Origin: Flavivirga amylovorans
GTDB lineage: Bacteria > Bacteroidota > Bacteroidia > Flavobacteriales > Flavobacteriaceae
DNA: 64,000 nucleotides
Reading direction: 5' to 3'
Assembly: GCF_030540875.1 (NCBI RefSeq)
Contig: NZ_JAUOEM010000001.1
Location: 496,001 to 560,000 of the forward strand
Of the stretch, positions 1 to 64,000 are shown piece after piece. The translations under genes and the position numbers were made by a program. Numbering within the stretch: position 1 is the stretch's first letter; every line of letters starts with the position of its first letter. The notes beneath the pieces were generated by a model that was not told the DNA's origin, did no database searches, and saw only the letters and a program-made list of their open reading frames with translations.

Positions 1-2786
1 GCTCCAAAAGCACCATACCATAGCATATCTAAACTCCAGTTTTTATATGCTAATTTCAGGTTAAATGATAAATCAAAATCTGGTAATGTGGTGCCAGAGA
101 AAACTTTATCATCTCTGTCTAATTTGCCATCTCCGTTAGTGTCTACGTATTTCAAGTCTCCAACTTGAGGTGTGTAAGCACCAGATTGTATTTCGTTGTC
201 TGCATTAGGAACTTGGGCTATATAGTCTGCCAATTCATCAGCATTTTTAATTACGCCGTCAGTTTCAAATAAGAATAAAGCTCCAGCAGAATACCCTTCC
301 TGCAAGAAAGATACATTAGATTGCCCAATACCAGCATTAAGACCTTGTCCTGCTATGGTTTGATTGTTTAATTGGTAACGAACAATATCTCCATTTTCAT
401 CTCTAGGGAGGTTAGTTAAGATGTTTTCAAATGTTGAATAATTTGCTCTTGCCGACCACTTAAAGTTTTTCTTTTTGTTTGATTTATAACCCACAGATAA
501 TTCAAGACCTTTATTCTCTAAATCTGCAAAGTTTTGTATAGTTCTATTGAATAATACATTATTTGGTCTTGTAGAGTTGGCACCAGCAGAACCTGGAAGT
601 ACACGTTCAAATAATAAATCTTTTTTATCTGTTATGTAATAGTCTGCTGTAACAGTAAATTTATTTCTTAAGAATCCTAAATCAATACCAATATTCCTTT
701 GTACGGTAGTTTCCCATTTAATGTCTGGGTTTGGAATTTCTTGAACTTGTAAAACAGGATTTATTTCAGTATCTGAAGTAGGGTAGCTTCCTACAGGTAC
801 TACAAACCTGTTAGATAAGTTAGATGGTATTCTATCATTACCAGTATTACCCCAACTAGCTCTTATTTTAAAATTGTTTACGACATTTGAAATACCACTC
901 CAAAAGTTTTCATTAGAAACATTCCATCCAGCTGTTACAGAAGGAAAATATCCAACACGGTTACCCTCGGCAAATTTAGAAGATCCATCACGTCTTACTA
1001 GACCAGTTAATAAATATCTGTCATCATAATTATACATAAATCTACCTACTGCACCTAAAATACGATCTGTTCTATTGTAAGAAAAATCAGGTATGAAAAC
1101 ATTCGCATTTGTTATGATACCATCACCTATGATTTGACCTTCGGGAAAGTTTCCAAAACCTGTAGCATTAGGATCAATAGAGCCTTCAGCTCGTGCCGTG
1201 AATGCTTTATATGTTCTATCTTCGGCAGAAATAACTCCTAAAAGCGTTAACCTGCTTTTACCGAACTCTATATTGTAGGTTAAACTACCGTCAATACTAA
1301 ACTCTTTAACTCTATCTATGGATCTCATTAATAAACTTCCTCTACCAACGTCAATAAATTCTTGATTGTCAACATCAAATATTCTAGTTTGAGGTCTTGT
1401 GTGAGTAGTTTGCCTGTGAGTAGTTATAAAACCTACGTTACTTGTAAATACTAATTTTTTAGATAAGTTATAGCTTAACCTTAAGTTAGTATTCATTCTA
1501 TCTCTTATTTGTTCTCTACCTAAGTTAATAAAATTAGTAGCATCAAGACTACCTTCTTCTCCTCCTAGATTACCATTAATTTCAAATACCGTAGTATCAC
1601 CATTAATTGGAGATAAAAGAGGGCTATATCGCTGTCCTCTACTAAATGACTGACCAGAAGATCGTTCTGAATTTTCAGCTATAAAACCGACACCAAATGT
1701 TAAACTTAATTTATCTCCTCTATAGCTTGCATTTATTCTTCCGTTATAACGACTGAAAGATTCAGAACCCCTTAATACACCCTCTCCACCAAAATATCCT
1801 GCATTGGCACTAAAAAACATTTTTTCGCTACCACCAGATACTGATGCATCGTGTGTTGTAGTAAGGCCATCATCTATAACAAGATGATCTAGTAAACTTG
1901 AATCATTAAAATAAGATGCACCTCCTATATTATTGTCTATTAAATCAGCTGTGTTAGACTCTGCTAAATTCTGAGCTAAAAATGTCTCACGAGCATTCAT
2001 TAAACGAATATCAGAAGTTATTCTTCTAATACCAGTAGTTGTAGAATAGGTTACTCTAGGAACGCCACCTTTACCAGATTTTGTAGTAATTAAAATAACA
2101 CCGTTTGATCCTCTTGATCCATATACTGCTGCAGATGCTGCGTCTTTTAATACATCAATGGACTCAATTTCGTTAGGGCTAATTTGGGGATTGTCACTTT
2201 GAGGGATTCCATCAACAACGTATAATGGTGTAATATCACTAAAAATTGAAGCCACCCCTCTAATAAAAATTTCTGCGGGAGCACCTATCTGACCTGCGTT
2301 AGTAACATTGACACCAGTTACTTGACCTTGTAAAGCTGTACCTAGGTCAGCAGTAACTATAGATTCAATATCTTCTGCCTTTACCCTGGTTACAGCTCCT
2401 GTAAGTTCTTTTTTCGTTTGTTGACCATATCCAATAATTACTACTTCGTCCAGCCCTTCAATAGAAGGATTCATAATAATATTTAATTGGCTTCCAGTTA
2501 CTGTGGCAGATGCGTCCTCCATACCTAAATAAGTGAAATTAAGTATGTCTCCCACTTTAGCGTTAATTGAATAATTTCCATCAAAATCCGTTACAGCACC
2601 TGAAGATGTGCCTTTTATTACCAGTGCAACACCAGGGATTGGCATACCATCTTCTGAGTTTGTTACGTTTCCGCTGACAGTGACTTGCTGGCCCATGACA
2701 TTTAAGCATAGACCTAACATTAAAAGTAAAGCAAATAATAATTTACTCGAGCTGTTTATACTCTTTGTCTTTTTGTTTAATTCCAT
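1..2786 (-). CDS. SusC-family TonB-dependent outer-membrane receptor, C-terminus cut by window edge
   Basis: This is an outer-membrane beta-barrel that imports oligosaccharides using TonB energy, normally with a SusD lipoprotein. Reading the minus strand from the ATG at 2786 gives about 928 codons with no stop. A signal peptide ending in NVMGQ is followed by a carboxypeptidase-regulatory-like (CarboxypepD_reg) domain at about residues 34-110, with the motif GVTDFDGNYSI-like AVTDFDGNYSINA. The plug domain follows, with PLYVVDGIP, SIDVLKDAASAAVYGSRG and NGVILITTKSG, which are hallmark SusC sequences. Barrel strands continue to the window edge, where the sequence GDLKYVDTNGDGKLD marks the late barrel; roughly the last 100 residues are missing. 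SusD would be expected just left of position 1. The gene is divergent from the enzyme run, so it probably heads its own transcript. Family assignment is firm; the transported glycan is inferred from the neighbours. Confidence 0.95.
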   Translation of the reverse strand, partial: MELNKKTKSINSSSKLLFALLLMLGLCLNVMGQQVTVSGNVTNSEDGMPIPGVALVIKGTSSGAVTDFDGNYSINAKVGDILNFTYLGMEDASATVTGSQLNIIMNPSIEGLDEVVIIGYGQQTKKELTGAVTRVKAEDIESIVTADLGTALQGQVTGVNVTNAGQIGAPAEIFIRGVASIFSDITPLYVVDGIPQSDNPQISPNEIESIDVLKDAASAAVYGSRGSNGVILITTKSGKGGVPRVTYSTTTGIRRITSDIRLMNARETFLAQNLAESNTADLIDNNIGGASYFNDSSLLDHLVIDDGLTTTHDASVSGGSEKMFFSANAGYFGGEGVLRGSESFSRYNGRINASYRGDKLSLTFGVGFIAENSERSSGQSFSRGQRYSPLLSPINGDTTVFEINGNLGGEEGSLDATNFINLGREQIRDRMNTNLRLSYNLSKKLVFTSNVGFITTHRQTTHTRPQTRIFDVDNQEFIDVGRGSLLMRSIDRVKEFSIDGSLTYNIEFGKSRLTLLGVISAEDRTYKAFTARAEGSIDPNATGFGNFPEGQIIGDGIITNANVFIPDFSYNRTDRILGAVGRFMYNYDDRYLLTGLVRRDGSSKFAEGNRVGYFPSVTAGWNVSNENFWSGISNVVNNFKIRASWGNTGNDRIPSNLSNRFVVPVGSYPTSDTEINPVLQVQEIPNPDIKWETTVQRNIGIDLGFLRNKFTVTADYYITDKKDLLFERVLPGSAGANSTRPNNVLFNRTIQNFADLENKGLELSVGYKSNKKKNFKWSARANYSTFENILTNLPRDENGDIVRYQLNNQTIAGQGLNAGIGQSNVSFLQEGYSAGALFLFETDGVIKNADELADYIAQVPNADNEIQSGAYTPQVGDLKYVDTNGDGKLDRDDKVFSGTTLPDFDLSFNLKLAYKNWSLDMLWYGAFG

Positions 2787-3395
2787 ATGGTTTAGTTTAG
2801 TTTTGAATAAATACTTTTGTTTTTCATGATTTCATTAAGTTAGTTTAGTTTCTGTTTTTTAGGCAAAAGTGATTTAAATGGTTATTAATAGTTTGTTGCT
2901 TTACAAGAATTTAAGCCTAACAAACTTCGACTTTATTTCTCTTAAAGCTGTAATTTTTAGTAAAAAAGGTGTATTTCATAGTAAAAAAATGAAGGTGTTA
3001 ATGGTAGTATTGTCTGAGAAGCTATTTTTAATGTTGCTTAAAAAATTATGAGTTAAAAATTTTAAGTGATGTTATCGTAACTTAACTAAAATTGTAAGTT
3101 AGAAGCTAACGAAAACAAGTTAATTTGCTAGCTTTAGGTGTGTTTGTTAATTTACTGTTAAATACAATGTATTCATTCTACAAGACATATTTTGGTCGAT
3201 ACTTTACTAATTTTACTATTTAAGGATAATACCATTTTGAAGTCAAAAAAATGATTTTCAAAAGTATATTGGCTCATGGATTATCAAATCAATTTTTTAT
3301 TTGTCGATTGATTAAACCAAAAGGGTTTTCAAAAGTCTAAAAAAAATAAAAGAACAAAGTAAGAATAAAAGAACTTTAAAATTATTTTAATATTT
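2787..3395. other. Divergent intergenic region between susC and the sulfatase/GH82 run
   Basis: About 600 bp of AT-rich DNA separates the minus-strand receptor gene from the plus-strand enzyme genes, and it must carry promoters for both directions. I see no convincing coding frame, no RNA gene and no strong palindrome. Sequences loosely like the Bacteroidota -7 element (TAnnTTTG) occur, but none has a correctly spaced -33 partner, so I do not call a promoter. It is the longest gene-free stretch in the window. Confidence 0.5.
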
Positions 3396-5021
3396 ATGAA
3401 TATTAACAAATTATTACTATGCCTTGTAACAGGTTTACTGATTTTTAGTGCATCTGAATTGAGAGCTCAAGATAAGAAAAAGCCTTCAAAAAAACCTAAC
3501 ATTATTTTTATTTATGCAGACGACCTAGGTAGAGGAATGTTAAGTACATATGGGCAAAAACATCTAACAACCCCAAATATCGATAAGTTAGGAGACCAAG
3601 GCTTAAAGTTTGAAAATGCTTATGGTGTTATGTATTGTGCACCAGCAAGAGCTAGTTTGCTTACTGGAATGCATGATGCTCGCAGAGACGAATTCAATCT
3701 TACAAACGGAGGTATTTGGATGGAGTTAGACCAAAGGTTAACGATGGGTGAAATAACTGATAAAATTCATAATGTAATTCAGCCCGCTAAAGAAGGAGAC
3801 GTTTTCTTGGGGCAGATTGCACAACAAGCAGGATATACTACTGCTGAGTTTGGGAAGTTAGAATGGGGATTTGCCACGACGCCTCAAAGAATTGAGCGTC
3901 ATGGTTGGGATTATCATTTTGGTTATTACGATCATAAAAGATGTCATGGTTTTTACCCGCCTTTCTTATTTGAAAATGGTAAAAAAATAGATATTCCAGG
4001 AAACACGCATGTGGATTGTGCTAAAACACCTGAAGAAGAATCTCCAGAGAATTACAAAGAACGCTGGAATATGGAAGGGAAAAAGGTGTATTCTGAAAAT
4101 ATTATTATGGATAAAATGCTGGTCTTTATGGACGAGCATAATCCTAAGAAAACAAATAAGCCTTTCTTTATTTATTTTCCAACACAACTACCTCATGGAC
4201 CAATTAGTATTCCTGAAGTTCATCCAGAACTTAAAGATAATCCTAATTTGAATGAATTCGAAAAAGAGTATGGTTCTATGGTGAAAATGTTGGATAGAGA
4301 TGTAGGGAGAATCTATAACAAGTTAGAAGAAATGGGAATTTTGGATAATACTATTATTGTGTTTTCTAGTGACAATGGTCATAATGTTTATACCAATTAT
4401 GAAGGTAGAACAGATCAATATAAAAATGTGATTACAGGCGAAAAGTATGATGATGTAAAGACGAAGTTTTATAGTGATTTAAGTAACGATGTTTTTGATG
4501 GTAACAATGGAATGGCTGGTTACAAAAGACATAACTGGGAAGGTGGTGTAAGAGTACCATTGTTTTGGTATTGGAAAGGAAAAATTAATCCAGGGGTAGT
4601 CTCTCAGCAACGCGTAAGTAATTATGATTTCTTAAATACTTTGGCGGAAATTACAGGCGTACCTCAAATTGAAGAAAAAGATGGCGTGTCTTATGCAAAA
4701 ACATTATTTGGAGAAAAAGCTAAAGAAAGACCCTATACAATTGTAGGTTCTAAATTACATGGAGGCGCCATTATCACTAATGATGGTTGGAAGTTAAGAC
4801 ATTATATACATGACGATATTTTTCAGTTATATCATTTGCCAGATGATTATAAAGAAGCGCATGATTTGGTTACAAAGTACCCAGAAAAAGTTGAAGAGTT
4901 AAAAGCAGTTCTTTTCAAAGAGCTTGGTAATAATTGGAAAAACGGATTAGGGCCAGTTAAAGAGAATTATAAACTTTACAAAGCTCCTAAGTTAAACGAT
5001 ATCATAGATAAACAGATTTAA
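3396..5021 (+). CDS. Exported S1-family sulfatase (CAPAR)
   Basis: Predicted formylglycine-dependent sulfatase that hydrolyses a sulfate ester on an algal glycan outside the cytoplasm. The 541-aa product has a Sec signal peptide ending near ELRAQ. The metal-binding ADD lies at residues 41-43 and the active-site motif CAPARASLLTG starts at Cys81, the residue that an FGE or anSME enzyme would convert to formylglycine. The second metal site is SSDNGHN. The usual GKWH motif is GKLEWG here, so the Lys is kept but the His is not; this is a recurring variant in one group of arylsulfatases whose sequences continue with HGWDYHFGY-like motifs. It is the first gene of the plus-strand run and lies 50 bp before a GH82-like gene, suggesting cotranscription. 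The S1 family is certain; position specificity is unknown. Confidence 0.93.
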   Translation: MNINKLLLCLVTGLLIFSASELRAQDKKKPSKKPNIIFIYADDLGRGMLSTYGQKHLTTPNIDKLGDQGLKFENAYGVMYCAPARASLLTGMHDARRDEFNLTNGGIWMELDQRLTMGEITDKIHNVIQPAKEGDVFLGQIAQQAGYTTAEFGKLEWGFATTPQRIERHGWDYHFGYYDHKRCHGFYPPFLFENGKKIDIPGNTHVDCAKTPEEESPENYKERWNMEGKKVYSENIIMDKMLVFMDEHNPKKTNKPFFIYFPTQLPHGPISIPEVHPELKDNPNLNEFEKEYGSMVKMLDRDVGRIYNKLEEMGILDNTIIVFSSDNGHNVYTNYEGRTDQYKNVITGEKYDDVKTKFYSDLSNDVFDGNNGMAGYKRHNWEGGVRVPLFWYWKGKINPGVVSQQRVSNYDFLNTLAEITGVPQIEEKDGVSYAKTLFGEKAKERPYTIVGSKLHGGAIITNDGWKLRHYIHDDIFQLYHLPDDYKEAHDLVTKYPEKVEELKAVLFKELGNNWKNGLGPVKENYKLYKAPKLNDIIDKQI

Positions 5022-5071
5022 AGAAAGATTCTAATAAGTAAAATTTAAAAGCATTAAAATAAAATTATAAA

Positions 5072-6415
5072 ATGAAAAATATAATCACAATAGTATTAGT
5101 AGCATTAACCCTTTTCAATTGTAAGGCACAAGATATTGATGAAAAGCAGTTTTACATAGCAACAAATAAATTATCCAATAAAACAGTAGATTTAGTAAAA
5201 GACTATAAAGCAAATGCTAAAGGAGAAAAAGATGATTCTAATAAATTACAGAAAGCTATTGATGATTTGACAAAACTGAAAAGAGGAGGTACTATTATTA
5301 TTCCTGAAGGGAAATATAAATTAATTAGTGTTAACTTAAAATCCAATGTGCATATCAAAATAGATAAAGGTGCTGTCTTAATTCCACGTCTTGGTGGTAA
5401 AAAAACAAATATATTTTCATTAGGAGAAAAAGAGAAGCCTTCAGTTGTCAATGTAAGTGTGAGTTGTTCCCAAAAAGGCCAAATGTATACGGTTGATTTT
5501 TCTAATGTTGTTGGTAGTGCTGCTTTATTTAGTATAGGGAATACACGTAATTTCCTTTTGTCAGATTTCAAAGTAAAAGACAACTACACCAAGTTTTCTG
5601 CTGTGCGAATGGGAATTGATTTGTATAATGGTAAATATTATCATCCTACTAATGGTGTTATAAAAAATGCTACTACCATAAATTCACACTATGGATATGG
5701 ATTAATTCAGGCGCAATGTGGAGAAAATGTTTTGTTTAAGGATTTAAGCGGTATAGGTGGTGCTACATTAAGACTAGAAACAGGTGCGAAAAAGGTAAAT
5801 GATGTGCAAGCAACTGGTTTAGATGGTATTGTAGCTAGAAACATTTCGTGTAAAGATGGTAATTCTGCTGTGATGCTTTCACCTCATGCATTACAAAATG
5901 GAACAGTGGATATAGATGGAGTAACTGTCGAAAATACAGGCTTTGGTGTTAGAATTGAAGGTGGGTTTATTGCAAAAAAATATGATAAATCTAAAGTAAG
6001 TAAAAAAGGCGCTTTCAAGCATATAAAGGTAAATAATGTAAAAGCTACCTATGGAAATACTGCGCAATTAAAATCTAAGCATTTTAAATTCATTCCTTGC
6101 GAATTAGTAAGTCAAATAAAAGAAGCACCTAAAGATACGTATGCTATTGGAGGTGAAAGTAGCAGAGCTATCTATTTAGCTCCAGCTGTTGTTGCTGTTT
6201 TAGATACTCATGAATTTCCTACAGAGGTTTCTAATGTTGAGGCTATTGGTTTTGTTACTCCTGCAGTCATAAAAGAAGAAGATGTTCACGATTGTGATTT
6301 GAATTTACAAAAGGAGAAGAAAAAAACTGATAAAAAGGAAAAGAAAGGTAAAAAGAAGAAAAACAAGAAGAAGAAAAATAAAAAGGAAAAAGTAGAAGAA
6401 GAGCAAGAAGATTAA
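5072..6415 (+). CDS. GH82-like (iota-carrageenase family) parallel beta-helix enzyme with Lys-rich tail
   Basis: This probable endo-hydrolase acts on iota-carrageenan or a related sulfated galactan. The 447-aa product has a signal peptide (cleavage near CKAQ), a pectate-lyase-like N-cap (DDSNKLQKAIDDL, GGTIIIPEGKY) and beta-helix coils. Its core contains YGYGLIQAQ, TLRLETG and SPH. Gln213, Glu236 and His272 are spaced -23/0/+36, exactly matching Gln222/Glu245/His281 of the Alteromonas fortis enzyme as I remember that numbering; Gly-Tyr and Arg234 also sit at conserved distances. Glu236 would be the acid catalyst. The position of the proposed base Asp247 is Gly (E-T-G), so the base is uncertain or activity is altered. 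About 19 of the last 34 residues are Lys. A second copy follows the GH95 gene. An alternative is a related beta-helix lyase, but the residue spacing argues for GH82. Confidence 0.8.
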   Translation: MKNIITIVLVALTLFNCKAQDIDEKQFYIATNKLSNKTVDLVKDYKANAKGEKDDSNKLQKAIDDLTKLKRGGTIIIPEGKYKLISVNLKSNVHIKIDKGAVLIPRLGGKKTNIFSLGEKEKPSVVNVSVSCSQKGQMYTVDFSNVVGSAALFSIGNTRNFLLSDFKVKDNYTKFSAVRMGIDLYNGKYYHPTNGVIKNATTINSHYGYGLIQAQCGENVLFKDLSGIGGATLRLETGAKKVNDVQATGLDGIVARNISCKDGNSAVMLSPHALQNGTVDIDGVTVENTGFGVRIEGGFIAKKYDKSKVSKKGAFKHIKVNNVKATYGNTAQLKSKHFKFIPCELVSQIKEAPKDTYAIGGESSRAIYLAPAVVAVLDTHEFPTEVSNVEAIGFVTPAVIKEEDVHDCDLNLQKEKKKTDKKEKKGKKKKNKKKKNKKEKVEEEQED

Positions 6416-6420
6416 TATTT

Positions 6421-6602
6421 ACCCGTTGTGCATTTTGATGAAATTCTGTCAATTCGAGTGAATTTTACGATTGAAATGAGTAAAATTTTTATCGAGAATA
6501 AGAATTTTAACTCATAAAAAGGTTCTCGATACGATTTTTCGTTCCTCAAAATCACTCGAACTGACAAATCATTACTATTTTGATTCAAAATGCACAACGG
6601 GT
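6421..6602. repeat. MITE-like nested palindrome with 18-bp perfect terminal inverted repeats
   Basis: The element begins with acccgttgtgcattttga at 6421-6438 and ends with its exact reverse complement at 6585-6602. Inside are further paired arms: tgtcaattcgagtga pairs imperfectly with tcactcgaactgaca, and tatcgagaa pairs with ttctcgata. The inner text (ttctcgatacg...cactcgaactgaca) resembles a repeat I recall as widespread between genes in Flavobacteriia. It contains no transposase, so it would be a non-autonomous element or a large transcribed hairpin. It sits between the first GH82-like gene and GH95 and could attenuate or process the transcript. No clear target-site duplication is visible. 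Confidence 0.75.
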
Positions 6603-6695
6603 TATTATAAATATAAATCGTATCGATCGATCTTCTAATGCAAAAGCCCTATAGCTAAACACTATTGTTGAAATTGAATTTAAGCATTTACTGAT

Positions 6696-9074
6696 ATTAA
6701 AAGCATTCTCAGACTAACATTAGGGATACTACTTTTAAGTTGTACTTCAGAAGCTCAAGATTTGAGGTTATGGTATGATATGCCCGCTAATGAATGGATT
6801 GAATCTTTACCTGTTGGAAACGGTCGTTTATTAGCAACCAATCAAGGAGGCGTTTGGCAAGAGAAAATTCAATTGAATGAAGAAACCATTTGGAGTGGAA
6901 AACCTGAAAAAAATAAAGATAGACCTGACGGGGCTACATATGTAAAACAAGCCCAAGAGCTTATTTTTAACGGAGAATATGTAAAGGCTCAAAAACTAAT
7001 TGAGGAAAAAGTCATGATTCCTCATGTAGCACATGGTTCTCATACTTACCAAACTTTAGGGGATTTATATTTAGACTTTCAATATGATATATCCTCGCCA
7101 AAAGTTGAAAACTACAAGAGAACATTAGATTTAGAAACAGCTGTGAGTAGTGTGGAATATACCATTGGGACTACTCTTTATACAAGAGAAATTTTTTCTA
7201 GCGTTCCCGATCAGGCTATTATTATTCGCTTATCAAGTAATCAGAAAGAAAAACTAAGTTTTACAGCTTCTTTTGATAGGGAAAAAGCTAAAATAGAAAC
7301 TGTTTCTTCTCATCTTATGCAAGTTTCTGGAGTGGCTACAGATAAAGGCAATGATCAATCGGGAGGTGTTGCATACGAATCACAAATCAAGTTTATCAAT
7401 ACAGGTGGAATCATTAGTCATCAAGACAATGAGATTATAATTACAAATGCTGATACTGTAGAAATTAGAATTGTAGCGGCTACCAATTATAGAGGAGACA
7501 ATCCTCATCAAAAATCAATAGATCAATTGTTGGCCATAGACAATAAAGATTATAAAGCTTTATATAATGCACATGTAAAAGAACATCAAAGATTATTTAA
7601 TAGGGTACAATTAGATTTGGTTCAAAAGAAAAAAATCAAGCGTTTAGGGCCTACTTTATTAAAAAATATGCCAACTAATCAACGATTACACGCATTAAGA
7701 CAGGGTTTAGATGATCCTGAGTTGATTGCTTTATATTTTCAATTTGGAAGATATATTTTGATAAGTTGTTCCAGGCCCGGAACAATGGCAATCAATCTTT
7801 GGGGGAAATGGATCAATACTGTAGATCCATGGTTCAATGCAGATTACCATACGAATATCAATATTCCTATGAATTATTGGCCTGCGCAAATCACCAACTT
7901 AGCAGAATGTCAGACGCCTTTTTTTGATTTGATTGGTAATTTGAGAGAAAATGGAAGAAAATCAGCTAAAGTAACCTATGGAGCTAAGAAAGGTTTTGTA
8001 GCGCACCATGCTACAGATGCTTGGGGTTTAACAGCAACAGTTGGTAGAGCTACGCATGGTATGTGGCAATTAACACCTGCTTGGGGGGCGCATCAAATGT
8101 GGCAACATTACGTATATACTTTAGATAAAGAATATTTACAGAAATATACTTATCCTATTATGAAAGAGGCTGCTGAGTTTTTTGTAGAAACTTTGGTAGA
8201 ACATCCTACAACAGGTTATTTAGTGTCAGGTCCATCTAATTCACCAGAGAACACTTTTGTGACACCTAATGGCAAAAGAGTATCCTTGTCTATGGGAACA
8301 AGTATGGACATGCAAATGATTCATGATTTGTTTGCAAATTGTATAAAAGCAAGTGCGTTATTAGAGGTAGATGAAGAATTTAGAAAAACCTTAGAAAAGA
8401 TGAAAGCTCGTTTATTGCCTATTCAAGTAGGTAAGGATGGACGACTGCTGGAATGGGCAAAACCTTTTGAGGAAACTGAATTAGGACACAAGCACTGTTC
8501 TCATTTTTGGGCTTTTTGTGAAGGCGATTTAATTACACCATTAGAAACTCCTGAGTTAGCTAAAGCGGCAAAAAAGTCTTTAGATATAAGAGTTGAAAAC
8601 GGAAGTGCAAAAACCCCTGTTTTTAGAGGGAATACTGCTTGGATAGCAAGAAGTTACTCGAGATTATTAGAGGGTAATGAGGCTTATAAAGTAATAAAGT
8701 ATGCCTTAGGAAGTGCTTCATATAACAATATGTTTTCTATAAGTGTACAAGGATTAACAAGAAAAATGTGGGAAACAGATGCTAATTTAGGATATACAAC
8801 TGCTATTGCAGAAATGTTTGTGCAAAGTCATGCAGGAGTGGTTCATATACTACCAGCATTACCCAATGCTTTACCCGATGGGTCTGTAGAAGGATTAAAG
8901 GCAGAGGGTGCTTTTGAAGTGGGAATAAAATGGGCGGATGGTAAGCTGATGAGTGCTTCTGTAAAATCTTTAAAAGGAGGGCTTTGCAAATTAAAATATC
9001 AAAACAAGAAAATAGAAGTTAAAACTATAGCAGGAAAAATATATGAATTTGATGCTGAGTTAAAAGCCAAATAA
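6696..9074 (+). CDS. GH95 alpha-L-fucosidase / alpha-L-galactosidase-like enzyme, apparent ATT start
   Basis: This is an inverting exo-enzyme predicted to remove alpha-L-fucose or alpha-L-galactose. Family hallmarks are the N-terminal PVGNGRL and EKIQLNEETIWSG, the catalytic-region motif DYHTNINIPMNYWPAQ near residues 380-395 (two Asn ligands), PSNSPENTF with the likely acid Glu near 515, and NMFSISVQGLTRKMWETDANLGYTTAIAEM. The first conventional start (TTG at 6762) would skip the signal peptide. In-frame sequence upstream reads as a perfect lipoprotein signal if the ATT at 6696 initiates: (M)KSILRLTLGILLLSC, with the lipobox Cys followed by TSEAQ. The gene may therefore use ATT, or its ATG may have mutated. 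The closest in-frame upstream stop is at 6681. The downstream GH82-like gene is 68 bp away. GH95 membership is firm; sugar specificity and expression are open. Confidence 0.85.
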   Translation: MKSILRLTLGILLLSCTSEAQDLRLWYDMPANEWIESLPVGNGRLLATNQGGVWQEKIQLNEETIWSGKPEKNKDRPDGATYVKQAQELIFNGEYVKAQKLIEEKVMIPHVAHGSHTYQTLGDLYLDFQYDISSPKVENYKRTLDLETAVSSVEYTIGTTLYTREIFSSVPDQAIIIRLSSNQKEKLSFTASFDREKAKIETVSSHLMQVSGVATDKGNDQSGGVAYESQIKFINTGGIISHQDNEIIITNADTVEIRIVAATNYRGDNPHQKSIDQLLAIDNKDYKALYNAHVKEHQRLFNRVQLDLVQKKKIKRLGPTLLKNMPTNQRLHALRQGLDDPELIALYFQFGRYILISCSRPGTMAINLWGKWINTVDPWFNADYHTNINIPMNYWPAQITNLAECQTPFFDLIGNLRENGRKSAKVTYGAKKGFVAHHATDAWGLTATVGRATHGMWQLTPAWGAHQMWQHYVYTLDKEYLQKYTYPIMKEAAEFFVETLVEHPTTGYLVSGPSNSPENTFVTPNGKRVSLSMGTSMDMQMIHDLFANCIKASALLEVDEEFRKTLEKMKARLLPIQVGKDGRLLEWAKPFEETELGHKHCSHFWAFCEGDLITPLETPELAKAAKKSLDIRVENGSAKTPVFRGNTAWIARSYSRLLEGNEAYKVIKYALGSASYNNMFSISVQGLTRKMWETDANLGYTTAIAEMFVQSHAGVVHILPALPNALPDGSVEGLKAEGAFEVGIKWADGKLMSASVKSLKGGLCKLKYQNKKIEVKTIAGKIYEFDAELKAK

Positions 9075-9142
9075 TACTAACTGATAATACAAAAGAGTCC
9101 GTTTGAATGATTTCGAAGGGAGAAAAATTATACCGAGAACAC

Positions 9143-10420
9143 ATGAAAAATATATTAACCCTTTTTACATTGATAAGCACCCTTTCTTTTGCACAAAAAG
9201 AAAGTGATTTTTATAAAGATACTAGTAGTCAGGTATCTAAAACCGTTAATTTAGTTACGGATTACAAAGCTGATGGAACAGATACAAAAGATGATTCAGC
9301 CCAATTACAAAAAGCAATCGATGATTTAACACAATTAAAAAACGGAGGTAAAATCATCATCCCAGAGGGGACATTTTATTTTTCTAATATCGAAATGAAA
9401 TCAGGTGTTCATCTTGTCGTAAATCATAAGGTAACTATCAGTCCAACGACACCAAAAGGATTTATCTTCCATTTCGGATTAAAATCAGGTATTAGTGCAG
9501 GGAAAACAATTGAGAATGTAAGTATTCGAGGTGAAGGAGGTCGTTTTACAGTAGACTATTCTATGGCACCCAACGGCAGAAAACATAAAATGGCGTTTGC
9601 CACATTTAAGAATGTCAATAATTTTATGATTGGCGATTTTAATGTACTAGATAATAACACGGCGTTATCTTGCTTAACGTTTAATTCATCGAGTTATGAA
9701 GGTAACTATTTTAGAGCAACAAATGGTATAGTAAGAAATGCTCATGTTACTAATGCCAGTTATGGTTATGGTTTGATTCAGGCACAAACCGGTAAAAACA
9801 TCTTGTTTAAAAATATTTCTGGTGAAGGTGGGATTACCTTGCGTTTGGAAACTGGTGCCGCGTTAACAGTGCCAATGCACATTAACTTAGATAATATTTA
9901 CGGAAGAAATATTTCGATTAAAAATGGACATAGTGCCACAGCCATGGGATCGCATACACGCACCAACGGACATGTAGATATTGATGGCGTAAGAGCAGAA
10001 AGTTCATTGTTTGCATCTATGGTAGGTATTGGTTTTGCAAATAAAGAACAAGCTAAATTAGGTTACACCGCAGGCCGTTTTGCTCCAACCTCTACCATAA
10101 AAAATGTACATGCTATTTATGGAACACAAGCACAGCACAAACCAAAAAATGTTAGGCAATTACCTTGTGAATTAAGAACATTTATGAGTACAACACTAAA
10201 TCCAGATGGTGCCAGTTATAAAGGACCATCTATTGCAGCAATTAAAAATAGCGACCCAAAGATTACCATCGAAGACGTAACTTATGAAGGCTTTTTACCG
10301 AGTCAGAAAATAAAAGTTAACAAGGAATTTCAAATTACCTGTGAAGGTAATGATTGGAAGCCTGAAAAAGAGGTAAAGTATCACGATAATAAAAAGAAAA
10401 ACAAAAAGAAAAAGCATTAA
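9143..10420 (+). CDS. Second GH82-like (iota-carrageenase family) beta-helix enzyme
   Basis: This paralog of the 5072 gene is a predicted extracellular endo-hydrolase of carrageenan-type galactan. I chose the ATG at 9143 because it gives a clean Sec signal (MKNILTLFTLISTLSFAQ); an ATG at 9107 would add twelve charged residues in front. The 425-aa product shares the N-cap KDDSAQLQKAIDDLTQLK and the core YGYGLIQAQ / TLRLETG. Gln213 and Glu236 align with the first copy; the following His is at 271, one residue closer. As in copy one, the residue two after the catalytic Glu is Gly, not Asp. The tail NKKKNKKKKH is again strongly basic. It lies 18 bp before the next sulfatase. The two copies differ most in the middle coils, suggesting different sulfation preferences. 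Confidence 0.8.
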   Translation: MKNILTLFTLISTLSFAQKESDFYKDTSSQVSKTVNLVTDYKADGTDTKDDSAQLQKAIDDLTQLKNGGKIIIPEGTFYFSNIEMKSGVHLVVNHKVTISPTTPKGFIFHFGLKSGISAGKTIENVSIRGEGGRFTVDYSMAPNGRKHKMAFATFKNVNNFMIGDFNVLDNNTALSCLTFNSSSYEGNYFRATNGIVRNAHVTNASYGYGLIQAQTGKNILFKNISGEGGITLRLETGAALTVPMHINLDNIYGRNISIKNGHSATAMGSHTRTNGHVDIDGVRAESSLFASMVGIGFANKEQAKLGYTAGRFAPTSTIKNVHAIYGTQAQHKPKNVRQLPCELRTFMSTTLNPDGASYKGPSIAAIKNSDPKITIEDVTYEGFLPSQKIKVNKEFQITCEGNDWKPEKEVKYHDNKKKNKKKKH

Positions 10421-10438
10421 GTTGTTTTTTAATAATCC

Positions 10439-12259
10439 ATGAAGAAACGGGTCTGTATAATATTTATATTGGTGTTTGGTTTTCACGTTAATGCGCAGGA
10501 AAACAAGCCTAATGTTATTGTTATTCTAACAGACGACCAAGGTTATGGAGATATGTCTTGTCATGGGAATCCGTGGCTAAAAACACCAGAAACAGACAAG
10601 TTGCATGATGAATCGTTGCGATTAACAGATTTTCATGTAGACCCCACTTGCGCGCCCACAAGAGCAAGTTTAATGACGGGGCGCTATGCTACCCGAACAG
10701 GTGTTTGGCTAACCTACGGGAGTAGACATCATTTGCGAAAAGATGAAATTACCATGGCCGATGTTTTTAAATCCAATGGTTATAAAACTGCGATTTTCGG
10801 AAAATGGCATTTAGGCGATAATTATCCATTTAGACCTTCAGACCGAGGTTTTGATGAAGCCTTAATTCATGGTGGAGGCGTTATTGGTGAATCACCTGAT
10901 TATTGGGATAACGATTATTACAATGATACGTATTTTAGAAATAATCAACCTGAAAAAGTTGAAGGCTACTGTACAGATGTGTGGTTCAACGAAACTCAAA
11001 AATTTATAAAGAGTAATGAAGAAAAACCGTTCTTTGTCTATTTAGCTACTAATGCGCCACATGGCCCGCTTCATGTGCCTATTAAATATGCAAAATCATA
11101 TTTAGATAATCCGGAAACCAAGCCCAGAGCACGTTTTTATGGTATGATTGCGTCTATTGATGAGAATTTAGGAAAATTAAGGACTTTTTTAAAAGAGGAA
11201 GATTTAGATAGGAAAACCATCATTGTATATTTAAATGATAATGGTACTATTAAAGGTGCAAAGTTAGAACCTCGTGCACCAGGACAGCTTAATGGTTGGG
11301 CTGTTGAAGGCTATAATGCAGGGTTAAGAGGGATTAAAACGTCAAGATACGAAGGTGGGCATAAAGGAGCTTGTTTTATTCATTATCCTAATGGGAATAT
11401 GGTAGGAGGAAAAGATGTGAATGGATTAAGTGCGCATTTAGATCTGTTGCCAACATTGATGGATGTGTGCGATTTAAAATATGAAAAAGACCCAAAATTT
11501 GATGGTATATCTTTATTAAAATATTTGAACAATCCAGAAGAAATCATCCATGATAGAATGTTGGTGGTGCATGACCAAGGGCGGTTTGGAAAACCTGTTG
11601 GAGATGGTTCGTTAATTAAAGGAAAAGATTATGCAGTAATGTATAACCAATGGCGATTGGTGCAAGGCAATGAACTGTATAATATCAAAGAAGACCCTTC
11701 CCAGAAAAATAATATAGCTGATAAACATCCTGAAATGGTAAAGCAATTACAAGACCATTATGAAGTTTGGTGGCAAGATGTAGCAAAACAAGCCAATGAA
11801 TATTGTTCGTTTATTATTAATCCTGAAAAGCAAAAAGTTGTCACCATCAGTTCTCAAAATTTGTTAGGAGGGCAAGTTGCTTACAGTCAACGCGTAATTC
11901 GTTCGGCTAAAAATGTCAATGGTTATACCTATATAGATGTTGAGGTTCCTGGAACATATAAAATTTCCTTAGCACGGTGGGCTAGAGAATCGTATGTGAA
12001 AATAAATGATGTAGCAAAACCTTTTGTACTTGTTTTAGAAAAACACGATGCCAAAAAAATACTAACAAAAGCAATTCATGCCGTAAAAGCTAAGTTGCAA
12101 GTAGGTGACTTTAATGCTATCCAAAAGATAACAGGTGAAGAACAAGAAATTGTTTTCGAAGTAGATTTACCCAAGGGTGAGCAAAAAATTCAAACATGGT
12201 TTGAGTTAAAAAACGGAGAAACAATCACAAGTTATTACACATACATAGAGCAGATATAA
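10439..12259 (+). CDS. Exported S1-family sulfatase, ~600-aa type with C-terminal beta domain
   Basis: Predicted glycan sulfatase with a signal peptide ending NAQ, metal-site TDDQGYGD at about residues 31-38, the active-site CAPTRASLMTG starting at Cys71, the sulfate-binding GKWHLG and the second metal motif NDNGTIKG. After the core, about 120 residues form an extra beta-rich domain including YKISLARWARES, shared in outline with the 28077 and 42284 sulfatases (FEVTRWPKE, FEVCRWPKE). These three are clear paralogs. The gene is tightly packed after the second GH82-like gene and 12 bp before a LolA-like gene, so the three are probably cotranscribed. Position specificity cannot be read from the sequence; placement next to GH82 suggests action on its products. 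Confidence 0.93.
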   Translation: MKKRVCIIFILVFGFHVNAQENKPNVIVILTDDQGYGDMSCHGNPWLKTPETDKLHDESLRLTDFHVDPTCAPTRASLMTGRYATRTGVWLTYGSRHHLRKDEITMADVFKSNGYKTAIFGKWHLGDNYPFRPSDRGFDEALIHGGGVIGESPDYWDNDYYNDTYFRNNQPEKVEGYCTDVWFNETQKFIKSNEEKPFFVYLATNAPHGPLHVPIKYAKSYLDNPETKPRARFYGMIASIDENLGKLRTFLKEEDLDRKTIIVYLNDNGTIKGAKLEPRAPGQLNGWAVEGYNAGLRGIKTSRYEGGHKGACFIHYPNGNMVGGKDVNGLSAHLDLLPTLMDVCDLKYEKDPKFDGISLLKYLNNPEEIIHDRMLVVHDQGRFGKPVGDGSLIKGKDYAVMYNQWRLVQGNELYNIKEDPSQKNNIADKHPEMVKQLQDHYEVWWQDVAKQANEYCSFIINPEKQKVVTISSQNLLGGQVAYSQRVIRSAKNVNGYTYIDVEVPGTYKISLARWARESYVKINDVAKPFVLVLEKHDAKKILTKAIHAVKAKLQVGDFNAIQKITGEEQEIVFEVDLPKGEQKIQTWFELKNGETITSYYTYIEQI

Positions 12260-12271
12260 AACTAAAAACAT

Positions 12272-13054
12272 ATGAAACATACAAGCGCTTTAATTATAGC
12301 TTTTTTACTGATCGTAGGCACTTCGGTAAATGCTCAAAAAATGGATGCAAAATCCAAAGAACTATTAGATAGATTAACAGAAGTAAATGGAGGTTATCAA
12401 ACACTTTTAGACGCTAAAGATGTATATTTTAAATATTCGAGCGAAGGCAATGGTAAAAAAGAGAAGAACTCTATAGAGAAGCATATTTTTTCAGGAGAGC
12501 ATTCTCTTTCTGAATATAAAGGTGCTTACAAAAAAGAAGAAGGCATTATTAAAAAAGCATTGGTAAATGGAGAAGGGATGTTATCTGTAAATGGTAAAGT
12601 CTTTACCGACAGAAAATCTAAAAATGCAGCAACATTCAATTCGAGGATTACTTTTTACTGGTTTGCCATGTCGTATAAGTTGTTTGATCCAAGTACCATA
12701 TTCTCCTATTTAGGTAAGGAAATCTTAAAAGGTGTTGAACTTGATAAAGTAAAAATGGTATTCGATAATAGCAAGACTGAAAAAAAAGCCAATGATGAGT
12801 ATCTATTGTACTTTAATCCAGAAACCCATTTGTTAGATGCCTTTGTGTTTTCAAAAACAGGAGGTGATGTTATAAAAGAGCCTAAGTCAAGAGTTTTTGT
12901 AACGTATGAAAGTATTGAGGGTGTTTTCGTTCCCGTAAAAAGAGATACCTATAAGTTAGATGAGAACAAACAATGGTGTAAAAAAGCAAAATTCATAATT
13001 AGTGATGTGAAGTTTAATAACGGTTACAAACCAGAAGACTTTATGCTCAAATAA
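12272..13054 (+). CDS. Exported LolA-like / DUF6503-type protein
   Basis: This 260-aa protein has a Sec signal peptide (cleavage after SVNAQ) and no enzyme motif that I recognise. Its overall pattern resembles the DUF6503 group of LolA/LppX-fold periplasmic proteins: an N-terminal helix with LLDRLTEVNGGYQTLLDAKDV, a run of beta strands with repeated Lys-rich turns, and a late TYESIEGVFVPVKRDTY strand. Such proteins occur near Bacteroidota catabolic genes without a proven role. It directly follows a sulfatase with a 12-bp gap and is followed by a 138-bp spacer, so it probably ends a transcriptional unit. Family naming is from memory and uncertain; export is well supported. Confidence 0.6.
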   Translation: MKHTSALIIAFLLIVGTSVNAQKMDAKSKELLDRLTEVNGGYQTLLDAKDVYFKYSSEGNGKKEKNSIEKHIFSGEHSLSEYKGAYKKEEGIIKKALVNGEGMLSVNGKVFTDRKSKNAATFNSRITFYWFAMSYKLFDPSTIFSYLGKEILKGVELDKVKMVFDNSKTEKKANDEYLLYFNPETHLLDAFVFSKTGGDVIKEPKSRVFVTYESIEGVFVPVKRDTYKLDENKQWCKKAKFIISDVKFNNGYKPEDFMLK

Positions 13055-13192
13055 GTTTTACAATAATTTCAAATATTATTGTCTTCGGTGTTTGTGTTTA
13101 CGTAAAACTACATCAAATTAGCATAGCGCTACTTTATGATGTTTTTGAATATTTAAATTTGAGAGAATATATTTTTTAATTTAATCTTTACG

Positions 13193-14905
13193 ATGCGCAA
13201 TAGAATTTTATCAATATTTACCCTTTGTAGCTTATGTTTTTTCCTTAATATTCAAGCACAAGAGTATCAAAAAAAGAAAAGAATTCAGGTTGTAAATCGT
13301 GAAATACCAACCGAATGGGAAAACCTTATTTATGGAGCTCGCTTTTTAGATAGATTCTTACCAATGTCTAATTTAGGGGAAGTGAGTTATAATGTGTGGG
13401 GTACGAAAAAAGTAATACCAAGAAATATAAATAATGGTATTGAAGATCCTAAATGGTCATATTGGGGGGGTAATACAAAGTTGTATACTGATGGTAAATA
13501 CCATTTATTTGTTTGTAGATGGCCCGAAAACATTAAAGAAGGGCATATGTATTGGCCAAATTCCACGGTAGTTCATGCTGTTTCAAGCAATTCAGAAGGC
13601 CCTTATAAAGTTGTTGATGAGGTTGGTCCTGGCCATAATCCAGAATGGTATGTCACCAAAACAGGTAAATATGTTATCTACGTAATAGATAAAAATAAGA
13701 GCCCAAACTACTATATCTCAGATAACATAAATGGCCCTTGGGAGTATAAGCAGTATGATTTTGATCTTAGAGACCGATTAGCAGATTCTAAACGTAAAAA
13801 CTTCTTACACAATTTAACCTTTGCAAAGCGCGAAGATGGTAGTTTTTTAATGCTGAATAGGCAAGGGAGTTCCTGGTTTAGTAAAGATGGTTTGTCTACT
13901 TGGTACCGCGCTATGGATGATACCTCGTATCCTGTTTTTGAAGGTAAGTATGAAGATCCATTTGTTTGGAAAACCAACATTCAATACCATGCCATTGTAA
14001 ATGATTGGAAAGGTAGGGTAGCATGGCACCTGCGTTCTAAAGACGGCATAAAGTGGGTAAGGGAAGATGGAGAAGCCTATCGACCAGGAATAGCAAAACG
14101 CTTTAATGGAACAAAAGAAGAGTGGTTTAAATATGAAAGAATAAAATTATTGCAAGATAAATATGGTAGGGCATATCAAGCCAATTTTGCAGTAATTGAT
14201 ACTCTAAAACATTTCGATTTAGGAAGCGATAGGCATAGTTCTAAACTTATTTGCATTCCTATGGAAAAAGGTAAATTAGTAGAGGTTTTAAATACAGTAA
14301 AAATTGATTCGAATACAGATGAAATAAAAGTTTTATTCAAATCAGAAGTGGGGTTTGATGCCATAAACGATGTCGATTTTAAATCCTTGGTTTTTGGAAA
14401 TGCCGATCATGTGAATTACGGAAAAGGAGCAAGGTATAAAACACATATGATAAAGGGAAATGACGTTATCATCACATTTCAAGGTAACCATGGTTTAGCA
14501 CAAGACAATTTTTCAGCTAAAATTTTAGGTAAAACAACCAAAGGGCAATTGCTTTTTGCATATGCTAGATTGCCAGAAGTTGTTTATGATGGAGCTATAC
14601 TTTCTCCAAAACTACCTAATGTAATTTCAAAAAATAAGATAGAAATCGAAGTATCTAATTTTGGTATGGCAATTTCAGAAAAAGCGAATTTAAAGGTATT
14701 TAAATCAGGAACTGACTTTAAAGAACTAATAGGTGTTGTGAAAATTCCTAAATTAAAATCTTTTGAAACTAAACCTTTATGTATAAAAACGGTCTCAACT
14801 GTATTAGATTTAAAAAAGTATGATTTTGATGTAATAATAAATCAAGGTAAAGCAGACGAACAGATTTTTAAAGCTAAAAATTTCAGTAAGAAATTAACGA
14901 GATAA
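13193..14905 (+). CDS. Five-bladed beta-propeller glycoside hydrolase-like protein with C-terminal extension
   Basis: This is a predicted exported exo-glycosidase-like protein (570 aa, signal peptide ending IQAQ). Its first ~380 residues share a motif series with the products at 26898 and 39300: NGIEDPKW.YWGG, KYHLFVCRW, HAVSSN..GPY, GHNPEW, YEDPFVW, SKDGIKW and a late VID...D.HSSKL. Repeated sheet units and invariant acidic residues in ED-P motifs suit a GH43/GH117-type propeller. Agar-degrading GH117 enzymes remove terminal 3,6-anhydro-L-galactose, so a related enzyme in a GH82-containing locus might remove 3,6-anhydro-D-galactose; this is inference. Residues ~390-570 form a beta-rich C-terminal extension absent from the two shorter paralogs. 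I do not recognise an established CAZy family with confidence. Confidence 0.65.
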   Translation: MRNRILSIFTLCSLCFFLNIQAQEYQKKKRIQVVNREIPTEWENLIYGARFLDRFLPMSNLGEVSYNVWGTKKVIPRNINNGIEDPKWSYWGGNTKLYTDGKYHLFVCRWPENIKEGHMYWPNSTVVHAVSSNSEGPYKVVDEVGPGHNPEWYVTKTGKYVIYVIDKNKSPNYYISDNINGPWEYKQYDFDLRDRLADSKRKNFLHNLTFAKREDGSFLMLNRQGSSWFSKDGLSTWYRAMDDTSYPVFEGKYEDPFVWKTNIQYHAIVNDWKGRVAWHLRSKDGIKWVREDGEAYRPGIAKRFNGTKEEWFKYERIKLLQDKYGRAYQANFAVIDTLKHFDLGSDRHSSKLICIPMEKGKLVEVLNTVKIDSNTDEIKVLFKSEVGFDAINDVDFKSLVFGNADHVNYGKGARYKTHMIKGNDVIITFQGNHGLAQDNFSAKILGKTTKGQLLFAYARLPEVVYDGAILSPKLPNVISKNKIEIEVSNFGMAISEKANLKVFKSGTDFKELIGVVKIPKLKSFETKPLCIKTVSTVLDLKKYDFDVIINQGKADEQIFKAKNFSKKLTR

Positions 14906-14946
14906 TGCCTAATTTTATAAAGTTTGGGTAGCAAATAGAAATTAAG

Positions 14947-16014
14947 ATGAAAAATTCCAGAAGAGATTTTATAAAAACTACTGCCTTGGCTAGTGCAGCT
15001 ATAACAATACCAACCTATGGTTTTTCCATTATAAATAAACCAAGTTTAAGTAAACAGATTATTGGTCATGGCGATTTTAAATACCGCGTACATCAGCAAT
15101 GGGGGAATTTAAACCCTGAAAATACACCTGTAAAGAACTGCCATGAAATGGTAATGGATTCTAAGGGTAGGTTAATTATGGTGACTGATGAAGTTAAAAA
15201 TAATATCATTGTCTACGATAAATCAGGAAAGTTGCTTTCATCTTGGACACATAATATGAAATCTGCACATGGCTTAACGCTTTTTAAGGAAGGTGAAGAT
15301 GATGTGTTGTTTATTACCGAACCTTTAACAGGGAAAATTATAAAAACAACTATTGACGGAAAAGTGATTATGGAATTGCCAAACCCTAAAGAAATAGGGG
15401 TTTACGATAAAGATAATCCAAGAGAGCGCTACAAACCAACAGAAACGGCTATAGCACCCAATGGCGATATTTATGTAGCGGATGGATATGGTTCAGATTG
15501 GGTTTTACAATTTAATAGCAATGGAGAATTCATTAGAAAGTTTGGTGGTAAAGGGTTTAACGATGATCAATTAAGTAATGCGCATGGCGTGGCTATAGAT
15601 GATAGAGACCCAAATAACATTACGCTATTATGCACATCTAGAAAGCACAATGCTTTCAAACGATTTACGCTTGACGGTAAATATTTGGAAACTATTTATT
15701 TACCTGGAGCATTTGTGTGTCGCCCAGTAATTGATGGAGAGAATCTATACTCTGGTGTATGCTGGTCTAGATTAAAATATTTGGAACAAACACCAGATTC
15801 TGGCTTTGTAACTATTTTAGATAAAAAAAATAAGGTGGTTTCTAATCCTGGAGGAACCGCTCCAAAATACAAGAAAGGAAAATTAAAAATGATGGTTCAG
15901 GATACACCATTGTTTAATCATTGTCATGATGTTTGTGTGGATGAGGATAAAAACCTTTACGTATGTCAGTGGAATGCTAATAAATCTTATCCTATAAAAT
16001 TAGAGCGTGTATAA
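14947..16014 (+). CDS. Tat-exported NHL-repeat six-bladed beta-propeller protein
   Basis: The 355-aa product begins MKNSRRDFIKTTALASAA, a twin-arginine signal, so it is probably exported folded. The mature part shows NHL-type repeats: CHEMVMDSKGRLIMVTD, ETAIAPNGDIYVADGYG, HGVAIDDRD and CHDVCVDEDKNLYVCQW. The His- and Cys-containing blade starts (NCHEMV, HCHDVC) are notable and could bind metal. It overlaps the GTG-initiated frame of the next gene by 8 bp and heads a four-gene cassette with two cytochrome c domains and a DUF1501 protein. Similar propellers accompany DUF1549/DUF1553 genes in Planctomycetes. The biochemical role is unknown; a folded, possibly metal-containing periplasmic protein serving a redox or hydrolytic cassette is a reasonable inference. 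Confidence 0.75.
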   Translation: MKNSRRDFIKTTALASAAITIPTYGFSIINKPSLSKQIIGHGDFKYRVHQQWGNLNPENTPVKNCHEMVMDSKGRLIMVTDEVKNNIIVYDKSGKLLSSWTHNMKSAHGLTLFKEGEDDVLFITEPLTGKIIKTTIDGKVIMELPNPKEIGVYDKDNPRERYKPTETAIAPNGDIYVADGYGSDWVLQFNSNGEFIRKFGGKGFNDDQLSNAHGVAIDDRDPNNITLLCTSRKHNAFKRFTLDGKYLETIYLPGAFVCRPVIDGENLYSGVCWSRLKYLEQTPDSGFVTILDKKNKVVSNPGGTAPKYKKGKLKMMVQDTPLFNHCHDVCVDEDKNLYVCQWNANKSYPIKLERV

Positions 16015-16018
16015 ACCT

Positions 16019-18337
16019 ATGAAGAATCTATTAGTTATATGTTTGGTGGTTGCACTTTTAGTGTCTTGCAAAAAGGAAAGTAAATATGTTACGATTCCAG
16101 AAAAACCTGTGCCAGAATTGGTAAGTTATAATTTTGATGTGCGTCCAATTTTATCAGATAAATGCTTTAACTGTCACGGGCCGGATGCAAACAAAAGATT
16201 TGCCGATTTACGTTTAGATACACCAGATGGCGCTTATGCAACCTTAAAAGACAACAAGAATCAGTTTGTTATTGTGCCTCATAAACCCAAAGAATCTCAA
16301 GCATTTTTGCGTATTACGAGTAAAGACACCTCAGAAGTAATGCCGCCATTAGAGACAAATTTAAAGTTAACAGCTTACGAAAAAAAGGTCATCAAAAAAT
16401 GGATTAAACAAGGAGCTACTTACGAAAAACATTGGGCATTCCAAACGGTTAAAAAACCTGAATTACCACAAATAGAACATACAGATTGGGTAAATAATGA
16501 GATTGATTATTTTGTACTGGAGAAACAAAAAGAGAACAGTTTAACTCCTAATAATCGCGCAGATAAATCCCGTTTATTGAAACGTGTATCTTTTGATATT
16601 ACAGGGTTGCCACCAACAGTTGAAATGCAACAACGCTTTTTAGAAGATACTTCTCCAAATGCTTATGAGAAGATTATAGATGAATTATTAGCAAGCAAGC
16701 ATTATGGCGAAAAAATGGCAAGCCATTGGATGGATGTATCACGTTATGCAGATTCTCATGGGTTTCAAGATGATGATTTAAGAACCATGTGGCCTTGGCG
16801 AGACTGGGTAATTCATGCCTTTAATGAAAATTATGGTTATGATACCTTTGTAACCTACCAGTTAGCTGGAGATTTAATGCCTGAAAGAAATGTGGAAACC
16901 TTATTAGCTACTGGGTTTAATAGAAATAATAAGGTAAACCAAGAAGCGGGAATTATAGTTGAAGAATTTAGAATTGAAGATGTAACCGATAGGACAAATA
17001 CCTTCGGAAAAGCCTTTTTAGGATTAACTTACGAATGTGCCAAATGCCATGACCATAAATACGATCCTATTTCTCAAAAGGATTATTATAGTGCGTTCGC
17101 TTTTTTTGATAAAACACCTTATAAAAACTCCAACAAAAATAATAATGAAGGATTAAGGGCTACAGCAGAACCTCCGTATCTTTCTATCTCTGATGAAATA
17201 GTAGCAACTAAACTCCCATTTATCAATAAAGAGAGTGCAGTCAATGTTGATGTTATGGTTGTTGAAGAAGAGCAAGTTGATAGAACTACACATGTTTTAG
17301 AAAGAGGGGTGTACGATGCTAAAGGCGATATTGTGACTCCAGATACACCAGAAGCAATTTTGGCATTTGATAAAGCTAAGTATTCAGAAAACCGATTAGG
17401 ATTGTCAAAATGGTTATTTGATGAAAAGAATCCGTTAACAAGCCGTGTTTTTGTAAATAGAGTTTGGCAAGAAATTTTCGGTAAGGGCATTGTAAAAACA
17501 TCAGGAGATTTTGGAATGCAAGGCAACTTACCAACACATGTAGGTTTGCTTAATTGGCTATCAGCAGATCTTATGGAACACAATTGGGATATGAAACGTT
17601 TGGTAAAAACGATTGTAATGTCATCCACTTACCAGCAATCATCAGTCATCTCTCCAGAAAAATTGGCTTTAGATCCTGATAATAAATATTTGTCATGGTC
17701 GCCAAGGTTGAGGTTTACTTCAGAAATGGTTAGGGATCATGTATTAGCAAGTAGCGGCTTGCTAAACAATGAAATTGGAGGAAGAAGTATAAAAATATAC
17801 CAACCTGATGGTTTGTGGGAAGCCTCCTCTTCGGGAAGAGGATTTTTGTCTACTTATGCGAGGGATACTGGAGATGATTTATATAAAAGAGGCTTGTATA
17901 TTTTTACAAAACGTACATCTATGCCTCCTGTTCAAATGATTTTTGATGCTACAAGTAGAGATCAATGTGAAGTGCGACGACAATCAACAAGCACACCTTT
18001 ACAAGCATTGATTGTATTAAATGACCCTACTATTTTAGAAGCATCAAGAGTATTTTCTCAACGTTTAAATGAAAAGTCTAATTCTGTTGAAGACAATATC
18101 GATTTTGCTTTTAAAAGTATCTTATGTAGAAATATTAAATCCGAAGAAAAAGCACTTTTAGTAAGCTATTATAAGGAGAAAGAAGTCTATTTTTCAAAAG
18201 CAATAGAGAAAGCCAATCAGTTTATCAATGTTGGTGAATATCCATTATTAAAAGATGGAGATTCAGTAAAAATAGCAGCGCTTATGCAAGTGATACATAC
18301 CATTTACAATATGGAAGAAGCCATAGTTAAAAGTTAA
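16019..18337 (+). CDS. Lipoprotein with cytochrome c (PSCyt1), DUF1549 and DUF1553 domains
   Basis: The ATG at 16019 gives a clean lipoprotein signal (MKNLLVICLVVALLVSC); a GTG four codons earlier overlaps the upstream gene. The heme-binding CFNCH lies at residues 49-53 inside the typical planctomycete cytochrome motif CFNCHGPDANKRFADLRLD. It is followed by DUF1549 (WVNNEIDYFVLEKQ, RVSFDITGLPPT, HYGEKMASHWMDVSRYADS, ATGFNRN, CAKCHDHKYDPISQKDYY, which holds a second CxxCH) and DUF1553 (NPLTSRVFVNRVWQEIFGKGIV, GLLNWL, STPLQALIVLND). The length of 772 aa is normal to slightly short. The partner DUF1501 gene follows after 11 bp. The molecular function of these domains is not established; the two heme-type motifs imply electron transfer at the cell envelope. 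This combination is unusual in Bacteroidota and suggests acquisition from a PVC-group donor. Confidence 0.9.
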   Translation: MKNLLVICLVVALLVSCKKESKYVTIPEKPVPELVSYNFDVRPILSDKCFNCHGPDANKRFADLRLDTPDGAYATLKDNKNQFVIVPHKPKESQAFLRITSKDTSEVMPPLETNLKLTAYEKKVIKKWIKQGATYEKHWAFQTVKKPELPQIEHTDWVNNEIDYFVLEKQKENSLTPNNRADKSRLLKRVSFDITGLPPTVEMQQRFLEDTSPNAYEKIIDELLASKHYGEKMASHWMDVSRYADSHGFQDDDLRTMWPWRDWVIHAFNENYGYDTFVTYQLAGDLMPERNVETLLATGFNRNNKVNQEAGIIVEEFRIEDVTDRTNTFGKAFLGLTYECAKCHDHKYDPISQKDYYSAFAFFDKTPYKNSNKNNNEGLRATAEPPYLSISDEIVATKLPFINKESAVNVDVMVVEEEQVDRTTHVLERGVYDAKGDIVTPDTPEAILAFDKAKYSENRLGLSKWLFDEKNPLTSRVFVNRVWQEIFGKGIVKTSGDFGMQGNLPTHVGLLNWLSADLMEHNWDMKRLVKTIVMSSTYQQSSVISPEKLALDPDNKYLSWSPRLRFTSEMVRDHVLASSGLLNNEIGGRSIKIYQPDGLWEASSSGRGFLSTYARDTGDDLYKRGLYIFTKRTSMPPVQMIFDATSRDQCEVRRQSTSTPLQALIVLNDPTILEASRVFSQRLNEKSNSVEDNIDFAFKSILCRNIKSEEKALLVSYYKEKEVYFSKAIEKANQFINVGEYPLLKDGDSVKIAALMQVIHTIYNMEEAIVKS

Positions 18338-18348
18338 AAACAGCACCA

Positions 18349-19803
18349 ATGAAGAAAGAAGTTTTTGAGAACAATTTAAATATAAACAGAAGGCACTTTT
18401 TATCTAAAGCAGCATTAGGTTTGGGAGGTGTTGCACTAGGTTCGTTGTTAATGCCAGATTTATTAAAGGGAGCTTCTGATGCAAGTAATCAACTGCCTTT
18501 AGGGATGCGTCATTTTGCTTCAAAGGCTAAACGTATCATTTTTTTAGTGCAAAATGGAGCCCCATCTCAATTGGAAAGTTTTGATTATAAACCAAAACTT
18601 AACGAAATGTTTGGGCAGGATTTGCCAGCTTCAATACGAGGTGATCAAAGGCTAACTGGTATGACAGCAGACCAAACATCGTTTCCTTTGGTAGGCTCAA
18701 AATTTGGGTTCAAACAATATGGGCAATCAGGAGCTTGGGTAAGTGATTTGTTTCCAAACATAGCCAAAATCACAGACGATATTTGTATTGTAAAAAGTAT
18801 GCATACCGATGCTATTAATCATGACCCTGCATTAACGTTTTTTCAAACTGGAGCGCAAGTTGGTAGTCGCCCAAGTATGGGGTCTTGGTTTAGTTATGGT
18901 TTGGGTAGTGAAAATAAAAATTTACCAGCTTACTGCGTGTTATTATCAAAAGGTAAGGGTAACGGGCAAGGTGTTTATTCCAAATTATGGTCTAACGGAT
19001 TTTTAGATAGTACCCATCAAGGGGTGCAATTAAGTGCAAGTGAAGACCCTATTTTATATTTAAGCGACCCAAAAGGTCTGGATAGAGGTTTTAGACGAAA
19101 TATGCTTAATAAATTGGGGGAATTGAATGAGATGTCCTATCAAGAATTTGGAGATCCTGAGATTCAATCAAAAATTAAGCAGTATGAAATGGCATTTAGG
19201 ATGCAAACTGCAGTTCCAGAAATTACAGATGTTTCTAAAGAGCCAGACCATATTAAAAAAATGTACGGTAGCGATTGTATGATACCTGGTACCTATGCTG
19301 CGAATTGTTTATTGGCAAGAAAATTATCTGAGTCGGGTGTGCGTTTTGTGCAATTATACCATCAGGGTTGGGACCAACATAAAAATTTAGTAGGTGATAT
19401 TCAGCATCAAGCTAAAGATGTAGATCAAGCTTCTGCAGCGTTAATTACAGATTTAAAACAAAGAGGTTTATTAGATGAAACACTTGTAATTTGGGGAGGC
19501 GAGTTTGGACGTACCAACTACTGCCAAGGAAAACTAACCAAAGACAATTATGGTAGAGACCATCACCCAAGATGCTTTAGTATTTTTATGGCGGGTGGAG
19601 GCATAAAAGCTGGAACTTCTTATGGTGAAACCGACGAATTAGGATATAATATCATCAAAAACCCAGTACACATTCACGATTTACATGCTACGATTATGCA
19701 TTTAATGGGCTTAGACCACGAAAGATTAACCTATAAACATTTAGGAAGACGTTTTAGGTTGACTGATGTTCACGGTCATGTTGTTAAAGATATTATCACA
19801 TAG
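18349..19803 (+). CDS. Tat-exported DUF1501 protein (alkaline phosphatase/sulfatase superfamily)
   Basis: The 484-aa product carries a twin-arginine signal (NINRRHFLSKAALGLGGVALG) and the DUF1501 fold, which belongs to the alkaline phosphatase/sulfatase superfamily. Visible motifs are RIIFLVQNGAPSQLESFDYKP, the metal-site-like HTDAINHDPALTFFQTG, GVRFVQLYHQGWDQH, WGGEFGRTNY, GRDHHPRCFSIFMAGGG and HDLHATIMHLMGLDHERLTY. It lacks the CxPxR formylglycine motif, so it is not an S1 sulfatase. The gene sits between a DUF1549/DUF1553 cytochrome lipoprotein (11-bp gap) and a membrane cytochrome whose ATG immediately follows its stop, implying translational coupling. In PVC bacteria DUF1501 and DUF1553 genes are near-obligate neighbours in sulfated-glycan loci. 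The reaction is unproven. Confidence 0.9.
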   Translation: MKKEVFENNLNINRRHFLSKAALGLGGVALGSLLMPDLLKGASDASNQLPLGMRHFASKAKRIIFLVQNGAPSQLESFDYKPKLNEMFGQDLPASIRGDQRLTGMTADQTSFPLVGSKFGFKQYGQSGAWVSDLFPNIAKITDDICIVKSMHTDAINHDPALTFFQTGAQVGSRPSMGSWFSYGLGSENKNLPAYCVLLSKGKGNGQGVYSKLWSNGFLDSTHQGVQLSASEDPILYLSDPKGLDRGFRRNMLNKLGELNEMSYQEFGDPEIQSKIKQYEMAFRMQTAVPEITDVSKEPDHIKKMYGSDCMIPGTYAANCLLARKLSESGVRFVQLYHQGWDQHKNLVGDIQHQAKDVDQASAALITDLKQRGLLDETLVIWGGEFGRTNYCQGKLTKDNYGRDHHPRCFSIFMAGGGIKAGTSYGETDELGYNIIKNPVHIHDLHATIMHLMGLDHERLTYKHLGRRFRLTDVHGHVVKDIIT

Positions 19804-21918
19804 ATGAAGAAAATTACGAATATAACGATCAACATCGTTTTTTTTCTACACGTAGTATTAGCGTTTTTGTTGTTGTTTGAAGGGTATGTTGAAGTCCCTT
19901 TTTGGCTACAACCTTTAGGTAGAATGCATCCTTTGGTACTTCATTTTCCGGTAGCATTTATTGCGCTATTGGTATTAATGCAATTGTTTAAAAAGGCGAT
20001 AGATGGTACATCATTCAATACCATTAATTGGTTTGTTTTGTTATTAACATCATTTACTACGGTAATAGCAACTATTATGGGGCTTGTGTTGTCCTTAGAA
20101 GGGTATGAGTCAGAGCTAATGACATGGCACAAATGGATGGGGGTTGCTATTAGTTTTGTAGTATTTACATTAATACTTATTTATAAATATCAAAAAGTTT
20201 ACAAAGTACTTTTATTTGCATGTTTAATAGGCGTCACCTTTGCAGGACATTATGGAGCAGGTTTAACACACGGCACACATTTTATTACAGAGCCTCTTGT
20301 GGCGATGAATAAACCAAAAGTAAGCGAGAACACACCAATATATACTGGGTTTGTTCAACCTATTTTAGATGCAAAATGTGTGAGTTGTCATAACCCACAA
20401 AAGAAGAAAGGTGAGTTAGATTTAAGTACACTTGCAGGGGTTAAAAAAGGTGGAGAAAACGGCTCCGTCTGGTTAGCGCATCAACCTGATGAAAGTCTGT
20501 TTTTAAAGCGCGTATTTCTGCCAATTGAAGATAAAGAGCATATGCCGCCTGAAGGAAAACCACAACTTACAGATTCAGAAATTAAACTTATTCAAACATG
20601 GATTAAGCATGGTATAAATGATACCGTTTCGCTTGTTGGATTGCAAAAAACAGATACTTTACATCAGATAGTTAATAATAAATGGCTTAAGGAGGTTGGT
20701 GATAAAATTGTTCAGTATGATTTTGATTATGCCGATACAGATGTTGTTGAAGCATTGAATAATCCTTATACCACAGTAATTCAAAAATCCCATAAATCTC
20801 CAGCTATTGATGTTGCTATCTTTGGTAAAAAGTCTTTCAAACCAGAGTATATTTCAGATTTATCAAAAATAAAAGAGCAACTTGTCAGCCTTAATTTGTC
20901 AAATTTACCAGTTCAGGATTCACATTTAAACAATCTCTCAAGTTTTGAGAATTTAGAAGTTTTGATTCTAAATTCAACTCAAATAACAAACGATGTGGTA
21001 AAGCAATTGTTATCATGTAAAAAGTTGAAATCATTATCATTATCAGATACGAAAGTTGATGTTAAAATTAGCGATGACTTAAAAAAACTGGAAAGTTTGG
21101 AAGAACTGTACTTGTGGAATACCAACATGACAGAAGAGGATATTTCTTCACTTAGAGCAGCATTAAACGATGTAAATATAGTTGAAGGTTATATTAATGA
21201 TACAAAAGAGGAAACAATTTTGGCGCCTCCAGTTTTAGTAGACGATAAAAATATTATCAATTCAGTTGAAAAAATAACGCTTAAACATAAAATGGCAGGA
21301 GTAGAGATGTATTATACTTTGGATGGCTCTAAACCTGATAAGAACTCGTTGTTGTATAAAGCGCCTTTTGAATTAAACTTAAACGGTAAAAAAAGCAAAA
21401 CAATTAAAGCCAAAGCGTTTAAGAGTGGCTGGGAGCAAAGCAAGGAAGCAAAGTTTGTTTTTTATGACAAGGGGTTAAAACCTGTTGCTTTTGAAGTTGA
21501 ATACCCTAATATTCATGCGGATTATATAGCGCATGCAAATCAAATTTTAGTAGATGAAGTAAAGCCAGAAAATAAAGTAAAATATTCGAAATTTTGGGCG
21601 GTATTTAAGGATAAGCCTCTAATAGCAATAGCCGATTTTGGAAATAATAATGTGGTGTTATCTGAAATCAATCTTAACATTAGTGTTAGGGGTAAGAAAA
21701 TAAAAAAAAGCCCAATACAATTTATTGAAGTTTTGGGTAGTGATAACAAAACAGACTGGACATCTCTAGAAAAGAAAATATTTTTAAGATTGAATAAAGA
21801 AAAATTAAAATCATTAGAATTAGCAATACCAAAATCAAAATCTTACAGGTATTATAAAGTTTTTGTAAAGCATAATCCTAAGATAGAACTATTTGTAGGG
21901 CAAATTCTGTTTTACTAA
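19804..21918 (+). CDS. DUF2231-type membrane protein fused to cytochrome c, LRR and CHB_HEX domains
   Basis: The start codon abuts the DUF1501 stop. The 704-aa product has about four or five membrane segments in the first ~155 residues, with HPLVLHFPVAFIALLVLMQLF and MTWHKWMGVA typical of DUF2231. A periplasmic PSCyt1-type cytochrome c domain follows, with CVSCH at 192-196, KKKGELDLSTLAGVKKGGENG and HMPPEGKPQLTDSEI. Leucine-rich repeats occupy about 350-460 (LVSLNLSNLPVQDSHLNNLSSF-like turns). A chitobiase/hexosaminidase C-terminal domain (VEMYYTLDGSKPDKNSLLYKAPF) and a final beta region of carbohydrate-binding type end the protein. The layout suggests a membrane anchor that passes electrons and binds glycan. 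It closes the four-gene cassette; a 248-bp spacer without genes follows. Confidence 0.85.
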   Translation: MKKITNITINIVFFLHVVLAFLLLFEGYVEVPFWLQPLGRMHPLVLHFPVAFIALLVLMQLFKKAIDGTSFNTINWFVLLLTSFTTVIATIMGLVLSLEGYESELMTWHKWMGVAISFVVFTLILIYKYQKVYKVLLFACLIGVTFAGHYGAGLTHGTHFITEPLVAMNKPKVSENTPIYTGFVQPILDAKCVSCHNPQKKKGELDLSTLAGVKKGGENGSVWLAHQPDESLFLKRVFLPIEDKEHMPPEGKPQLTDSEIKLIQTWIKHGINDTVSLVGLQKTDTLHQIVNNKWLKEVGDKIVQYDFDYADTDVVEALNNPYTTVIQKSHKSPAIDVAIFGKKSFKPEYISDLSKIKEQLVSLNLSNLPVQDSHLNNLSSFENLEVLILNSTQITNDVVKQLLSCKKLKSLSLSDTKVDVKISDDLKKLESLEELYLWNTNMTEEDISSLRAALNDVNIVEGYINDTKEETILAPPVLVDDKNIINSVEKITLKHKMAGVEMYYTLDGSKPDKNSLLYKAPFELNLNGKKSKTIKAKAFKSGWEQSKEAKFVFYDKGLKPVAFEVEYPNIHADYIAHANQILVDEVKPENKVKYSKFWAVFKDKPLIAIADFGNNNVVLSEINLNISVRGKKIKKSPIQFIEVLGSDNKTDWTSLEKKIFLRLNKEKLKSLELAIPKSKSYRYYKVFVKHNPKIELFVGQILFY

Positions 21919-22166
21919 TTCTATACCACTTATCATCCTGAAAATCAATAGGTCTCTAAATGGCGTGTTTTAATTATTAAACTCTACAAAGGATGGTTTT
22001 TACAACCTTTCTTTTACTTAAAAGTACGTGTATTTTATTTATGAATACTTTGGTGTAGTATCATGGCGTTAAATTTGGTCATAGTAGTTAAACTTAAAGC
22101 CATTTTTGAAGTCTTATAACAAGAAAAATAAATTCCTTTTAAAAAACCGAAAACACTAGACTATTT

Positions 22167-23678
22167 ATGAAAAACATATTTCAATTGCTTATCGTTTTGT
22201 TTGTATCTGTGAGTTGTAATGCTCAAAAACAACCAAATGTTATCATTATTTATGGAGATGATGTTGGGTACGGAGATGTAGGGGCTTATGGTTCAGAACT
22301 CATACCTACACCAAATATAGATAAACTGGCGGCAAATGGTTTGCGTTTTACAGATGGTCATTGTTCTGCAGCAACATGTACACCATCAAGATATTCAATG
22401 CTTACAGGAGTATATGCCTTTAGAAATGGGTTAAGTGTTTTGCCACCAAACGCCCCATTATCAATTTCAACAGACGCTTTTACATTGCCTAGTTTATTTA
22501 AAAGCGCAGGTTATCATACAGCAGTAATAGGGAAATGGCATTTAGGCTTAGGAGCAGAAGGTGTTGAAACAGATTGGAATGGAGAAGTAAAACCAGGGCC
22601 TTTAGAAATAGGTTTTGATAGTGCTTTTTTACTGCCGTCTACAAACGACCGTGTACCTTCTGTATATTTAGAAAATTATAAAGTGGTTAATTTAAGTGCT
22701 AATGACCCTTTATATGTTGCTAAAAAGAAGGCAAATTTAAAAGTTGATGGCAATACGGAGTATCCAGATGGAACAGTAAACCCTGAAGCTATGACGTATT
22801 ATATGAATACGGGGCGAGGGCATAACAATACTGTGATAAACGGTATCGGTAGAATGGGATACATGTCTGGTGGAAAAAGTGCATTATGGAATGATGAAGG
22901 CATGACAGATGTATTTGTAAAAAGAGCAAAAAACTACATTAAACAACACAAAGACGAACCTTTCTTTTTGTATTATGCAGCACAAGACATTCATGTACCA
23001 CGAGCACCACATAAACGTTTCCAAGGGAAAACAAAATTAGGGTACCGTGGTGATGCTATGGTTCAGTTTGACTGGTCTGTTGGAGAAATAATGAAGACCT
23101 TAGAAGCCCAAGGTCTATTAGAAAATACCATTGTTATATTTTCAAGTGATAACGGTCCTGTATACGATGATGGTTATAATGATGGTACTACTATTATGCA
23201 ATCTTATGGAGAAATTGATAGAGGGCACGATGCTTCAGGAAAATACCGTGGAGGAAAATACCAAATCTACGAAGGAGGAACAAGAGTACCGTTTATTGTA
23301 AGTTGGCCAAGTCAAATCAAACCAGGCGTATCTGATGCTTTAGTTAATCAAGTGGATTTCATTGCGTCTTTTGCGCAATTATTGAATCAAAACATCCCAA
23401 ATGGTAATGCGTCTGACAGTAGAAGTAGCATCAATGCATTTTTAGGGAAAGATACCAAGGGACATAGTTACACTATCGAAGAAGCACTAAGGCGTATTGC
23501 TATAAGAAAAGGAAACTGGAAATATATTATTGGCCCAACCAAAAATAACAAAAATGCGAAACCAGAGCTTTATAATTTAGAAACAGATCCTGGGGAGCAA
23601 AACAACATTATCAGGTTTCACCCAGATTTAGTTAAAGAGTTAGATGAACAACTTCAGAATATAATTAACAAATCTTAA
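22167..23678 (+). CDS. Exported S1-family sulfatase (CTPSR)
   Basis: This is a predicted sulfatase of 503 aa with a lipoprotein-like signal (VSVSCNAQ). Metal-site residues GDDVGYGDVGAYG lie at about 30-42, the formylglycine motif CTPSRYSMLTG starts at Cys71, GKWHLG binds sulfate and SSDNGPVYDDGYND supplies the second metal site. The Tyr after CTPSR and the long insert after GKWHLGLGAEG group it with the sulfatases at 35767 and 52854. It begins a new same-strand run after a 248-bp spacer and is followed 7 bp later by another sulfatase, so the two are probably cotranscribed. Substrate position unknown. Confidence 0.93.
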   Translation: MKNIFQLLIVLFVSVSCNAQKQPNVIIIYGDDVGYGDVGAYGSELIPTPNIDKLAANGLRFTDGHCSAATCTPSRYSMLTGVYAFRNGLSVLPPNAPLSISTDAFTLPSLFKSAGYHTAVIGKWHLGLGAEGVETDWNGEVKPGPLEIGFDSAFLLPSTNDRVPSVYLENYKVVNLSANDPLYVAKKKANLKVDGNTEYPDGTVNPEAMTYYMNTGRGHNNTVINGIGRMGYMSGGKSALWNDEGMTDVFVKRAKNYIKQHKDEPFFLYYAAQDIHVPRAPHKRFQGKTKLGYRGDAMVQFDWSVGEIMKTLEAQGLLENTIVIFSSDNGPVYDDGYNDGTTIMQSYGEIDRGHDASGKYRGGKYQIYEGGTRVPFIVSWPSQIKPGVSDALVNQVDFIASFAQLLNQNIPNGNASDSRSSINAFLGKDTKGHSYTIEEALRRIAIRKGNWKYIIGPTKNNKNAKPELYNLETDPGEQNNIIRFHPDLVKELDEQLQNIINKS

Positions 23679-23685
23679 AACGATA

Positions 23686-25299
23686 ATGGGAAAGCTCGAA
23701 TACTTAAAATCAATTAGTTTATTAATCCTATTACTATTCATTACTTCATGTGGTAATACCAAAGCAACGAATAACACAGAAATTTCAACGAATAAAAGCC
23801 CCAATAAAACAAACGTAATTTGGATTATTACTGATGAACACAATTTTCGAACCATTGGTGCTTATCGAGATCAATTAGCACAAGACCAAGCCTATCTCTG
23901 GGGGCCAGAGGCGTATGTAGAAACACCTCATTTAGATGGTTTAGCAAATAACGGTGTGATTTTTAACCGAATGTATTGTAGTGCTGCTGTTTGTACAGCT
24001 TCAAGAGCTTCTATGATGACAGGTATGTATCCTATGACTTTGGGGATTCCTAATAATTCAAACAAAAAGGGAGATGGAAAATATTTAAAATCTGATGTAA
24101 CTACCATAGCCGATGTGTTAAGTGATGCTGGATATATGACAGGGTATGCTGGTAAATGGCATTTGGCAGAGAGCAGAACAGATAGAGGACTTGATAAAGA
24201 TAAAAATTGGTGGTCACCATATCCAATAGATAATCCACAAGATACTTACGGTTGGCAAGATAAACGCTTTATGTTTAATGGAGGTCATGATAAGTGGATA
24301 GGAATAAATAAAAACGGAAAGCCATATAAAGCCAATCCAAGAGCTATAAAACCTTTAGGTGTTAATGATAAATATGGGCAACCTATATATACAGATGGAA
24401 AATCAGAAAATGTAAAGTTTACTACAGATTGGTTGGCCGATAAAACCATTGAATTTATTGATGAACACAAAGCACAACCATTCTTTTATATGGTAAGTAT
24501 TCCAGATCCTCATACACCTGATTTTGTGCGTGCGCCTTACGATACCATGTATAAAGATGTAGAAGTACAATTGCCAGAAACTTATAATATGGCTCAAAAG
24601 GATAAGAAATCTAAGCTTCCTAAATGGCAAAAACCAGATGGTAAAACCAATAATGAGAAAAAAATGAAGGAAAGTATTCGTCAATATTTAGGAATGGTAA
24701 AGTGTATTGATGATAACATAGGGCGTATCATTCAAAAACTAAAGGATGAAGGTGTTTTTGAAAATACAATTATTATGTTTTCGTCAGATCATGGCGATTT
24801 ACTTGGGGAGCATGGGCGTGTTAATAAAGGAACTATACATGAAGCTTCAGCAAAAATACCTTGCATTATAGCGCAGGGAGAAGCAGGAAATAATCCATTA
24901 GTTCCGCGTAATAAAGTGGTTAATCTCGCTGCAAATAATACCGATTGGATGCCTACATTCTTAAGTTTACTGAATATTGAATGTCCAAAAGTAGCAGGGA
25001 GGGATATTTCACCTATTTTAAGCGATCCTTCACCCATTGATTGGAAAGATATTACATATACGCGTCTTGGTCATTATGCTGCCATTACAACACGCTATAA
25101 ATTACATTTAGCAGGCAAAGAAAAACCTTGGTTGTTTGATATTGAAGCAGACCCAAATGAACGTGTAAATTTTATTGACAATCCACAATACAAACAAATT
25201 GCAAAAGATTTAGCCCATGGTATTGAAGACTATATGACATTAGCAGGTGATCAAAATGAAAAAATTCAAGAGCATATAAACAAAATAGTGAAGAAATAA
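23686..25299 (+). CDS. S1-family sulfatase lipoprotein with CTASR (CxAxR) formylglycine motif
   Basis: The 537-aa product has a lipoprotein signal (LLLFITSC). The active site reads CTASRASMMTG from Cys103, with Ala replacing the usual Pro; CxAxR sites are known to be accepted by anaerobic-type maturases (anSME), less so by aerobic FGE. The first metal motif is TDEHNFRTIGAY, with Asp-Glu where most family members have Asp-Asp. The second metal site is SSDHGDLLGEHG, and AGKWHLAE binds sulfate. The 34213 sulfatase shares the DEHN signature, the 30-residue insert before the active site and the PDPHTPDFVR block, so these two form a distinct subgroup. It is sandwiched between two other sulfatases with gaps of 7 and 17 bp. 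Confidence 0.92.
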   Translation: MGKLEYLKSISLLILLLFITSCGNTKATNNTEISTNKSPNKTNVIWIITDEHNFRTIGAYRDQLAQDQAYLWGPEAYVETPHLDGLANNGVIFNRMYCSAAVCTASRASMMTGMYPMTLGIPNNSNKKGDGKYLKSDVTTIADVLSDAGYMTGYAGKWHLAESRTDRGLDKDKNWWSPYPIDNPQDTYGWQDKRFMFNGGHDKWIGINKNGKPYKANPRAIKPLGVNDKYGQPIYTDGKSENVKFTTDWLADKTIEFIDEHKAQPFFYMVSIPDPHTPDFVRAPYDTMYKDVEVQLPETYNMAQKDKKSKLPKWQKPDGKTNNEKKMKESIRQYLGMVKCIDDNIGRIIQKLKDEGVFENTIIMFSSDHGDLLGEHGRVNKGTIHEASAKIPCIIAQGEAGNNPLVPRNKVVNLAANNTDWMPTFLSLLNIECPKVAGRDISPILSDPSPIDWKDITYTRLGHYAAITTRYKLHLAGKEKPWLFDIEADPNERVNFIDNPQYKQIAKDLAHGIEDYMTLAGDQNEKIQEHINKIVKK

Positions 25300-25316
25300 G
25301 ATCTTAATTGATAATC

Positions 25317-26828
25317 ATGAAAAATGTAATAAAACTTTTATCACTTTGTTTCCTTGTCTTAGGTGTACAAACCCATGCACAACAGCAAAAGGATATCAAA
25401 AAAATGAATATCCTTCTTATCATGGTAGACGATTTAAATACTATGGTAGGTGCTTTTGATGGTTCAGCTATTACACCAAATATTGATGCCTTGGCAAAAG
25501 AATCATTACAGTTTAATGAAGCTTATGCGGTCTCCCCTTCCTGTAATCCATCTAGGGCTGCAATGATGACAGGCTTAAGACCAGAAGTAACCAAAGTATA
25601 CAATAATGGTATTCCTTTTAGAAGCACACCAGAATCTAAGAACTTAATCACTTTGCCGCAGTTATTGAAAGGAAACGGATATAACTCAATTATGGCAGGT
25701 AAGATATTCCATGGTAGAAGAAGAACAGAACCAAAACCAAGGCCAGAATCTGACCCCATTTCTTGGACATTTCAGGCAGGTATCGAAACGGGCAATTACA
25801 CAGGAAAAAACTTTAAAAAGGAATTTTTAGATGAAAACAAAGTGCCATTATGGATTAGACGAGGTTTTGGTGTGCCAGATGAACAAGCCAAAAAAAGTAT
25901 AAAAAGTACATGGAATTATGGGCCAACAGATGTTGATCCTTCAAATACATTAGATTTTAATACTGCCGAATTTGGTAGTGCATTCTTAAACAAAGACCTA
26001 TCGCATCCAGAAGTAGCAAAAGCACCTAGAGTGGATGAAAAACCTTTCTTTTTAGCATTAGGTATTTTTCGTCCTCATATACCAATGATTGCTCCAAAGC
26101 AATTTTTTGATATGTATGAAACTCCAGAAAATAAGCACAGAATAGAACTTCCAAATTATCCAGCAGATGATTTAGATGATTTACCTAAATCTGCACCATC
26201 AGGCTTAAAATGGTTTTTAAAATACGTAAAACCATATCCCGAAGAGCATAAACGTTTAAGGCATGCCTATTTAGCTTCTACAACGTATGCAGATGCTGCG
26301 GTTGGAATAATTTTAGATGGTTTGAAAAAAAGTGGTTTAGAAGATAATACCATAATTGTTTTTATGGGAGATCATGGCTATCAATTAGGGATGAAAGAGC
26401 GTTTAGGAAAAGCAGTATTATGGCGAGGAAGTAGCAGAACGCCTATGTTAATTAAAGTTCCTGGAAAACCAATAGGAAAAGTGAATGAACCAGTTTCTAT
26501 GATTGATATTTACCCAACATTAGTTGAAATGACAAGTGTAAAAGCACCTCATAAATTGGCAGGGGAGAGTTTAGTGCCATTCATCAATAATCCAAAAGCA
26601 AAACGGGATATTCCTGCCATAGTAACTTCTACATCTCCTAGGCAACATGTAAGTATTGTACAAGATCAATGGAATTACATTAACTATGTAAATGGAGATG
26701 AAGAATTGTATGATCACACAAATGATCCGCAAGAGTTGAATAATCTGTTATCACCGCAAAAGACGAATGCACATTTTAGGAAGGTAGCAGATGAATTGAA
26801 AAAACTCATTCCTAAAAATAGAACATAA
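25317..26828 (+). CDS. Exported S1-family sulfatase, iduronate-2-sulfatase-like (S1_7 type)
   Basis: I chose the ATG at 25317 because it opens a clear signal peptide (MKNVIKLLSLCFLVLG...HAQ); a TTG three codons earlier is unlikely. The 503-aa product has MVDDLNTMVGAF for metal binding, CNPSRAAMMTG at Cys76, GKIFHG in place of GKWHLG, FRPHIPMIAPKQFFDMY and MGDHGYQLGMKERLGKAVLW. These are the signatures of the iduronate-2-sulfatase-like group, a branch reported to remove 2-O-sulfates in carrageenan loci, so a 2-O-sulfate role is a reasonable guess. The minus-strand gene at 55356 is a second member of the group. A propeller hydrolase gene follows after 69 bp. Confidence 0.93.
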   Translation: MKNVIKLLSLCFLVLGVQTHAQQQKDIKKMNILLIMVDDLNTMVGAFDGSAITPNIDALAKESLQFNEAYAVSPSCNPSRAAMMTGLRPEVTKVYNNGIPFRSTPESKNLITLPQLLKGNGYNSIMAGKIFHGRRRTEPKPRPESDPISWTFQAGIETGNYTGKNFKKEFLDENKVPLWIRRGFGVPDEQAKKSIKSTWNYGPTDVDPSNTLDFNTAEFGSAFLNKDLSHPEVAKAPRVDEKPFFLALGIFRPHIPMIAPKQFFDMYETPENKHRIELPNYPADDLDDLPKSAPSGLKWFLKYVKPYPEEHKRLRHAYLASTTYADAAVGIILDGLKKSGLEDNTIIVFMGDHGYQLGMKERLGKAVLWRGSSRTPMLIKVPGKPIGKVNEPVSMIDIYPTLVEMTSVKAPHKLAGESLVPFINNPKAKRDIPAIVTSTSPRQHVSIVQDQWNYINYVNGDEELYDHTNDPQELNNLLSPQKTNAHFRKVADELKKLIPKNRT

Positions 26829-26897
26829 ATAATTAGCACATAGGTGTTTTCTTCTGTTTAAAAGAAGGATATCAACTATTTGAAATATAAACGTATC

Positions 26898-28058
26898 ATG
26901 AACAAGTTATTAATTATAGTGTTATCATTTTTAGTCTTAATAGGATGTAAAAATGAAAATAAAAAAGGTGTTGTTCAAGTTGAGCATCAACAAGAAGAAA
27001 AGCAAAAATCATTGGTTGATTTTTTTTTACCAATGGAACCACAAGGGGAGTTGATTTCTGAAGGCATTTGGGGTGCAGAAAATGTTCTACCAAGAGATGT
27101 GAAAAATGGATTAGAAGATCCTAAACTAGAAAAATGGTGCTATTGGGATGGCAGAATTGTAAAAGACGATGCTGGGAAATATCATATGTATGCTAGCAAA
27201 TGGAATCAGAGTTATAATCATAGTGATGGTTGGCACATAGGGTCAAAAGGCATGCACGCAGTATCAGATAACATTATGGGGCCTTATGAAGATAAAGGCT
27301 TAACATGGCCAAATTGGAAAGATGGTATAGGGCATAATGTTATTGGTTTAAGAATGCATGATGACCGTTATGCTGTTGTAACAAGTGAGCTAACACCTGG
27401 AGAAATTTTTGTGTCAGATAATCCCAATGGGCCATTTGAATTATTGGGACCAATAAAAGTGGAAGATCCTAATGGATTCGGAATGGGATTAGCAAGGTAT
27501 TCAAACCCAGAACAACCTCATTATGGGAATATGTCTAACGTAAAAGTAATGCTTAGGCCTGATGGTAAATATATGATTATAGCACGCTCTACAGCGCCTA
27601 TGATTAGTGAAAATGGCATTTTAGGACCCTATAAAATTATGGGAGATCGTATTTATAAAAAATATCCAAATCTACCTCAGACTAGAAATGAAGACCCAAC
27701 AATTTGGCATAGTGGCGGTTTGTATCATATCGTGTACAACCATTGGCCTACAAAAACATCGCATCATTTTACATCCAAAGACGGTATCAAAGATTGGGTT
27801 TATAGAGGGATTGCCTTTAAAAAAGGAGAGTCTAAAATCTTTAAATATACAGATGGTACCATTAACGATTGGCAATTTATAGAAAGGCCTACAGCTTATG
27901 TTGAAGATGGTCATGTGACACACTTCATATTTTCAGTAATTGATGTTAAAAAAGGACAAGATAGAGGCAACGACAATCACGCAAGTAAGATAGTTGTAGT
28001 GCCATTTGATGGTGAAGCATTTGATAAATATATGCAAGACCTAGTATCAGTAGAATAA
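26898..28058 (+). CDS. Five-bladed beta-propeller glycoside hydrolase-like lipoprotein
   Basis: The ATG at 26898 gives the lipoprotein signal MNKLLIIVLSFLVLIGC; a TTG six codons upstream is the only earlier option. The 386-aa protein is nearly all propeller: NGLEDPKLEKWCYWDG, KYHMYASKW, GWHIGSKGMHAVSDN, GHNVIGLRMHDDRYAVV, LRPDGKYMIIARS, EDPTIWHSGGLYHIVYNH, FTSKDGIKDW and VEDGHVTHFIFSVIDVKKGQDR. These motifs recur in the product at 39300 and, more loosely, at 13193. The fold resembles GH43/GH117 exo-acting hydrolases; I infer removal of a terminal sugar from desulfated fragments, possibly anhydrogalactose. It lies between two sulfatase genes (69-bp and 18-bp gaps). Confidence 0.65.
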   Translation: MNKLLIIVLSFLVLIGCKNENKKGVVQVEHQQEEKQKSLVDFFLPMEPQGELISEGIWGAENVLPRDVKNGLEDPKLEKWCYWDGRIVKDDAGKYHMYASKWNQSYNHSDGWHIGSKGMHAVSDNIMGPYEDKGLTWPNWKDGIGHNVIGLRMHDDRYAVVTSELTPGEIFVSDNPNGPFELLGPIKVEDPNGFGMGLARYSNPEQPHYGNMSNVKVMLRPDGKYMIIARSTAPMISENGILGPYKIMGDRIYKKYPNLPQTRNEDPTIWHSGGLYHIVYNHWPTKTSHHFTSKDGIKDWVYRGIAFKKGESKIFKYTDGTINDWQFIERPTAYVEDGHVTHFIFSVIDVKKGQDRGNDNHASKIVVVPFDGEAFDKYMQDLVSVE

Positions 28059-28076
28059 GATATTATAAATCATGCA

Positions 28077-29864
28077 ATGAAAAAAAGGATACTCTTAATT
28101 AGCCTTTTGGTTTTTATAAGTCATAATATATTGGCGCAAAAAGAAAAACCTAATGTCATAGTCATCATGACCGATGATCAAGGTTATGGAGATATCGCTG
28201 CACATGGAAATCCGATTATAAAAACGCCAAATCTTGATAGGCTACATGCGGAAAGCGCTAGGTTTACAGACTTTCATGTTAATTCGTTTTGCGCACCAAC
28301 ACGAGCAGCCTTAATGACAGGACGTTTATCTGATAGAACCCACGTACGTACAACGATCAACCTTAGAAATCATTTGCATATTGATGAGACAACCATGGCA
28401 GAATATTTTAAGGCATCTGGTTATCAAACAGCTTTGTTTGGAAAGTGGCATCTTGGAGGAAACTATCCTTACCGACCTATAGATAAAGGTTTTGATCAGT
28501 GGGTGGGGCATGGAGATGGTGGAGTTGGAACTTCTAGTGATTACTGGGGAAATGACAGAATGAATGATCACTATCAGAGAAATGGGGAATGGGAACCTTT
28601 TAAAGGGTTTTCCTCCGATATATTTTTCAAAGAAACCATGAATTTTGTGAAGCAAAACAAAGATAAGCCGTTCTTTGTGTACTTGGCTACCAATGTGCCT
28701 CATGACCCATGGAATGTATTAAAAGAGTGGAGAAAAATATATGATGATGAGGATAGGCTAAATGAGGATGAAAAGGACTTTTATGCTACCATTACCCACT
28801 TTGATGAAAACCTTGGACAATTGAGAAAATTTCTTAAACAACAAGGCTTAGATGAAAACACCATTCTTCTTTTTATGACCGACAACGGAACGGCAAAAGG
28901 TGAGCGGATTTACAATGCTGAAATGAAAGGCAAAAAGGGATCTCAATATGAAGGTGGGCATAGGGTGCCATTGTTTGTACATTGGCCTAAAGGCAAGTTA
29001 AATAAAGGTAGAGATGTGAATGGTTTTGCACTTCATGTTGATATTCTTCCAACACTTATAGAACTATGTGATTTAGAAAAACCTAAAACAGCAAATTTGC
29101 CATTTGATGGTGAAAGTTTATCAGGTTTTTTATATGATAAGCCTGTAAATGAGAATAATAAAACCTTGATTTTGCATTCTCAAAATGTTAGGGAAGTCCC
29201 TCAGAAAGGATTGAATAGTTTGGTGGCAACATCCCAATGGCGATGGATAAAAGGAAAGGAATTATATGACATTAAAAAAGATCCGTCGCAAGAGAATAAT
29301 GTCGCCAATTTATATCCAGAGGTAGTAAAAGCATTAACAAAAAAGTATAATGAATATTGGGATGAAGTGAAGCCAGGTTATGTGCCTTATCCTAGAGTTG
29401 TTATTGGCCATAAAGACGACAGAGAAGTCTGGTTAACACCTGATGCTATGGTACATGATCATGCAAGACAAAAAACAGCCATGCAAAGCTATGTGCTTCA
29501 AAAGAAAATAAGCGCTGGTTTTTGGCCTATTGAAGTCGAAAAAAAAGGAACCTATACTTTTGAAGTAACCAGATGGCCAAAGGAACTAAACCATCCCATG
29601 ATAGAGAGATTACCAGCAGTAACTTCAGGAGATATATTGGATAAAGGAAAACCAGTTATGATGCCCGAAGGAGAAGCTATTCCAATAGTTAAAGTAAGGT
29701 TGCGTGCTGGGGATACTGAGAAAGAGGTGGAAATAAAAAAAACAGATACCAAAGCCGTTTTTACATTACCACTAGAAAAAGGGCCTAATTTAGTAAGAGC
29801 TTGGTTTATTAGTGAAGACAATAAAGAAATGGGCGCAACCTATATTTATATTTCTAGAGATTAA
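28077..29864 (+). CDS. Exported S1-family sulfatase, ~600-aa type with C-terminal beta domain
   Basis: The 595-aa product has a Sec signal ending ILAQ, MTDDQGYGDIAAHG for metal binding, CAPTRAALMTG from Cys72, GKWHLGGNYPYRP and MTDNGTAKGERIYN. Residues ~450-595 form the accessory beta domain with YTFEVTRWPKELNHPM and a final GATYIYISRD strand. It is a close paralog of the products at 10439 and 42284, which share the sequence FTDFHV or LTNFHV before the active Cys. The gene is 18 bp after a propeller hydrolase and about 36 bp before a GH43-like gene, consistent with one transcript in which desulfation and sugar removal alternate. Confidence 0.93.
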   Translation: MKKRILLISLLVFISHNILAQKEKPNVIVIMTDDQGYGDIAAHGNPIIKTPNLDRLHAESARFTDFHVNSFCAPTRAALMTGRLSDRTHVRTTINLRNHLHIDETTMAEYFKASGYQTALFGKWHLGGNYPYRPIDKGFDQWVGHGDGGVGTSSDYWGNDRMNDHYQRNGEWEPFKGFSSDIFFKETMNFVKQNKDKPFFVYLATNVPHDPWNVLKEWRKIYDDEDRLNEDEKDFYATITHFDENLGQLRKFLKQQGLDENTILLFMTDNGTAKGERIYNAEMKGKKGSQYEGGHRVPLFVHWPKGKLNKGRDVNGFALHVDILPTLIELCDLEKPKTANLPFDGESLSGFLYDKPVNENNKTLILHSQNVREVPQKGLNSLVATSQWRWIKGKELYDIKKDPSQENNVANLYPEVVKALTKKYNEYWDEVKPGYVPYPRVVIGHKDDREVWLTPDAMVHDHARQKTAMQSYVLQKKISAGFWPIEVEKKGTYTFEVTRWPKELNHPMIERLPAVTSGDILDKGKPVMMPEGEAIPIVKVRLRAGDTEKEVEIKKTDTKAVFTLPLEKGPNLVRAWFISEDNKEMGATYIYISRD

Positions 29865-29899
29865 CTAATTAAAAATATTAATAAAATCAGAACAATAGA

Positions 29900-31327
29900 A
29901 TGAAGATGAAAAAAATTATCCAATTATCCCTAATGGCTCTTGTTTCAATTGCAAATAGTCAGCAACCAAAAGAAGGAGGTTCAAATTGGAAAATACAAAC
30001 CCAGAAAGAATGGGAGGCATCATCAGATACAGCAAAAAATATCTCCTTTAAAAACGAACAGGCTTTATCAGATAGTTTGGTGAGTTCGTATAAAAGTATT
30101 GTCAAAAAGTACAAAAAAAAGAAAAAGGCAAGATCTATTGTATTCAAACAATCTGCCGCATGGGATAACTGGAAAGAGATTCCCACTTTGGCCGGTGATG
30201 AAATAGATAATGCTCAGGTTTTTATACCCGTTAAGCCAGGAGATTATTATTTGTTAGGAACCTACAAAGCGTATCAGTCTACAAGATTACCTGATAGAAC
30301 TTGGAAAAAAAGTAAATACAATGTAGATGATAGTCAAAAAGGCTATCACGCATGGCATAGTACAGATATGAAAAACTGGAAACACTATGGTCCAGTGACT
30401 AATCTTAGAGCTAAATGGGTAACAACGGCAGAATATGTAGATGGGAAATTTTATATCTATTATGATTTTCCAAATGATCAAGATCCGCACTTAATTATTG
30501 ATGAAGATTTAAAAGATGGTAAAATGGGGAAAGATATGGGGATGGTTTTTCCTGATCCTAGTCATGGATCAGATTGTTCTATTTTAAGAGATGAAGACGG
30601 ACTGTTTCACTTAATTTATGAAAATTGGGATCCTATTGATGCAAGAGCGCATTCTTTTGATTCTCCTTTGGCAGGACATGCAGTAAGTAAGGATGGAATA
30701 CATGATTTTAAAATTATGCCTACACCTGCCGTTGACCATAGAACAACACCAACAGGTAAGTATGGTGGGTTTAAACACAGTAGCGATAAAAAGCCATTAC
30801 AATACGAGATTCATACACCAGAGCAAAATGCTTATGGAGATTGGACAAATATTAAAATTGGAGACCGCTATTATTTATTCTGTGACTACGATCCTGTAGG
30901 TGAAGGAATCAAGTTGGGGTATTTTAGTAGTGATGATATCAATAAGCAGTTTGTTTTTGGAGGAAGTTTAGGGAAAGGACACCCAGACCCTACTATTGGG
31001 TTTGCAGAAGGGAAATTCTATTTAATTCAACAAAGAGGAGAAGTAGATTTTATAAGTTCTGGGCCTTGGGTAGAAGGCGTGGAAGCAAGAGTAGGGGTCG
31101 ATACAACCGGAAATGGCGAAATAAATGAATGGACAAAGTGGCAAGAAATAAAAGAGGAATACAAGCAAAAGCCTGGTTTTGTAAGGATTATCGATAAGAA
31201 ACCTGCTTCTATAGATTTAACTGATTTGCCTAGTGGTTATGGTTTTAGTTTTGAATACAGAACCCAAAAAATAGATGAACTAGATACCAAGGTAATTATG
31301 GATGAGGTAAAGTTATTATTCAAATAA
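29900..31327 (+). CDS. GH43/GH32-clan-like beta-propeller protein, exported
   Basis: The 475-aa product begins with a weak but plausible signal peptide (KKIIQLSLMALVSIANSQ), then a ~75-residue helical, Lys-rich segment (VKKYKKKKKARS). A five-bladed propeller follows, with DNAQVFIPVKPGDYYLLGTYK, YHAWHSTDMKNWKHYGPV, AEYVDGKFYIYYDFPND, HGSDCSILRDEDGLFHLIYENW, DWTNIKIGDRYYLFCDYDP and GHPDPTIGFAEGKFYLIQQRG. Blade-leading Asp residues fit the GH43/GH32/GH117 superfamily. It is clearly distinct from the other three propellers in the window. The last ~110 residues are beta-rich (PASIDLTDLPSGYGFSFEYRT). Substrate unknown; its place directly after a sulfatase and before the 902-aa enzyme suggests a role in exo-trimming. 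Confidence 0.65.
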   Translation: MKMKKIIQLSLMALVSIANSQQPKEGGSNWKIQTQKEWEASSDTAKNISFKNEQALSDSLVSSYKSIVKKYKKKKKARSIVFKQSAAWDNWKEIPTLAGDEIDNAQVFIPVKPGDYYLLGTYKAYQSTRLPDRTWKKSKYNVDDSQKGYHAWHSTDMKNWKHYGPVTNLRAKWVTTAEYVDGKFYIYYDFPNDQDPHLIIDEDLKDGKMGKDMGMVFPDPSHGSDCSILRDEDGLFHLIYENWDPIDARAHSFDSPLAGHAVSKDGIHDFKIMPTPAVDHRTTPTGKYGGFKHSSDKKPLQYEIHTPEQNAYGDWTNIKIGDRYYLFCDYDPVGEGIKLGYFSSDDINKQFVFGGSLGKGHPDPTIGFAEGKFYLIQQRGEVDFISSGPWVEGVEARVGVDTTGNGEINEWTKWQEIKEEYKQKPGFVRIIDKKPASIDLTDLPSGYGFSFEYRTQKIDELDTKVIMDEVKLLFK

Positions 31328-31491
31328 AGTGAGTTTGAATAAAACGCTTTTAACTATTGATGTTTTTTAAAGTTAAAATATGTCAATAGTTGATAGTCAA
31401 AAGTAAAAATCATTTTAGTATCATAATTAAACTAAATACTAGAATTGTTGTCTTATGTTTAAACTACAACTAAAAAAATAATTAGAACTCA

Positions 31492-34200
31492 ATGAAAATC
31501 AAATTATCATTCACTTTAGTAATTCTGTCTTTATGCAATTTCACATGTACAGCAAATGATGAAAGCCCTAAAAAACCTAAAGATTTTATAACTAGCATAT
31601 CAAGCATTAGAAAGGTAGTGAGTACCCAAATAGGTAATGAGCCTGCTTTGTTTATTTCAGGATTAACTGGTGAAGTAGGGTGTTATACCACCAGTGGTAA
31701 AGAGCTCTGGAGAACAAGTACACCAAATAATAATGCACTTGTTTTTGATATTGAAGCCGAAGATATTAACGGAGATAATCAAGATGAATATATCGCAGTT
31801 TCAGCCGACGGTTATGTACATTGCTGGGATAGTACGGGAAAAACGCTTTGGAATTTTAGACCTGAAGTTAAAGTCCGTTTAAGTCAAGTTGAAGTTATAA
31901 AGACCGATGAAGGCGCATTTGTATTTGTAGGGGGAAATAATAATCGTCTTTACAAATTAGATAATAAAGGTGCTTTGGTTTCTGCTAATGAAATCAAAGG
32001 AGTTATGGCAAGAATGGAAGCAGGTAATTTTGTAGATAAAAACACCAATTCATTGTTTGTAATGACCTATACCCATGATAAAACAGGATATTCTTATGGT
32101 GCTTTTTTAGATCCTATAAGTGGAGAAGAATTAAAAGAATTCAAAACCACCAAATTGCCTAAAGATTATAAATCTCTTATGGTTACAGATGTTAAAGTTA
32201 GTGACGTAAATAAAGATGGAAGAGATGATGTCTTAATTTTTGGAACTACGAGACAATTCTTTCCAGCATTTTATGCCATTGATGGTGACGGAAACAATTT
32301 TGTAAAATTCACACCGACTACTAAAGAAGAAAAACAAGGCGCCAAGTACATTTATGCCCATGCTATTGGAGAATCATTAACTCCTATAAAGGATGAAATT
32401 ATCATGCGCCATGGACGTATCGTTTTTAAAGTAGATACCAAAGGGAAATTGATAGAAAGAACATCAACCAAAGAAAAGAAAGAACGTTTTGCGGTAAACT
32501 CAATAGTCTTAGAGAAAGAAAGTAAAACACTTTTTGTAGCAGGAGAAGTTGATGGCGGAAATGCAGTTTATGCATTAGATATTAACTCAAATGAAGGATG
32601 GCAAAGAAACCCTCCTTCAATAGGAAGAGTACCTGAAGTCAGGAAAAACATCAAGGAGTTATACAAACAGGTGATGTCTTTTGAATTACCATCTTATCAA
32701 ACCAAAGAGAAAGACCCATGGGTAATGGTGTATAGATCCAAGTTAGATCCGAAAATAAAGGATTTAAAGGGGGCAAATCTTACTATTATTCCTAGAATGG
32801 AATCTTGGAGGCAGAAATATGATCGATCAGAAATCATAGCAGCTGTTGGAGAAGAATATGGAAGTAAGAGAGATAGAAGGGGAGATTATGTAAATGAAGA
32901 AGCATATTTCTTGGATAGAGCTAGAACGTTTGAAAAAAACAAAGAGCCTTTTGTGATTTGGGCGGGGCATGGAAGCGATCCTTTTTATACAGATATCAAT
33001 ACCTTAGAAAAGATTTTAAAAGTTGCACCTACAACGTGTCATGGTTTCGTATTTGCAGAAATGGCAAAGACAGAAGATCCTCGTTCTCATTACTATGTAA
33101 ATACCATTATGCCAAGACTGGCCAAAGCGTGTAGAGAACATGGTTTTGCAAAATTATATTACAGATATAAACAAACATTTTGGGCTACAGATGTACAGTT
33201 AGAACCATGGCGAACATTGTTTTTGTCTAAAAAATACAAAGATATCGTAGTGCCTTGTACAGAAGATACCAATTCGTATACGCAAGATTTGAACTTAGCA
33301 GGAAGAGTCGGTATGATGATGGGAGGGTATGTTGATAATTTTGGAATGCGTATAGTAGGAGATAATGTAACGGGATGGAGACCTTTTGCTCCTGGCGGAC
33401 AAAGATTACCATCGTGTTTTGTTAGAAGTGGTGTCATGCGTGCTATTTATGGAGCTAAGCATGGGGTTATTTCTGGAAATTTTGATTTAGAAGATGATTT
33501 AGAGCTCAACCTATTATTTGCGCTCATGGGCTCGGGAGTTTTGCCTCAAGCAAATCAGGATAATATTGAATCTATAGGATCATGGCATGTGATTGATGGA
33601 CTTAACGAAAAATTTACGGAAAAAGAACACTCAGGGCATGATGTAGATAATTATGGAAAAGAAGATGAAGAAGCTGTATTATCTGTAACACAAGTACATT
33701 GGGCTGGATCTAGTGTGCCGGAATATGATTTTTCTAAGGCTTTAGGTGTAGATTACAGATGGTTAAATTTTGTTCCAGAATTACCAAATGGGATGATACC
33801 AATTGCTCCTGGAGAAAGTGAAGTTTCTTTAAAAGAGAATAATACACCTTATATCAAGAGTGATGTAAGTTATGGTATAGTGAATGGAGAACGTTTAGAA
33901 CCAAAGGAATTTGGTGCTATATTGATGGAAACTGCTAAAAAAGGAGCAGATAATTTATTAATCAATGTAAAAGGGGCTGCGTGGAGTGCTATTAGATTAG
34001 ATGAAAGTCATATTCGTGTTATATTACTTGATCAAGGGTACTTAGACCCTCAAGAGAGAAATGCAGTCATTACATTCAATAAAAAACAGCCTACATCTGC
34101 AAAAGATATTTTATCAGGTAAGCCATTAAAGGTTGAAGAAAACCAAGTAAAACTTACTGTGCCTGCAGGTGCTATGAAATTTATAGATATAACATATTAA
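31492..34200 (+). CDS. Large exported protein: beta-propeller plus unknown catalytic-like domain, possibly GH150 (lambda-carrageenase)-like
   Basis: The 902-aa product has a signal peptide (LVILSLCNFTCTAN). Residues ~35-370 form PQQ/FG-GAP-like propeller blades (GYVHCWDSTGKTLWNF, FVGGNNNRLYKLDNKG, VKVSDVNKDGRDDVLIFG). Residues ~395-780 are a large domain with conserved-looking acidic and aromatic blocks (PFVIWAGHGSDPFY, HGFVFAEMAKTEDPRSHYY, VPCTEDTNSYTQDLNLAGRVGMMMGG, GWRPFAPGGQRLPSCF). A small beta domain ends it. As I recall, lambda-carrageenase of Pseudoalteromonas carrageenovora is ~940 aa with an N-terminal propeller and a large C-terminal module of no known fold; length, order and locus fit. 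I cannot confirm homology by reading alone, so GH150 is a hypothesis. Upstream spacing is 164 bp; the next sulfatase begins 12 bp downstream. Confidence 0.55.
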   Translation: MKIKLSFTLVILSLCNFTCTANDESPKKPKDFITSISSIRKVVSTQIGNEPALFISGLTGEVGCYTTSGKELWRTSTPNNNALVFDIEAEDINGDNQDEYIAVSADGYVHCWDSTGKTLWNFRPEVKVRLSQVEVIKTDEGAFVFVGGNNNRLYKLDNKGALVSANEIKGVMARMEAGNFVDKNTNSLFVMTYTHDKTGYSYGAFLDPISGEELKEFKTTKLPKDYKSLMVTDVKVSDVNKDGRDDVLIFGTTRQFFPAFYAIDGDGNNFVKFTPTTKEEKQGAKYIYAHAIGESLTPIKDEIIMRHGRIVFKVDTKGKLIERTSTKEKKERFAVNSIVLEKESKTLFVAGEVDGGNAVYALDINSNEGWQRNPPSIGRVPEVRKNIKELYKQVMSFELPSYQTKEKDPWVMVYRSKLDPKIKDLKGANLTIIPRMESWRQKYDRSEIIAAVGEEYGSKRDRRGDYVNEEAYFLDRARTFEKNKEPFVIWAGHGSDPFYTDINTLEKILKVAPTTCHGFVFAEMAKTEDPRSHYYVNTIMPRLAKACREHGFAKLYYRYKQTFWATDVQLEPWRTLFLSKKYKDIVVPCTEDTNSYTQDLNLAGRVGMMMGGYVDNFGMRIVGDNVTGWRPFAPGGQRLPSCFVRSGVMRAIYGAKHGVISGNFDLEDDLELNLLFALMGSGVLPQANQDNIESIGSWHVIDGLNEKFTEKEHSGHDVDNYGKEDEEAVLSVTQVHWAGSSVPEYDFSKALGVDYRWLNFVPELPNGMIPIAPGESEVSLKENNTPYIKSDVSYGIVNGERLEPKEFGAILMETAKKGADNLLINVKGAAWSAIRLDESHIRVILLDQGYLDPQERNAVITFNKKQPTSAKDILSGKPLKVEENQVKLTVPAGAMKFIDITY

Positions 34201-34212
34201 ATTAAATAACAC

Positions 34213-35718
34213 ATGAAAATTAAATCATTATTATATATACTATTAGTAGTAAGTGTATATGCTAGTCCATCTTGTTTTGCTCAAAAAGACAAAGCAAATA
34301 TTCTGATCATTGTAACAGATGAGCATAATTTTAGAACACTTGGTGTTTATAAAGAGTTGTTCCTAGAGCAAGGAAAAACTGAATTGGCAAATCCTTGGGG
34401 AGAAGTACCGGGGTTTAGTACACCAAATTTAGATAGAATAGGACATGAAGGAGCAGTATTAACAAGTATGTATGCTTCTACACCTTCTTGTGCACCTTGT
34501 AGAAGTTCTATGTTTACCGGGAATTACCCACATACGGCAGGAGTTCCTAAAAACGGGTTTGCATTATCACCTGATGCATTGACAATTGCTAAAGTATTAA
34601 ATAAGTCAGGATATGAAACCGGATATTGTGGTAAATGGCACTTGCAAGAAGGAAATCCAGAACCAGGTTGGGCACCCGATGCTGACGTTCATGGATTTAA
34701 GCACAACAGATACATGTTTAATACAGGCCACTGGAAAAAGCTAGAAATGGAAGCTGATGGAGTAACGCCTAAAGTAGGAGGAAAAGGTAGGAGAGCAGTA
34801 CAGGTTTCTGATGAAAAGACTTATACTACGGATTATTTAACGGATAGAACGCTAGAGTTTATAGATGAGAATGGAGATAAACCTTTTGCTTGGGTATTGA
34901 GTTTTCCAGATCCTCATACACCGGATGTTGTTAGAGAGCCTTATGGTAGTATGTATAAACCAGAGGATGTAAAAGTTCCAGCGACCTGGACTACTACTGG
35001 GATGAGAGATGAGTCATACCCATATTGGATTAGAGAAAAACAAAGAATTCCAGAAGACAAAACACCGCAACAATATGTTAAGAGTGTTGCTGCTTATCAT
35101 GGAGCTGTAAAATGTATTGATGATAATATCGGTAGAATTTTAGCCAAATTAGAAGAGAAAAACATTTTAGACAATACCATTATCGTATTTTCATCTGATC
35201 ATGGAGATATGTTAGGAGAGTACGGACACGAAAATAAAGGAACACCTTATGAAGGGTCAGGAAGGATACCATTTGTAATAAGATATCCAAAGAAAATCAA
35301 AGCAGGAACAATCATTCATGAAGCTGCGAATGCAACAGACTGGATGGATACATTGATTACACTTAGTGGAATAGATCAAAAGGATTATAATGCTTCTAAA
35401 AATCAAGGAAGAGATTTGACCCCGCTATTGACAGGGACTCAAAAAGATTGGGAAGATATCACTTTTGTAAGATTTCAAAACTGGGCTTCAGCGATTACTG
35501 ATCGATATAAATTAATTTATGATACAACCGCTGAACCGTGGTTGATAGACTTAGAAATAGATCCAGAAGAAAGTACAAATTATTTCAATTCTAAGGATCA
35601 CAAAGAGATAGTAAAACAATTATCTAAAAAACTTCTAGAATATGGAAAATGGACGAAAGATGACATCGTATTAAAACCATTTATTCAAGAACGTTTAGAG
35701 AAAGCTATTAAAGGGTAG
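34213..35718 (+). CDS. Exported S1-family sulfatase with CAPCR motif
   Basis: The 501-aa product has a Sec signal ending CFAQ. The active-site motif is CAPCRSSMFTG starting at Cys93; the CxPxR core is intact but the usual Ser/Ala/Thr at position four is a second cysteine (Cys96), next to the future formylglycine. The first metal motif is TDEHNFRTLGVY (Asp-Glu rather than Asp-Asp) and the second SSDHGDMLGEYGHENKG. Sulfate binding is by CGKWHLQE. It is the closest relative in the window of the 23686 sulfatase, sharing FPDPHTPDVVREPYGSMYK and the metal signature. It follows the possible GH150-like gene by 12 bp. Confidence 0.92.
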   Translation: MKIKSLLYILLVVSVYASPSCFAQKDKANILIIVTDEHNFRTLGVYKELFLEQGKTELANPWGEVPGFSTPNLDRIGHEGAVLTSMYASTPSCAPCRSSMFTGNYPHTAGVPKNGFALSPDALTIAKVLNKSGYETGYCGKWHLQEGNPEPGWAPDADVHGFKHNRYMFNTGHWKKLEMEADGVTPKVGGKGRRAVQVSDEKTYTTDYLTDRTLEFIDENGDKPFAWVLSFPDPHTPDVVREPYGSMYKPEDVKVPATWTTTGMRDESYPYWIREKQRIPEDKTPQQYVKSVAAYHGAVKCIDDNIGRILAKLEEKNILDNTIIVFSSDHGDMLGEYGHENKGTPYEGSGRIPFVIRYPKKIKAGTIIHEAANATDWMDTLITLSGIDQKDYNASKNQGRDLTPLLTGTQKDWEDITFVRFQNWASAITDRYKLIYDTTAEPWLIDLEIDPEESTNYFNSKDHKEIVKQLSKKLLEYGKWTKDDIVLKPFIQERLEKAIKG

Positions 35719-35766
35719 GTTCTATATTAGGAAATGATTAATAAAAATGATGAAATACTACTTATG

Positions 35767-37269
35767 ATGATAAGAAAAGCACTAATACCATTTTTATTAA
35801 TCATTTTTCTTTTACAAGCTTGTGAGCAAAAAGAAAATAAACCCAATGTAATTATCCTTTATGCAGATGATATGGGCTATGGAGATTTAGCAATTCAAAA
35901 CCCTAGTTCAAAAATCCCTACACCAAATTTAGATCAATTGGCAAGAGATGGTATGTTGTTTACTGATGGGCATTCTTCATCGGGCATTTGTACACCAAGT
36001 AGATATGCACTTTTAACAGGAAGATATCATTGGAGAGAATTCCACGGAATTGTGGGTTCCATGGGCTTGCCTGCGTTTAAAGAAGGGCAATATACTATTG
36101 GGAAAATGTTTCAAGACAATGGTTATGCCACTGCTTGTATAGGAAAGTGGCATTTAGGGTGGAATTGGGATAAAATGGTAAAACCTAACTGGGAATCGAA
36201 GAAAAAACTCCAATCATTTCCTCCAGAAGCTTTTGATTGGACTCAGGAAATTTCGGGAGGTCCTTTAGATAGGGGATTTGATATGTACTATGGAGATGGA
36301 ACCATTAATTTTCCTCCCTATACATGGGTAGAGAATAATAAAGTTATTACCGAGCCTAATACGTATTATGAGAGTAAGAAAACAAAAGGACCTGAAGGGT
36401 CATGGGAATGCAGAGCAGGAGTTGGTGAAAAAGACTGGGATTTTTATAAGGTTCTTCCAACACTTACTCAAAAAGCAGTAGACTATGTAAAAGGAAGAAA
36501 GAAAGAGAACAAACCTTTCTTTTTATACATGCCATTTCCATCACCACATGCGCCTATCATTCCAAATAAAGAGTTTGTTGGTAAAAGTAAAGCAGGTGCT
36601 TATGGAGATTATGTGTATCAAACAGATTGGTGTGCAGGACAAATTTTAAAAGCACTTAAAGAAATTGGTGAAGAAGAAAATACGATTGTTATTTTTTCTG
36701 CCGATAATGGCCCTGAACACTATGCTTATCCTAGGATTGAAAACTATGACCATTATAGCATGGGAGAGTTTAGAGGGTTGAAACGTGATTTGTATGAAGG
36801 AGGACACCATGTTCCTTTTATAGTGAAATGGCCTAAGAAGATTAAAGAAGGAGGGGTATCGAATCAAGTTATTAATCAGGTTGATATATTAAAAACATTG
36901 TCTAGCATTATCAATGCTGATTTACCTAAAGGATTTACCCATGACGGATATAATTTTTCAGATGTTTGGTTTGGTAAAGAGTTGGAATCTTCATTGAGAA
37001 AAGCGACTGTGCAAAATACTTTTGAAGATAAATATGCGCTAAGAATGGGAGACTGGTTATATATAAACTATCCAACAGGATATGCGAAACCTAATCAACC
37101 TAAATGGTTAAAGGAAAAATATCCTCCATTAGACCAACCCGTACAATTATATAATCTTTCGGAAGACGTAGGTCAGAAAAATAATTTAGCGGCTCAAATC
37201 CCTGAGAAAGTATCTCAAATGCAAAGGAAATTAGATGATATTAGAGTAAAGGAAACTTTTGTTGAATAA
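35767..37269 (+). CDS. S1-family sulfatase lipoprotein (CTPSR)
   Basis: An ATG at 35734 is possible, but the ATG at 35767 (second of a pair) gives a compact lipoprotein signal, [19 protein letters not shown], so I prefer it. The 500-aa product has [30 protein letters not shown] from Cys75, [20 protein letters not shown] and [13 protein letters not shown]. The pattern CTPSRY/CSPTRY plus HWR or AWR after the motif is shared with the products at 22167 and 52854. It begins about 15-50 bp after the previous sulfatase and is followed by a 179-bp spacer, so it may end a transcript. Confidence 0.92.
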
Positions 37270-37448
37270 AAGGATGTTTATTTAGATATAATTTGTTTTA
37301 TTAAATGACTTCACTATCAAAATAAGAGGTAGAAAAGTTCCATTAATAATTAAATTACTAAGAAGAACAAGTTATATACCAGAGAATACCTATTTAAGCG
37401 TATACACATTTAATTTTATGGAAACCAATCTTATACTAAAATAATATA

Positions 37449-39140
37449 ATGAATTTTACAAGTAAGTTTCTTTCAATTTGTTTTTTATTCGTGTTTTCCT
37501 GTAAGCAGGCAAATATCAAAAAAGAAGGCAAATACCAAAAGCCAAATATCCTCTTCATCATGTCAGATGACCATACCTCACAGGCTATTGGAGCTTATGG
37601 GGGAAGATTAGCAGCATTGAATCCAACCCCAACAATTGATGCTATTGCTTCAGAAGGTGTGGTAATGAAAAATGCGTTTTGTCAAAACGCCATTTGTACC
37701 CCGAGTAGAGCTTCTATCATGACAGGGCAGAGTAGTGCGGTTAACGGTGTGCCTACACTAGGTGGCCGTTTACCAGTAGATAAGCAGTATTTAGCACACG
37801 AAATGAAAAATGCTGGATACCAAACCGCAGTTATAGGGAAATGGCATCTAAAAGAATTACCAGAAGCATTTGATTATTATAAAGTTTTACCCGGACAGGG
37901 AAATTATTTTGATCCCATATTTAAAGATATTGAAGGTACAGAAACTATAAAATGGCGAAAGTTTGAAATTAAAAATGGAACGCGAATGAAAGGGCATTCT
38001 TCGGATTGTATTGCAGATTCTGCCCTTGAATGGTTTAAAAATAAACGAAATACGGGCAAACCATTCTTCTTAAAATTACACTTTAAAGCACCTCATGATA
38101 TGTTTGAGTATGCACCTCGCTATGAGTCATATTTAAATGATGTAACCATTCCTGAGCCAGAAAACATGAGAGATAGAAAAAACAATGGTTCCATAGCTAC
38201 CAGAGGTTATAATAATGAGTTAGAGCCTTATATAGGAACTTCAATAGGAAGGCGTAATCCACGAAGAAATTATACAAAATCTGGAGCATGGGTTAAAAAT
38301 TTAGACCATACAAAAAGCGATGAAGCTATTCATGGCGATGCATATCAAGCCTATATGAAAGCGTATTTAAGATGCGTAAAAGGTGTAGATGATAATTTAA
38401 AACGCGTTGTAGATTATTTAAAAGCAAACAATTTGTATGATAATACGGTTATTATATATACAGGCGACCAAGGGTTTTACTTAGGAGAGCATGATTATAT
38501 GGACAAACGTTGGGCTTATGAAGAGTCTATGCGTATGCCATTTATAGTGAGATATCCAGAAACAATAAAGCCTGCTCAAATAGATGCTATTGTAGAGAAC
38601 ATAGATTATGCGCCAACCATGTTAGATTTTGCAGGTGTAGAAACACCAAAATATATGCATGGTAAAAGCTTTAAAACTATTTTAGAAACAGGCAAAGAGC
38701 CAGAAGATGCTAAAAAAGCAGCATACTACCACTATTGGATGCACATGACGAGTCATGATAATCCTGGGCATATCGCTATAAGAACTAAAAAATACAAACT
38801 TATTCAGTTTTATGGCACACCGCTAAAAGGCGATACGCCGCAAACACCACCAGGTTGGGAATTATATGATTTGGAAAAAGATCCAACCGAAGATAATAAT
38901 GTCTACGATAACCTAGAATACCAAACAATTATTGCAGACCTTAAAATCCAATTGAAAGACTTACGAAAACAATATGGAGAAGATGATCCAAAATTTTCAT
39001 TCAATAAAGTTATTGATGAATATTGGGATTATAATGCATCAGATAAAAAGAAAGCCATTCAAATATCACACGATTATTTAAAGAAAGTAAAGGCGAATAT
39101 GTACATAAACAATCCAAAAAAGAACCATGGCAAACACTAA
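37449..39140 (+). CDS. S1-family sulfatase lipoprotein, GlcNAc-6-sulfatase-like branch
   Basis: The 563-aa product has a lipoprotein signal (CFLFVFSC). Its metal motif is MSDDHTSQAIGAYG, its active site CTPSRASIMTGQ at Cys83, its sulfate site GKWHLKELPEAFDYY, and its second metal motif TGDQGFYLGEHDYMDKR, with Gln where many relatives have Asn or His. This last signature is typical of the N-acetylglucosamine-6-sulfatase-like branch. The tail ends in basic residues (PKKNHGKH). It is strongly similar over its whole length to the 40516 sulfatase; the two flank a propeller hydrolase gene, suggesting a local duplication. It opens a new run after a 179-bp spacer. Confidence 0.93.
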   Translation: MNFTSKFLSICFLFVFSCKQANIKKEGKYQKPNILFIMSDDHTSQAIGAYGGRLAALNPTPTIDAIASEGVVMKNAFCQNAICTPSRASIMTGQSSAVNGVPTLGGRLPVDKQYLAHEMKNAGYQTAVIGKWHLKELPEAFDYYKVLPGQGNYFDPIFKDIEGTETIKWRKFEIKNGTRMKGHSSDCIADSALEWFKNKRNTGKPFFLKLHFKAPHDMFEYAPRYESYLNDVTIPEPENMRDRKNNGSIATRGYNNELEPYIGTSIGRRNPRRNYTKSGAWVKNLDHTKSDEAIHGDAYQAYMKAYLRCVKGVDDNLKRVVDYLKANNLYDNTVIIYTGDQGFYLGEHDYMDKRWAYEESMRMPFIVRYPETIKPAQIDAIVENIDYAPTMLDFAGVETPKYMHGKSFKTILETGKEPEDAKKAAYYHYWMHMTSHDNPGHIAIRTKKYKLIQFYGTPLKGDTPQTPPGWELYDLEKDPTEDNNVYDNLEYQTIIADLKIQLKDLRKQYGEDDPKFSFNKVIDEYWDYNASDKKKAIQISHDYLKKVKANMYINNPKKNHGKH

Positions 39141-39299
39141 TGAAAAACAGTTGCTTTTCTCACTTTTTTTTGACTTTGTTAAATGTATTGAGTGAAGAAA
39201 AGTATTGCCAAAGAGCTATATAGATATGTTGAGTGTCTGGAGATAAAAACAAAAAGCCAGAACGAAAACTAGATAAAATTTTAAGTAAAAAAATAAAAA

Positions 39300-40502
39300 A
39301 TGATTAAATCAAAATACATCCGATCAACCATTCTTCCTTTATTATTGGTCGTATCAATAGTGAGCCATGGGCAAAAGAAAAAAGAGGATATCAAACAGAA
39401 CCGTTTGACGGAGTTCAATAAAATTAAAAAGAAGAAAAAACATCCAAAAACACTTGTTAATTTTTTTAAGCCTATGCCTATTCAAGCCCCTCTTATATCC
39501 AAAGGTACCTGGGGTGAAACTTATGTCTTTCCAAGAGACACAGCCAATGGACTTGAAGATAGTAAATTAGAAAAATGGTGTTATTGGGATGGTAAAATTG
39601 TAAAAGACGATATTGGTAAATACCATATATATGCTAGTAGATGGCCACAATCTGTATCCCATAGTCAAGGGTGGCATGTCAATTCAACAGCTATGCATGC
39701 GATAAGTGATAATCCAATAGGACCTTATGTTGATACAGGTGTTGTTTGTCCTGAATATAAAGAAGGAAAAGGACACAATGTAGTTGGTTTAAGAACAAAA
39801 GATGGTAAATATGCGGTTATAAAAAGTTCTTTAATTCAAGGTTCTATTTTCTTATCAGATAAGCCTGAAGGGCCTTTCAAATTTGCAGGAGAAATAAAAG
39901 TTGATTTAAATGGACATTCAAAGAATGATGCTTACTTGAAGTCTGGAAGAATGGACAATGTTGACATTTTACTAAGACCAGACGGTAGATATATGTTAGT
40001 AGGAAGACCAACAGTAATTATGATTAGTGAAAGTGATGATATTACAGGGCCTTATAAAATTATTTCTGATAGAGTAAAAAATCACCCTGACTTACCTAAA
40101 AGTAAATTAGAAGACCCTAGTATATGGTACAGTGGCGGTATGTACCATATGGTGATTAACCATCATACAACTAATACTACTTATCACATGAGTTCTATAG
40201 ACGGAATCAATGATTGGAAATTTAGAGGAATAGCTTTTGGACAACAACATAATATCTTTAAATATACAGATGGCACGGTTAATAAATGGACCGTAATCCA
40301 AAGAATGACTGTATATGTTGAGGATGGACATCCTACTCACTTTATATTTTCTGTGATTGACACAAAAAAGGGAGAAGACAGACCTAATGACCAGAATGGT
40401 AGTAAAATTGTAGTTGTTCCTTTTGATGGAGTAGCCTTTGATAAGCATATGCAAGAGCTTGTAAAGGAAGAGGCTAAGAACAAAAAAATAATAAAACACT
40501 AG
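39300..40502 (+). CDS. Five-bladed beta-propeller glycoside hydrolase-like protein
   Basis: This 400-aa exported protein (signal ending VSHGQ) is a clear paralog of the 26898 product: NGLEDSKLEKWCYWDGKIVKDD, KYHIYASRW, GWHVNSTAMHAISDN, GHNVVGLRTKDGKYAVI, LEDPSIWYSGGMYHMVINHH, SIDGINDWKFRGIAF and VEDGHPTHFIFSVIDTKKGEDR. Unlike its paralog it has no lipobox. A very basic stretch (KIKKKKKHPK) sits just before the propeller and the C-terminus is again basic (KNKKIIKH). Its position between the paired sulfatases at 37449 and 40516 implies the sulfatases prepare its substrate. The function as an exo-hydrolase of the GH43/GH117 type is inference from fold-like motifs. Confidence 0.65.
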   Translation: MIKSKYIRSTILPLLLVVSIVSHGQKKKEDIKQNRLTEFNKIKKKKKHPKTLVNFFKPMPIQAPLISKGTWGETYVFPRDTANGLEDSKLEKWCYWDGKIVKDDIGKYHIYASRWPQSVSHSQGWHVNSTAMHAISDNPIGPYVDTGVVCPEYKEGKGHNVVGLRTKDGKYAVIKSSLIQGSIFLSDKPEGPFKFAGEIKVDLNGHSKNDAYLKSGRMDNVDILLRPDGRYMLVGRPTVIMISESDDITGPYKIISDRVKNHPDLPKSKLEDPSIWYSGGMYHMVINHHTTNTTYHMSSIDGINDWKFRGIAFGQQHNIFKYTDGTVNKWTVIQRMTVYVEDGHPTHFIFSVIDTKKGEDRPNDQNGSKIVVVPFDGVAFDKHMQELVKEEAKNKKIIKH

Positions 40503-40515
40503 GTAAGAATTCAAA

Positions 40516-42228
40516 ATGATGAATCGCATTTTACAATACATATTCTTATTATTCTTCATAGGAAGCACGTTTGCTCAATCTAAAAAGCCTAATATTCTGT
40601 TTATTATGTCAGATGACCATACCTCACAAGCTGTTGGAGTATATAACAGTAGGTTGACCAAGCTAAATCCCACACCTGTAATTGACCAGATTGCAAAAGA
40701 AGGCATTATTATGGAAAATGCTTTTTGTACAAATGCTATTTGCACCCCCAGTAGAGCTTGTATTATGACCGGACAATATAGTGCTGTGAATGGTGTTACT
40801 ACCCTAGGAGGAAGACTTCCTGAAAATAAACAATACTTGGCCAAAGAAATGAAAAAAGCAGGCTATACTACTGCCGTAATAGGTAAATGGCATCTTAAAG
40901 AATTGCCTACTGCTTTTGATTATTGGAAAGTATTACCAGGACAAGGTAATTACTTCGATCCTTATTTTAGAATGACAGGTGGAACAGAAAGTTATAAAAA
41001 GGCTATTTTGGGGAAAAGTAAAGAATACTCAGATGGTCAACATATGAAAGGCCATTCATCAGACTGTATAGGTGAATCTACTTTAAACTGGTTCAAGAAT
41101 GTAAGAGATCCTAAGAAACCGTTTTTCCTGAAAATGCACTTTAAAGCACCTCATGGAGGTTTTGAATATGCCCCTCGCTATGAAGACTATTTAGCTAATG
41201 TTGAAATTCCTGAGCCTAAAAATTTATATGAATCAGGAAACCACGGATCTATTGGGTCTAGGGGCTATAAAGATGAATTAATTCATGTACTTGGTAGTTC
41301 AATAAGTCCTCGTTGTCCTTTGCGAAACTATTCATCAAGATTGCAAAAGCAAAATCCAGAATTAAGTGATAGAGAAGTAACACACCTCGCTTATCAAAAT
41401 TATCTAAAAAAATATTTACGTTGTGTAAAAGGTGTTGATGACAATATTAAAAAAGTAGTCGATTATTTAAAAGCTGAAGGTTTGTATGACAATACAGTTA
41501 TTATTTACACTGGAGATCAAGGGTTTTATCTAGGAGAACATGATTATATAGATAAAAGGTGGGGATATGAAGAAGGTATGAGAATGCCTTTTATTGTTCG
41601 TTACCCTAAATCCATTCCAGCTGGTCAAAGATCGGATGCTATCATTGAAAATGTAGATTACCCTGTAATGATGTTAGATTATGCTGGTGTTGATAAACCA
41701 GATTATATGCAAGGTAAAAGTTTCCGTTACGTCATGGAAAAAGGTAAAGAACCTAAAAATGCCAAGACTGCTGCATACTATCATTATTGGATGCACTTGT
41801 CGGCCCATTACAACCCTGCTCATATTGCCATTCGCGACAAAAAATACAAGCTAATTTATTTTTATGGAGCGCGTCAAAAGGAAACAAAAGCAGAAACACC
41901 ACCAAGTTGGGAGTTATACGATTTAGAAAAAGATCCTGGTGAAATGAATAACCTTTACGGTAATAAAAAATATGATAGCGTAATAGATGATCTAAAAGTG
42001 CAGTTAAGAACATTGCGTAGCGAGTACAAAGAAGATGATCCTAAATATGCTTGCAATCAAGTGATTGATGAATATTGGGATTATACCCCTGAGCAACAGA
42101 AAGAGGCCATAGAAATCTCGCATAGGTATTATGAAGCGTCCGAAAATATGGAAAGCTTTAGTGCTAAAAAGAAAAGAATTTCGAAGGAAAATGTAGCAAA
42201 AGAGAAATCATCGAAGAAAAAAAAATAA
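40516..42228 (+). CDS. Exported S1-family sulfatase, paralog of the 37449 product
   Basis: The 570-aa product starts with two Met codons; either gives a Sec signal ending TFAQ. It carries MSDDHTSQAVGVY, CTPSRACIMTGQYS from Cys76, GKWHLKELPTAFDYW, HFKAPHGGFEYAPRYEDY and TGDQGFYLGEHDYIDKRWGYEEGMRMPFIVRYP. The same blocks appear in the 37449 sulfatase in the same order. The final ~25 residues are rich in Lys (ending SSKKKK), as in several unrelated enzymes of this locus. The gene lies 13 bp after the propeller hydrolase and 55 bp before another sulfatase. The branch suggests a 6-O-sulfate, but this is not provable from sequence. Confidence 0.93.
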   Translation: MMNRILQYIFLLFFIGSTFAQSKKPNILFIMSDDHTSQAVGVYNSRLTKLNPTPVIDQIAKEGIIMENAFCTNAICTPSRACIMTGQYSAVNGVTTLGGRLPENKQYLAKEMKKAGYTTAVIGKWHLKELPTAFDYWKVLPGQGNYFDPYFRMTGGTESYKKAILGKSKEYSDGQHMKGHSSDCIGESTLNWFKNVRDPKKPFFLKMHFKAPHGGFEYAPRYEDYLANVEIPEPKNLYESGNHGSIGSRGYKDELIHVLGSSISPRCPLRNYSSRLQKQNPELSDREVTHLAYQNYLKKYLRCVKGVDDNIKKVVDYLKAEGLYDNTVIIYTGDQGFYLGEHDYIDKRWGYEEGMRMPFIVRYPKSIPAGQRSDAIIENVDYPVMMLDYAGVDKPDYMQGKSFRYVMEKGKEPKNAKTAAYYHYWMHLSAHYNPAHIAIRDKKYKLIYFYGARQKETKAETPPSWELYDLEKDPGEMNNLYGNKKYDSVIDDLKVQLRTLRSEYKEDDPKYACNQVIDEYWDYTPEQQKEAIEISHRYYEASENMESFSAKKKRISKENVAKEKSSKKKK

Positions 42229-42283
42229 CCCTTTTGGATATTCAACTCCTAGTATTAAATAACATATAGGCTTAAACTAAAAT

Positions 42284-44083
42284 ATGATGAAAAGATCACT
42301 TAAACTATTTGTATTGTTACTAACAATATTTCTTTTATCGAATGCACAACAAAAGCCAAATGTAATTATTATGGTTACCGATGATCAAGGCTATGGTGAT
42401 ATAGGGGCACACGGCAATACCATTATCAATACACCAGCAATGGACAAACTGCATAGTGAAAGCATTAGGTTAACTAATTTTCATGTAGACCCATCCTGTG
42501 CGCCAACGCGAGCTGCATTAATGAGTGGCAAATACTCGCATCATGCGCGTGTATGGCATACCGTAAGGGGTGGAAACCACATGAGAGCTTCAGAAATTAG
42601 CATGGCAGATGTGTTTCAACATAATGGCTACCAAACAGGCATGTTTGGAAAGTGGCACCTAGGGGCAAATTATCCATACAGACCAATGGATAGAGGGTTT
42701 GAAGAATGGCTAGGTTGTGGAGATGGTGGTACAGGCACCAGCGATTGCTATTTCTGGAACGATCGTGTAAACGATATGTATTGGCATAATGGTGAACGAG
42801 AATATAGAGAGGGCTTCAACCCAGATGTGTTTTATACTTCAGCAGAGGAGTACATTAAAAAACGTAAAAAAAACAAGCCATTTTTTATATATCTACCAAC
42901 GTATATACCGCATAAGCCCTATACATCACCCTATAAAAATTTAGGTGAGCAGTATGTGAAATATATAGGAAAAGGTATTGAAAAAGACTGCCCCCCATTT
43001 TATGCTTTAATTGAACATATTGATGGTAATATAGCAAAATTGAGGCAAGTGTTAGAAGATGAGGGTATTGCAGACAATACTATTATAATCTTTATGACCG
43101 ATAATGGAAGCACACATGGCAGACACGCTTTTAATGCAGGTATGAGTGGAGGAAAAGGAAGCACGTCCGATGGAGGCCATAGAGTACCATTTTTTATTCA
43201 CTGGCCTAAGGGTGGTATAACAGGAGGAAAAGATATTAATACCTTGTCTGCCCATATAGACGTATTACCAACTCTGGCAGAATTATGTGGGATGAAATTT
43301 CCTAAAGCAAAGGAAAACGATTTAGATGGAAGAAGCCTAGTACCTTTGTTTAAAGATAATGTTGCATCATGGCCAGACAGAACAATAGTAGTAGAAAAAC
43401 AACGAGAGGTAGAACGTAACCCTAGTAATAGTGCTATCATGACACAAAAGTGGCGTTTAGTTGGGCATAATAAATTGTTTGATATAGATAACGATCCTGG
43501 GCAAAAAAACAATGTTTTTAAAGACCATCCAGAAGTAGTCAAAAAATTGATGGCAGACTTTGATAAACATTGGCAAAAAGTTACTGTTGACGATAGAAGT
43601 TTCCCAACTCCAATAGTTGGCACTAAACATGATAAAGAAATATTTTTAAGCATTTCAGAATTAAGAGATGGCAATGGTTTTGCTCATGGATATAGCGCTA
43701 GTGGTAGAGAAGCAAAAGGTGTTTGGCATATTGAAGCTTATAAAAGCGGTATCTATGAATTTGAAGTATGCCGTTGGCCCAAGGAAGTAGATGCAACATT
43801 TACGGGGATACCAGAAATCACAAAAAAGGTTGACGCATGGAGTAATAAGAGTCCAAAAACAGCACTAATGACTAGTGGAAAACTTACAGCTATCCCTTAT
43901 GGAGCAGTATCTTTAAAAGTTGGTGATGAATTTTATGAAATGCGTGATGTAAAGGCAGATACAAAAACAATGACATTTAACGTAAAACTTAATAAAGGAA
44001 AAACCATTGTTGATGCCGTGTTTTACAACAAAGAAGGAAAACAAATCACGAATGCTTATTACGTTTATGTAAGAAGAAAATAA
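42284..44083 (+). CDS. Exported S1-family sulfatase, ~600-aa type with C-terminal beta domain
   Basis: The 599-aa product has a signal peptide ending SNAQ, VTDDQGYGDIGAHG, CAPTRAALMSGKY at Cys72 (Ser replaces the usual Thr before Gly), GKWHLGANYPYRP and MTDNGSTHGRHAFNAGMSGGKGS. The C-terminal ~140 residues form the accessory beta domain with YEFEVCRWPKEVDATF, VSLKVGDEFYEMRDV and a final NAYYVYVRRK strand. It is the third member of the group with the products at 10439 and 28077. It lies 55 bp after the previous sulfatase and 30 bp before the next. Confidence 0.93.
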   Translation: MMKRSLKLFVLLLTIFLLSNAQQKPNVIIMVTDDQGYGDIGAHGNTIINTPAMDKLHSESIRLTNFHVDPSCAPTRAALMSGKYSHHARVWHTVRGGNHMRASEISMADVFQHNGYQTGMFGKWHLGANYPYRPMDRGFEEWLGCGDGGTGTSDCYFWNDRVNDMYWHNGEREYREGFNPDVFYTSAEEYIKKRKKNKPFFIYLPTYIPHKPYTSPYKNLGEQYVKYIGKGIEKDCPPFYALIEHIDGNIAKLRQVLEDEGIADNTIIIFMTDNGSTHGRHAFNAGMSGGKGSTSDGGHRVPFFIHWPKGGITGGKDINTLSAHIDVLPTLAELCGMKFPKAKENDLDGRSLVPLFKDNVASWPDRTIVVEKQREVERNPSNSAIMTQKWRLVGHNKLFDIDNDPGQKNNVFKDHPEVVKKLMADFDKHWQKVTVDDRSFPTPIVGTKHDKEIFLSISELRDGNGFAHGYSASGREAKGVWHIEAYKSGIYEFEVCRWPKEVDATFTGIPEITKKVDAWSNKSPKTALMTSGKLTAIPYGAVSLKVGDEFYEMRDVKADTKTMTFNVKLNKGKTIVDAVFYNKEGKQITNAYYVYVRRK

Positions 44084-44113
44084 TTAGAATATTTAATAAT
44101 CTAAAACAAACAA

Positions 44114-45796
44114 ATGAACAAGAATATTTTATGCTGTATTGTATTGATACTATCAGTTTTAGCATGTAAAACGCAAAAGAATGAAAATTTAAAAACACCT
44201 GTATCTAATAAAGATTCTAGACCTAACATTATATTTTTATTTACTGACGATCAGAATGCGACAGTATTGGGTTGTATGGGGAATGACATCATAAAAACAC
44301 CTAACATAGATAAATTAGCAGATAAAGGTGTCTTGTTTGAACGTTGTTATGCTACCTCTCCGCTTTGTATGGCGGCCAGGGCAACTGTAATGACGGGGAT
44401 GTATGAATTTAAAACAGGATGTAATTTTCAAACGGGGAAATTAGCCAAGGAAGATTGGGACAACTTAGCATACCCTGCCCAACTGAAAAAAAATGGCTAT
44501 AGAACAGCTTTTACAGGTAAGTGGGGTTTTGGTATTGATAAAAACTTTGACGGTACTCAATATTTTGACAAATGGGGAAGGCTTGAAGGTGGTCAAGGAG
44601 AATACGAAACTATTAAAAACCCTTTAATGGTTGATTATGCTGAAAAGTACCCTCACGTAACCCGTGCATTGGGAGCCTTTGGTGCAGATTTTATAAATGA
44701 ATCAAAAGATAGCGGGAAACCATTCTGCTTATCAATTAGTTTTAAAGCACCCCATGAGCCACATGATATAATTGATCCTATTGACCAAAAACTATATCAA
44801 GATGTGGTTTTCCCAACACCACCTACCTATGGAAAAAAAGGGTTAGATCTTTTACCTGCCCAACCAAAAATGAGCAGACAATACATGCAGAGAAAAAAAT
44901 GGTCTCCAGATGTATTTCAAGACCATACGAGAGCTTACTACCAATTGGTTTCTGGTGTAGATGCTGCTGTAGGAATGATTACTGAAGCGCTAGAAGAAGC
45001 AGGAGTTGCAGATAATACAATTATTATTTATTCATCAGACAATGGATATCATCTTGGGGCACATGGTTTGGCAGGCAAAGTATTGCCTTATGAAACCTCT
45101 TCTAGAATTCCGTTAATTATTTATGATCCTAGAGCTCCTAAAGCAGCCAGAGGACAAAAAACAACTACTATTACAGGAAATATTGATTTTGCACCAACAA
45201 TTCTAGATGCTGCTGGATTAGCAATTCCAGCTAAAATGGATGGAAAAAGTTTAATGCCTGCTGTACAAAAAACAGGTGTTAAAGTTAGAGAAAGCTTAGG
45301 TTTAGTTCAAGCCTGGGATGTTACTGACACAGATTTACCAAAAGGGTTAGCAGTTGTTACAGAAGATTATAAATACATCAAATGGTGTTATGCTGATGAA
45401 AACATGCCGGAATCTGAAGAATTATTCAATTTGGTTAAGGATCCGAATGAAATGGAAAACATAGCTACGAATGAAAAGGAACAGTTAGAAAAGATGCATA
45501 AAGATTATGATGAATTTCATCAGTATTGGGCAAATAATACGATTGGAAAGGAATTTTATGAACGTTATGTTGATATTTTTGATAGAAATATGCCTTGGCA
45601 GAATAAGAAATTTGTGCTTTATCCTAAACAAGAACCTTTTAGGTGGCGTAAATGGGGAAAACCGCTTAGAGATGCTTATGAAGATATGACCGGAGAAAAA
45701 TATCCTGAAATTGTAAGAACACCTGAAATGATTGAAAAGGAGAAAAAGAAAACTAAAAATGAAAAGGCAAGTATGAAGAAATCTAAAAAAGAGTAG
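44114..45796 (+). CDS. S1-family sulfatase lipoprotein with CMAAR (CxAxR) motif
   Basis: The 560-aa product has a lipobox (ILSVLAC). The formylglycine motif is CMAARATVMTGMY from Cys85, where Ala takes the place of Pro; the C-x-A-x-R form depends on a maturase that accepts it. Metal motifs FTDDQNATVLGCMG and SSDNGYHLGAHGLAGK are intact. The sulfate-binding segment reads GKWGFGID, so the His of GKWH is absent, as in one natural subgroup. HISFKAPHEPHD-type sequence (SFKAPHEPHDIID) is typical of the family. The C-terminus is lysine-rich (KEKKKTKNEK, SKKE). The esterase gene begins 33 bp downstream. No other sulfatase here is close to it, so it probably handles a distinct sulfate. Confidence 0.9.
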   Translation: MNKNILCCIVLILSVLACKTQKNENLKTPVSNKDSRPNIIFLFTDDQNATVLGCMGNDIIKTPNIDKLADKGVLFERCYATSPLCMAARATVMTGMYEFKTGCNFQTGKLAKEDWDNLAYPAQLKKNGYRTAFTGKWGFGIDKNFDGTQYFDKWGRLEGGQGEYETIKNPLMVDYAEKYPHVTRALGAFGADFINESKDSGKPFCLSISFKAPHEPHDIIDPIDQKLYQDVVFPTPPTYGKKGLDLLPAQPKMSRQYMQRKKWSPDVFQDHTRAYYQLVSGVDAAVGMITEALEEAGVADNTIIIYSSDNGYHLGAHGLAGKVLPYETSSRIPLIIYDPRAPKAARGQKTTTITGNIDFAPTILDAAGLAIPAKMDGKSLMPAVQKTGVKVRESLGLVQAWDVTDTDLPKGLAVVTEDYKYIKWCYADENMPESEELFNLVKDPNEMENIATNEKEQLEKMHKDYDEFHQYWANNTIGKEFYERYVDIFDRNMPWQNKKFVLYPKQEPFRWRKWGKPLRDAYEDMTGEKYPEIVRTPEMIEKEKKKTKNEKASMKKSKKE

Positions 45797-45829
45797 TATC
45801 AACCCAGTTACTTAAACGAATAAAACGTT

Positions 45830-46951
45830 ATGAAACATCTTTTTTTATACATAGGCGTATTAATACTGTCAACTATAGCTTGTAATGCTCAAAAAACAGA
45901 GCAAGTAGAGAGTAGGGAAGTTTTAAAATCTAATAAAACTTCCAATAACTTCAAGCCTCTTAAAACTGTTTTTGAGTTAAATCTAGAAGCAGATGTTAAT
46001 AACGATAGTATTTTAACAGAACAAGAATATCGTGATTTTCAGTTTGTTGGTATTAGAAGAAATCGTTTCAAGGAATTTTCTGGGTATTATAAACGCATTA
46101 CAGATATTCCTTATGCAGCAGGTGGTGAAGAACATCAAAAGTTAGATGTAATTATACCTGTAAACAGAACAGCTTCTTCACTACCTGTTATTATATTTGT
46201 ACATGGTGGGGGCTGGAAAAAAGGTGATAAATGTGATGGGTATCCGTTGCTAGATGATTTTTTAAAAGAAGGCAATTACATAGGCGTTAGTATTAATTAT
46301 AGATTAACAAATGAAGCCAAATGGCCAGCGCAATTGCACGATTGCAAGGCAGCCATAAGGTGGGTAAAAGCAAATGCAGAAATGTATGGTATTGATAAGG
46401 AAAAAATTGGACTTTGGGGAACTTCCGCTGGAGGTCACTTAGTATCTATGCTCGCAGTAACAGCAAATAACGAACGTTTTGAAGGTGTAGTAGGTAGCCA
46501 TTTAACAGAATCGGCTTCTGTAACTTGTGCCATAAATGGTTTTGGACCTTCAGATTTAATGTTAGAAGGCACATTACTAAACAAAGTAGTGTATAATGAT
46601 TTTTCAGATCCAGGATACAATGTATTCAATCTTATTGGTGTAGAGGATCTAAAACAAAAAGCTAAAAATGCATCGCCTATATATTGGGTTCATAATAATG
46701 TACCACCATTTTTAAGTTACCATGGCGTTTTAGATGAAGGAGTACCAATTAAGCATTCTGATAGGTTGCATGAAAAGTTAAAAGCAAAAGGTGCAAAAGA
46801 TGCATATCTTTTAAGAATTGAAAATATGGAACATGGTCACGGAGGTGGAAAGTTTACAGAGACTACAAGGTATTTATTTAATTTTTTCGAAAGGTTTTTG
46901 CGAGAAAAACCAATAAAAATAGATGCTATAACAACACTAAAGCAACCTTAA
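45830..46951 (+). CDS. EF-hand-bearing alpha/beta-hydrolase carbohydrate esterase, lipoprotein
   Basis: This 373-aa lipoprotein (lipobox ILSTIAC, Cys18) has a single 12-residue EF-hand-like calcium loop at Asp55-Glu66 (DVNNDSILTEQE) and then an alpha/beta-hydrolase of the BD-FAE/HSL-like type. The oxyanion motif is HGGGWKKGD, the nucleophile is Ser199 in GTSAGG, and the acid and base probably lie in LDEGVPIKHSDRL and EHGHGGG. Such enzymes remove acetyl or other acyl groups from glycans. The gene sits inside the sulfatase run (33 bp after one, 121 bp before the next). A role in deacylating the target glycan before desulfation is likely but unproven. The EF-hand fusion could stabilise it in seawater calcium. 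Confidence 0.82.
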   Translation: MKHLFLYIGVLILSTIACNAQKTEQVESREVLKSNKTSNNFKPLKTVFELNLEADVNNDSILTEQEYRDFQFVGIRRNRFKEFSGYYKRITDIPYAAGGEEHQKLDVIIPVNRTASSLPVIIFVHGGGWKKGDKCDGYPLLDDFLKEGNYIGVSINYRLTNEAKWPAQLHDCKAAIRWVKANAEMYGIDKEKIGLWGTSAGGHLVSMLAVTANNERFEGVVGSHLTESASVTCAINGFGPSDLMLEGTLLNKVVYNDFSDPGYNVFNLIGVEDLKQKAKNASPIYWVHNNVPPFLSYHGVLDEGVPIKHSDRLHEKLKAKGAKDAYLLRIENMEHGHGGGKFTETTRYLFNFFERFLREKPIKIDAITTLKQP

Positions 46952-47072
46952 TCAATAATTTTACAAGGAATAGTCTTTTCGTAAAAAAAACAAAAATTAA
47001 TTAGTTCCAAAAAAGCGAAGCTTACTTTTGGGCAACCCCATTAAAAACGGAAAATATAAAAGCAAACATAAA

Positions 47073-48584
47073 ATGAATTTTTTCCTCAAGAGATTAGTTT
47101 CTTACACGTTCTTATCCTTATTTATTATTGGATGCTCAAGTACAAGTAAAAGTGTCACCGACTCAAATAAAGAGCATGACACGCAAAATCAATCTAAACA
47201 ACCTAACATTATATTGATGATGGCTGATGATTTAGGTTGGGGAGATGTTGGTTTTAATGGTAATAACATCATTAAAACACCAAATTTAGACCAAATGGCT
47301 AAAGAAGGCGTTAAATTAACGCACTTTTATTCAATAGGTCCTGTATGCTCACCTACCAGGGCATCTTTTCTAACGGGAAGACATTATTTTAGAATGGGTA
47401 TTTGGTCTGCCAATAAAGGACACTTACCAAAAGAAGAAAATACTATTGCTTCTGTTTTAAAGAAAGAAGGGTATGCTACCGGACACTTTGGAAAGTGGCA
47501 CTTAGGTACCTTGAGTAAGACTATTTCTGCTAAAGGGTCAAAACGTAAACCTGAAATTAATTATGCACCACCAGCTTGGTTTGGTTACGATGAATCTTTT
47601 GTTACCGAATCGGCTGTTAGTACATGGAACCCCGCAGAAGGTCGCAGATCAAAAAATAATCCATATTATTTGAATGGTGTGCCGGAAACGGAAAATCTAA
47701 AAGGCGACGATTCTCGTGTCATGATGGATAGAGTGATTCCTTTTATTCAAAAATCAGCAAAAGCGAATCAACCATTTGTAGCTGTTATCTGGTTTCATGC
47801 GCCACATCAAGACATAATAGCTGGACCAGAATATTTAAAAATGTATGAAGGGCATGGGCAGGCAGCCCATTATTATGGATGCATCACTGCATTGGACGAT
47901 CAAGTGGGACGGTTAAGAAAAGAATTGAAAAACCTAGGGATCGATCAAAATACAGCTTTGTTTTTTACTAGCGATAATGGCCCTGAAGGAAAAACTCCAA
48001 AAGACAGGAAAAAAGTAAGAACTGCAGGAAGTGCAGGAGAATTTAGTGGTCGCAAACGAAGTGTTTTAGATGGCGGTGTGAGAGTTCCAGGATTGGCTTT
48101 ATGGCCGGGGCATATAAAACCTAATACTGTTATTGATGTCCCTATGTCAGTTTTAGATTATTTGCCTACAGTATGTGAAATGACCTCAGCAAAATTACCA
48201 GAAGGACGTGTACAAGATGGTGAGAATATTTTACCTGTTTTAAAAGGTGAAAAAAATGTACATGATAAACCAATACCATTTCGTCATGAAAACTATGCTT
48301 GTTTGGTTGAAGGGAAATACAAGCTGATTATTGAATCTGAAAAAGACATTCAAAAAGACCGTTTATTTGATTTGTCAAAAGATATCAAAGAGATGAATAA
48401 TATCGCTTCTCAATACCCTGAAAAAGTAAGGGATATGAGAGCTCAAATTATAGAGTTTTTAGCTTCAGCTAAAAGCACCCATAAAGGAGGAGAATATAAT
48501 ATTACAAATTATAAACCTGTTGACAATTGGGTGGAGTTGGGAAGTTTTAAACCTAAAAAGAAAAATAAGAAAAAATTGAAGTAA
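47073..48584 (+). CDS. S1-family sulfatase lipoprotein (CSPTR) with Lys-rich tail
   Basis: I start at the ATG at 47073, which opens a lipoprotein signal (MNFFLKRLVSYTFLSLFIIGC); the longer frame begins with a TTG and a charged leader. The 503-aa product has MADDLGWGDVGFNG, CSPTRASFLTGRHYF at Cys92, GKWHLGTLSKT, FHAPHQDIIAGPEY and TSDNGPEGKTPKDR. The last residues are KPKKKNKKKLK, matching the basic tails of other enzymes in this locus. A REP-like palindrome follows before the next sulfatase, so this may be the end of a transcript. Confidence 0.92.
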   Translation: MNFFLKRLVSYTFLSLFIIGCSSTSKSVTDSNKEHDTQNQSKQPNIILMMADDLGWGDVGFNGNNIIKTPNLDQMAKEGVKLTHFYSIGPVCSPTRASFLTGRHYFRMGIWSANKGHLPKEENTIASVLKKEGYATGHFGKWHLGTLSKTISAKGSKRKPEINYAPPAWFGYDESFVTESAVSTWNPAEGRRSKNNPYYLNGVPETENLKGDDSRVMMDRVIPFIQKSAKANQPFVAVIWFHAPHQDIIAGPEYLKMYEGHGQAAHYYGCITALDDQVGRLRKELKNLGIDQNTALFFTSDNGPEGKTPKDRKKVRTAGSAGEFSGRKRSVLDGGVRVPGLALWPGHIKPNTVIDVPMSVLDYLPTVCEMTSAKLPEGRVQDGENILPVLKGEKNVHDKPIPFRHENYACLVEGKYKLIIESEKDIQKDRLFDLSKDIKEMNNIASQYPEKVRDMRAQIIEFLASAKSTHKGGEYNITNYKPVDNWVELGSFKPKKKNKKKLK

Positions 48585-48629
48585 CCAAGAGACTGTTCTG
48601 AAATGTGTGATTAGAATTTTTATGAGCCA

Positions 48630-48708
48630 TTTTTGATGCAGTTTTAGGCAAAATTTTTTAGCATAGCCTTAGCTATGGTTAAAAATTTTAACGACGAAAT
48701 GCGTAAAA
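48630..48708. repeat. REP-like palindromic repeat / hairpin
   Basis: The core is a hairpin of two 18-nt arms (48650-48667 and 48672-48689) with about two mismatches around a cttagc-like loop: aaaattttttagcatagc pairs with gctatggttaaaaatttt. Outside the core, tttttgatgcagttttaggc and the reverse complement of acgacgaaatgcgtaaaaa are again partly similar, so the palindrome extends to about 80 bp. The text looks like a short intergenic repeat found in many flavobacterial genomes (recollection). Located between two sulfatase genes, it could end transcription or stabilise the upstream mRNA. Confidence 0.6.
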
Positions 48709-48754
48709 AGGGCCTTAAAAAAATAATTGACATAATTAAAAACAGTCTATAAAT

Positions 48755-50284
48755 ATGCTTAAAAAAACCTTATATCTGCTACTATGCTCTTGTTTAGCTG
48801 GACATCTGGTCACAGCTCAGAAATTAAAAGAGAGTAAACCTAATGTTATACTGTTTTTAGTAGATGATATGGGAGTTATGGATACTTCAGTACCATTTTT
48901 GACTAATAAAGACGGTACTATTCAAAAGTATCCTCTAAACAATTGGTATAGAACACCAAACATGCAAAAATTAGCCAATATGGGCACACGGTTCTCTACA
49001 TTTTACGCACAAAGCGTTTGTTCACCTACTCGTATTAGTATATTAACAGGACAAAATGCCACACGGCATAAAACAACTCAATGGATAAATCCTGAATTGA
49101 ATAACAGAGGTGAATTTGGACCCGAAAATTGGCAATGGCAAGGTATCGAGAAATCTCATCATTATACATTACCCCAACTTATAAAAGCCAATGGGTATGA
49201 GACTATTTTTATTGGGAAAGCGCATTTAGGTTCCTTAAATTCTCATGCAGAGAACCCTTTAAATTTAGGTTTTAACTTTAACATTGGTGGTAGCGCATGG
49301 GGAAGTCCAGGTAGTTATTATGGTACCGAAAACTATACAAACAAAAAGAAGAAAAACAGCGTTCCACACTTAGAACACTATCATAACACAGATACATTCT
49401 TAACTGAAGCCTTAACACGCGAAGCCAATAAAAAGATAACTGAGGCTGTAGCAGAAAACAAACCTTTTTTCTTAGAAATGTCGCATTATGCGGTGCATAG
49501 GCCTTTTATGTTCGATGAGCGATTTAAACCGAATTATGATTCTGTAGAATATAGCCAAGATGCTTTTAAGTATGCAACTTTAGTTGAAGGGATGGATAAA
49601 TCTTTAGGTGATATATTAAATCATTTGGAGGCCTTAGGTATTGCCGAAAATACATTGATTTTATTTGTTGGCGATAATGGATCTGACGCACCAATAGGGA
49701 ATCCTCATGATGTAGCAAGCTCATCACCACTTAGAGGAAAAAAAGGAACGCATTTTGAAGGTGGTACACGCGTACCTTTTATAGCTGCTTGGGCTAAAAC
49801 AGATGCAGACAATAAATGGCAAAAGCAAATACCAATACTTAAAGGAACCGTTCAACAAAGTGTTGGAACCGTTATGGACATCTATCCAACAATTTTAGAT
49901 ATTTTGAATATTGAAACACCAAAAGATTATACCATTGATGGCTATTCACTTCGGGAAGTGTTGACACAAGAAAAAACTTCAGATAGAATTCCTGAGTTTT
50001 TAATGCATTTTCCGCACGAACATAGAAGCAGTTATTTTACAAGTTACAGATTTGGTGATTGGAAATTGATATATCATTATTTTCCAGAGATGAATCCTTC
50101 TCATGTAAGATATGAACTTTATAATCTTTTAAACGACCCTTATGAAAGTGTTAACCAGTACAAAAAAGAACCAAAAGTATTGGAAGACATGATGGCACTA
50201 ATGATTCAGAAATTAGAAACCGAAGAAGCCCTTTTTCCTATTGATAAAATGGGTTTGGAGGCTAAACCGTTTTTAAAAATATAA
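48755..50284 (+). CDS. Exported S1-family sulfatase (CSPTR)
   Basis: The 509-aa product has a Sec signal (CSCLAGHLVTAQ), VDDMGVMDTSVPF for metal binding, CSPTRISILTGQN from Cys89, GKAHLGSLNSHAENP for sulfate binding (Ala instead of Trp), SHYAVHRPFMFDERF and VGDNGSDAPIGNPHDVASSSPLRGKKGTHFEGG-type late core motifs. The long insert between the DD and the active Cys (NKDGTIQKYPLNNWYRTPN) is characteristic of one arylsulfatase branch and is not found in its neighbours. It is the last gene of the long plus-strand run before the convergent minus-strand sulfatase; 74 bp separate the two stops. Confidence 0.92.
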   Translation: MLKKTLYLLLCSCLAGHLVTAQKLKESKPNVILFLVDDMGVMDTSVPFLTNKDGTIQKYPLNNWYRTPNMQKLANMGTRFSTFYAQSVCSPTRISILTGQNATRHKTTQWINPELNNRGEFGPENWQWQGIEKSHHYTLPQLIKANGYETIFIGKAHLGSLNSHAENPLNLGFNFNIGGSAWGSPGSYYGTENYTNKKKKNSVPHLEHYHNTDTFLTEALTREANKKITEAVAENKPFFLEMSHYAVHRPFMFDERFKPNYDSVEYSQDAFKYATLVEGMDKSLGDILNHLEALGIAENTLILFVGDNGSDAPIGNPHDVASSSPLRGKKGTHFEGGTRVPFIAAWAKTDADNKWQKQIPILKGTVQQSVGTVMDIYPTILDILNIETPKDYTIDGYSLREVLTQEKTSDRIPEFLMHFPHEHRSSYFTSYRFGDWKLIYHYFPEMNPSHVRYELYNLLNDPYESVNQYKKEPKVLEDMMALMIQKLETEEALFPIDKMGLEAKPFLKI

Positions 50285-50358
50285 ATCTAAAGTTACAATC
50301 AATATAGATGCTCTTTTAGTTCTTCTAATGAGTTTTTACCGTATTGATTTCGATAAAT

Positions 50359-52671
50359 TTATAATTTCATAAACTTCTCTACACTTGTTTGGTTTTTGCC
50401 AGATTTAATAGATAGAAAGTAGAATCCTGAATTTAATTTTGATACAGGAACCTCTATCATTTTTTCGCCTTTTACTATGTCTTTTTTAGCGGTATATACT
50501 TTTTGTCCAGAAATAGTAAAGATATTTATCGTGTATGCAGTTTCTGTATGTGATGCAATAGAGAATTTTAAATGATCTTGAACTGGGTTTGGATAAATGA
50601 AAACACTAGGTCTTGTTAACTTATTCGCTTCGGTAGATAAAGATGTACCATCAGCAAAGAGCATACCATCTGAAATACTTGTTTTAGAAATTCCTGGACC
50701 TGAAATTTTTAAATCTACATCTGGTGTAATATTTTCATTTTGTTGGTAATAAATCTTAATAGGATGTTTCCCTGCTTTTAATTGTAACGAGCTGGATAAT
50801 TCTGTAGTAACAAATTCAAAGTCATTATCTAAAAGATGAATGTCATGGATCATAACATGACATTTGGAGGCTGATGTTAGATAAAATGTGTACGCTCCAT
50901 CTGTAGGGACTTCAATAAATCCATCAAGTGCTACCCCAAAGTTTTCAGTCAAGCCATTGCCCGTTACATCAATGTTAGTACTTATTGCTTCTGAGGTAGG
51001 GGATAATAATTCAAAATTAGGTACCCAATCATATGCTCCTGAAAATGTACTTTTAACCAAACCGTTAGTCAGGTTTTGAGCGGTTACTGAAGGAATTAAT
51101 TCATCGTCGTAAGGTCTTGGAACAGAGGCGTCTTTAATTCTTGCCTGTAATACTTTATCTAACATCTTCTGTTGCAATTGGGGCATTGAAGACGCTAAGT
51201 TTGTAGATTCCCTGCCATCATTTACCACATCATAGATTTCAAAAGGGTCAGAATGGTCTTGAATGTCATAGCGTACGCCTTTATAATCCCCCATACGGAT
51301 TACCTGCATATGGTTTCTGGCCCTGCCTCTTTTTGAAGGTTCAAAATCAGTATAGTTAGGCGTTGTTTTACCGGTATGCCTAAAAAATTCATGATATAAA
51401 TAGCCTTTATCCTTTTGGTTTGCATTGTCTTGTTTTAAGGAAGGAAGTATAGAAGTACCATCTGTAAAAATTGGAACAGATACTCCTGCTAATTCAGCAA
51501 AAGTAGCATACCAGTCCCAATGGCCTGAAGGGAACGTAACCTGAGAGTTGGGAGGAACCACTCCAGGGTATCGAACAATTGTAGGTACTCTAATACCGCC
51601 TTCCCACATATCTCTTTTAATACCATTAAAGTTAGCATAAGATTGAAAAGATTCTCCTATATCATCAATAGAGTGTGGGCCGTTATCAGAAGAAAACACA
51701 ATCATGGTTTCATTGTCAATATTCAAATCTTTTAGCAATTGTATAATATCTTCGACACAACTGTCTACGCGACGAATCATGGTGGCAAACTTTTTTTCAT
51801 CTGTTGTCCAGCTTTGAGAAGCATAATCGGGGTGGATATAAGAATCTGCCGTTCCAGAAGCTGTATTTACCCAAGGTGTAGGTGAGTCTTTACTTGTCCA
51901 TTGTAGTCCTCCGTTTAAGCCTTTATTAGCTGGGTATGCCTGTGTGGGTACTTCTAAAGCAGTGTGAGGTACATCGTAAGCTAGATATAAGAAAAACGGT
52001 TGTGAAGGTCTTGCGGCCTCATGATCTACAATCCATTGTTTCGATTTAGCTGTAAAAACATCAGTAGTGTAAGTTAAATCTGTTCCTTCTAAAATGTTGG
52101 TGTAACCATCGGTAAAATAAGATTCTTTGCTGGTGGTTCCATTTTTAGGGTAATGAATATGCCCTTGGTTATGATATAGCAAACCATAAAATTGATCAAA
52201 ACCTCTTTTTAGTGGATGAGCTTCTAGGGCAGAACCACGAGGACCTGCTGTACCAGATTTACCTACATGCATGGTTCTATATCCTGATGTAGCTAACATC
52301 TGGGCTAATGTTAAACGATTTGCTGCTGCTTTATCAGCTTGATTAGCTCTAATACTTGCATGCCCTTGCGTAAGTCCTTCTAAAAGAGTTCCCCTTGCAG
52401 GAGCACAAACAGGAGCCCCAACATAATGATGGGTAAGCATAGCACCTTCATTGGCCATTTTATCTATTAGGGGTGTAGACATTTTTTTTGTGCCTGACCT
52501 TTGATTTTGCCAAAAATTACCTAAATCACCATATCCTAAATCATCCAATAGGATAAATACGATATTGGGACCGTTATTAGGTCTAGGTGTATCACTATAA
52601 TCTTTATTGCCACTTTGTGCATTTAGGGTTATGGTAAATAAGAAAATAACAAGGTATATGTATAATTTCAT
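50359..52671 (-). CDS. Multidomain S1 sulfatase with PA14-like domain and T9SS sorting signal
   Basis: The 770-aa product is on the minus strand. After a Sec signal (LFTITLNAQ) comes the sulfatase core: LDDLGYGDLGNF, CAPARGTLLEGLT from Cys89 (Glu replaces the Thr of the usual L-T-G), GKSGTAGPRGS in place of GKWH, YLAYDVPHTALEVP and SSDNGPHSIDD. Residues ~545-675 resemble a PA14 or similar lectin-like domain (FIEVPTDGAYTFYLTSASKC, LKAGKHPIKIYYQQNEN, DLKISGPGI). The last ~80 residues are a type A T9SS sorting domain (VFIYPNPVQDHLKFSI, INIFTISGQKVY, LNSGFYFLSI, EKFMKL). It should therefore be secreted or fixed to the cell surface, unlike the other sulfatases here, which show only Sec/lipoprotein signals. 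Confidence 0.93.
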   Translation of the reverse strand: MKLYIYLVIFLFTITLNAQSGNKDYSDTPRPNNGPNIVFILLDDLGYGDLGNFWQNQRSGTKKMSTPLIDKMANEGAMLTHHYVGAPVCAPARGTLLEGLTQGHASIRANQADKAAANRLTLAQMLATSGYRTMHVGKSGTAGPRGSALEAHPLKRGFDQFYGLLYHNQGHIHYPKNGTTSKESYFTDGYTNILEGTDLTYTTDVFTAKSKQWIVDHEAARPSQPFFLYLAYDVPHTALEVPTQAYPANKGLNGGLQWTSKDSPTPWVNTASGTADSYIHPDYASQSWTTDEKKFATMIRRVDSCVEDIIQLLKDLNIDNETMIVFSSDNGPHSIDDIGESFQSYANFNGIKRDMWEGGIRVPTIVRYPGVVPPNSQVTFPSGHWDWYATFAELAGVSVPIFTDGTSILPSLKQDNANQKDKGYLYHEFFRHTGKTTPNYTDFEPSKRGRARNHMQVIRMGDYKGVRYDIQDHSDPFEIYDVVNDGRESTNLASSMPQLQQKMLDKVLQARIKDASVPRPYDDELIPSVTAQNLTNGLVKSTFSGAYDWVPNFELLSPTSEAISTNIDVTGNGLTENFGVALDGFIEVPTDGAYTFYLTSASKCHVMIHDIHLLDNDFEFVTTELSSSLQLKAGKHPIKIYYQQNENITPDVDLKISGPGISKTSISDGMLFADGTSLSTEANKLTRPSVFIYPNPVQDHLKFSIASHTETAYTINIFTISGQKVYTAKKDIVKGEKMIEVPVSKLNSGFYFLSIKSGKNQTSVEKFMKL

Positions 52672-52853
52672 AATAAATGTATTAAAATCTATGGGCTAGC
52701 TACTTTTTAATATGCAAGATAGTATAATATGAAACTGCGTAAAAATACTTCTTGTTGATATATACTTTCAGATACTTTATAAAAACCCCCGAATACTTTA
52801 ATGTTCATAAAAATGAAGTTATTTGTTTGTATCAGTTAATCAAATTATGGTTT

Positions 52854-54470
52854 ATGGACATTAAAATATTATATATACTCACTTTTTTACTTTTTGTGAG
52901 CAAAAATGTAGTAGGGCAACACCCAAAAGAACAAAAACCTAATATCATTTATATTTTAGCTGATGATATGGGGCTTGGAGATGTTTCAGGAATCAATCCA
53001 GAAGGTAAAATAAAAACACCTCACATTGATAGAATGATTCATGAAGGCATGAATTTTATGGATGCCCACACGAGTTCTTCAGTGTGCAGTCCTACAAGGT
53101 ATGGTATCATGACAGGGCGTTATGCATGGCGTACTATTTTAAAAGAAGGCGTTTTGGGTGGCCATAGCAAACCCTTAATTCCAAAGGACAGGACTACAGT
53201 AGCCTCTTTCCTTAAAAAGCAAGGCTACAATACAGTTTGTGTAGGTAAATGGCATTTAGGGATGGATTGGACAAATAACGCTCCTGAAAAGTCAAAACGC
53301 ATTACCGCCAAGTATGTAACTAATCCTTATCAAACCGTTAATAATACAGCTTTAGATGCAGGTTTCGATTACTATTTTGGAATTAGCGGTTCTTTAAATA
53401 TGGATCCCCATGCTTATATGGAAAACCGTAATTTAATCGGAACATTATCTTTTGTGAAAGATAAGAGTGAGATGAATCGTAGAAGCTTAGAAGATGGAAG
53501 AGCTGGATGGGTGTCAGAAGGCTTTACCAGAACCAAAGTTTTAACTGATTTGGCACATAAAACTTCTGAATGGATTACTAAAAATCATCAAAAGCCTTTT
53601 TTCGTTTATTTACCGCTAACATCTCCGCACAGCCCCATTGTACCTAGAGAAGAGTTTCAAGGAAAAAGCGGTTTAAATCCACATGGTGATTTTGTTATGG
53701 AAACAGATTGGGTAGTTGGTGAGGTATTAAAAACATTGGATAAATTAAAGATTTCAGATAATACTATAATCATTTTTACTACTGATAATGGCACTTCTCC
53801 AAAAGCCAAAATAGAAGAAATGAAACAAAAAGGGCATTACACAAGTTGGAAATACAGAGGCTGTAAAGGAACCACTTGGGAAGGTGGCCATAGAGTGCCT
53901 TTTATAGTACGTTGGCCTCAAAAAATAAAGCCTAATACTGAATGTCATCAAACTATATGTACAACAGATTTGCTGGCTACTTGTGCAGAAATATTGAATA
54001 AAAAATTACTAGGCAATCAAGGGGAAGATAGTGTTAGCTTCTTACCTGCTTTAGAAGCGAAAGAAATACCTAATAATGCAGAACGATTAATTGTGCATCA
54101 TTCCGATAAAGGGGTTTATGCTGTCCGTAAAGGGAAATGGAAATTGTTATTAGATAATAAAGGCGGTTCTAACCGAGGAAAAGTGGAACAGATAACAAGA
54201 CCTATTACAAATATGTCTGATCTTTTATTGTTTGATATGGAAACGGATGAAACTGAAACCACAAATCTATCATTGCAATACCCTGAAATTGTTGAAGATT
54301 TAAAAAAAGAACTCGCTATAATCATTGAAAATGGTAGAAGCACCAAAGGTGAAGTACAAAAAAATGATCCGTATCCTTCAGCAATAAAATGGCATCAAAT
54401 TGATTTATTAAGGCCTTATATGAAGGATAAACAATTACCATTTGAAGGGACATATGGTAAGAGATTATAG
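52854..54470 (+). CDS. Exported S1-family sulfatase (CSPTR)
   Basis: I choose the ATG at 52854, which gives the signal MDIKILYILTFLLFVSKNVVGQ; the open frame extends upstream from a TTG without protein-like sequence. The 538-aa product has LADDMGLGDVSGINP, CSPTRYGIMTGRYAW from Cys78, GKWHLGMDWTN, LPLTSPHSPIVP and TTDNGTSPKAKIEEM. It groups with the sulfatases at 22167 and 35767 by the Tyr after the CxPxR motif and the AWR/HWR sequence. It is divergent from the 50359 sulfatase, so their shared ~180-bp spacer must hold both promoters. A DUF1080-type gene follows after 25 bp and is probably cotranscribed. Confidence 0.92.
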   Translation: MDIKILYILTFLLFVSKNVVGQHPKEQKPNIIYILADDMGLGDVSGINPEGKIKTPHIDRMIHEGMNFMDAHTSSSVCSPTRYGIMTGRYAWRTILKEGVLGGHSKPLIPKDRTTVASFLKKQGYNTVCVGKWHLGMDWTNNAPEKSKRITAKYVTNPYQTVNNTALDAGFDYYFGISGSLNMDPHAYMENRNLIGTLSFVKDKSEMNRRSLEDGRAGWVSEGFTRTKVLTDLAHKTSEWITKNHQKPFFVYLPLTSPHSPIVPREEFQGKSGLNPHGDFVMETDWVVGEVLKTLDKLKISDNTIIIFTTDNGTSPKAKIEEMKQKGHYTSWKYRGCKGTTWEGGHRVPFIVRWPQKIKPNTECHQTICTTDLLATCAEILNKKLLGNQGEDSVSFLPALEAKEIPNNAERLIVHHSDKGVYAVRKGKWKLLLDNKGGSNRGKVEQITRPITNMSDLLLFDMETDETETTNLSLQYPEIVEDLKKELAIIIENGRSTKGEVQKNDPYPSAIKWHQIDLLRPYMKDKQLPFEGTYGKRL

Positions 54471-54495
54471 AGTTAAATTCAAAATTATAAAACTC

Positions 54496-55233
54496 ATGAA
54501 ATTATTTATAACAAGTATTCTGGTATTACTTCTAACGCAAAATATAAATTGCCAACAAGAGGAAGTAAGCAAACTATTAAAAGAAAAAGGTGTTTTGCTT
54601 TTTGAAGATCAATTTGATAGAGATGAACCTAATGAAACTGAAGAAAATATTGGCAATGGATGGCAAACAAATAGTGTTAGAATAACAAAAGATGGTAAAA
54701 AACAAGCAGATTTAGTTAAAGGTACACTTTTGATAGGAAAATCAGAAGATGCTAAACACGGACCTTATGTATATCATAAAGCGGGTTTTAAAAACGGAGT
54801 CATTCAATCTCGTTTTAAAATTTTTACTAATAAGGGGATTGGTTTTAACATTGTAGACCCAAATTATAAAGGGTCAAGTTTTGGGCATATTTGTGAAATA
54901 AACATTGGGCCTAAGTCTGTAAGTATAACAGATGGTAAAAACGGAAGGTTCAGCAGGAAATTTATCAAACAAAAACGAAATGGCACCTTGACAAAAGAGG
55001 AAAAAAAGATAATTGCGAGTATGAAATCTGTATTGCCTTTTAAAACAAGTATGAATGACTGGCATCAGGTTTCTATTTTGTATTTAGAAGACACGATTAA
55101 AATATATATCGATAATCAGTTTGTTGGTCAATTTACATCTGATGGATTTGCACATCCTATAAAAGCAGACTTTGGTTTTGCAGTGTGGGGGAAAGTACAA
55201 ATAGATAACTTAAAAATATGGAGTATTGATTGA
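54496..55233 (+). CDS. Exported DUF1080-like (3-keto-disaccharide hydrolase fold) protein, copy 1
   Basis: The ATG at 54496 opens a Sec signal (MKLFITSILVLLLTQNINCQ); an earlier in-frame ATG at 54442 overlaps the upstream sulfatase. The 245-aa mature part is a concanavalin-like beta-sandwich: LLFEDQFDRDE, GNGWQTNSVRI, GVIQSRFKIF, GSSFGHICEINIG, WHQVSILYLEDTIKIYIDNQFVGQF and FAVWGKVQIDNLKIW. This is the PF06439/DUF1080 pattern, some members of which hydrolyse 3-keto glycosides while others may only bind glycan. A second copy lies at 57786. It lies directly after a sulfatase and ends at a bidirectional terminator. Confidence 0.65.
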   Translation: MKLFITSILVLLLTQNINCQQEEVSKLLKEKGVLLFEDQFDRDEPNETEENIGNGWQTNSVRITKDGKKQADLVKGTLLIGKSEDAKHGPYVYHKAGFKNGVIQSRFKIFTNKGIGFNIVDPNYKGSSFGHICEINIGPKSVSITDGKNGRFSRKFIKQKRNGTLTKEEKKIIASMKSVLPFKTSMNDWHQVSILYLEDTIKIYIDNQFVGQFTSDGFAHPIKADFGFAVWGKVQIDNLKIWSID

Positions 55234-55306
55234 CTTTAGTCTTATCCCCTTATGTGAACAAGGGAATAATTTAAAGATTTGTTTTTTGTATTAACTGTTT
55301 TGTAGC

Positions 55307-55346
55307 AAAAAAAAAGACTATCTAATGCACTAGATAGTCTTTTTTT
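55307..55346. terminator. Bidirectional intrinsic terminator between convergent genes
   Basis: A perfect stem (agactatcta at 55315-55324 and tagatagtct at 55331-55340) with a 6-nt atgcac loop is flanked by an A-run on the left and a T-run on the right, so the pairing extends to about 16-17 bp and works in both directions. It lies exactly between the stop of the DUF1080-like gene and the stop of the minus-strand sulfatase, which is where a shared terminator is needed. Confidence 0.9.
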
Positions 55347-55355
55347 ATATGTAGC

Positions 55356-56786
55356 TTATAATAATTTCTCTTCCAGTTTTTTCCTATACTCTTTGAGAAC
55401 TTTTAGATATTCTTTTTTTCCTGCAAGATTATAGAATTCGTTAGGATCGTTTTCATGATTATATAGTTCTTCTACTACATTCCCTTTGTATACATTTCTA
55501 ATATAACGATACTTCTCGTCTCTTAAAGCGTGGTTGTTTTCACCATTACTTGTAATAGCAGTATTATTCCATTCTTTGTCAGGTTCTGTAAGTAAAGGAC
55601 TGATGCTTTGTCCATCTAAGTCTTCTTTGTCGGGTAACCCCGTTAAAGATATTAAAGTAGGATATATATCTACCAACGATACAATACGTGTACTAACTCT
55701 ACCTTTGTCAGTTTTTGAAGGGTCATAAATAATCAATGGCGTTTTGGTAGCTTCTTCCCATAATTTATGTTTTTTCCATTGCTCTTTTTCTCCTAGGGAC
55801 CAGCCATGGTCTCCCATAATTACAATAATGGTATTGTCTTTATAAGGACTTTTTTCTAAACCATCTAATAAATGTCCTAACACATCATCTGCAAAAGTTA
55901 AATTTGCTAAATACGCACGAACATAGTGTTTCCAACCATTAACTCTTAGAATCTCATTATGAAATTTACCGTGGTATTTAGGTAATTCTATATCATCAAT
56001 ATCTCTAAAACCTTTCATGTCTTCACCTACATATGGAAGCTGAATGCTATCCAAATCGTACATGTCAAAATATTTTTTAGGAGCATAAAAAGGCAAATGT
56101 GGTCTATATATTCCACAAGCAGCAAAAAATGGTTTATCATGCTCTTGATTTAAATAATCAACGATATAATCTGCATTTTTAAAGTCTTCGGTGTTTTCAG
56201 TGGTAACTACATTTCCTTTGGAGTCTTTATCTAAAGGGAAGAAATCAAAAGAAGACCTAACAATTTTAAAATTGATATTTAAAGGGTTTTTGTCTGCTTT
56301 ACTTGGATAAGGTGTGCCTAAGTTTCCTTTTCTTTGATAATTCCAGGAAATAGGATCACTTGCTGGTTTAGGTTCTTCTTTATTGCCTCTTCCATTATGA
56401 AATACTTTTCCTGAAGAAATGGTCTCGTACCCGTTGTTTTTAAAATATTGAGGTAGTGTAACTAAATTTGCGTTACCAGGTGGTTTTCTAAATTCTCCTG
56501 AATTATCGTACACTTTTATGGTGGTAGGCAATTTACCCGTTAAAAGACTTGCTCTGGATGGGCCACATAAAGGGAAATTACAGTAAGCATTTTTAAAAAT
56601 GGTTGAATTGTTTGCTATTTTTTCTATGTTAGGTGTAATGGCTTGAACATTGCCTTCAAATGGCTTAGCCCAATCATTCATATCATCTATGGTAATAAAG
56701 AGGATGTTTTTTGGCTTTGTGTTTTTTGATTGAGAAAACACCCCTGCATAGGTGAATAAAAGGACTAAACAAAAAATTTTTTTCAT
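55356..56786 (-). CDS. Exported S1-family sulfatase, iduronate-2-sulfatase-like (S1_7 type)
   Basis: The 476-aa minus-strand product has a Sec signal (MKKIFCLVLLFTYAGVFSQ), TIDDMNDWAKPFEG for metal binding, CGPSRASLLTGKL from Cys74, GKVFHNGRGNKEE in place of GKWHLG, CGIYRPHLPFYAPKKYFDMY and MGDHGWSLGEKEQWKKHKLWEEATKTPLI. These are iduronate-2-sulfatase-like signatures, as in the 25317 product, although the two are not close in sequence. It stands alone on its strand with a terminator at its end and about 170 bp of AT-rich DNA upstream shared with the divergent 56960 gene, so it is a separately transcribed unit. Confidence 0.93.
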   Translation of the reverse strand: MKKIFCLVLLFTYAGVFSQSKNTKPKNILFITIDDMNDWAKPFEGNVQAITPNIEKIANNSTIFKNAYCNFPLCGPSRASLLTGKLPTTIKVYDNSGEFRKPPGNANLVTLPQYFKNNGYETISSGKVFHNGRGNKEEPKPASDPISWNYQRKGNLGTPYPSKADKNPLNINFKIVRSSFDFFPLDKDSKGNVVTTENTEDFKNADYIVDYLNQEHDKPFFAACGIYRPHLPFYAPKKYFDMYDLDSIQLPYVGEDMKGFRDIDDIELPKYHGKFHNEILRVNGWKHYVRAYLANLTFADDVLGHLLDGLEKSPYKDNTIIVIMGDHGWSLGEKEQWKKHKLWEEATKTPLIIYDPSKTDKGRVSTRIVSLVDIYPTLISLTGLPDKEDLDGQSISPLLTEPDKEWNNTAITSNGENNHALRDEKYRYIRNVYKGNVVEELYNHENDPNEFYNLAGKKEYLKVLKEYRKKLEEKLL

Positions 56787-56959
56787 AAATTATAAATTTT
56801 AAATATTTCTATATGGATTTGACATTCTTATTCATTAAAAGTTTAATTGGGTGGGTTGTATTTAGTAAAAAATAAATAAAAATGTCATTAAAATTAAACT
56901 TTTTTAATAAAATACTATCTAAATAACCAGAACAATTAAAATTTCGATACGTGGCGACA

Positions 56960-57433
56960 ATGTATAAAATATGTATAACAATAGCTTTAAGTTTTTTAAC
57001 CAGTTTGGGATTTTCTCAACATAAAAAAGAGCGCCTTACAATGGCTGCTAAGTTTATGAAAATCAAACTAGAGCAAGTTGGGTTATCGGATGACCAATGG
57101 GAAGCGTTTTATGTATTGAGTAAAAAATTAAAAGCAGATTTAACGAATCTTCGAGAAGAGGCAGGAATCTCAGACTTAATACGCAAACGCGATGAAGTAT
57201 ACAGGCAAATACTTAAAGACAGTGTGCCTAAGGAAAAACACCTTGAAGAATTAGCAAAACGAATGAACTTAACACCAAAACAACTCAAAGGTTTTGCAGA
57301 TACACCTATACTTAAAGAAAATTATAAAGAAGAAGTAGCAAAATTATTATCCGAAGAACAAAAGTTAAGCTTGCAAAAGGTAAAAGGTACAGGTGAAAAA
57401 AAGAACAAGAAAACAAAGAAACACAACCATTAA
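56960..57433 (+). CDS. Small exported Spy/CpxP-like helical protein with basic tail
   Basis: The ATG at 56960 gives a Sec signal (MYKICITIALSFLTSLGFSQ); the open frame itself extends from a GTG three codons earlier. The 157-aa product is predicted all-helical and rich in Lys and Glu, with repeated Leu-Ser/Thr-x-x-Gln-like motifs (GLSDDQWEAFY, NLTPKQLKGF, LLSEEQKLSLQ) that recall the LTxxQ motifs of Spy/CpxP periplasmic proteins. The end is strongly basic (KKNKKTKKHNH). A chaperone-like or glycan-binding role at the envelope is possible; I do not assign a function. The next 350 bp hold only a gene remnant. Confidence 0.55.
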   Translation: MYKICITIALSFLTSLGFSQHKKERLTMAAKFMKIKLEQVGLSDDQWEAFYVLSKKLKADLTNLREEAGISDLIRKRDEVYRQILKDSVPKEKHLEELAKRMNLTPKQLKGFADTPILKENYKEEVAKLLSEEQKLSLQKVKGTGEKKNKKTKKHNH

Positions 57434-57449
57434 TGTAGGTTTGAAGGAT

Positions 57450-57780
57450 ATGAATAGAAAAGTGATTAAATTGTTTTTAAATAAAACACCTTTCATTGTT
57501 TTGTTACTATTGATAATGGAGAGCTGGAATTGCTATCTGTAAAATAGACCAAACTAATGGTAGCCTTGTTGAGGTAAATTGTGTTTCATCAGGAGGTGAA
57601 AGACCTAGAGAATTTGAGATAGACCCAACTGGAAATTACGTTTTAGTGGCCAATATGATATCAAACAATGTTTGTACATTTAAAATGAATCGAAAAACTG
57701 GATATTTAACTTTAACACAAAATATTAAAACAGACAATAGCCCACAAGGTTTTGGGTTTTTAGAACGAAAATTGAACTAA
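57450..57780 (+). pseudogene. Decayed lactonase (6-phosphogluconolactonase-like propeller), C-terminal remnant
   Basis: Reading 57517-57780 in frame gives 87 codons without a start, ending at TAA. The sequence IAICKIDQTNGSL, GGERPREFEIDPTGNYVLVAN, SNNVCTFKMNRKTGYLTL and NSPQGFGFLE is unmistakably the final blades of the YbhE-type lactonase family (compare the usual PRHFAIDPTG..LLVANQ). About three quarters of the protein is missing. Just upstream, an ATG at 57450 opens a hydrophobic, signal-like stretch in a different frame (MNRKVIKLFLNKTPFIVLLLLI) that stops at 57542, so an internal deletion plus frameshift of an exported lactonase is likely. The link of the two pieces is inference; the C-terminal remnant is clear. 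Confidence 0.8.
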
Positions 57781-57785
57781 AGAAT

Positions 57786-58529
57786 ATGAATTTTAAATTA
57801 CTACTACTTCCGTTTTTCTTGCTGTTTTTTAGTGTTAATGCGCAAGATATAGTTATAGATAAGTTGCTCAAGGAAAAAGGGACTCTTATTTTTTATGATG
57901 ATTTTAATAGAACAGAGTCAGTACCCGATAAAGAAGATTTGGGTAACGATTGGGTTACAAATACAAGCAGGATATCCAAGGATGTTATTCAATGCGATTT
58001 AATTGATAATATTGTTGTAATTTCTATGTCTGATAAAGCTAAGCATGGTGTCTCTATGCGCCATAAGGCTCCTTTTAATAATGGTGTAATTCAGTCTAGG
58101 TTTAAGATTTTTGATAAAAAAGGATTATCTTTTAATATTATTGACAGCAATTATAAAGGGGCTAGTTTTGGGCATATTTGTCAAGTTAAAATAACACCAT
58201 CTGGTATTTATTTTAGAGATGGTAAAATGGGACAGTTCAATTGGGAAGTCATGGAGTTGAAAAAAAGTAAAGACCCCAGGGATAAAGCTAAAATGAAAGC
58301 CTTATTGAAAGGAACAAAACACATAGCAAAATATAAAACGTCAATAAATGAGTGGCACAATATTTCAATATTGTATCTGCATGAAACTATAAAGGTTTTT
58401 ATTGATGATAAATTTGCAGCTGAATATACTTCAAAAGGTTTCGCTCATCCAACTAAACAAACGTTTGCTTTTTCTGTATGGGGTGAAAAAGCTCAAGTAG
58501 ATGACTTTAAAGTGTGGAGTATAGATTAG
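57786..58529 (+). CDS. Exported DUF1080-like protein, copy 2
   Basis: The 247-aa product has a Sec signal ending NAQ and is a full-length paralog of the 54496 protein: LIFYDDFNRTE, LGNDWVTNTSRI, GVIQSRFKIF, GASFGHICQVKI, WHNISILYLHETIKVFIDDKFAAEY and FSVWGEKAQVDDFKVWSID. The shared ends (both finish VWSID/IWSID) show a duplication with divergence mostly in the loops. The fold is the concanavalin-like DUF1080/PF06439 sandwich. It starts 6 bp after the lactonase remnant, so it may once have been translated with it. Glycan binding or 3-keto-glycoside hydrolysis are both possible. Confidence 0.65.
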   Translation: MNFKLLLLPFFLLFFSVNAQDIVIDKLLKEKGTLIFYDDFNRTESVPDKEDLGNDWVTNTSRISKDVIQCDLIDNIVVISMSDKAKHGVSMRHKAPFNNGVIQSRFKIFDKKGLSFNIIDSNYKGASFGHICQVKITPSGIYFRDGKMGQFNWEVMELKKSKDPRDKAKMKALLKGTKHIAKYKTSINEWHNISILYLHETIKVFIDDKFAAEYTSKGFAHPTKQTFAFSVWGEKAQVDDFKVWSID

Positions 58530-58607
58530 AAATAATAATGTTTTCACTCAGGAGTACAATTGTTTCGATAATCAAAATTTTAGTCAAAAGAAAACCCATT
58601 CAAAGTT

Positions 58608-60086
58608 ATGTTAATTATGAAGAGATACAATAAAACGAAAACTAAGATGTGTTGCATCTTATTACTATTATTAAGCAACTTTGCTATTCATGCAGAAATT
58701 AAACTACCTGCAATCGTATCCTCAAATATGGTGCTTCAAAGAAATACAACAGTTAAAGTTTGGGGATGGGCAGATAAAGGAGAAAAAATAACAATTACAG
58801 CATCATGGTTATCCAAGTTGGTAACCATTACTGCAGACAATAAAGGAAAGTGGATAACCAGTTTAAAAACCACTAATAGTAAAGAACCCCAAACCATCAA
58901 CTTAAAAAGTAATGTATCTAACATCACTTTAGAAAATGTTGTGTTTGGTGAAGTATGGTTGTGTTCCGGACAGTCTAATATGAATTTCGGTTTAGTTGGT
59001 AACCCAGGACAACCTGTATATAGAAGTGTTCAAACTATAGCCAATTCAAGAAATAAGAACCTAAGGTTATTTACTGTTAACAAGAATCCCTCTTTAGAGC
59101 CTACGAAAAAACTTCATGCAAAGAATGAAGGATGGACCTATGCCAACCCAAATACAGTTCCTGAGTTTAGTGCCGTTGCCTATTTTTTTGGTAGTCAATT
59201 ACAAAACATATTAGATGTTCCGGTGGGAATGATTCATTCCTCATGGGGGGCTAGCCCTATTCAAGCTTGGATGAGTATGGAGGTTTTAACAAAACATCAA
59301 AAACTAGATTTTTCGAATTATGAAAAATATCCTAACAAAACAAATACTGTTTTGTTTAATGGCATGATAAATCCAATTACTTCGTACACCATAAAAGGAG
59401 CTTTATGGTATCAAGGAGAAGCCAACAGGTCAGAACCTCAGCATTATGCTAAATTGATGAGCATGATGGTAAAAGAATGGAGGGAAAAATGGAACATAGG
59501 AGATTTCCCTTTTTATTATGTGCAAATAGCTCCTTTTTCATCATATGGTGCTATTAATGAATATAGCAATTATAAAAATGCAGCTTTTTTAAGAGAAGCA
59601 CAATTAAAAGCTATGGATATCATCCCTAATACTTTTATGGCGTGTACTATGGATATTGGCTCTAAAACGTCTATTCACCCTCCAAGAAAAAAAGAAGTAG
59701 CAGATAGGCTTTTAAATATTGCGCTTCATAAAACATACAGTTATAAGACTATTGACTTTTCAGGCCCTATTTTTAGCAGTATGGAAGCAAAAGACAATGG
59801 TCTACTTTTAAAGTTTAAGTATGCTGAAAATGGCTTGTATGCTTATGAAAGTGAAAAGATAGAAGGCTTTGAAATAGCTGGAGAAGACAAAGTTTTTTAT
59901 CCTGCTAAAGCCAAAATTATAGATAGAAGATATATCTTTATTTCAAATAAAAATGTAACAAACCCTAAAGAGGGAAGATACGGATGGCAAAACTGGATTA
60001 AAGGTTCTTTATTTGATTGTAGCCTTTTACCTGCGCCGTCTTTTAGAACAGATAATTGGGATGGTGCTGTTCAGGTTAAGCAGTAA
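58608..60086 (+). CDS. Sialate O-acetylesterase-like SGNH carbohydrate esterase
   Basis: The 492-aa product has an N-terminal signal (CCILLLLLSNFAIHA; ATG at 58608 or 58617) and the sialate O-acetylesterase (SASA) architecture. A small beta domain (SSNMVLQRNTTVKVWGWADKGEKI) is followed by an SGNH domain with GEVWLCSGQSNMNFG (nucleophile Ser near 123), HSSWGASPIQAWMS, IKGALWYQGEANRSEP, WREKWNIGDFPFYYVQIAPF and a C-terminal block DIG...IHPPRKKEVADRL containing the catalytic Asp/His (His in SIHPPRK). Such enzymes remove acetyl groups from glycans; sialic acid is unlikely in this marine context. It lies 78 bp after the DUF1080-like gene and about 104 bp before GH105. Confidence 0.88.
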   Translation: MLIMKRYNKTKTKMCCILLLLLSNFAIHAEIKLPAIVSSNMVLQRNTTVKVWGWADKGEKITITASWLSKLVTITADNKGKWITSLKTTNSKEPQTINLKSNVSNITLENVVFGEVWLCSGQSNMNFGLVGNPGQPVYRSVQTIANSRNKNLRLFTVNKNPSLEPTKKLHAKNEGWTYANPNTVPEFSAVAYFFGSQLQNILDVPVGMIHSSWGASPIQAWMSMEVLTKHQKLDFSNYEKYPNKTNTVLFNGMINPITSYTIKGALWYQGEANRSEPQHYAKLMSMMVKEWREKWNIGDFPFYYVQIAPFSSYGAINEYSNYKNAAFLREAQLKAMDIIPNTFMACTMDIGSKTSIHPPRKKEVADRLLNIALHKTYSYKTIDFSGPIFSSMEAKDNGLLLKFKYAENGLYAYESEKIEGFEIAGEDKVFYPAKAKIIDRRYIFISNKNVTNPKEGRYGWQNWIKGSLFDCSLLPAPSFRTDNWDGAVQVKQ

Positions 60087-60190
60087 CAAGTAACAGCAAA
60101 TCCATTACTATTTACTAAGAAATACTTCTATTAAATCCTTAGAGACCAAAATATACACTTACTTAAATATTTTTATGGAAATTTAAAATA

Positions 60191-61348
60191 ATGAATAAAT
60201 TACCTAAACATAAGGGTGTAATAGCACTTATAATTAGCATATTTTTTATTAGTTGTGGAGCTCAAGATGTGCATTACGTTACCGATGAAGCTTTAACAAT
60301 CACAAAAAAAGTAGCTGATTGGCAAATTAAAACATTTGCCGATATGGGTAAATATAGGGCGTTGCCTACTGCAAATCGAAAACGGTGGCATCATAGAAAA
60401 CGTTATAAAGATGTTGTGTGGAACTGTGGTGCATTGTATTCGGGGCTTATAGAGTTCAACCGCATTTCAAAAGATAGTACATACACAAATTGGCTATTAG
60501 ATATTGGTTACAGAAATGGTTGGCGTTTAGATGACCATAAAACAGTTTTTAATGCAGACAACCATACAGTTGGATTAGCTTATATTGAGTTGTACAAAGA
60601 ACGAAAAGATGATAAGATACTTGAGCCTTTATTAAAAGCTTTCGACACAATAATAGCAACTTCAGAAGAGAATAGGTTATATTGGACTTGGGCAGACGCA
60701 CTGTTTATGTCACCACCAGTTTGGGCTAGTTTATATAATTTAACAGGTGAAATAAAGTACTTGGAGTACATGGACAAGCAGTACAAAATGGCTTATGAGC
60801 GTTTGTGGAATCCTAAAGACCAATTATTTTATAGGGATAATGGTAAAAAGAAGTTAAGAGAAAAAAATGGCGCCAATGAATACTGGGCGAGAGGTAATGG
60901 TTGGGTGTATGGCGGATTAACTTATATGCTGCCAAATTTACCAAAAGATTGGGAGGGCACACCCTTTTACATACAGTTATTCAAGGAAATGTCTGAAGCA
61001 TTAAAACGCACACAACGAACTGATGGTACATGGTCTATGGGCATTATGGGTTTAGAAAGTGATTATCCAACAAAAGAAATTAGTGGTGCTAATTTTTTTG
61101 TTTTTGGATTGGCTCGAGGGGTAAATATGGGGATTCTGGATAAAGCTACATACGATCCTGTGATTAGAAAAGGCTGGAAAGCATTAACAGCATGTGTGCG
61201 AGATGATGGCTTGGTAGGTTATGTGCAAGGTGTAGGTGCTGCGCCAGGAGAAGCGTTTCCTAATTATACAGAAGTTTATGGTACAGGTGGGTTTCTGGCA
61301 GCAGGTTCAGAAATGTATAAATATTTAAAAAATTCAACTAAAAACTAA
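60191..61348 (+). CDS. GH105-like unsaturated glucuronyl/rhamnogalacturonyl hydrolase, lipoprotein
   Basis: The 385-aa lipoprotein (lipobox FFISC, Cys22) has the (alpha/alpha)6-barrel motifs of GH105/GH88: WNCGALYSGLIEFNRIS, DDHKTVFNADNHTVGLAYIELY, TWADALFMSPPVWASLYNLTG with the likely catalytic Asp169, EYWARGNGWVYGGL, QRTDGTWSMGI and GVGAAPGEAFPNYTEVYGTGGFLAAGSEMY. These enzymes hydrate the double bond left by polysaccharide lyases on uronic acids. No lyase is visible in this window and carrageenan has no uronic acid, so either the target carries uronic acid side units, or a lyase lies outside, or this enzyme has another specificity. It is 16 bp upstream of GH29. Confidence 0.85.
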   Translation: MNKLPKHKGVIALIISIFFISCGAQDVHYVTDEALTITKKVADWQIKTFADMGKYRALPTANRKRWHHRKRYKDVVWNCGALYSGLIEFNRISKDSTYTNWLLDIGYRNGWRLDDHKTVFNADNHTVGLAYIELYKERKDDKILEPLLKAFDTIIATSEENRLYWTWADALFMSPPVWASLYNLTGEIKYLEYMDKQYKMAYERLWNPKDQLFYRDNGKKKLREKNGANEYWARGNGWVYGGLTYMLPNLPKDWEGTPFYIQLFKEMSEALKRTQRTDGTWSMGIMGLESDYPTKEISGANFFVFGLARGVNMGILDKATYDPVIRKGWKALTACVRDDGLVGYVQGVGAAPGEAFPNYTEVYGTGGFLAAGSEMYKYLKNSTKN

Positions 61349-61364
61349 TTATAAACAAATCAAA

Positions 61365-62879
61365 ATGAAATATCTTTTAGCACTCTTAATTGTTTTTTCA
61401 ATAGTATTTACATCATGTGAATCTAAAAAAAAGCAAGACGATTCCAAAAAGGTGCCACAGACACCAAAATACCAAGCAAACTGGGAATCCATTAGAAAAA
61501 ATTATAAAGATGCAGCTTGGTTTCAAGATGCTAAATTTGGGATTTTTTTACACTGGGGGCCTTACGCTGTACCAGCTCATAGTAGTGAAAAATATCCTAA
61601 GGGTATTTATCAAGAAAGTTGGCGAAAAAACAGAGATTCAATTACAGTATGGAATTATCATAGAAAGCATTATGGTGAACCTTCGGAATTTGGATATAAG
61701 GATTTATTTCCGTTATTCAAAGCAGAAAAGTTCAATGCGCAAGAATGGATAAATTTATTTAAAAAAGCAGGTGCTAAATATGTGGTTCCAGTAGCAGAAC
61801 ACCACGATGGATTTGCGATGTACAATTCAAAGGTTACTAGATGGAATGTCGTAAACATGGGGCCTAAAAAGGACATCATGCGTGCATTGAAGGACGAGGC
61901 CGAAAAACAAGGTTTAAAGTTTGGAATGTCATCGCACTTTGCTTTAAACAGACAGTACTACAGTCATAAAGATCCAAACTGGGATACTAATGATCCTGAA
62001 TTTCAAGATTTATACTGGAAAAAAGTCGATAAAGGGGCTTTGCCAACACAAGAATTTTTAGATGTTTGGTGGAATCGTACTACAGATATTATAGATCAAT
62101 ATGAACCAGACCTATTATGGTTTGATTTTGGTTTAGACAAACCTGGTTTTACGCCAGTACACAAAAAAATCCTAGCCTATTATTATAATAAAGGAGAAGA
62201 ACTAGGTAAAGAAGTAGTATTTCAAGATAAAAACATGAAAGGCAATTCCTTTCCAGAAGATTTGATTGTGTTGGATTTAGAAAGAGGGAGAATGGATAAG
62301 ATTAATAAAATGCCATGGCAAACAGATACCTCTATTGGTAAAAAGTCTTGGGGATATATTAGAAATGAAGACTATAAAGAATCGGGATATTTAATTGATG
62401 AATTAATAGATATAGTAAGTAAAAATGGATGTTTGTTGCTAAATATTGGCCCTAAGGCAGATGGTACTATTCCAACTGAAGCAATCTCAATTTTAGAGGA
62501 CATTGGGGCTTGGTTACATAAAAATGGAGAAGCCATTTATGGAACAAGACCATGGAAAATATTTGGTGAAGGGCCAACAGAAGTAAGTGCAGGGAATCAT
62601 TCAGAGCATAACAACAAAGCTTTTGGATCTAAAGATATTCGTTTTACCACAAAAGGAGATAATTTATATGCTATAGCTATGGATTGGTCTAAAGATGGTA
62701 GTTATTTAATCAGATCTTTAGCAAATGAAAACCCATACGAATCAAAAGCTATCACTTCTGTTGATTTTTTAAGTGGGGAAAACCCCATTCAATGGGAGCA
62801 AACAAAAGAAGGATTAAAAATCAATATAGAAGGTGAGCAGCCTGGAGATGTTGCGTTTGCCTTCAAAATAAATTTTTAG
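61365..62879 (+). CDS. GH29-family alpha-L-fucosidase-like lipoprotein
   Basis: The 504-aa lipoprotein (lipobox VFTSC) is a retaining (beta/alpha)8 GH29 enzyme. Motifs are WFQDAKFGIFLHWGPYAVPAHSSE, KKAGAKYVVPVAEHHDGFAMYNS, MSSHFALN, and YEPDLLWFDFG with Asp254 as the likely nucleophile. SKNGCLLLNIGPKADGTIPTEA and WLHKNGEAIYGTRPW follow, and a C-terminal beta-sandwich ends the protein. The acid/base cannot be fixed because it is poorly conserved in this family. Released sugar would be alpha-L-fucose or, as in some red-algal loci, alpha-L-galactose. It lies 16 bp after GH105 and 48 bp before GH2, so the three are probably one operon. Confidence 0.92.
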   Translation: MKYLLALLIVFSIVFTSCESKKKQDDSKKVPQTPKYQANWESIRKNYKDAAWFQDAKFGIFLHWGPYAVPAHSSEKYPKGIYQESWRKNRDSITVWNYHRKHYGEPSEFGYKDLFPLFKAEKFNAQEWINLFKKAGAKYVVPVAEHHDGFAMYNSKVTRWNVVNMGPKKDIMRALKDEAEKQGLKFGMSSHFALNRQYYSHKDPNWDTNDPEFQDLYWKKVDKGALPTQEFLDVWWNRTTDIIDQYEPDLLWFDFGLDKPGFTPVHKKILAYYYNKGEELGKEVVFQDKNMKGNSFPEDLIVLDLERGRMDKINKMPWQTDTSIGKKSWGYIRNEDYKESGYLIDELIDIVSKNGCLLLNIGPKADGTIPTEAISILEDIGAWLHKNGEAIYGTRPWKIFGEGPTEVSAGNHSEHNNKAFGSKDIRFTTKGDNLYAIAMDWSKDGSYLIRSLANENPYESKAITSVDFLSGENPIQWEQTKEGLKINIEGEQPGDVAFAFKINF

Positions 62880-62927
62880 AGTTAATCAAAGCATATTGGA
62901 ATAATTAGAACGTACAAATTCAAACCA

Positions 62928-64000
62928 ATGAAAATTAATATTTACCAATTATCAATGTTTCAAAAAATTATAGCCATCACACTTATATTAGTGTGCACTT
63001 CATGTCAACCTCAAAAAGAAACAGCAACAGTATCAAATAAGTCAGGAAGACAGAGTTTTGATACAGATTGGAAATTCATTCAAGAGGATGTTCCAGGAGC
63101 AGAACAAGTGAGTTTTGATGATAATTCATGGCGTACATTAGATGTGCCTCACGATTGGAGTATAGAAGGCGAATATGATGAAAACAACCCAATGGGAGAC
63201 CGATGTGGGTATTTGCCAGCTGGTTTTGGTTGGTATAGAAAAACAATAACTGTTCCCAATGAGTGGAAAGGTAAATATGTAGAAATAGCTTTCGATGGTG
63301 TATACATGAACAGTACCGTTTGGGCCAATGGTAAAAAGTTGGGAGATAGACCTTATGGTTGGGTGTCTTTTGCGTATGATATTAGTGATGAGGTTGAAAA
63401 ATCTAATGAAATAACCTTTGCCGTTAGGGTAGATAATGATAAGCAACCATCGGCAAGATGGTATAGTGGTAGTGGTATATATGCCCATACTTGGATAGAC
63501 GTAAAAGATAAAATTCATATTGCAAGAGATGGTGTGTTTGTAAGAACAAAAGGAGAGGAAGTTACTGTAGATACAGAACTTGCAAATACTACTAGTGCTT
63601 CAGGTGAATTTACACTAAAAACATCAATTATTGATGCTAACGGAAAAGCAGTGGCGTCAAAAGAAAGTCCAGTTAAGGGAGGCGCTAATGCAGTTTCAAA
63701 AGCAACAGCAACCTTACGTATTGAAACCCCAAACTTATGGTCTGTAGAAAGTCCTTATTTATATACTCTAGTAAGTGAAATACATAAAGGAGACGCTGTT
63801 TTAGATAAAAAAGAAACCCGATTTGGTGTTCGTGATATTGAGTGGATTCCAGAAACAGGTATGTGGATTAATGGTAAGAATGTAAAACTGCATGGCGTAT
63901 GTAATCATCAAGATGCAGGAGCTTTGGGTGCTGCCGTACCTGATAAAGTTTTACGTTTTCGTATTCAGCAATTAAAGGATATGGGTGTGAATGCAATTCG
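62928..64000 (+). CDS. GH2-family beta-galactosidase-like enzyme, 3' end beyond window
   Basis: The ATG at 62928 begins a protein with a lipoprotein signal (ITLILVC, then TSCQPQKE) and 357 codons are visible. The sequence shows the N-terminal sugar-binding domain (FDTDWKFIQED, LDVPHDWSIEGEYDENNPMG, GYLPAGFGWYRKTI, AFDGVYMNSTVWANGKKLG, YGWVSFAYDIS, SARWYSGSGIYAHTWIDV), the Ig-like domain, and the start of the TIM barrel (VKLHGVCNHQDAGALGAAVPDKVLRFRIQQLKDMGVNAIR). The catalytic acid/base and nucleophile glutamates lie past the window end, so activity cannot be judged. GH2 beta-galactosidases fit a galactan-degrading locus by freeing galactose after desulfation. Confidence 0.93.
   Translation, partial: MKINIYQLSMFQKIIAITLILVCTSCQPQKETATVSNKSGRQSFDTDWKFIQEDVPGAEQVSFDDNSWRTLDVPHDWSIEGEYDENNPMGDRCGYLPAGFGWYRKTITVPNEWKGKYVEIAFDGVYMNSTVWANGKKLGDRPYGWVSFAYDISDEVEKSNEITFAVRVDNDKQPSARWYSGSGIYAHTWIDVKDKIHIARDGVFVRTKGEEVTVDTELANTTSASGEFTLKTSIIDANGKAVASKESPVKGGANAVSKATATLRIETPNLWSVESPYLYTLVSEIHKGDAVLDKKETRFGVRDIEWIPETGMWINGKNVKLHGVCNHQDAGALGAAVPDKVLRFRIQQLKDMGVNAI

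Follow-up and report, generated by a model that had tools for sequence, protein, structure and literature searches.

The closest described systems are the GH150 lambda-carrageenases of Pseudoalteromonas. In a 2025 JBC study, both GH150 enzymes assayed, including GH150B of Pseudoalteromonas distincta U2A, acted on lambda-carrageenan and were inactive on kappa- and iota-carrageenan; neither enzyme was crystallised and only a conserved cleft could be indicated (PMC12549532). In Pseudoalteromonas carrageenovora, PUL 8 combines GH110, GH2 and sulfatase genes with a "second GH150 lambda-carrageenase" (PMC6262041). The literature examined reported neither a crystal structure of a GH150 enzyme nor any of its catalytic residues. 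For comparison, Glu245 and Asp247 are the catalytic candidates of the GH82 iota-carrageenases (PMC4919138), and family GH98 includes endo-beta-1,4-galactosidases (PMC8730463), with the B. ovatus enzyme using Glu361 and Asp467 (PMC4491172). None of the papers examined mentions GH150 together with GH98, and PMC12549532 makes no mention of GH98.

The window, the whole 64-kb stretch of DNA that was analysed, carries a forward-strand gene that runs from ATG to TAA with zero internal stops and encodes a 902-aa protein (Table 1). The original prediction had proposed a relative of the GH150 lambda-carrageenases with an N-terminal propeller and a large C-terminal module, and a profile search against GH150 had been set beforehand as the test that could refute it. 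This search returned a strong match (CGLA_M, E 3e-53), and the assignment is borne out: three lambda-carrageenase-based Pfam domains, Beta-prop_CGLA, CGLA_M and CGLA_C, all above cut-off, span nearly the entire protein, and on these profile scores chance is ruled out. The propeller and the large module are seen in both the Pfam matches and a full-length AlphaFold2 model (mean pLDDT 90.8, pTM 0.91), in which the propeller (~39-363) is followed by a (beta/alpha)8 barrel (~410-700) and a C-terminal beta domain. The protein is likely exported, judging from a hydrophobic N-terminal segment that is modelled as a helix. Searches of PDB sequences with the protein, the full-family profile or the middle-domain profile gave propellers only, or no match.

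Table 1. Features of the GH150 gene and its neighbours (positions within the window).
Feature	Position	Strand	Evidence
GH82-like beta-helix protein	5072..6415	+	1h80 E 1.9e-51; RMETD vs RLETG: Glu245 kept, Asp247 -> Gly
Second GH82-like beta-helix protein	9107..10420	+	3lmw E 3.8e-42; RMETD vs RLETG: Glu245 kept, Asp247 -> Gly
GH43-like protein, directly upstream of GH150 gene	29900..31327	+	Pfam GH43 4e-8; 58% identical homologue near clade-B GH150, L095
GH150 clade-B lambda-carrageenase-type endo-hydrolase (predicted)	31492..34200	+	ORF, Pfam CGLA domains, tree, AF2 model
N-terminal hydrophobic signal-type segment, ~residues 1-23	31492..31560	+	Sequence MKIKLSFTLVILSLCNFTCTAND; model helix 2-17
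Beta-propeller domain, residues 59-360	31666..32571	+	Beta-prop_CGLA E 3.7e-26; VIA-align Z up to 28 vs propellers
Catalytic (beta/alpha)8-barrel segment, residues 388-800, GH98-like fold in model	32653..33891	+	CGLA_M 442-781; domain model pLDDT 88.6
Glu523, strand 4 end, proposed general acid	33058..33060	+	Invariant 104/104 clade A-C; role from order of strands and spacing relative to GH98 Glu361
Glu591, strand 6 end (strand 586-590), third invariant carboxylate	33262..33264	+	Invariant in 109/109 relatives
Tyr596	33277..33279	+	Family: R 39/39 clade B, R 4/4 clade C, K 60 and R 1 clade A
Asp624, after strand 7, proposed general base	33361..33363	+	Invariant 109/109 relatives; spacing to E523
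C-terminal beta domain, residues 829-901	33976..34194	+	CGLA_C E 4.5e-20
S1-type sulfatase, directly downstream of GH150 gene, 12-base gap	34213..35718	+	Pfam Sulfatase 3.5e-47
No-Pfam family, possible 5-bladed-propeller GH	39300..40502	+	Homologues beside other clade-B GH150 genes

Family searches and trees split GH150 into clade A (CglA-like, ~940 aa), clade B (~900 aa) and clade C, a smaller group whose members come from Planctomycetota, Kiritimatiellota and Verrucomicrobiota. The 902-aa protein falls in clade B in two trees (support 100/100 and 100), together with a P. carrageenovora copy (L004:19980-22679) whose neighbours, two GH110-type genes, a GH2 and sulfatases, have the same arrangement as PUL 8 and also fit the description in PMC12549532. 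The assignment to GH150 follows from this grouping, as PMC6262041 calls the PUL 8 copy GH150. From synteny and identity figures, we infer that the P. carrageenovora copy, whose 25.8% identity to CglA agrees with the 26% reported for GH150B, is the apparent orthologue of that enzyme. The window protein shares with these two its clade, three domains and conserved acidic residues, at 42% full-length identity to the P. carrageenovora copy, whereas its gene has no adjacent GH110 or GH2 and its sequence carries 25 unique changes at clade-conserved sites, with Tyr596 in place of Arg. It shares with the clade-A CglA of P. carrageenovora the domain order and the residues E533, E598 and D631 of CglA (E523, E591 and D624 here), but differs in clade, length and overall sequence (about 24-26% identity to classical CglA, 24% to the P. 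carrageenovora enzyme), so that substrate specificity is not directly transferable. Other GH150-related sequences in the collection include clade C members at 28-31% identity (L107-L110) and 916-aa relatives with the motif YWQGHGRDVYFY (L071:5092-7842, L076:3686-6436 and L097:17441-20191), which sit near clade-B GH150 genes and have clade A as their closest reference-set group (43-44%).

By sequence, the 902-aa protein is a divergent new member of an already known family, and the most divergent clade-B member found. Scanning 84,980 species by sequence pattern, an approach that an orthologue without both patterns would escape, gave no relative above 46% identity; an orthologue search with the single 902-aa sequence gave no match, and one in viral contigs found none. 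Searching with the family alignment recovered clade A, B and C loci, all at most 46% identical. Among the sites with at least 97% conservation across the other clade-B members, the protein deviates at 25, compared with 9 for the next highest member; where conservation across clades A-C reaches at least 96%, it deviates at only 3. Its terminal branch has a length of 1.23 (median 0.33). A broad tree places it as sister to every other clade-B row (SH-aLRT 99), a position with only 64% support under a mixture model with clade C as outgroup, and the AU test does not reject the alternative that it is a rapidly evolving paralogue of the other clade-B lineage in this genome (p-AU 0.07). Common ancestry with the clade-B copies of similar clusters (L095, L097) was rejected (p-AU 3e-6). 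The excess substitutions may reflect fast drift instead of a new specificity.

The most telling substitution stands close to a candidate catalytic residue. Position 596, five residues past E591, is basic in 104/104 clade A-C relatives, and the tyrosine found here is unique to this protein within those clades. Because the basic residue is lost near a candidate catalytic glutamate of an enzyme with a putative polysulfated substrate, Tyr596 suggests a changed sulfate subsite. E441Q is a weaker case, since it occurs in one clade-A sequence too, and R173A and R287I were set aside as telling changes because their columns were unstable between alignments. Two other GH150 genes of the genome, a canonical CglA and a further clade-B copy, lie at C1:124-146 kb, ~380-400 kb from the window gene, with GH110, GH2s and GH82-like genes. 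As a lambda-type cluster is already present, the window gene is an additional, third GH150 copy, which could be either specialised or redundant.

The active site is apparently intact, given that the family-invariant acids D496, E523, E591, D624 and D746 are all retained; D746 is invariant in clades A-C and D496 likewise, bar one exception. Three motif blocks that had been picked out beforehand as catalytic-site candidates are present and contain the family-invariant H493/D496 (GHGSDP), E523 (FAEM) and E591/T593 (CTEDT). The invariant D624 and D746 lie outside those blocks.

Whole-protein fold searches were swamped by the propeller and the barrel was therefore modelled separately, giving a confident (beta/alpha)8 structure for what had been described as a large unknown region. 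The 18 best Foldseek matches of this model are all GH98 (E 1e-6 to 1.4e-4). With VIA-align, GH98 structures score Z 18.6-21.9 and RgGH98 13.7, ahead of GH5_18 as the next family (12.9), and the best GH98 match (Z 21.9) covers 316 residues at rmsd 3.6. As modelled, the catalytic barrel has a GH98-like fold. At the level of sequence profiles, Glyco_hydro_98M (PF08306) gave no match to this domain at E up to 5 and is absent among 25/29 families listed for 59 members, and the middle-domain profile had zero matches among PDB sequences; the protein is for this reason not filed as GH98. The resemblance to GH98 (Sp4GH98, 2wmf; B. ovatus, 9h6f; endo-beta-1,4-galactosidases and an endoxylanase) extends to the barrel fold and the acid-base spacing, whereas identity to the barrel is ~10%, the accessory domains are other ones and GH98 substrates are non-sulfated. 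The GH150-GH98 link, in these models, is structural only.

The two catalytic residues of GH98 are 106 residues apart (Glu361-Asp467) and E523 and D624 are 101 apart, with the aligned ranges beginning 129 and 117 residues ahead of the respective glutamates. Enzymes of GH98 are inverting, and inversion was also reported for CglA (Guibet 2007). From the GH98-like barrel, the shared inversion and the residue spacing, E523 is proposed as the acid and D624 as the base, roles assigned by strand order and spacing against GH98. This match is the main general interest of the locus, as it names residues to mutate, predicts a mechanism for the whole GH150 family and makes its catalytic machinery testable. 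A more tentative proposal is that GH150 and GH98 form an undescribed clan with a common catalytic barrel and mechanism, in which the window protein could represent a further GH150 lineage for a differently sulfated galactan, alongside a GH82-derived group without Asp247.

The neighbourhood is rich in sulfatases, with 17 within the window. Other genes are two GH82-like, GH95, GH29, GH88-like, GH43-like, a DUF1501/DUF1553 set and three members of a family without Pfam match, two of which (13193-14905 and 26880-28058) are paralogues of the one listed in Table 1. The left flank of the window holds SusC/SusD-type genes, a GH29 and two further members of the no-Pfam family, and the right flank a GH2, a CBM9 and one more GH82-like gene, the third, which has a T9SS tail. 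The no-Pfam family, a candidate exo-glycosidase, recurs beside clade-B GH150 genes. Its members (in the window and at L044:7844-9001 and 10769-11983) are secreted, share many invariant residues and show a weak resemblance to GH43 (E 0.009-0.06). No GH110 was found within the 64-kb window, which counts against the main reading given below. One lies ~26 kb to its left (G000:C1:462000-479000, L156), 52% identical to a P. carrageenovora GH110, in a region that also carries a 1385-aa ORF and a sulfatase-like gene.

The GH82-like genes had been read, together with GH150, as a locus for two carrageenan types. The proteins at 5072 and 9107 are genuine homologues of iota-carrageenase, of a fold unrelated to the GH150 protein, but their catalytic pair is incomplete: with glycine for Asp247 in both they are not safely iota-carrageenases, which makes two carrageenan types doubtful. 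They may belong to a separate GH82-related group. By motif matching, not full alignment, R-x-E-[TS]-G occurs in ~30/42 GH82-like proteins of GH150 loci, including the two in the window, L045:8169-9704, L048, L071, L076 and L095.

Taken as a whole, we put a probability of about 0.8 on a secreted GH150 clade-B endo-hydrolase with an inverting mechanism through E523 and D624, likely acting on a variant lambda-type substrate. Such an enzyme would cut beta-1,4-galactosidic bonds of a lambda-type carrageenan in one step. The reaction would take place in the cleft that separates the barrel from the propeller, where Glu523 would donate a proton to the leaving oxygen and Asp624 (Glu591 is a further candidate) would activate water; the released neo-oligosaccharides would be trimmed by the neighbouring sulfatases and exo-glycosidases. 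The least certain step is the substrate, where a lambda-type galactan that is hybrid, less sulfated or sulfated in another way is probably preferred over fully sulfated lambda-carrageenan, given the third GH150 copy, the separate sulfatase-rich cluster and the tyrosine at a universally basic position near Glu591. The divergent copy could serve as a natural comparison for the determinants of sulfate specificity, which would be of use in the production of defined carrageenan oligosaccharides.

Alternatively, the protein could be an ordinary lambda-carrageenase, redundant with the genome's two other copies and changed by drift. All conserved catalytic-candidate residues are kept, clade B holds an enzyme active on lambda-carrageenan, and the deep placement is not firm, given the 64% support under the mixture model and a p-AU of 0.07 that leaves a joint origin with the other clade-B lineage of the genome unrejected. 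We consider this doubtful, however, as the gene lies in a separate locus with a content unlike that of the lambda cluster at C1:110-150 kb and has lost the basic residue that every clade A-C relative compared has conserved. Fast evolution along the long end branch could also indicate an inactive or decaying paralogue, for example a binding protein, but the untouched invariant carboxylates, the few deviations at the most conserved sites, the intact ORF and the confident fold model make this very improbable.

A shift of the GH150 fold to another sulfated red-algal galactan outside the carrageenans would fit the GH95, GH29 and GH88-like genes of the cluster and the GH82-like proteins without Asp247. 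Relatives of the GH82-like, sulfatase and propeller genes nevertheless recur beside other GH150 genes, and the lambda-restricted activity of both assayed enzymes (PMC12549532) likewise argues against it, so this reading is improbable.

Two further observations concern gene content. Positions 16007-21918 of the window carry DUF1549/DUF1553, DUF1501 and cytochrome-type genes that are typical of planctomycetes, here within a Bacteroidota sulfatase cluster, and similar genes occur near GH150 in Rhodopirellula (L128). A contig from human faeces labelled "Bacteriophage sp." (MT835799.1; L146:8001-11286) encodes a GH150-like protein whose alignment spans 96% of the query (25% identity), and is probably a mislabelled bacterial contig.
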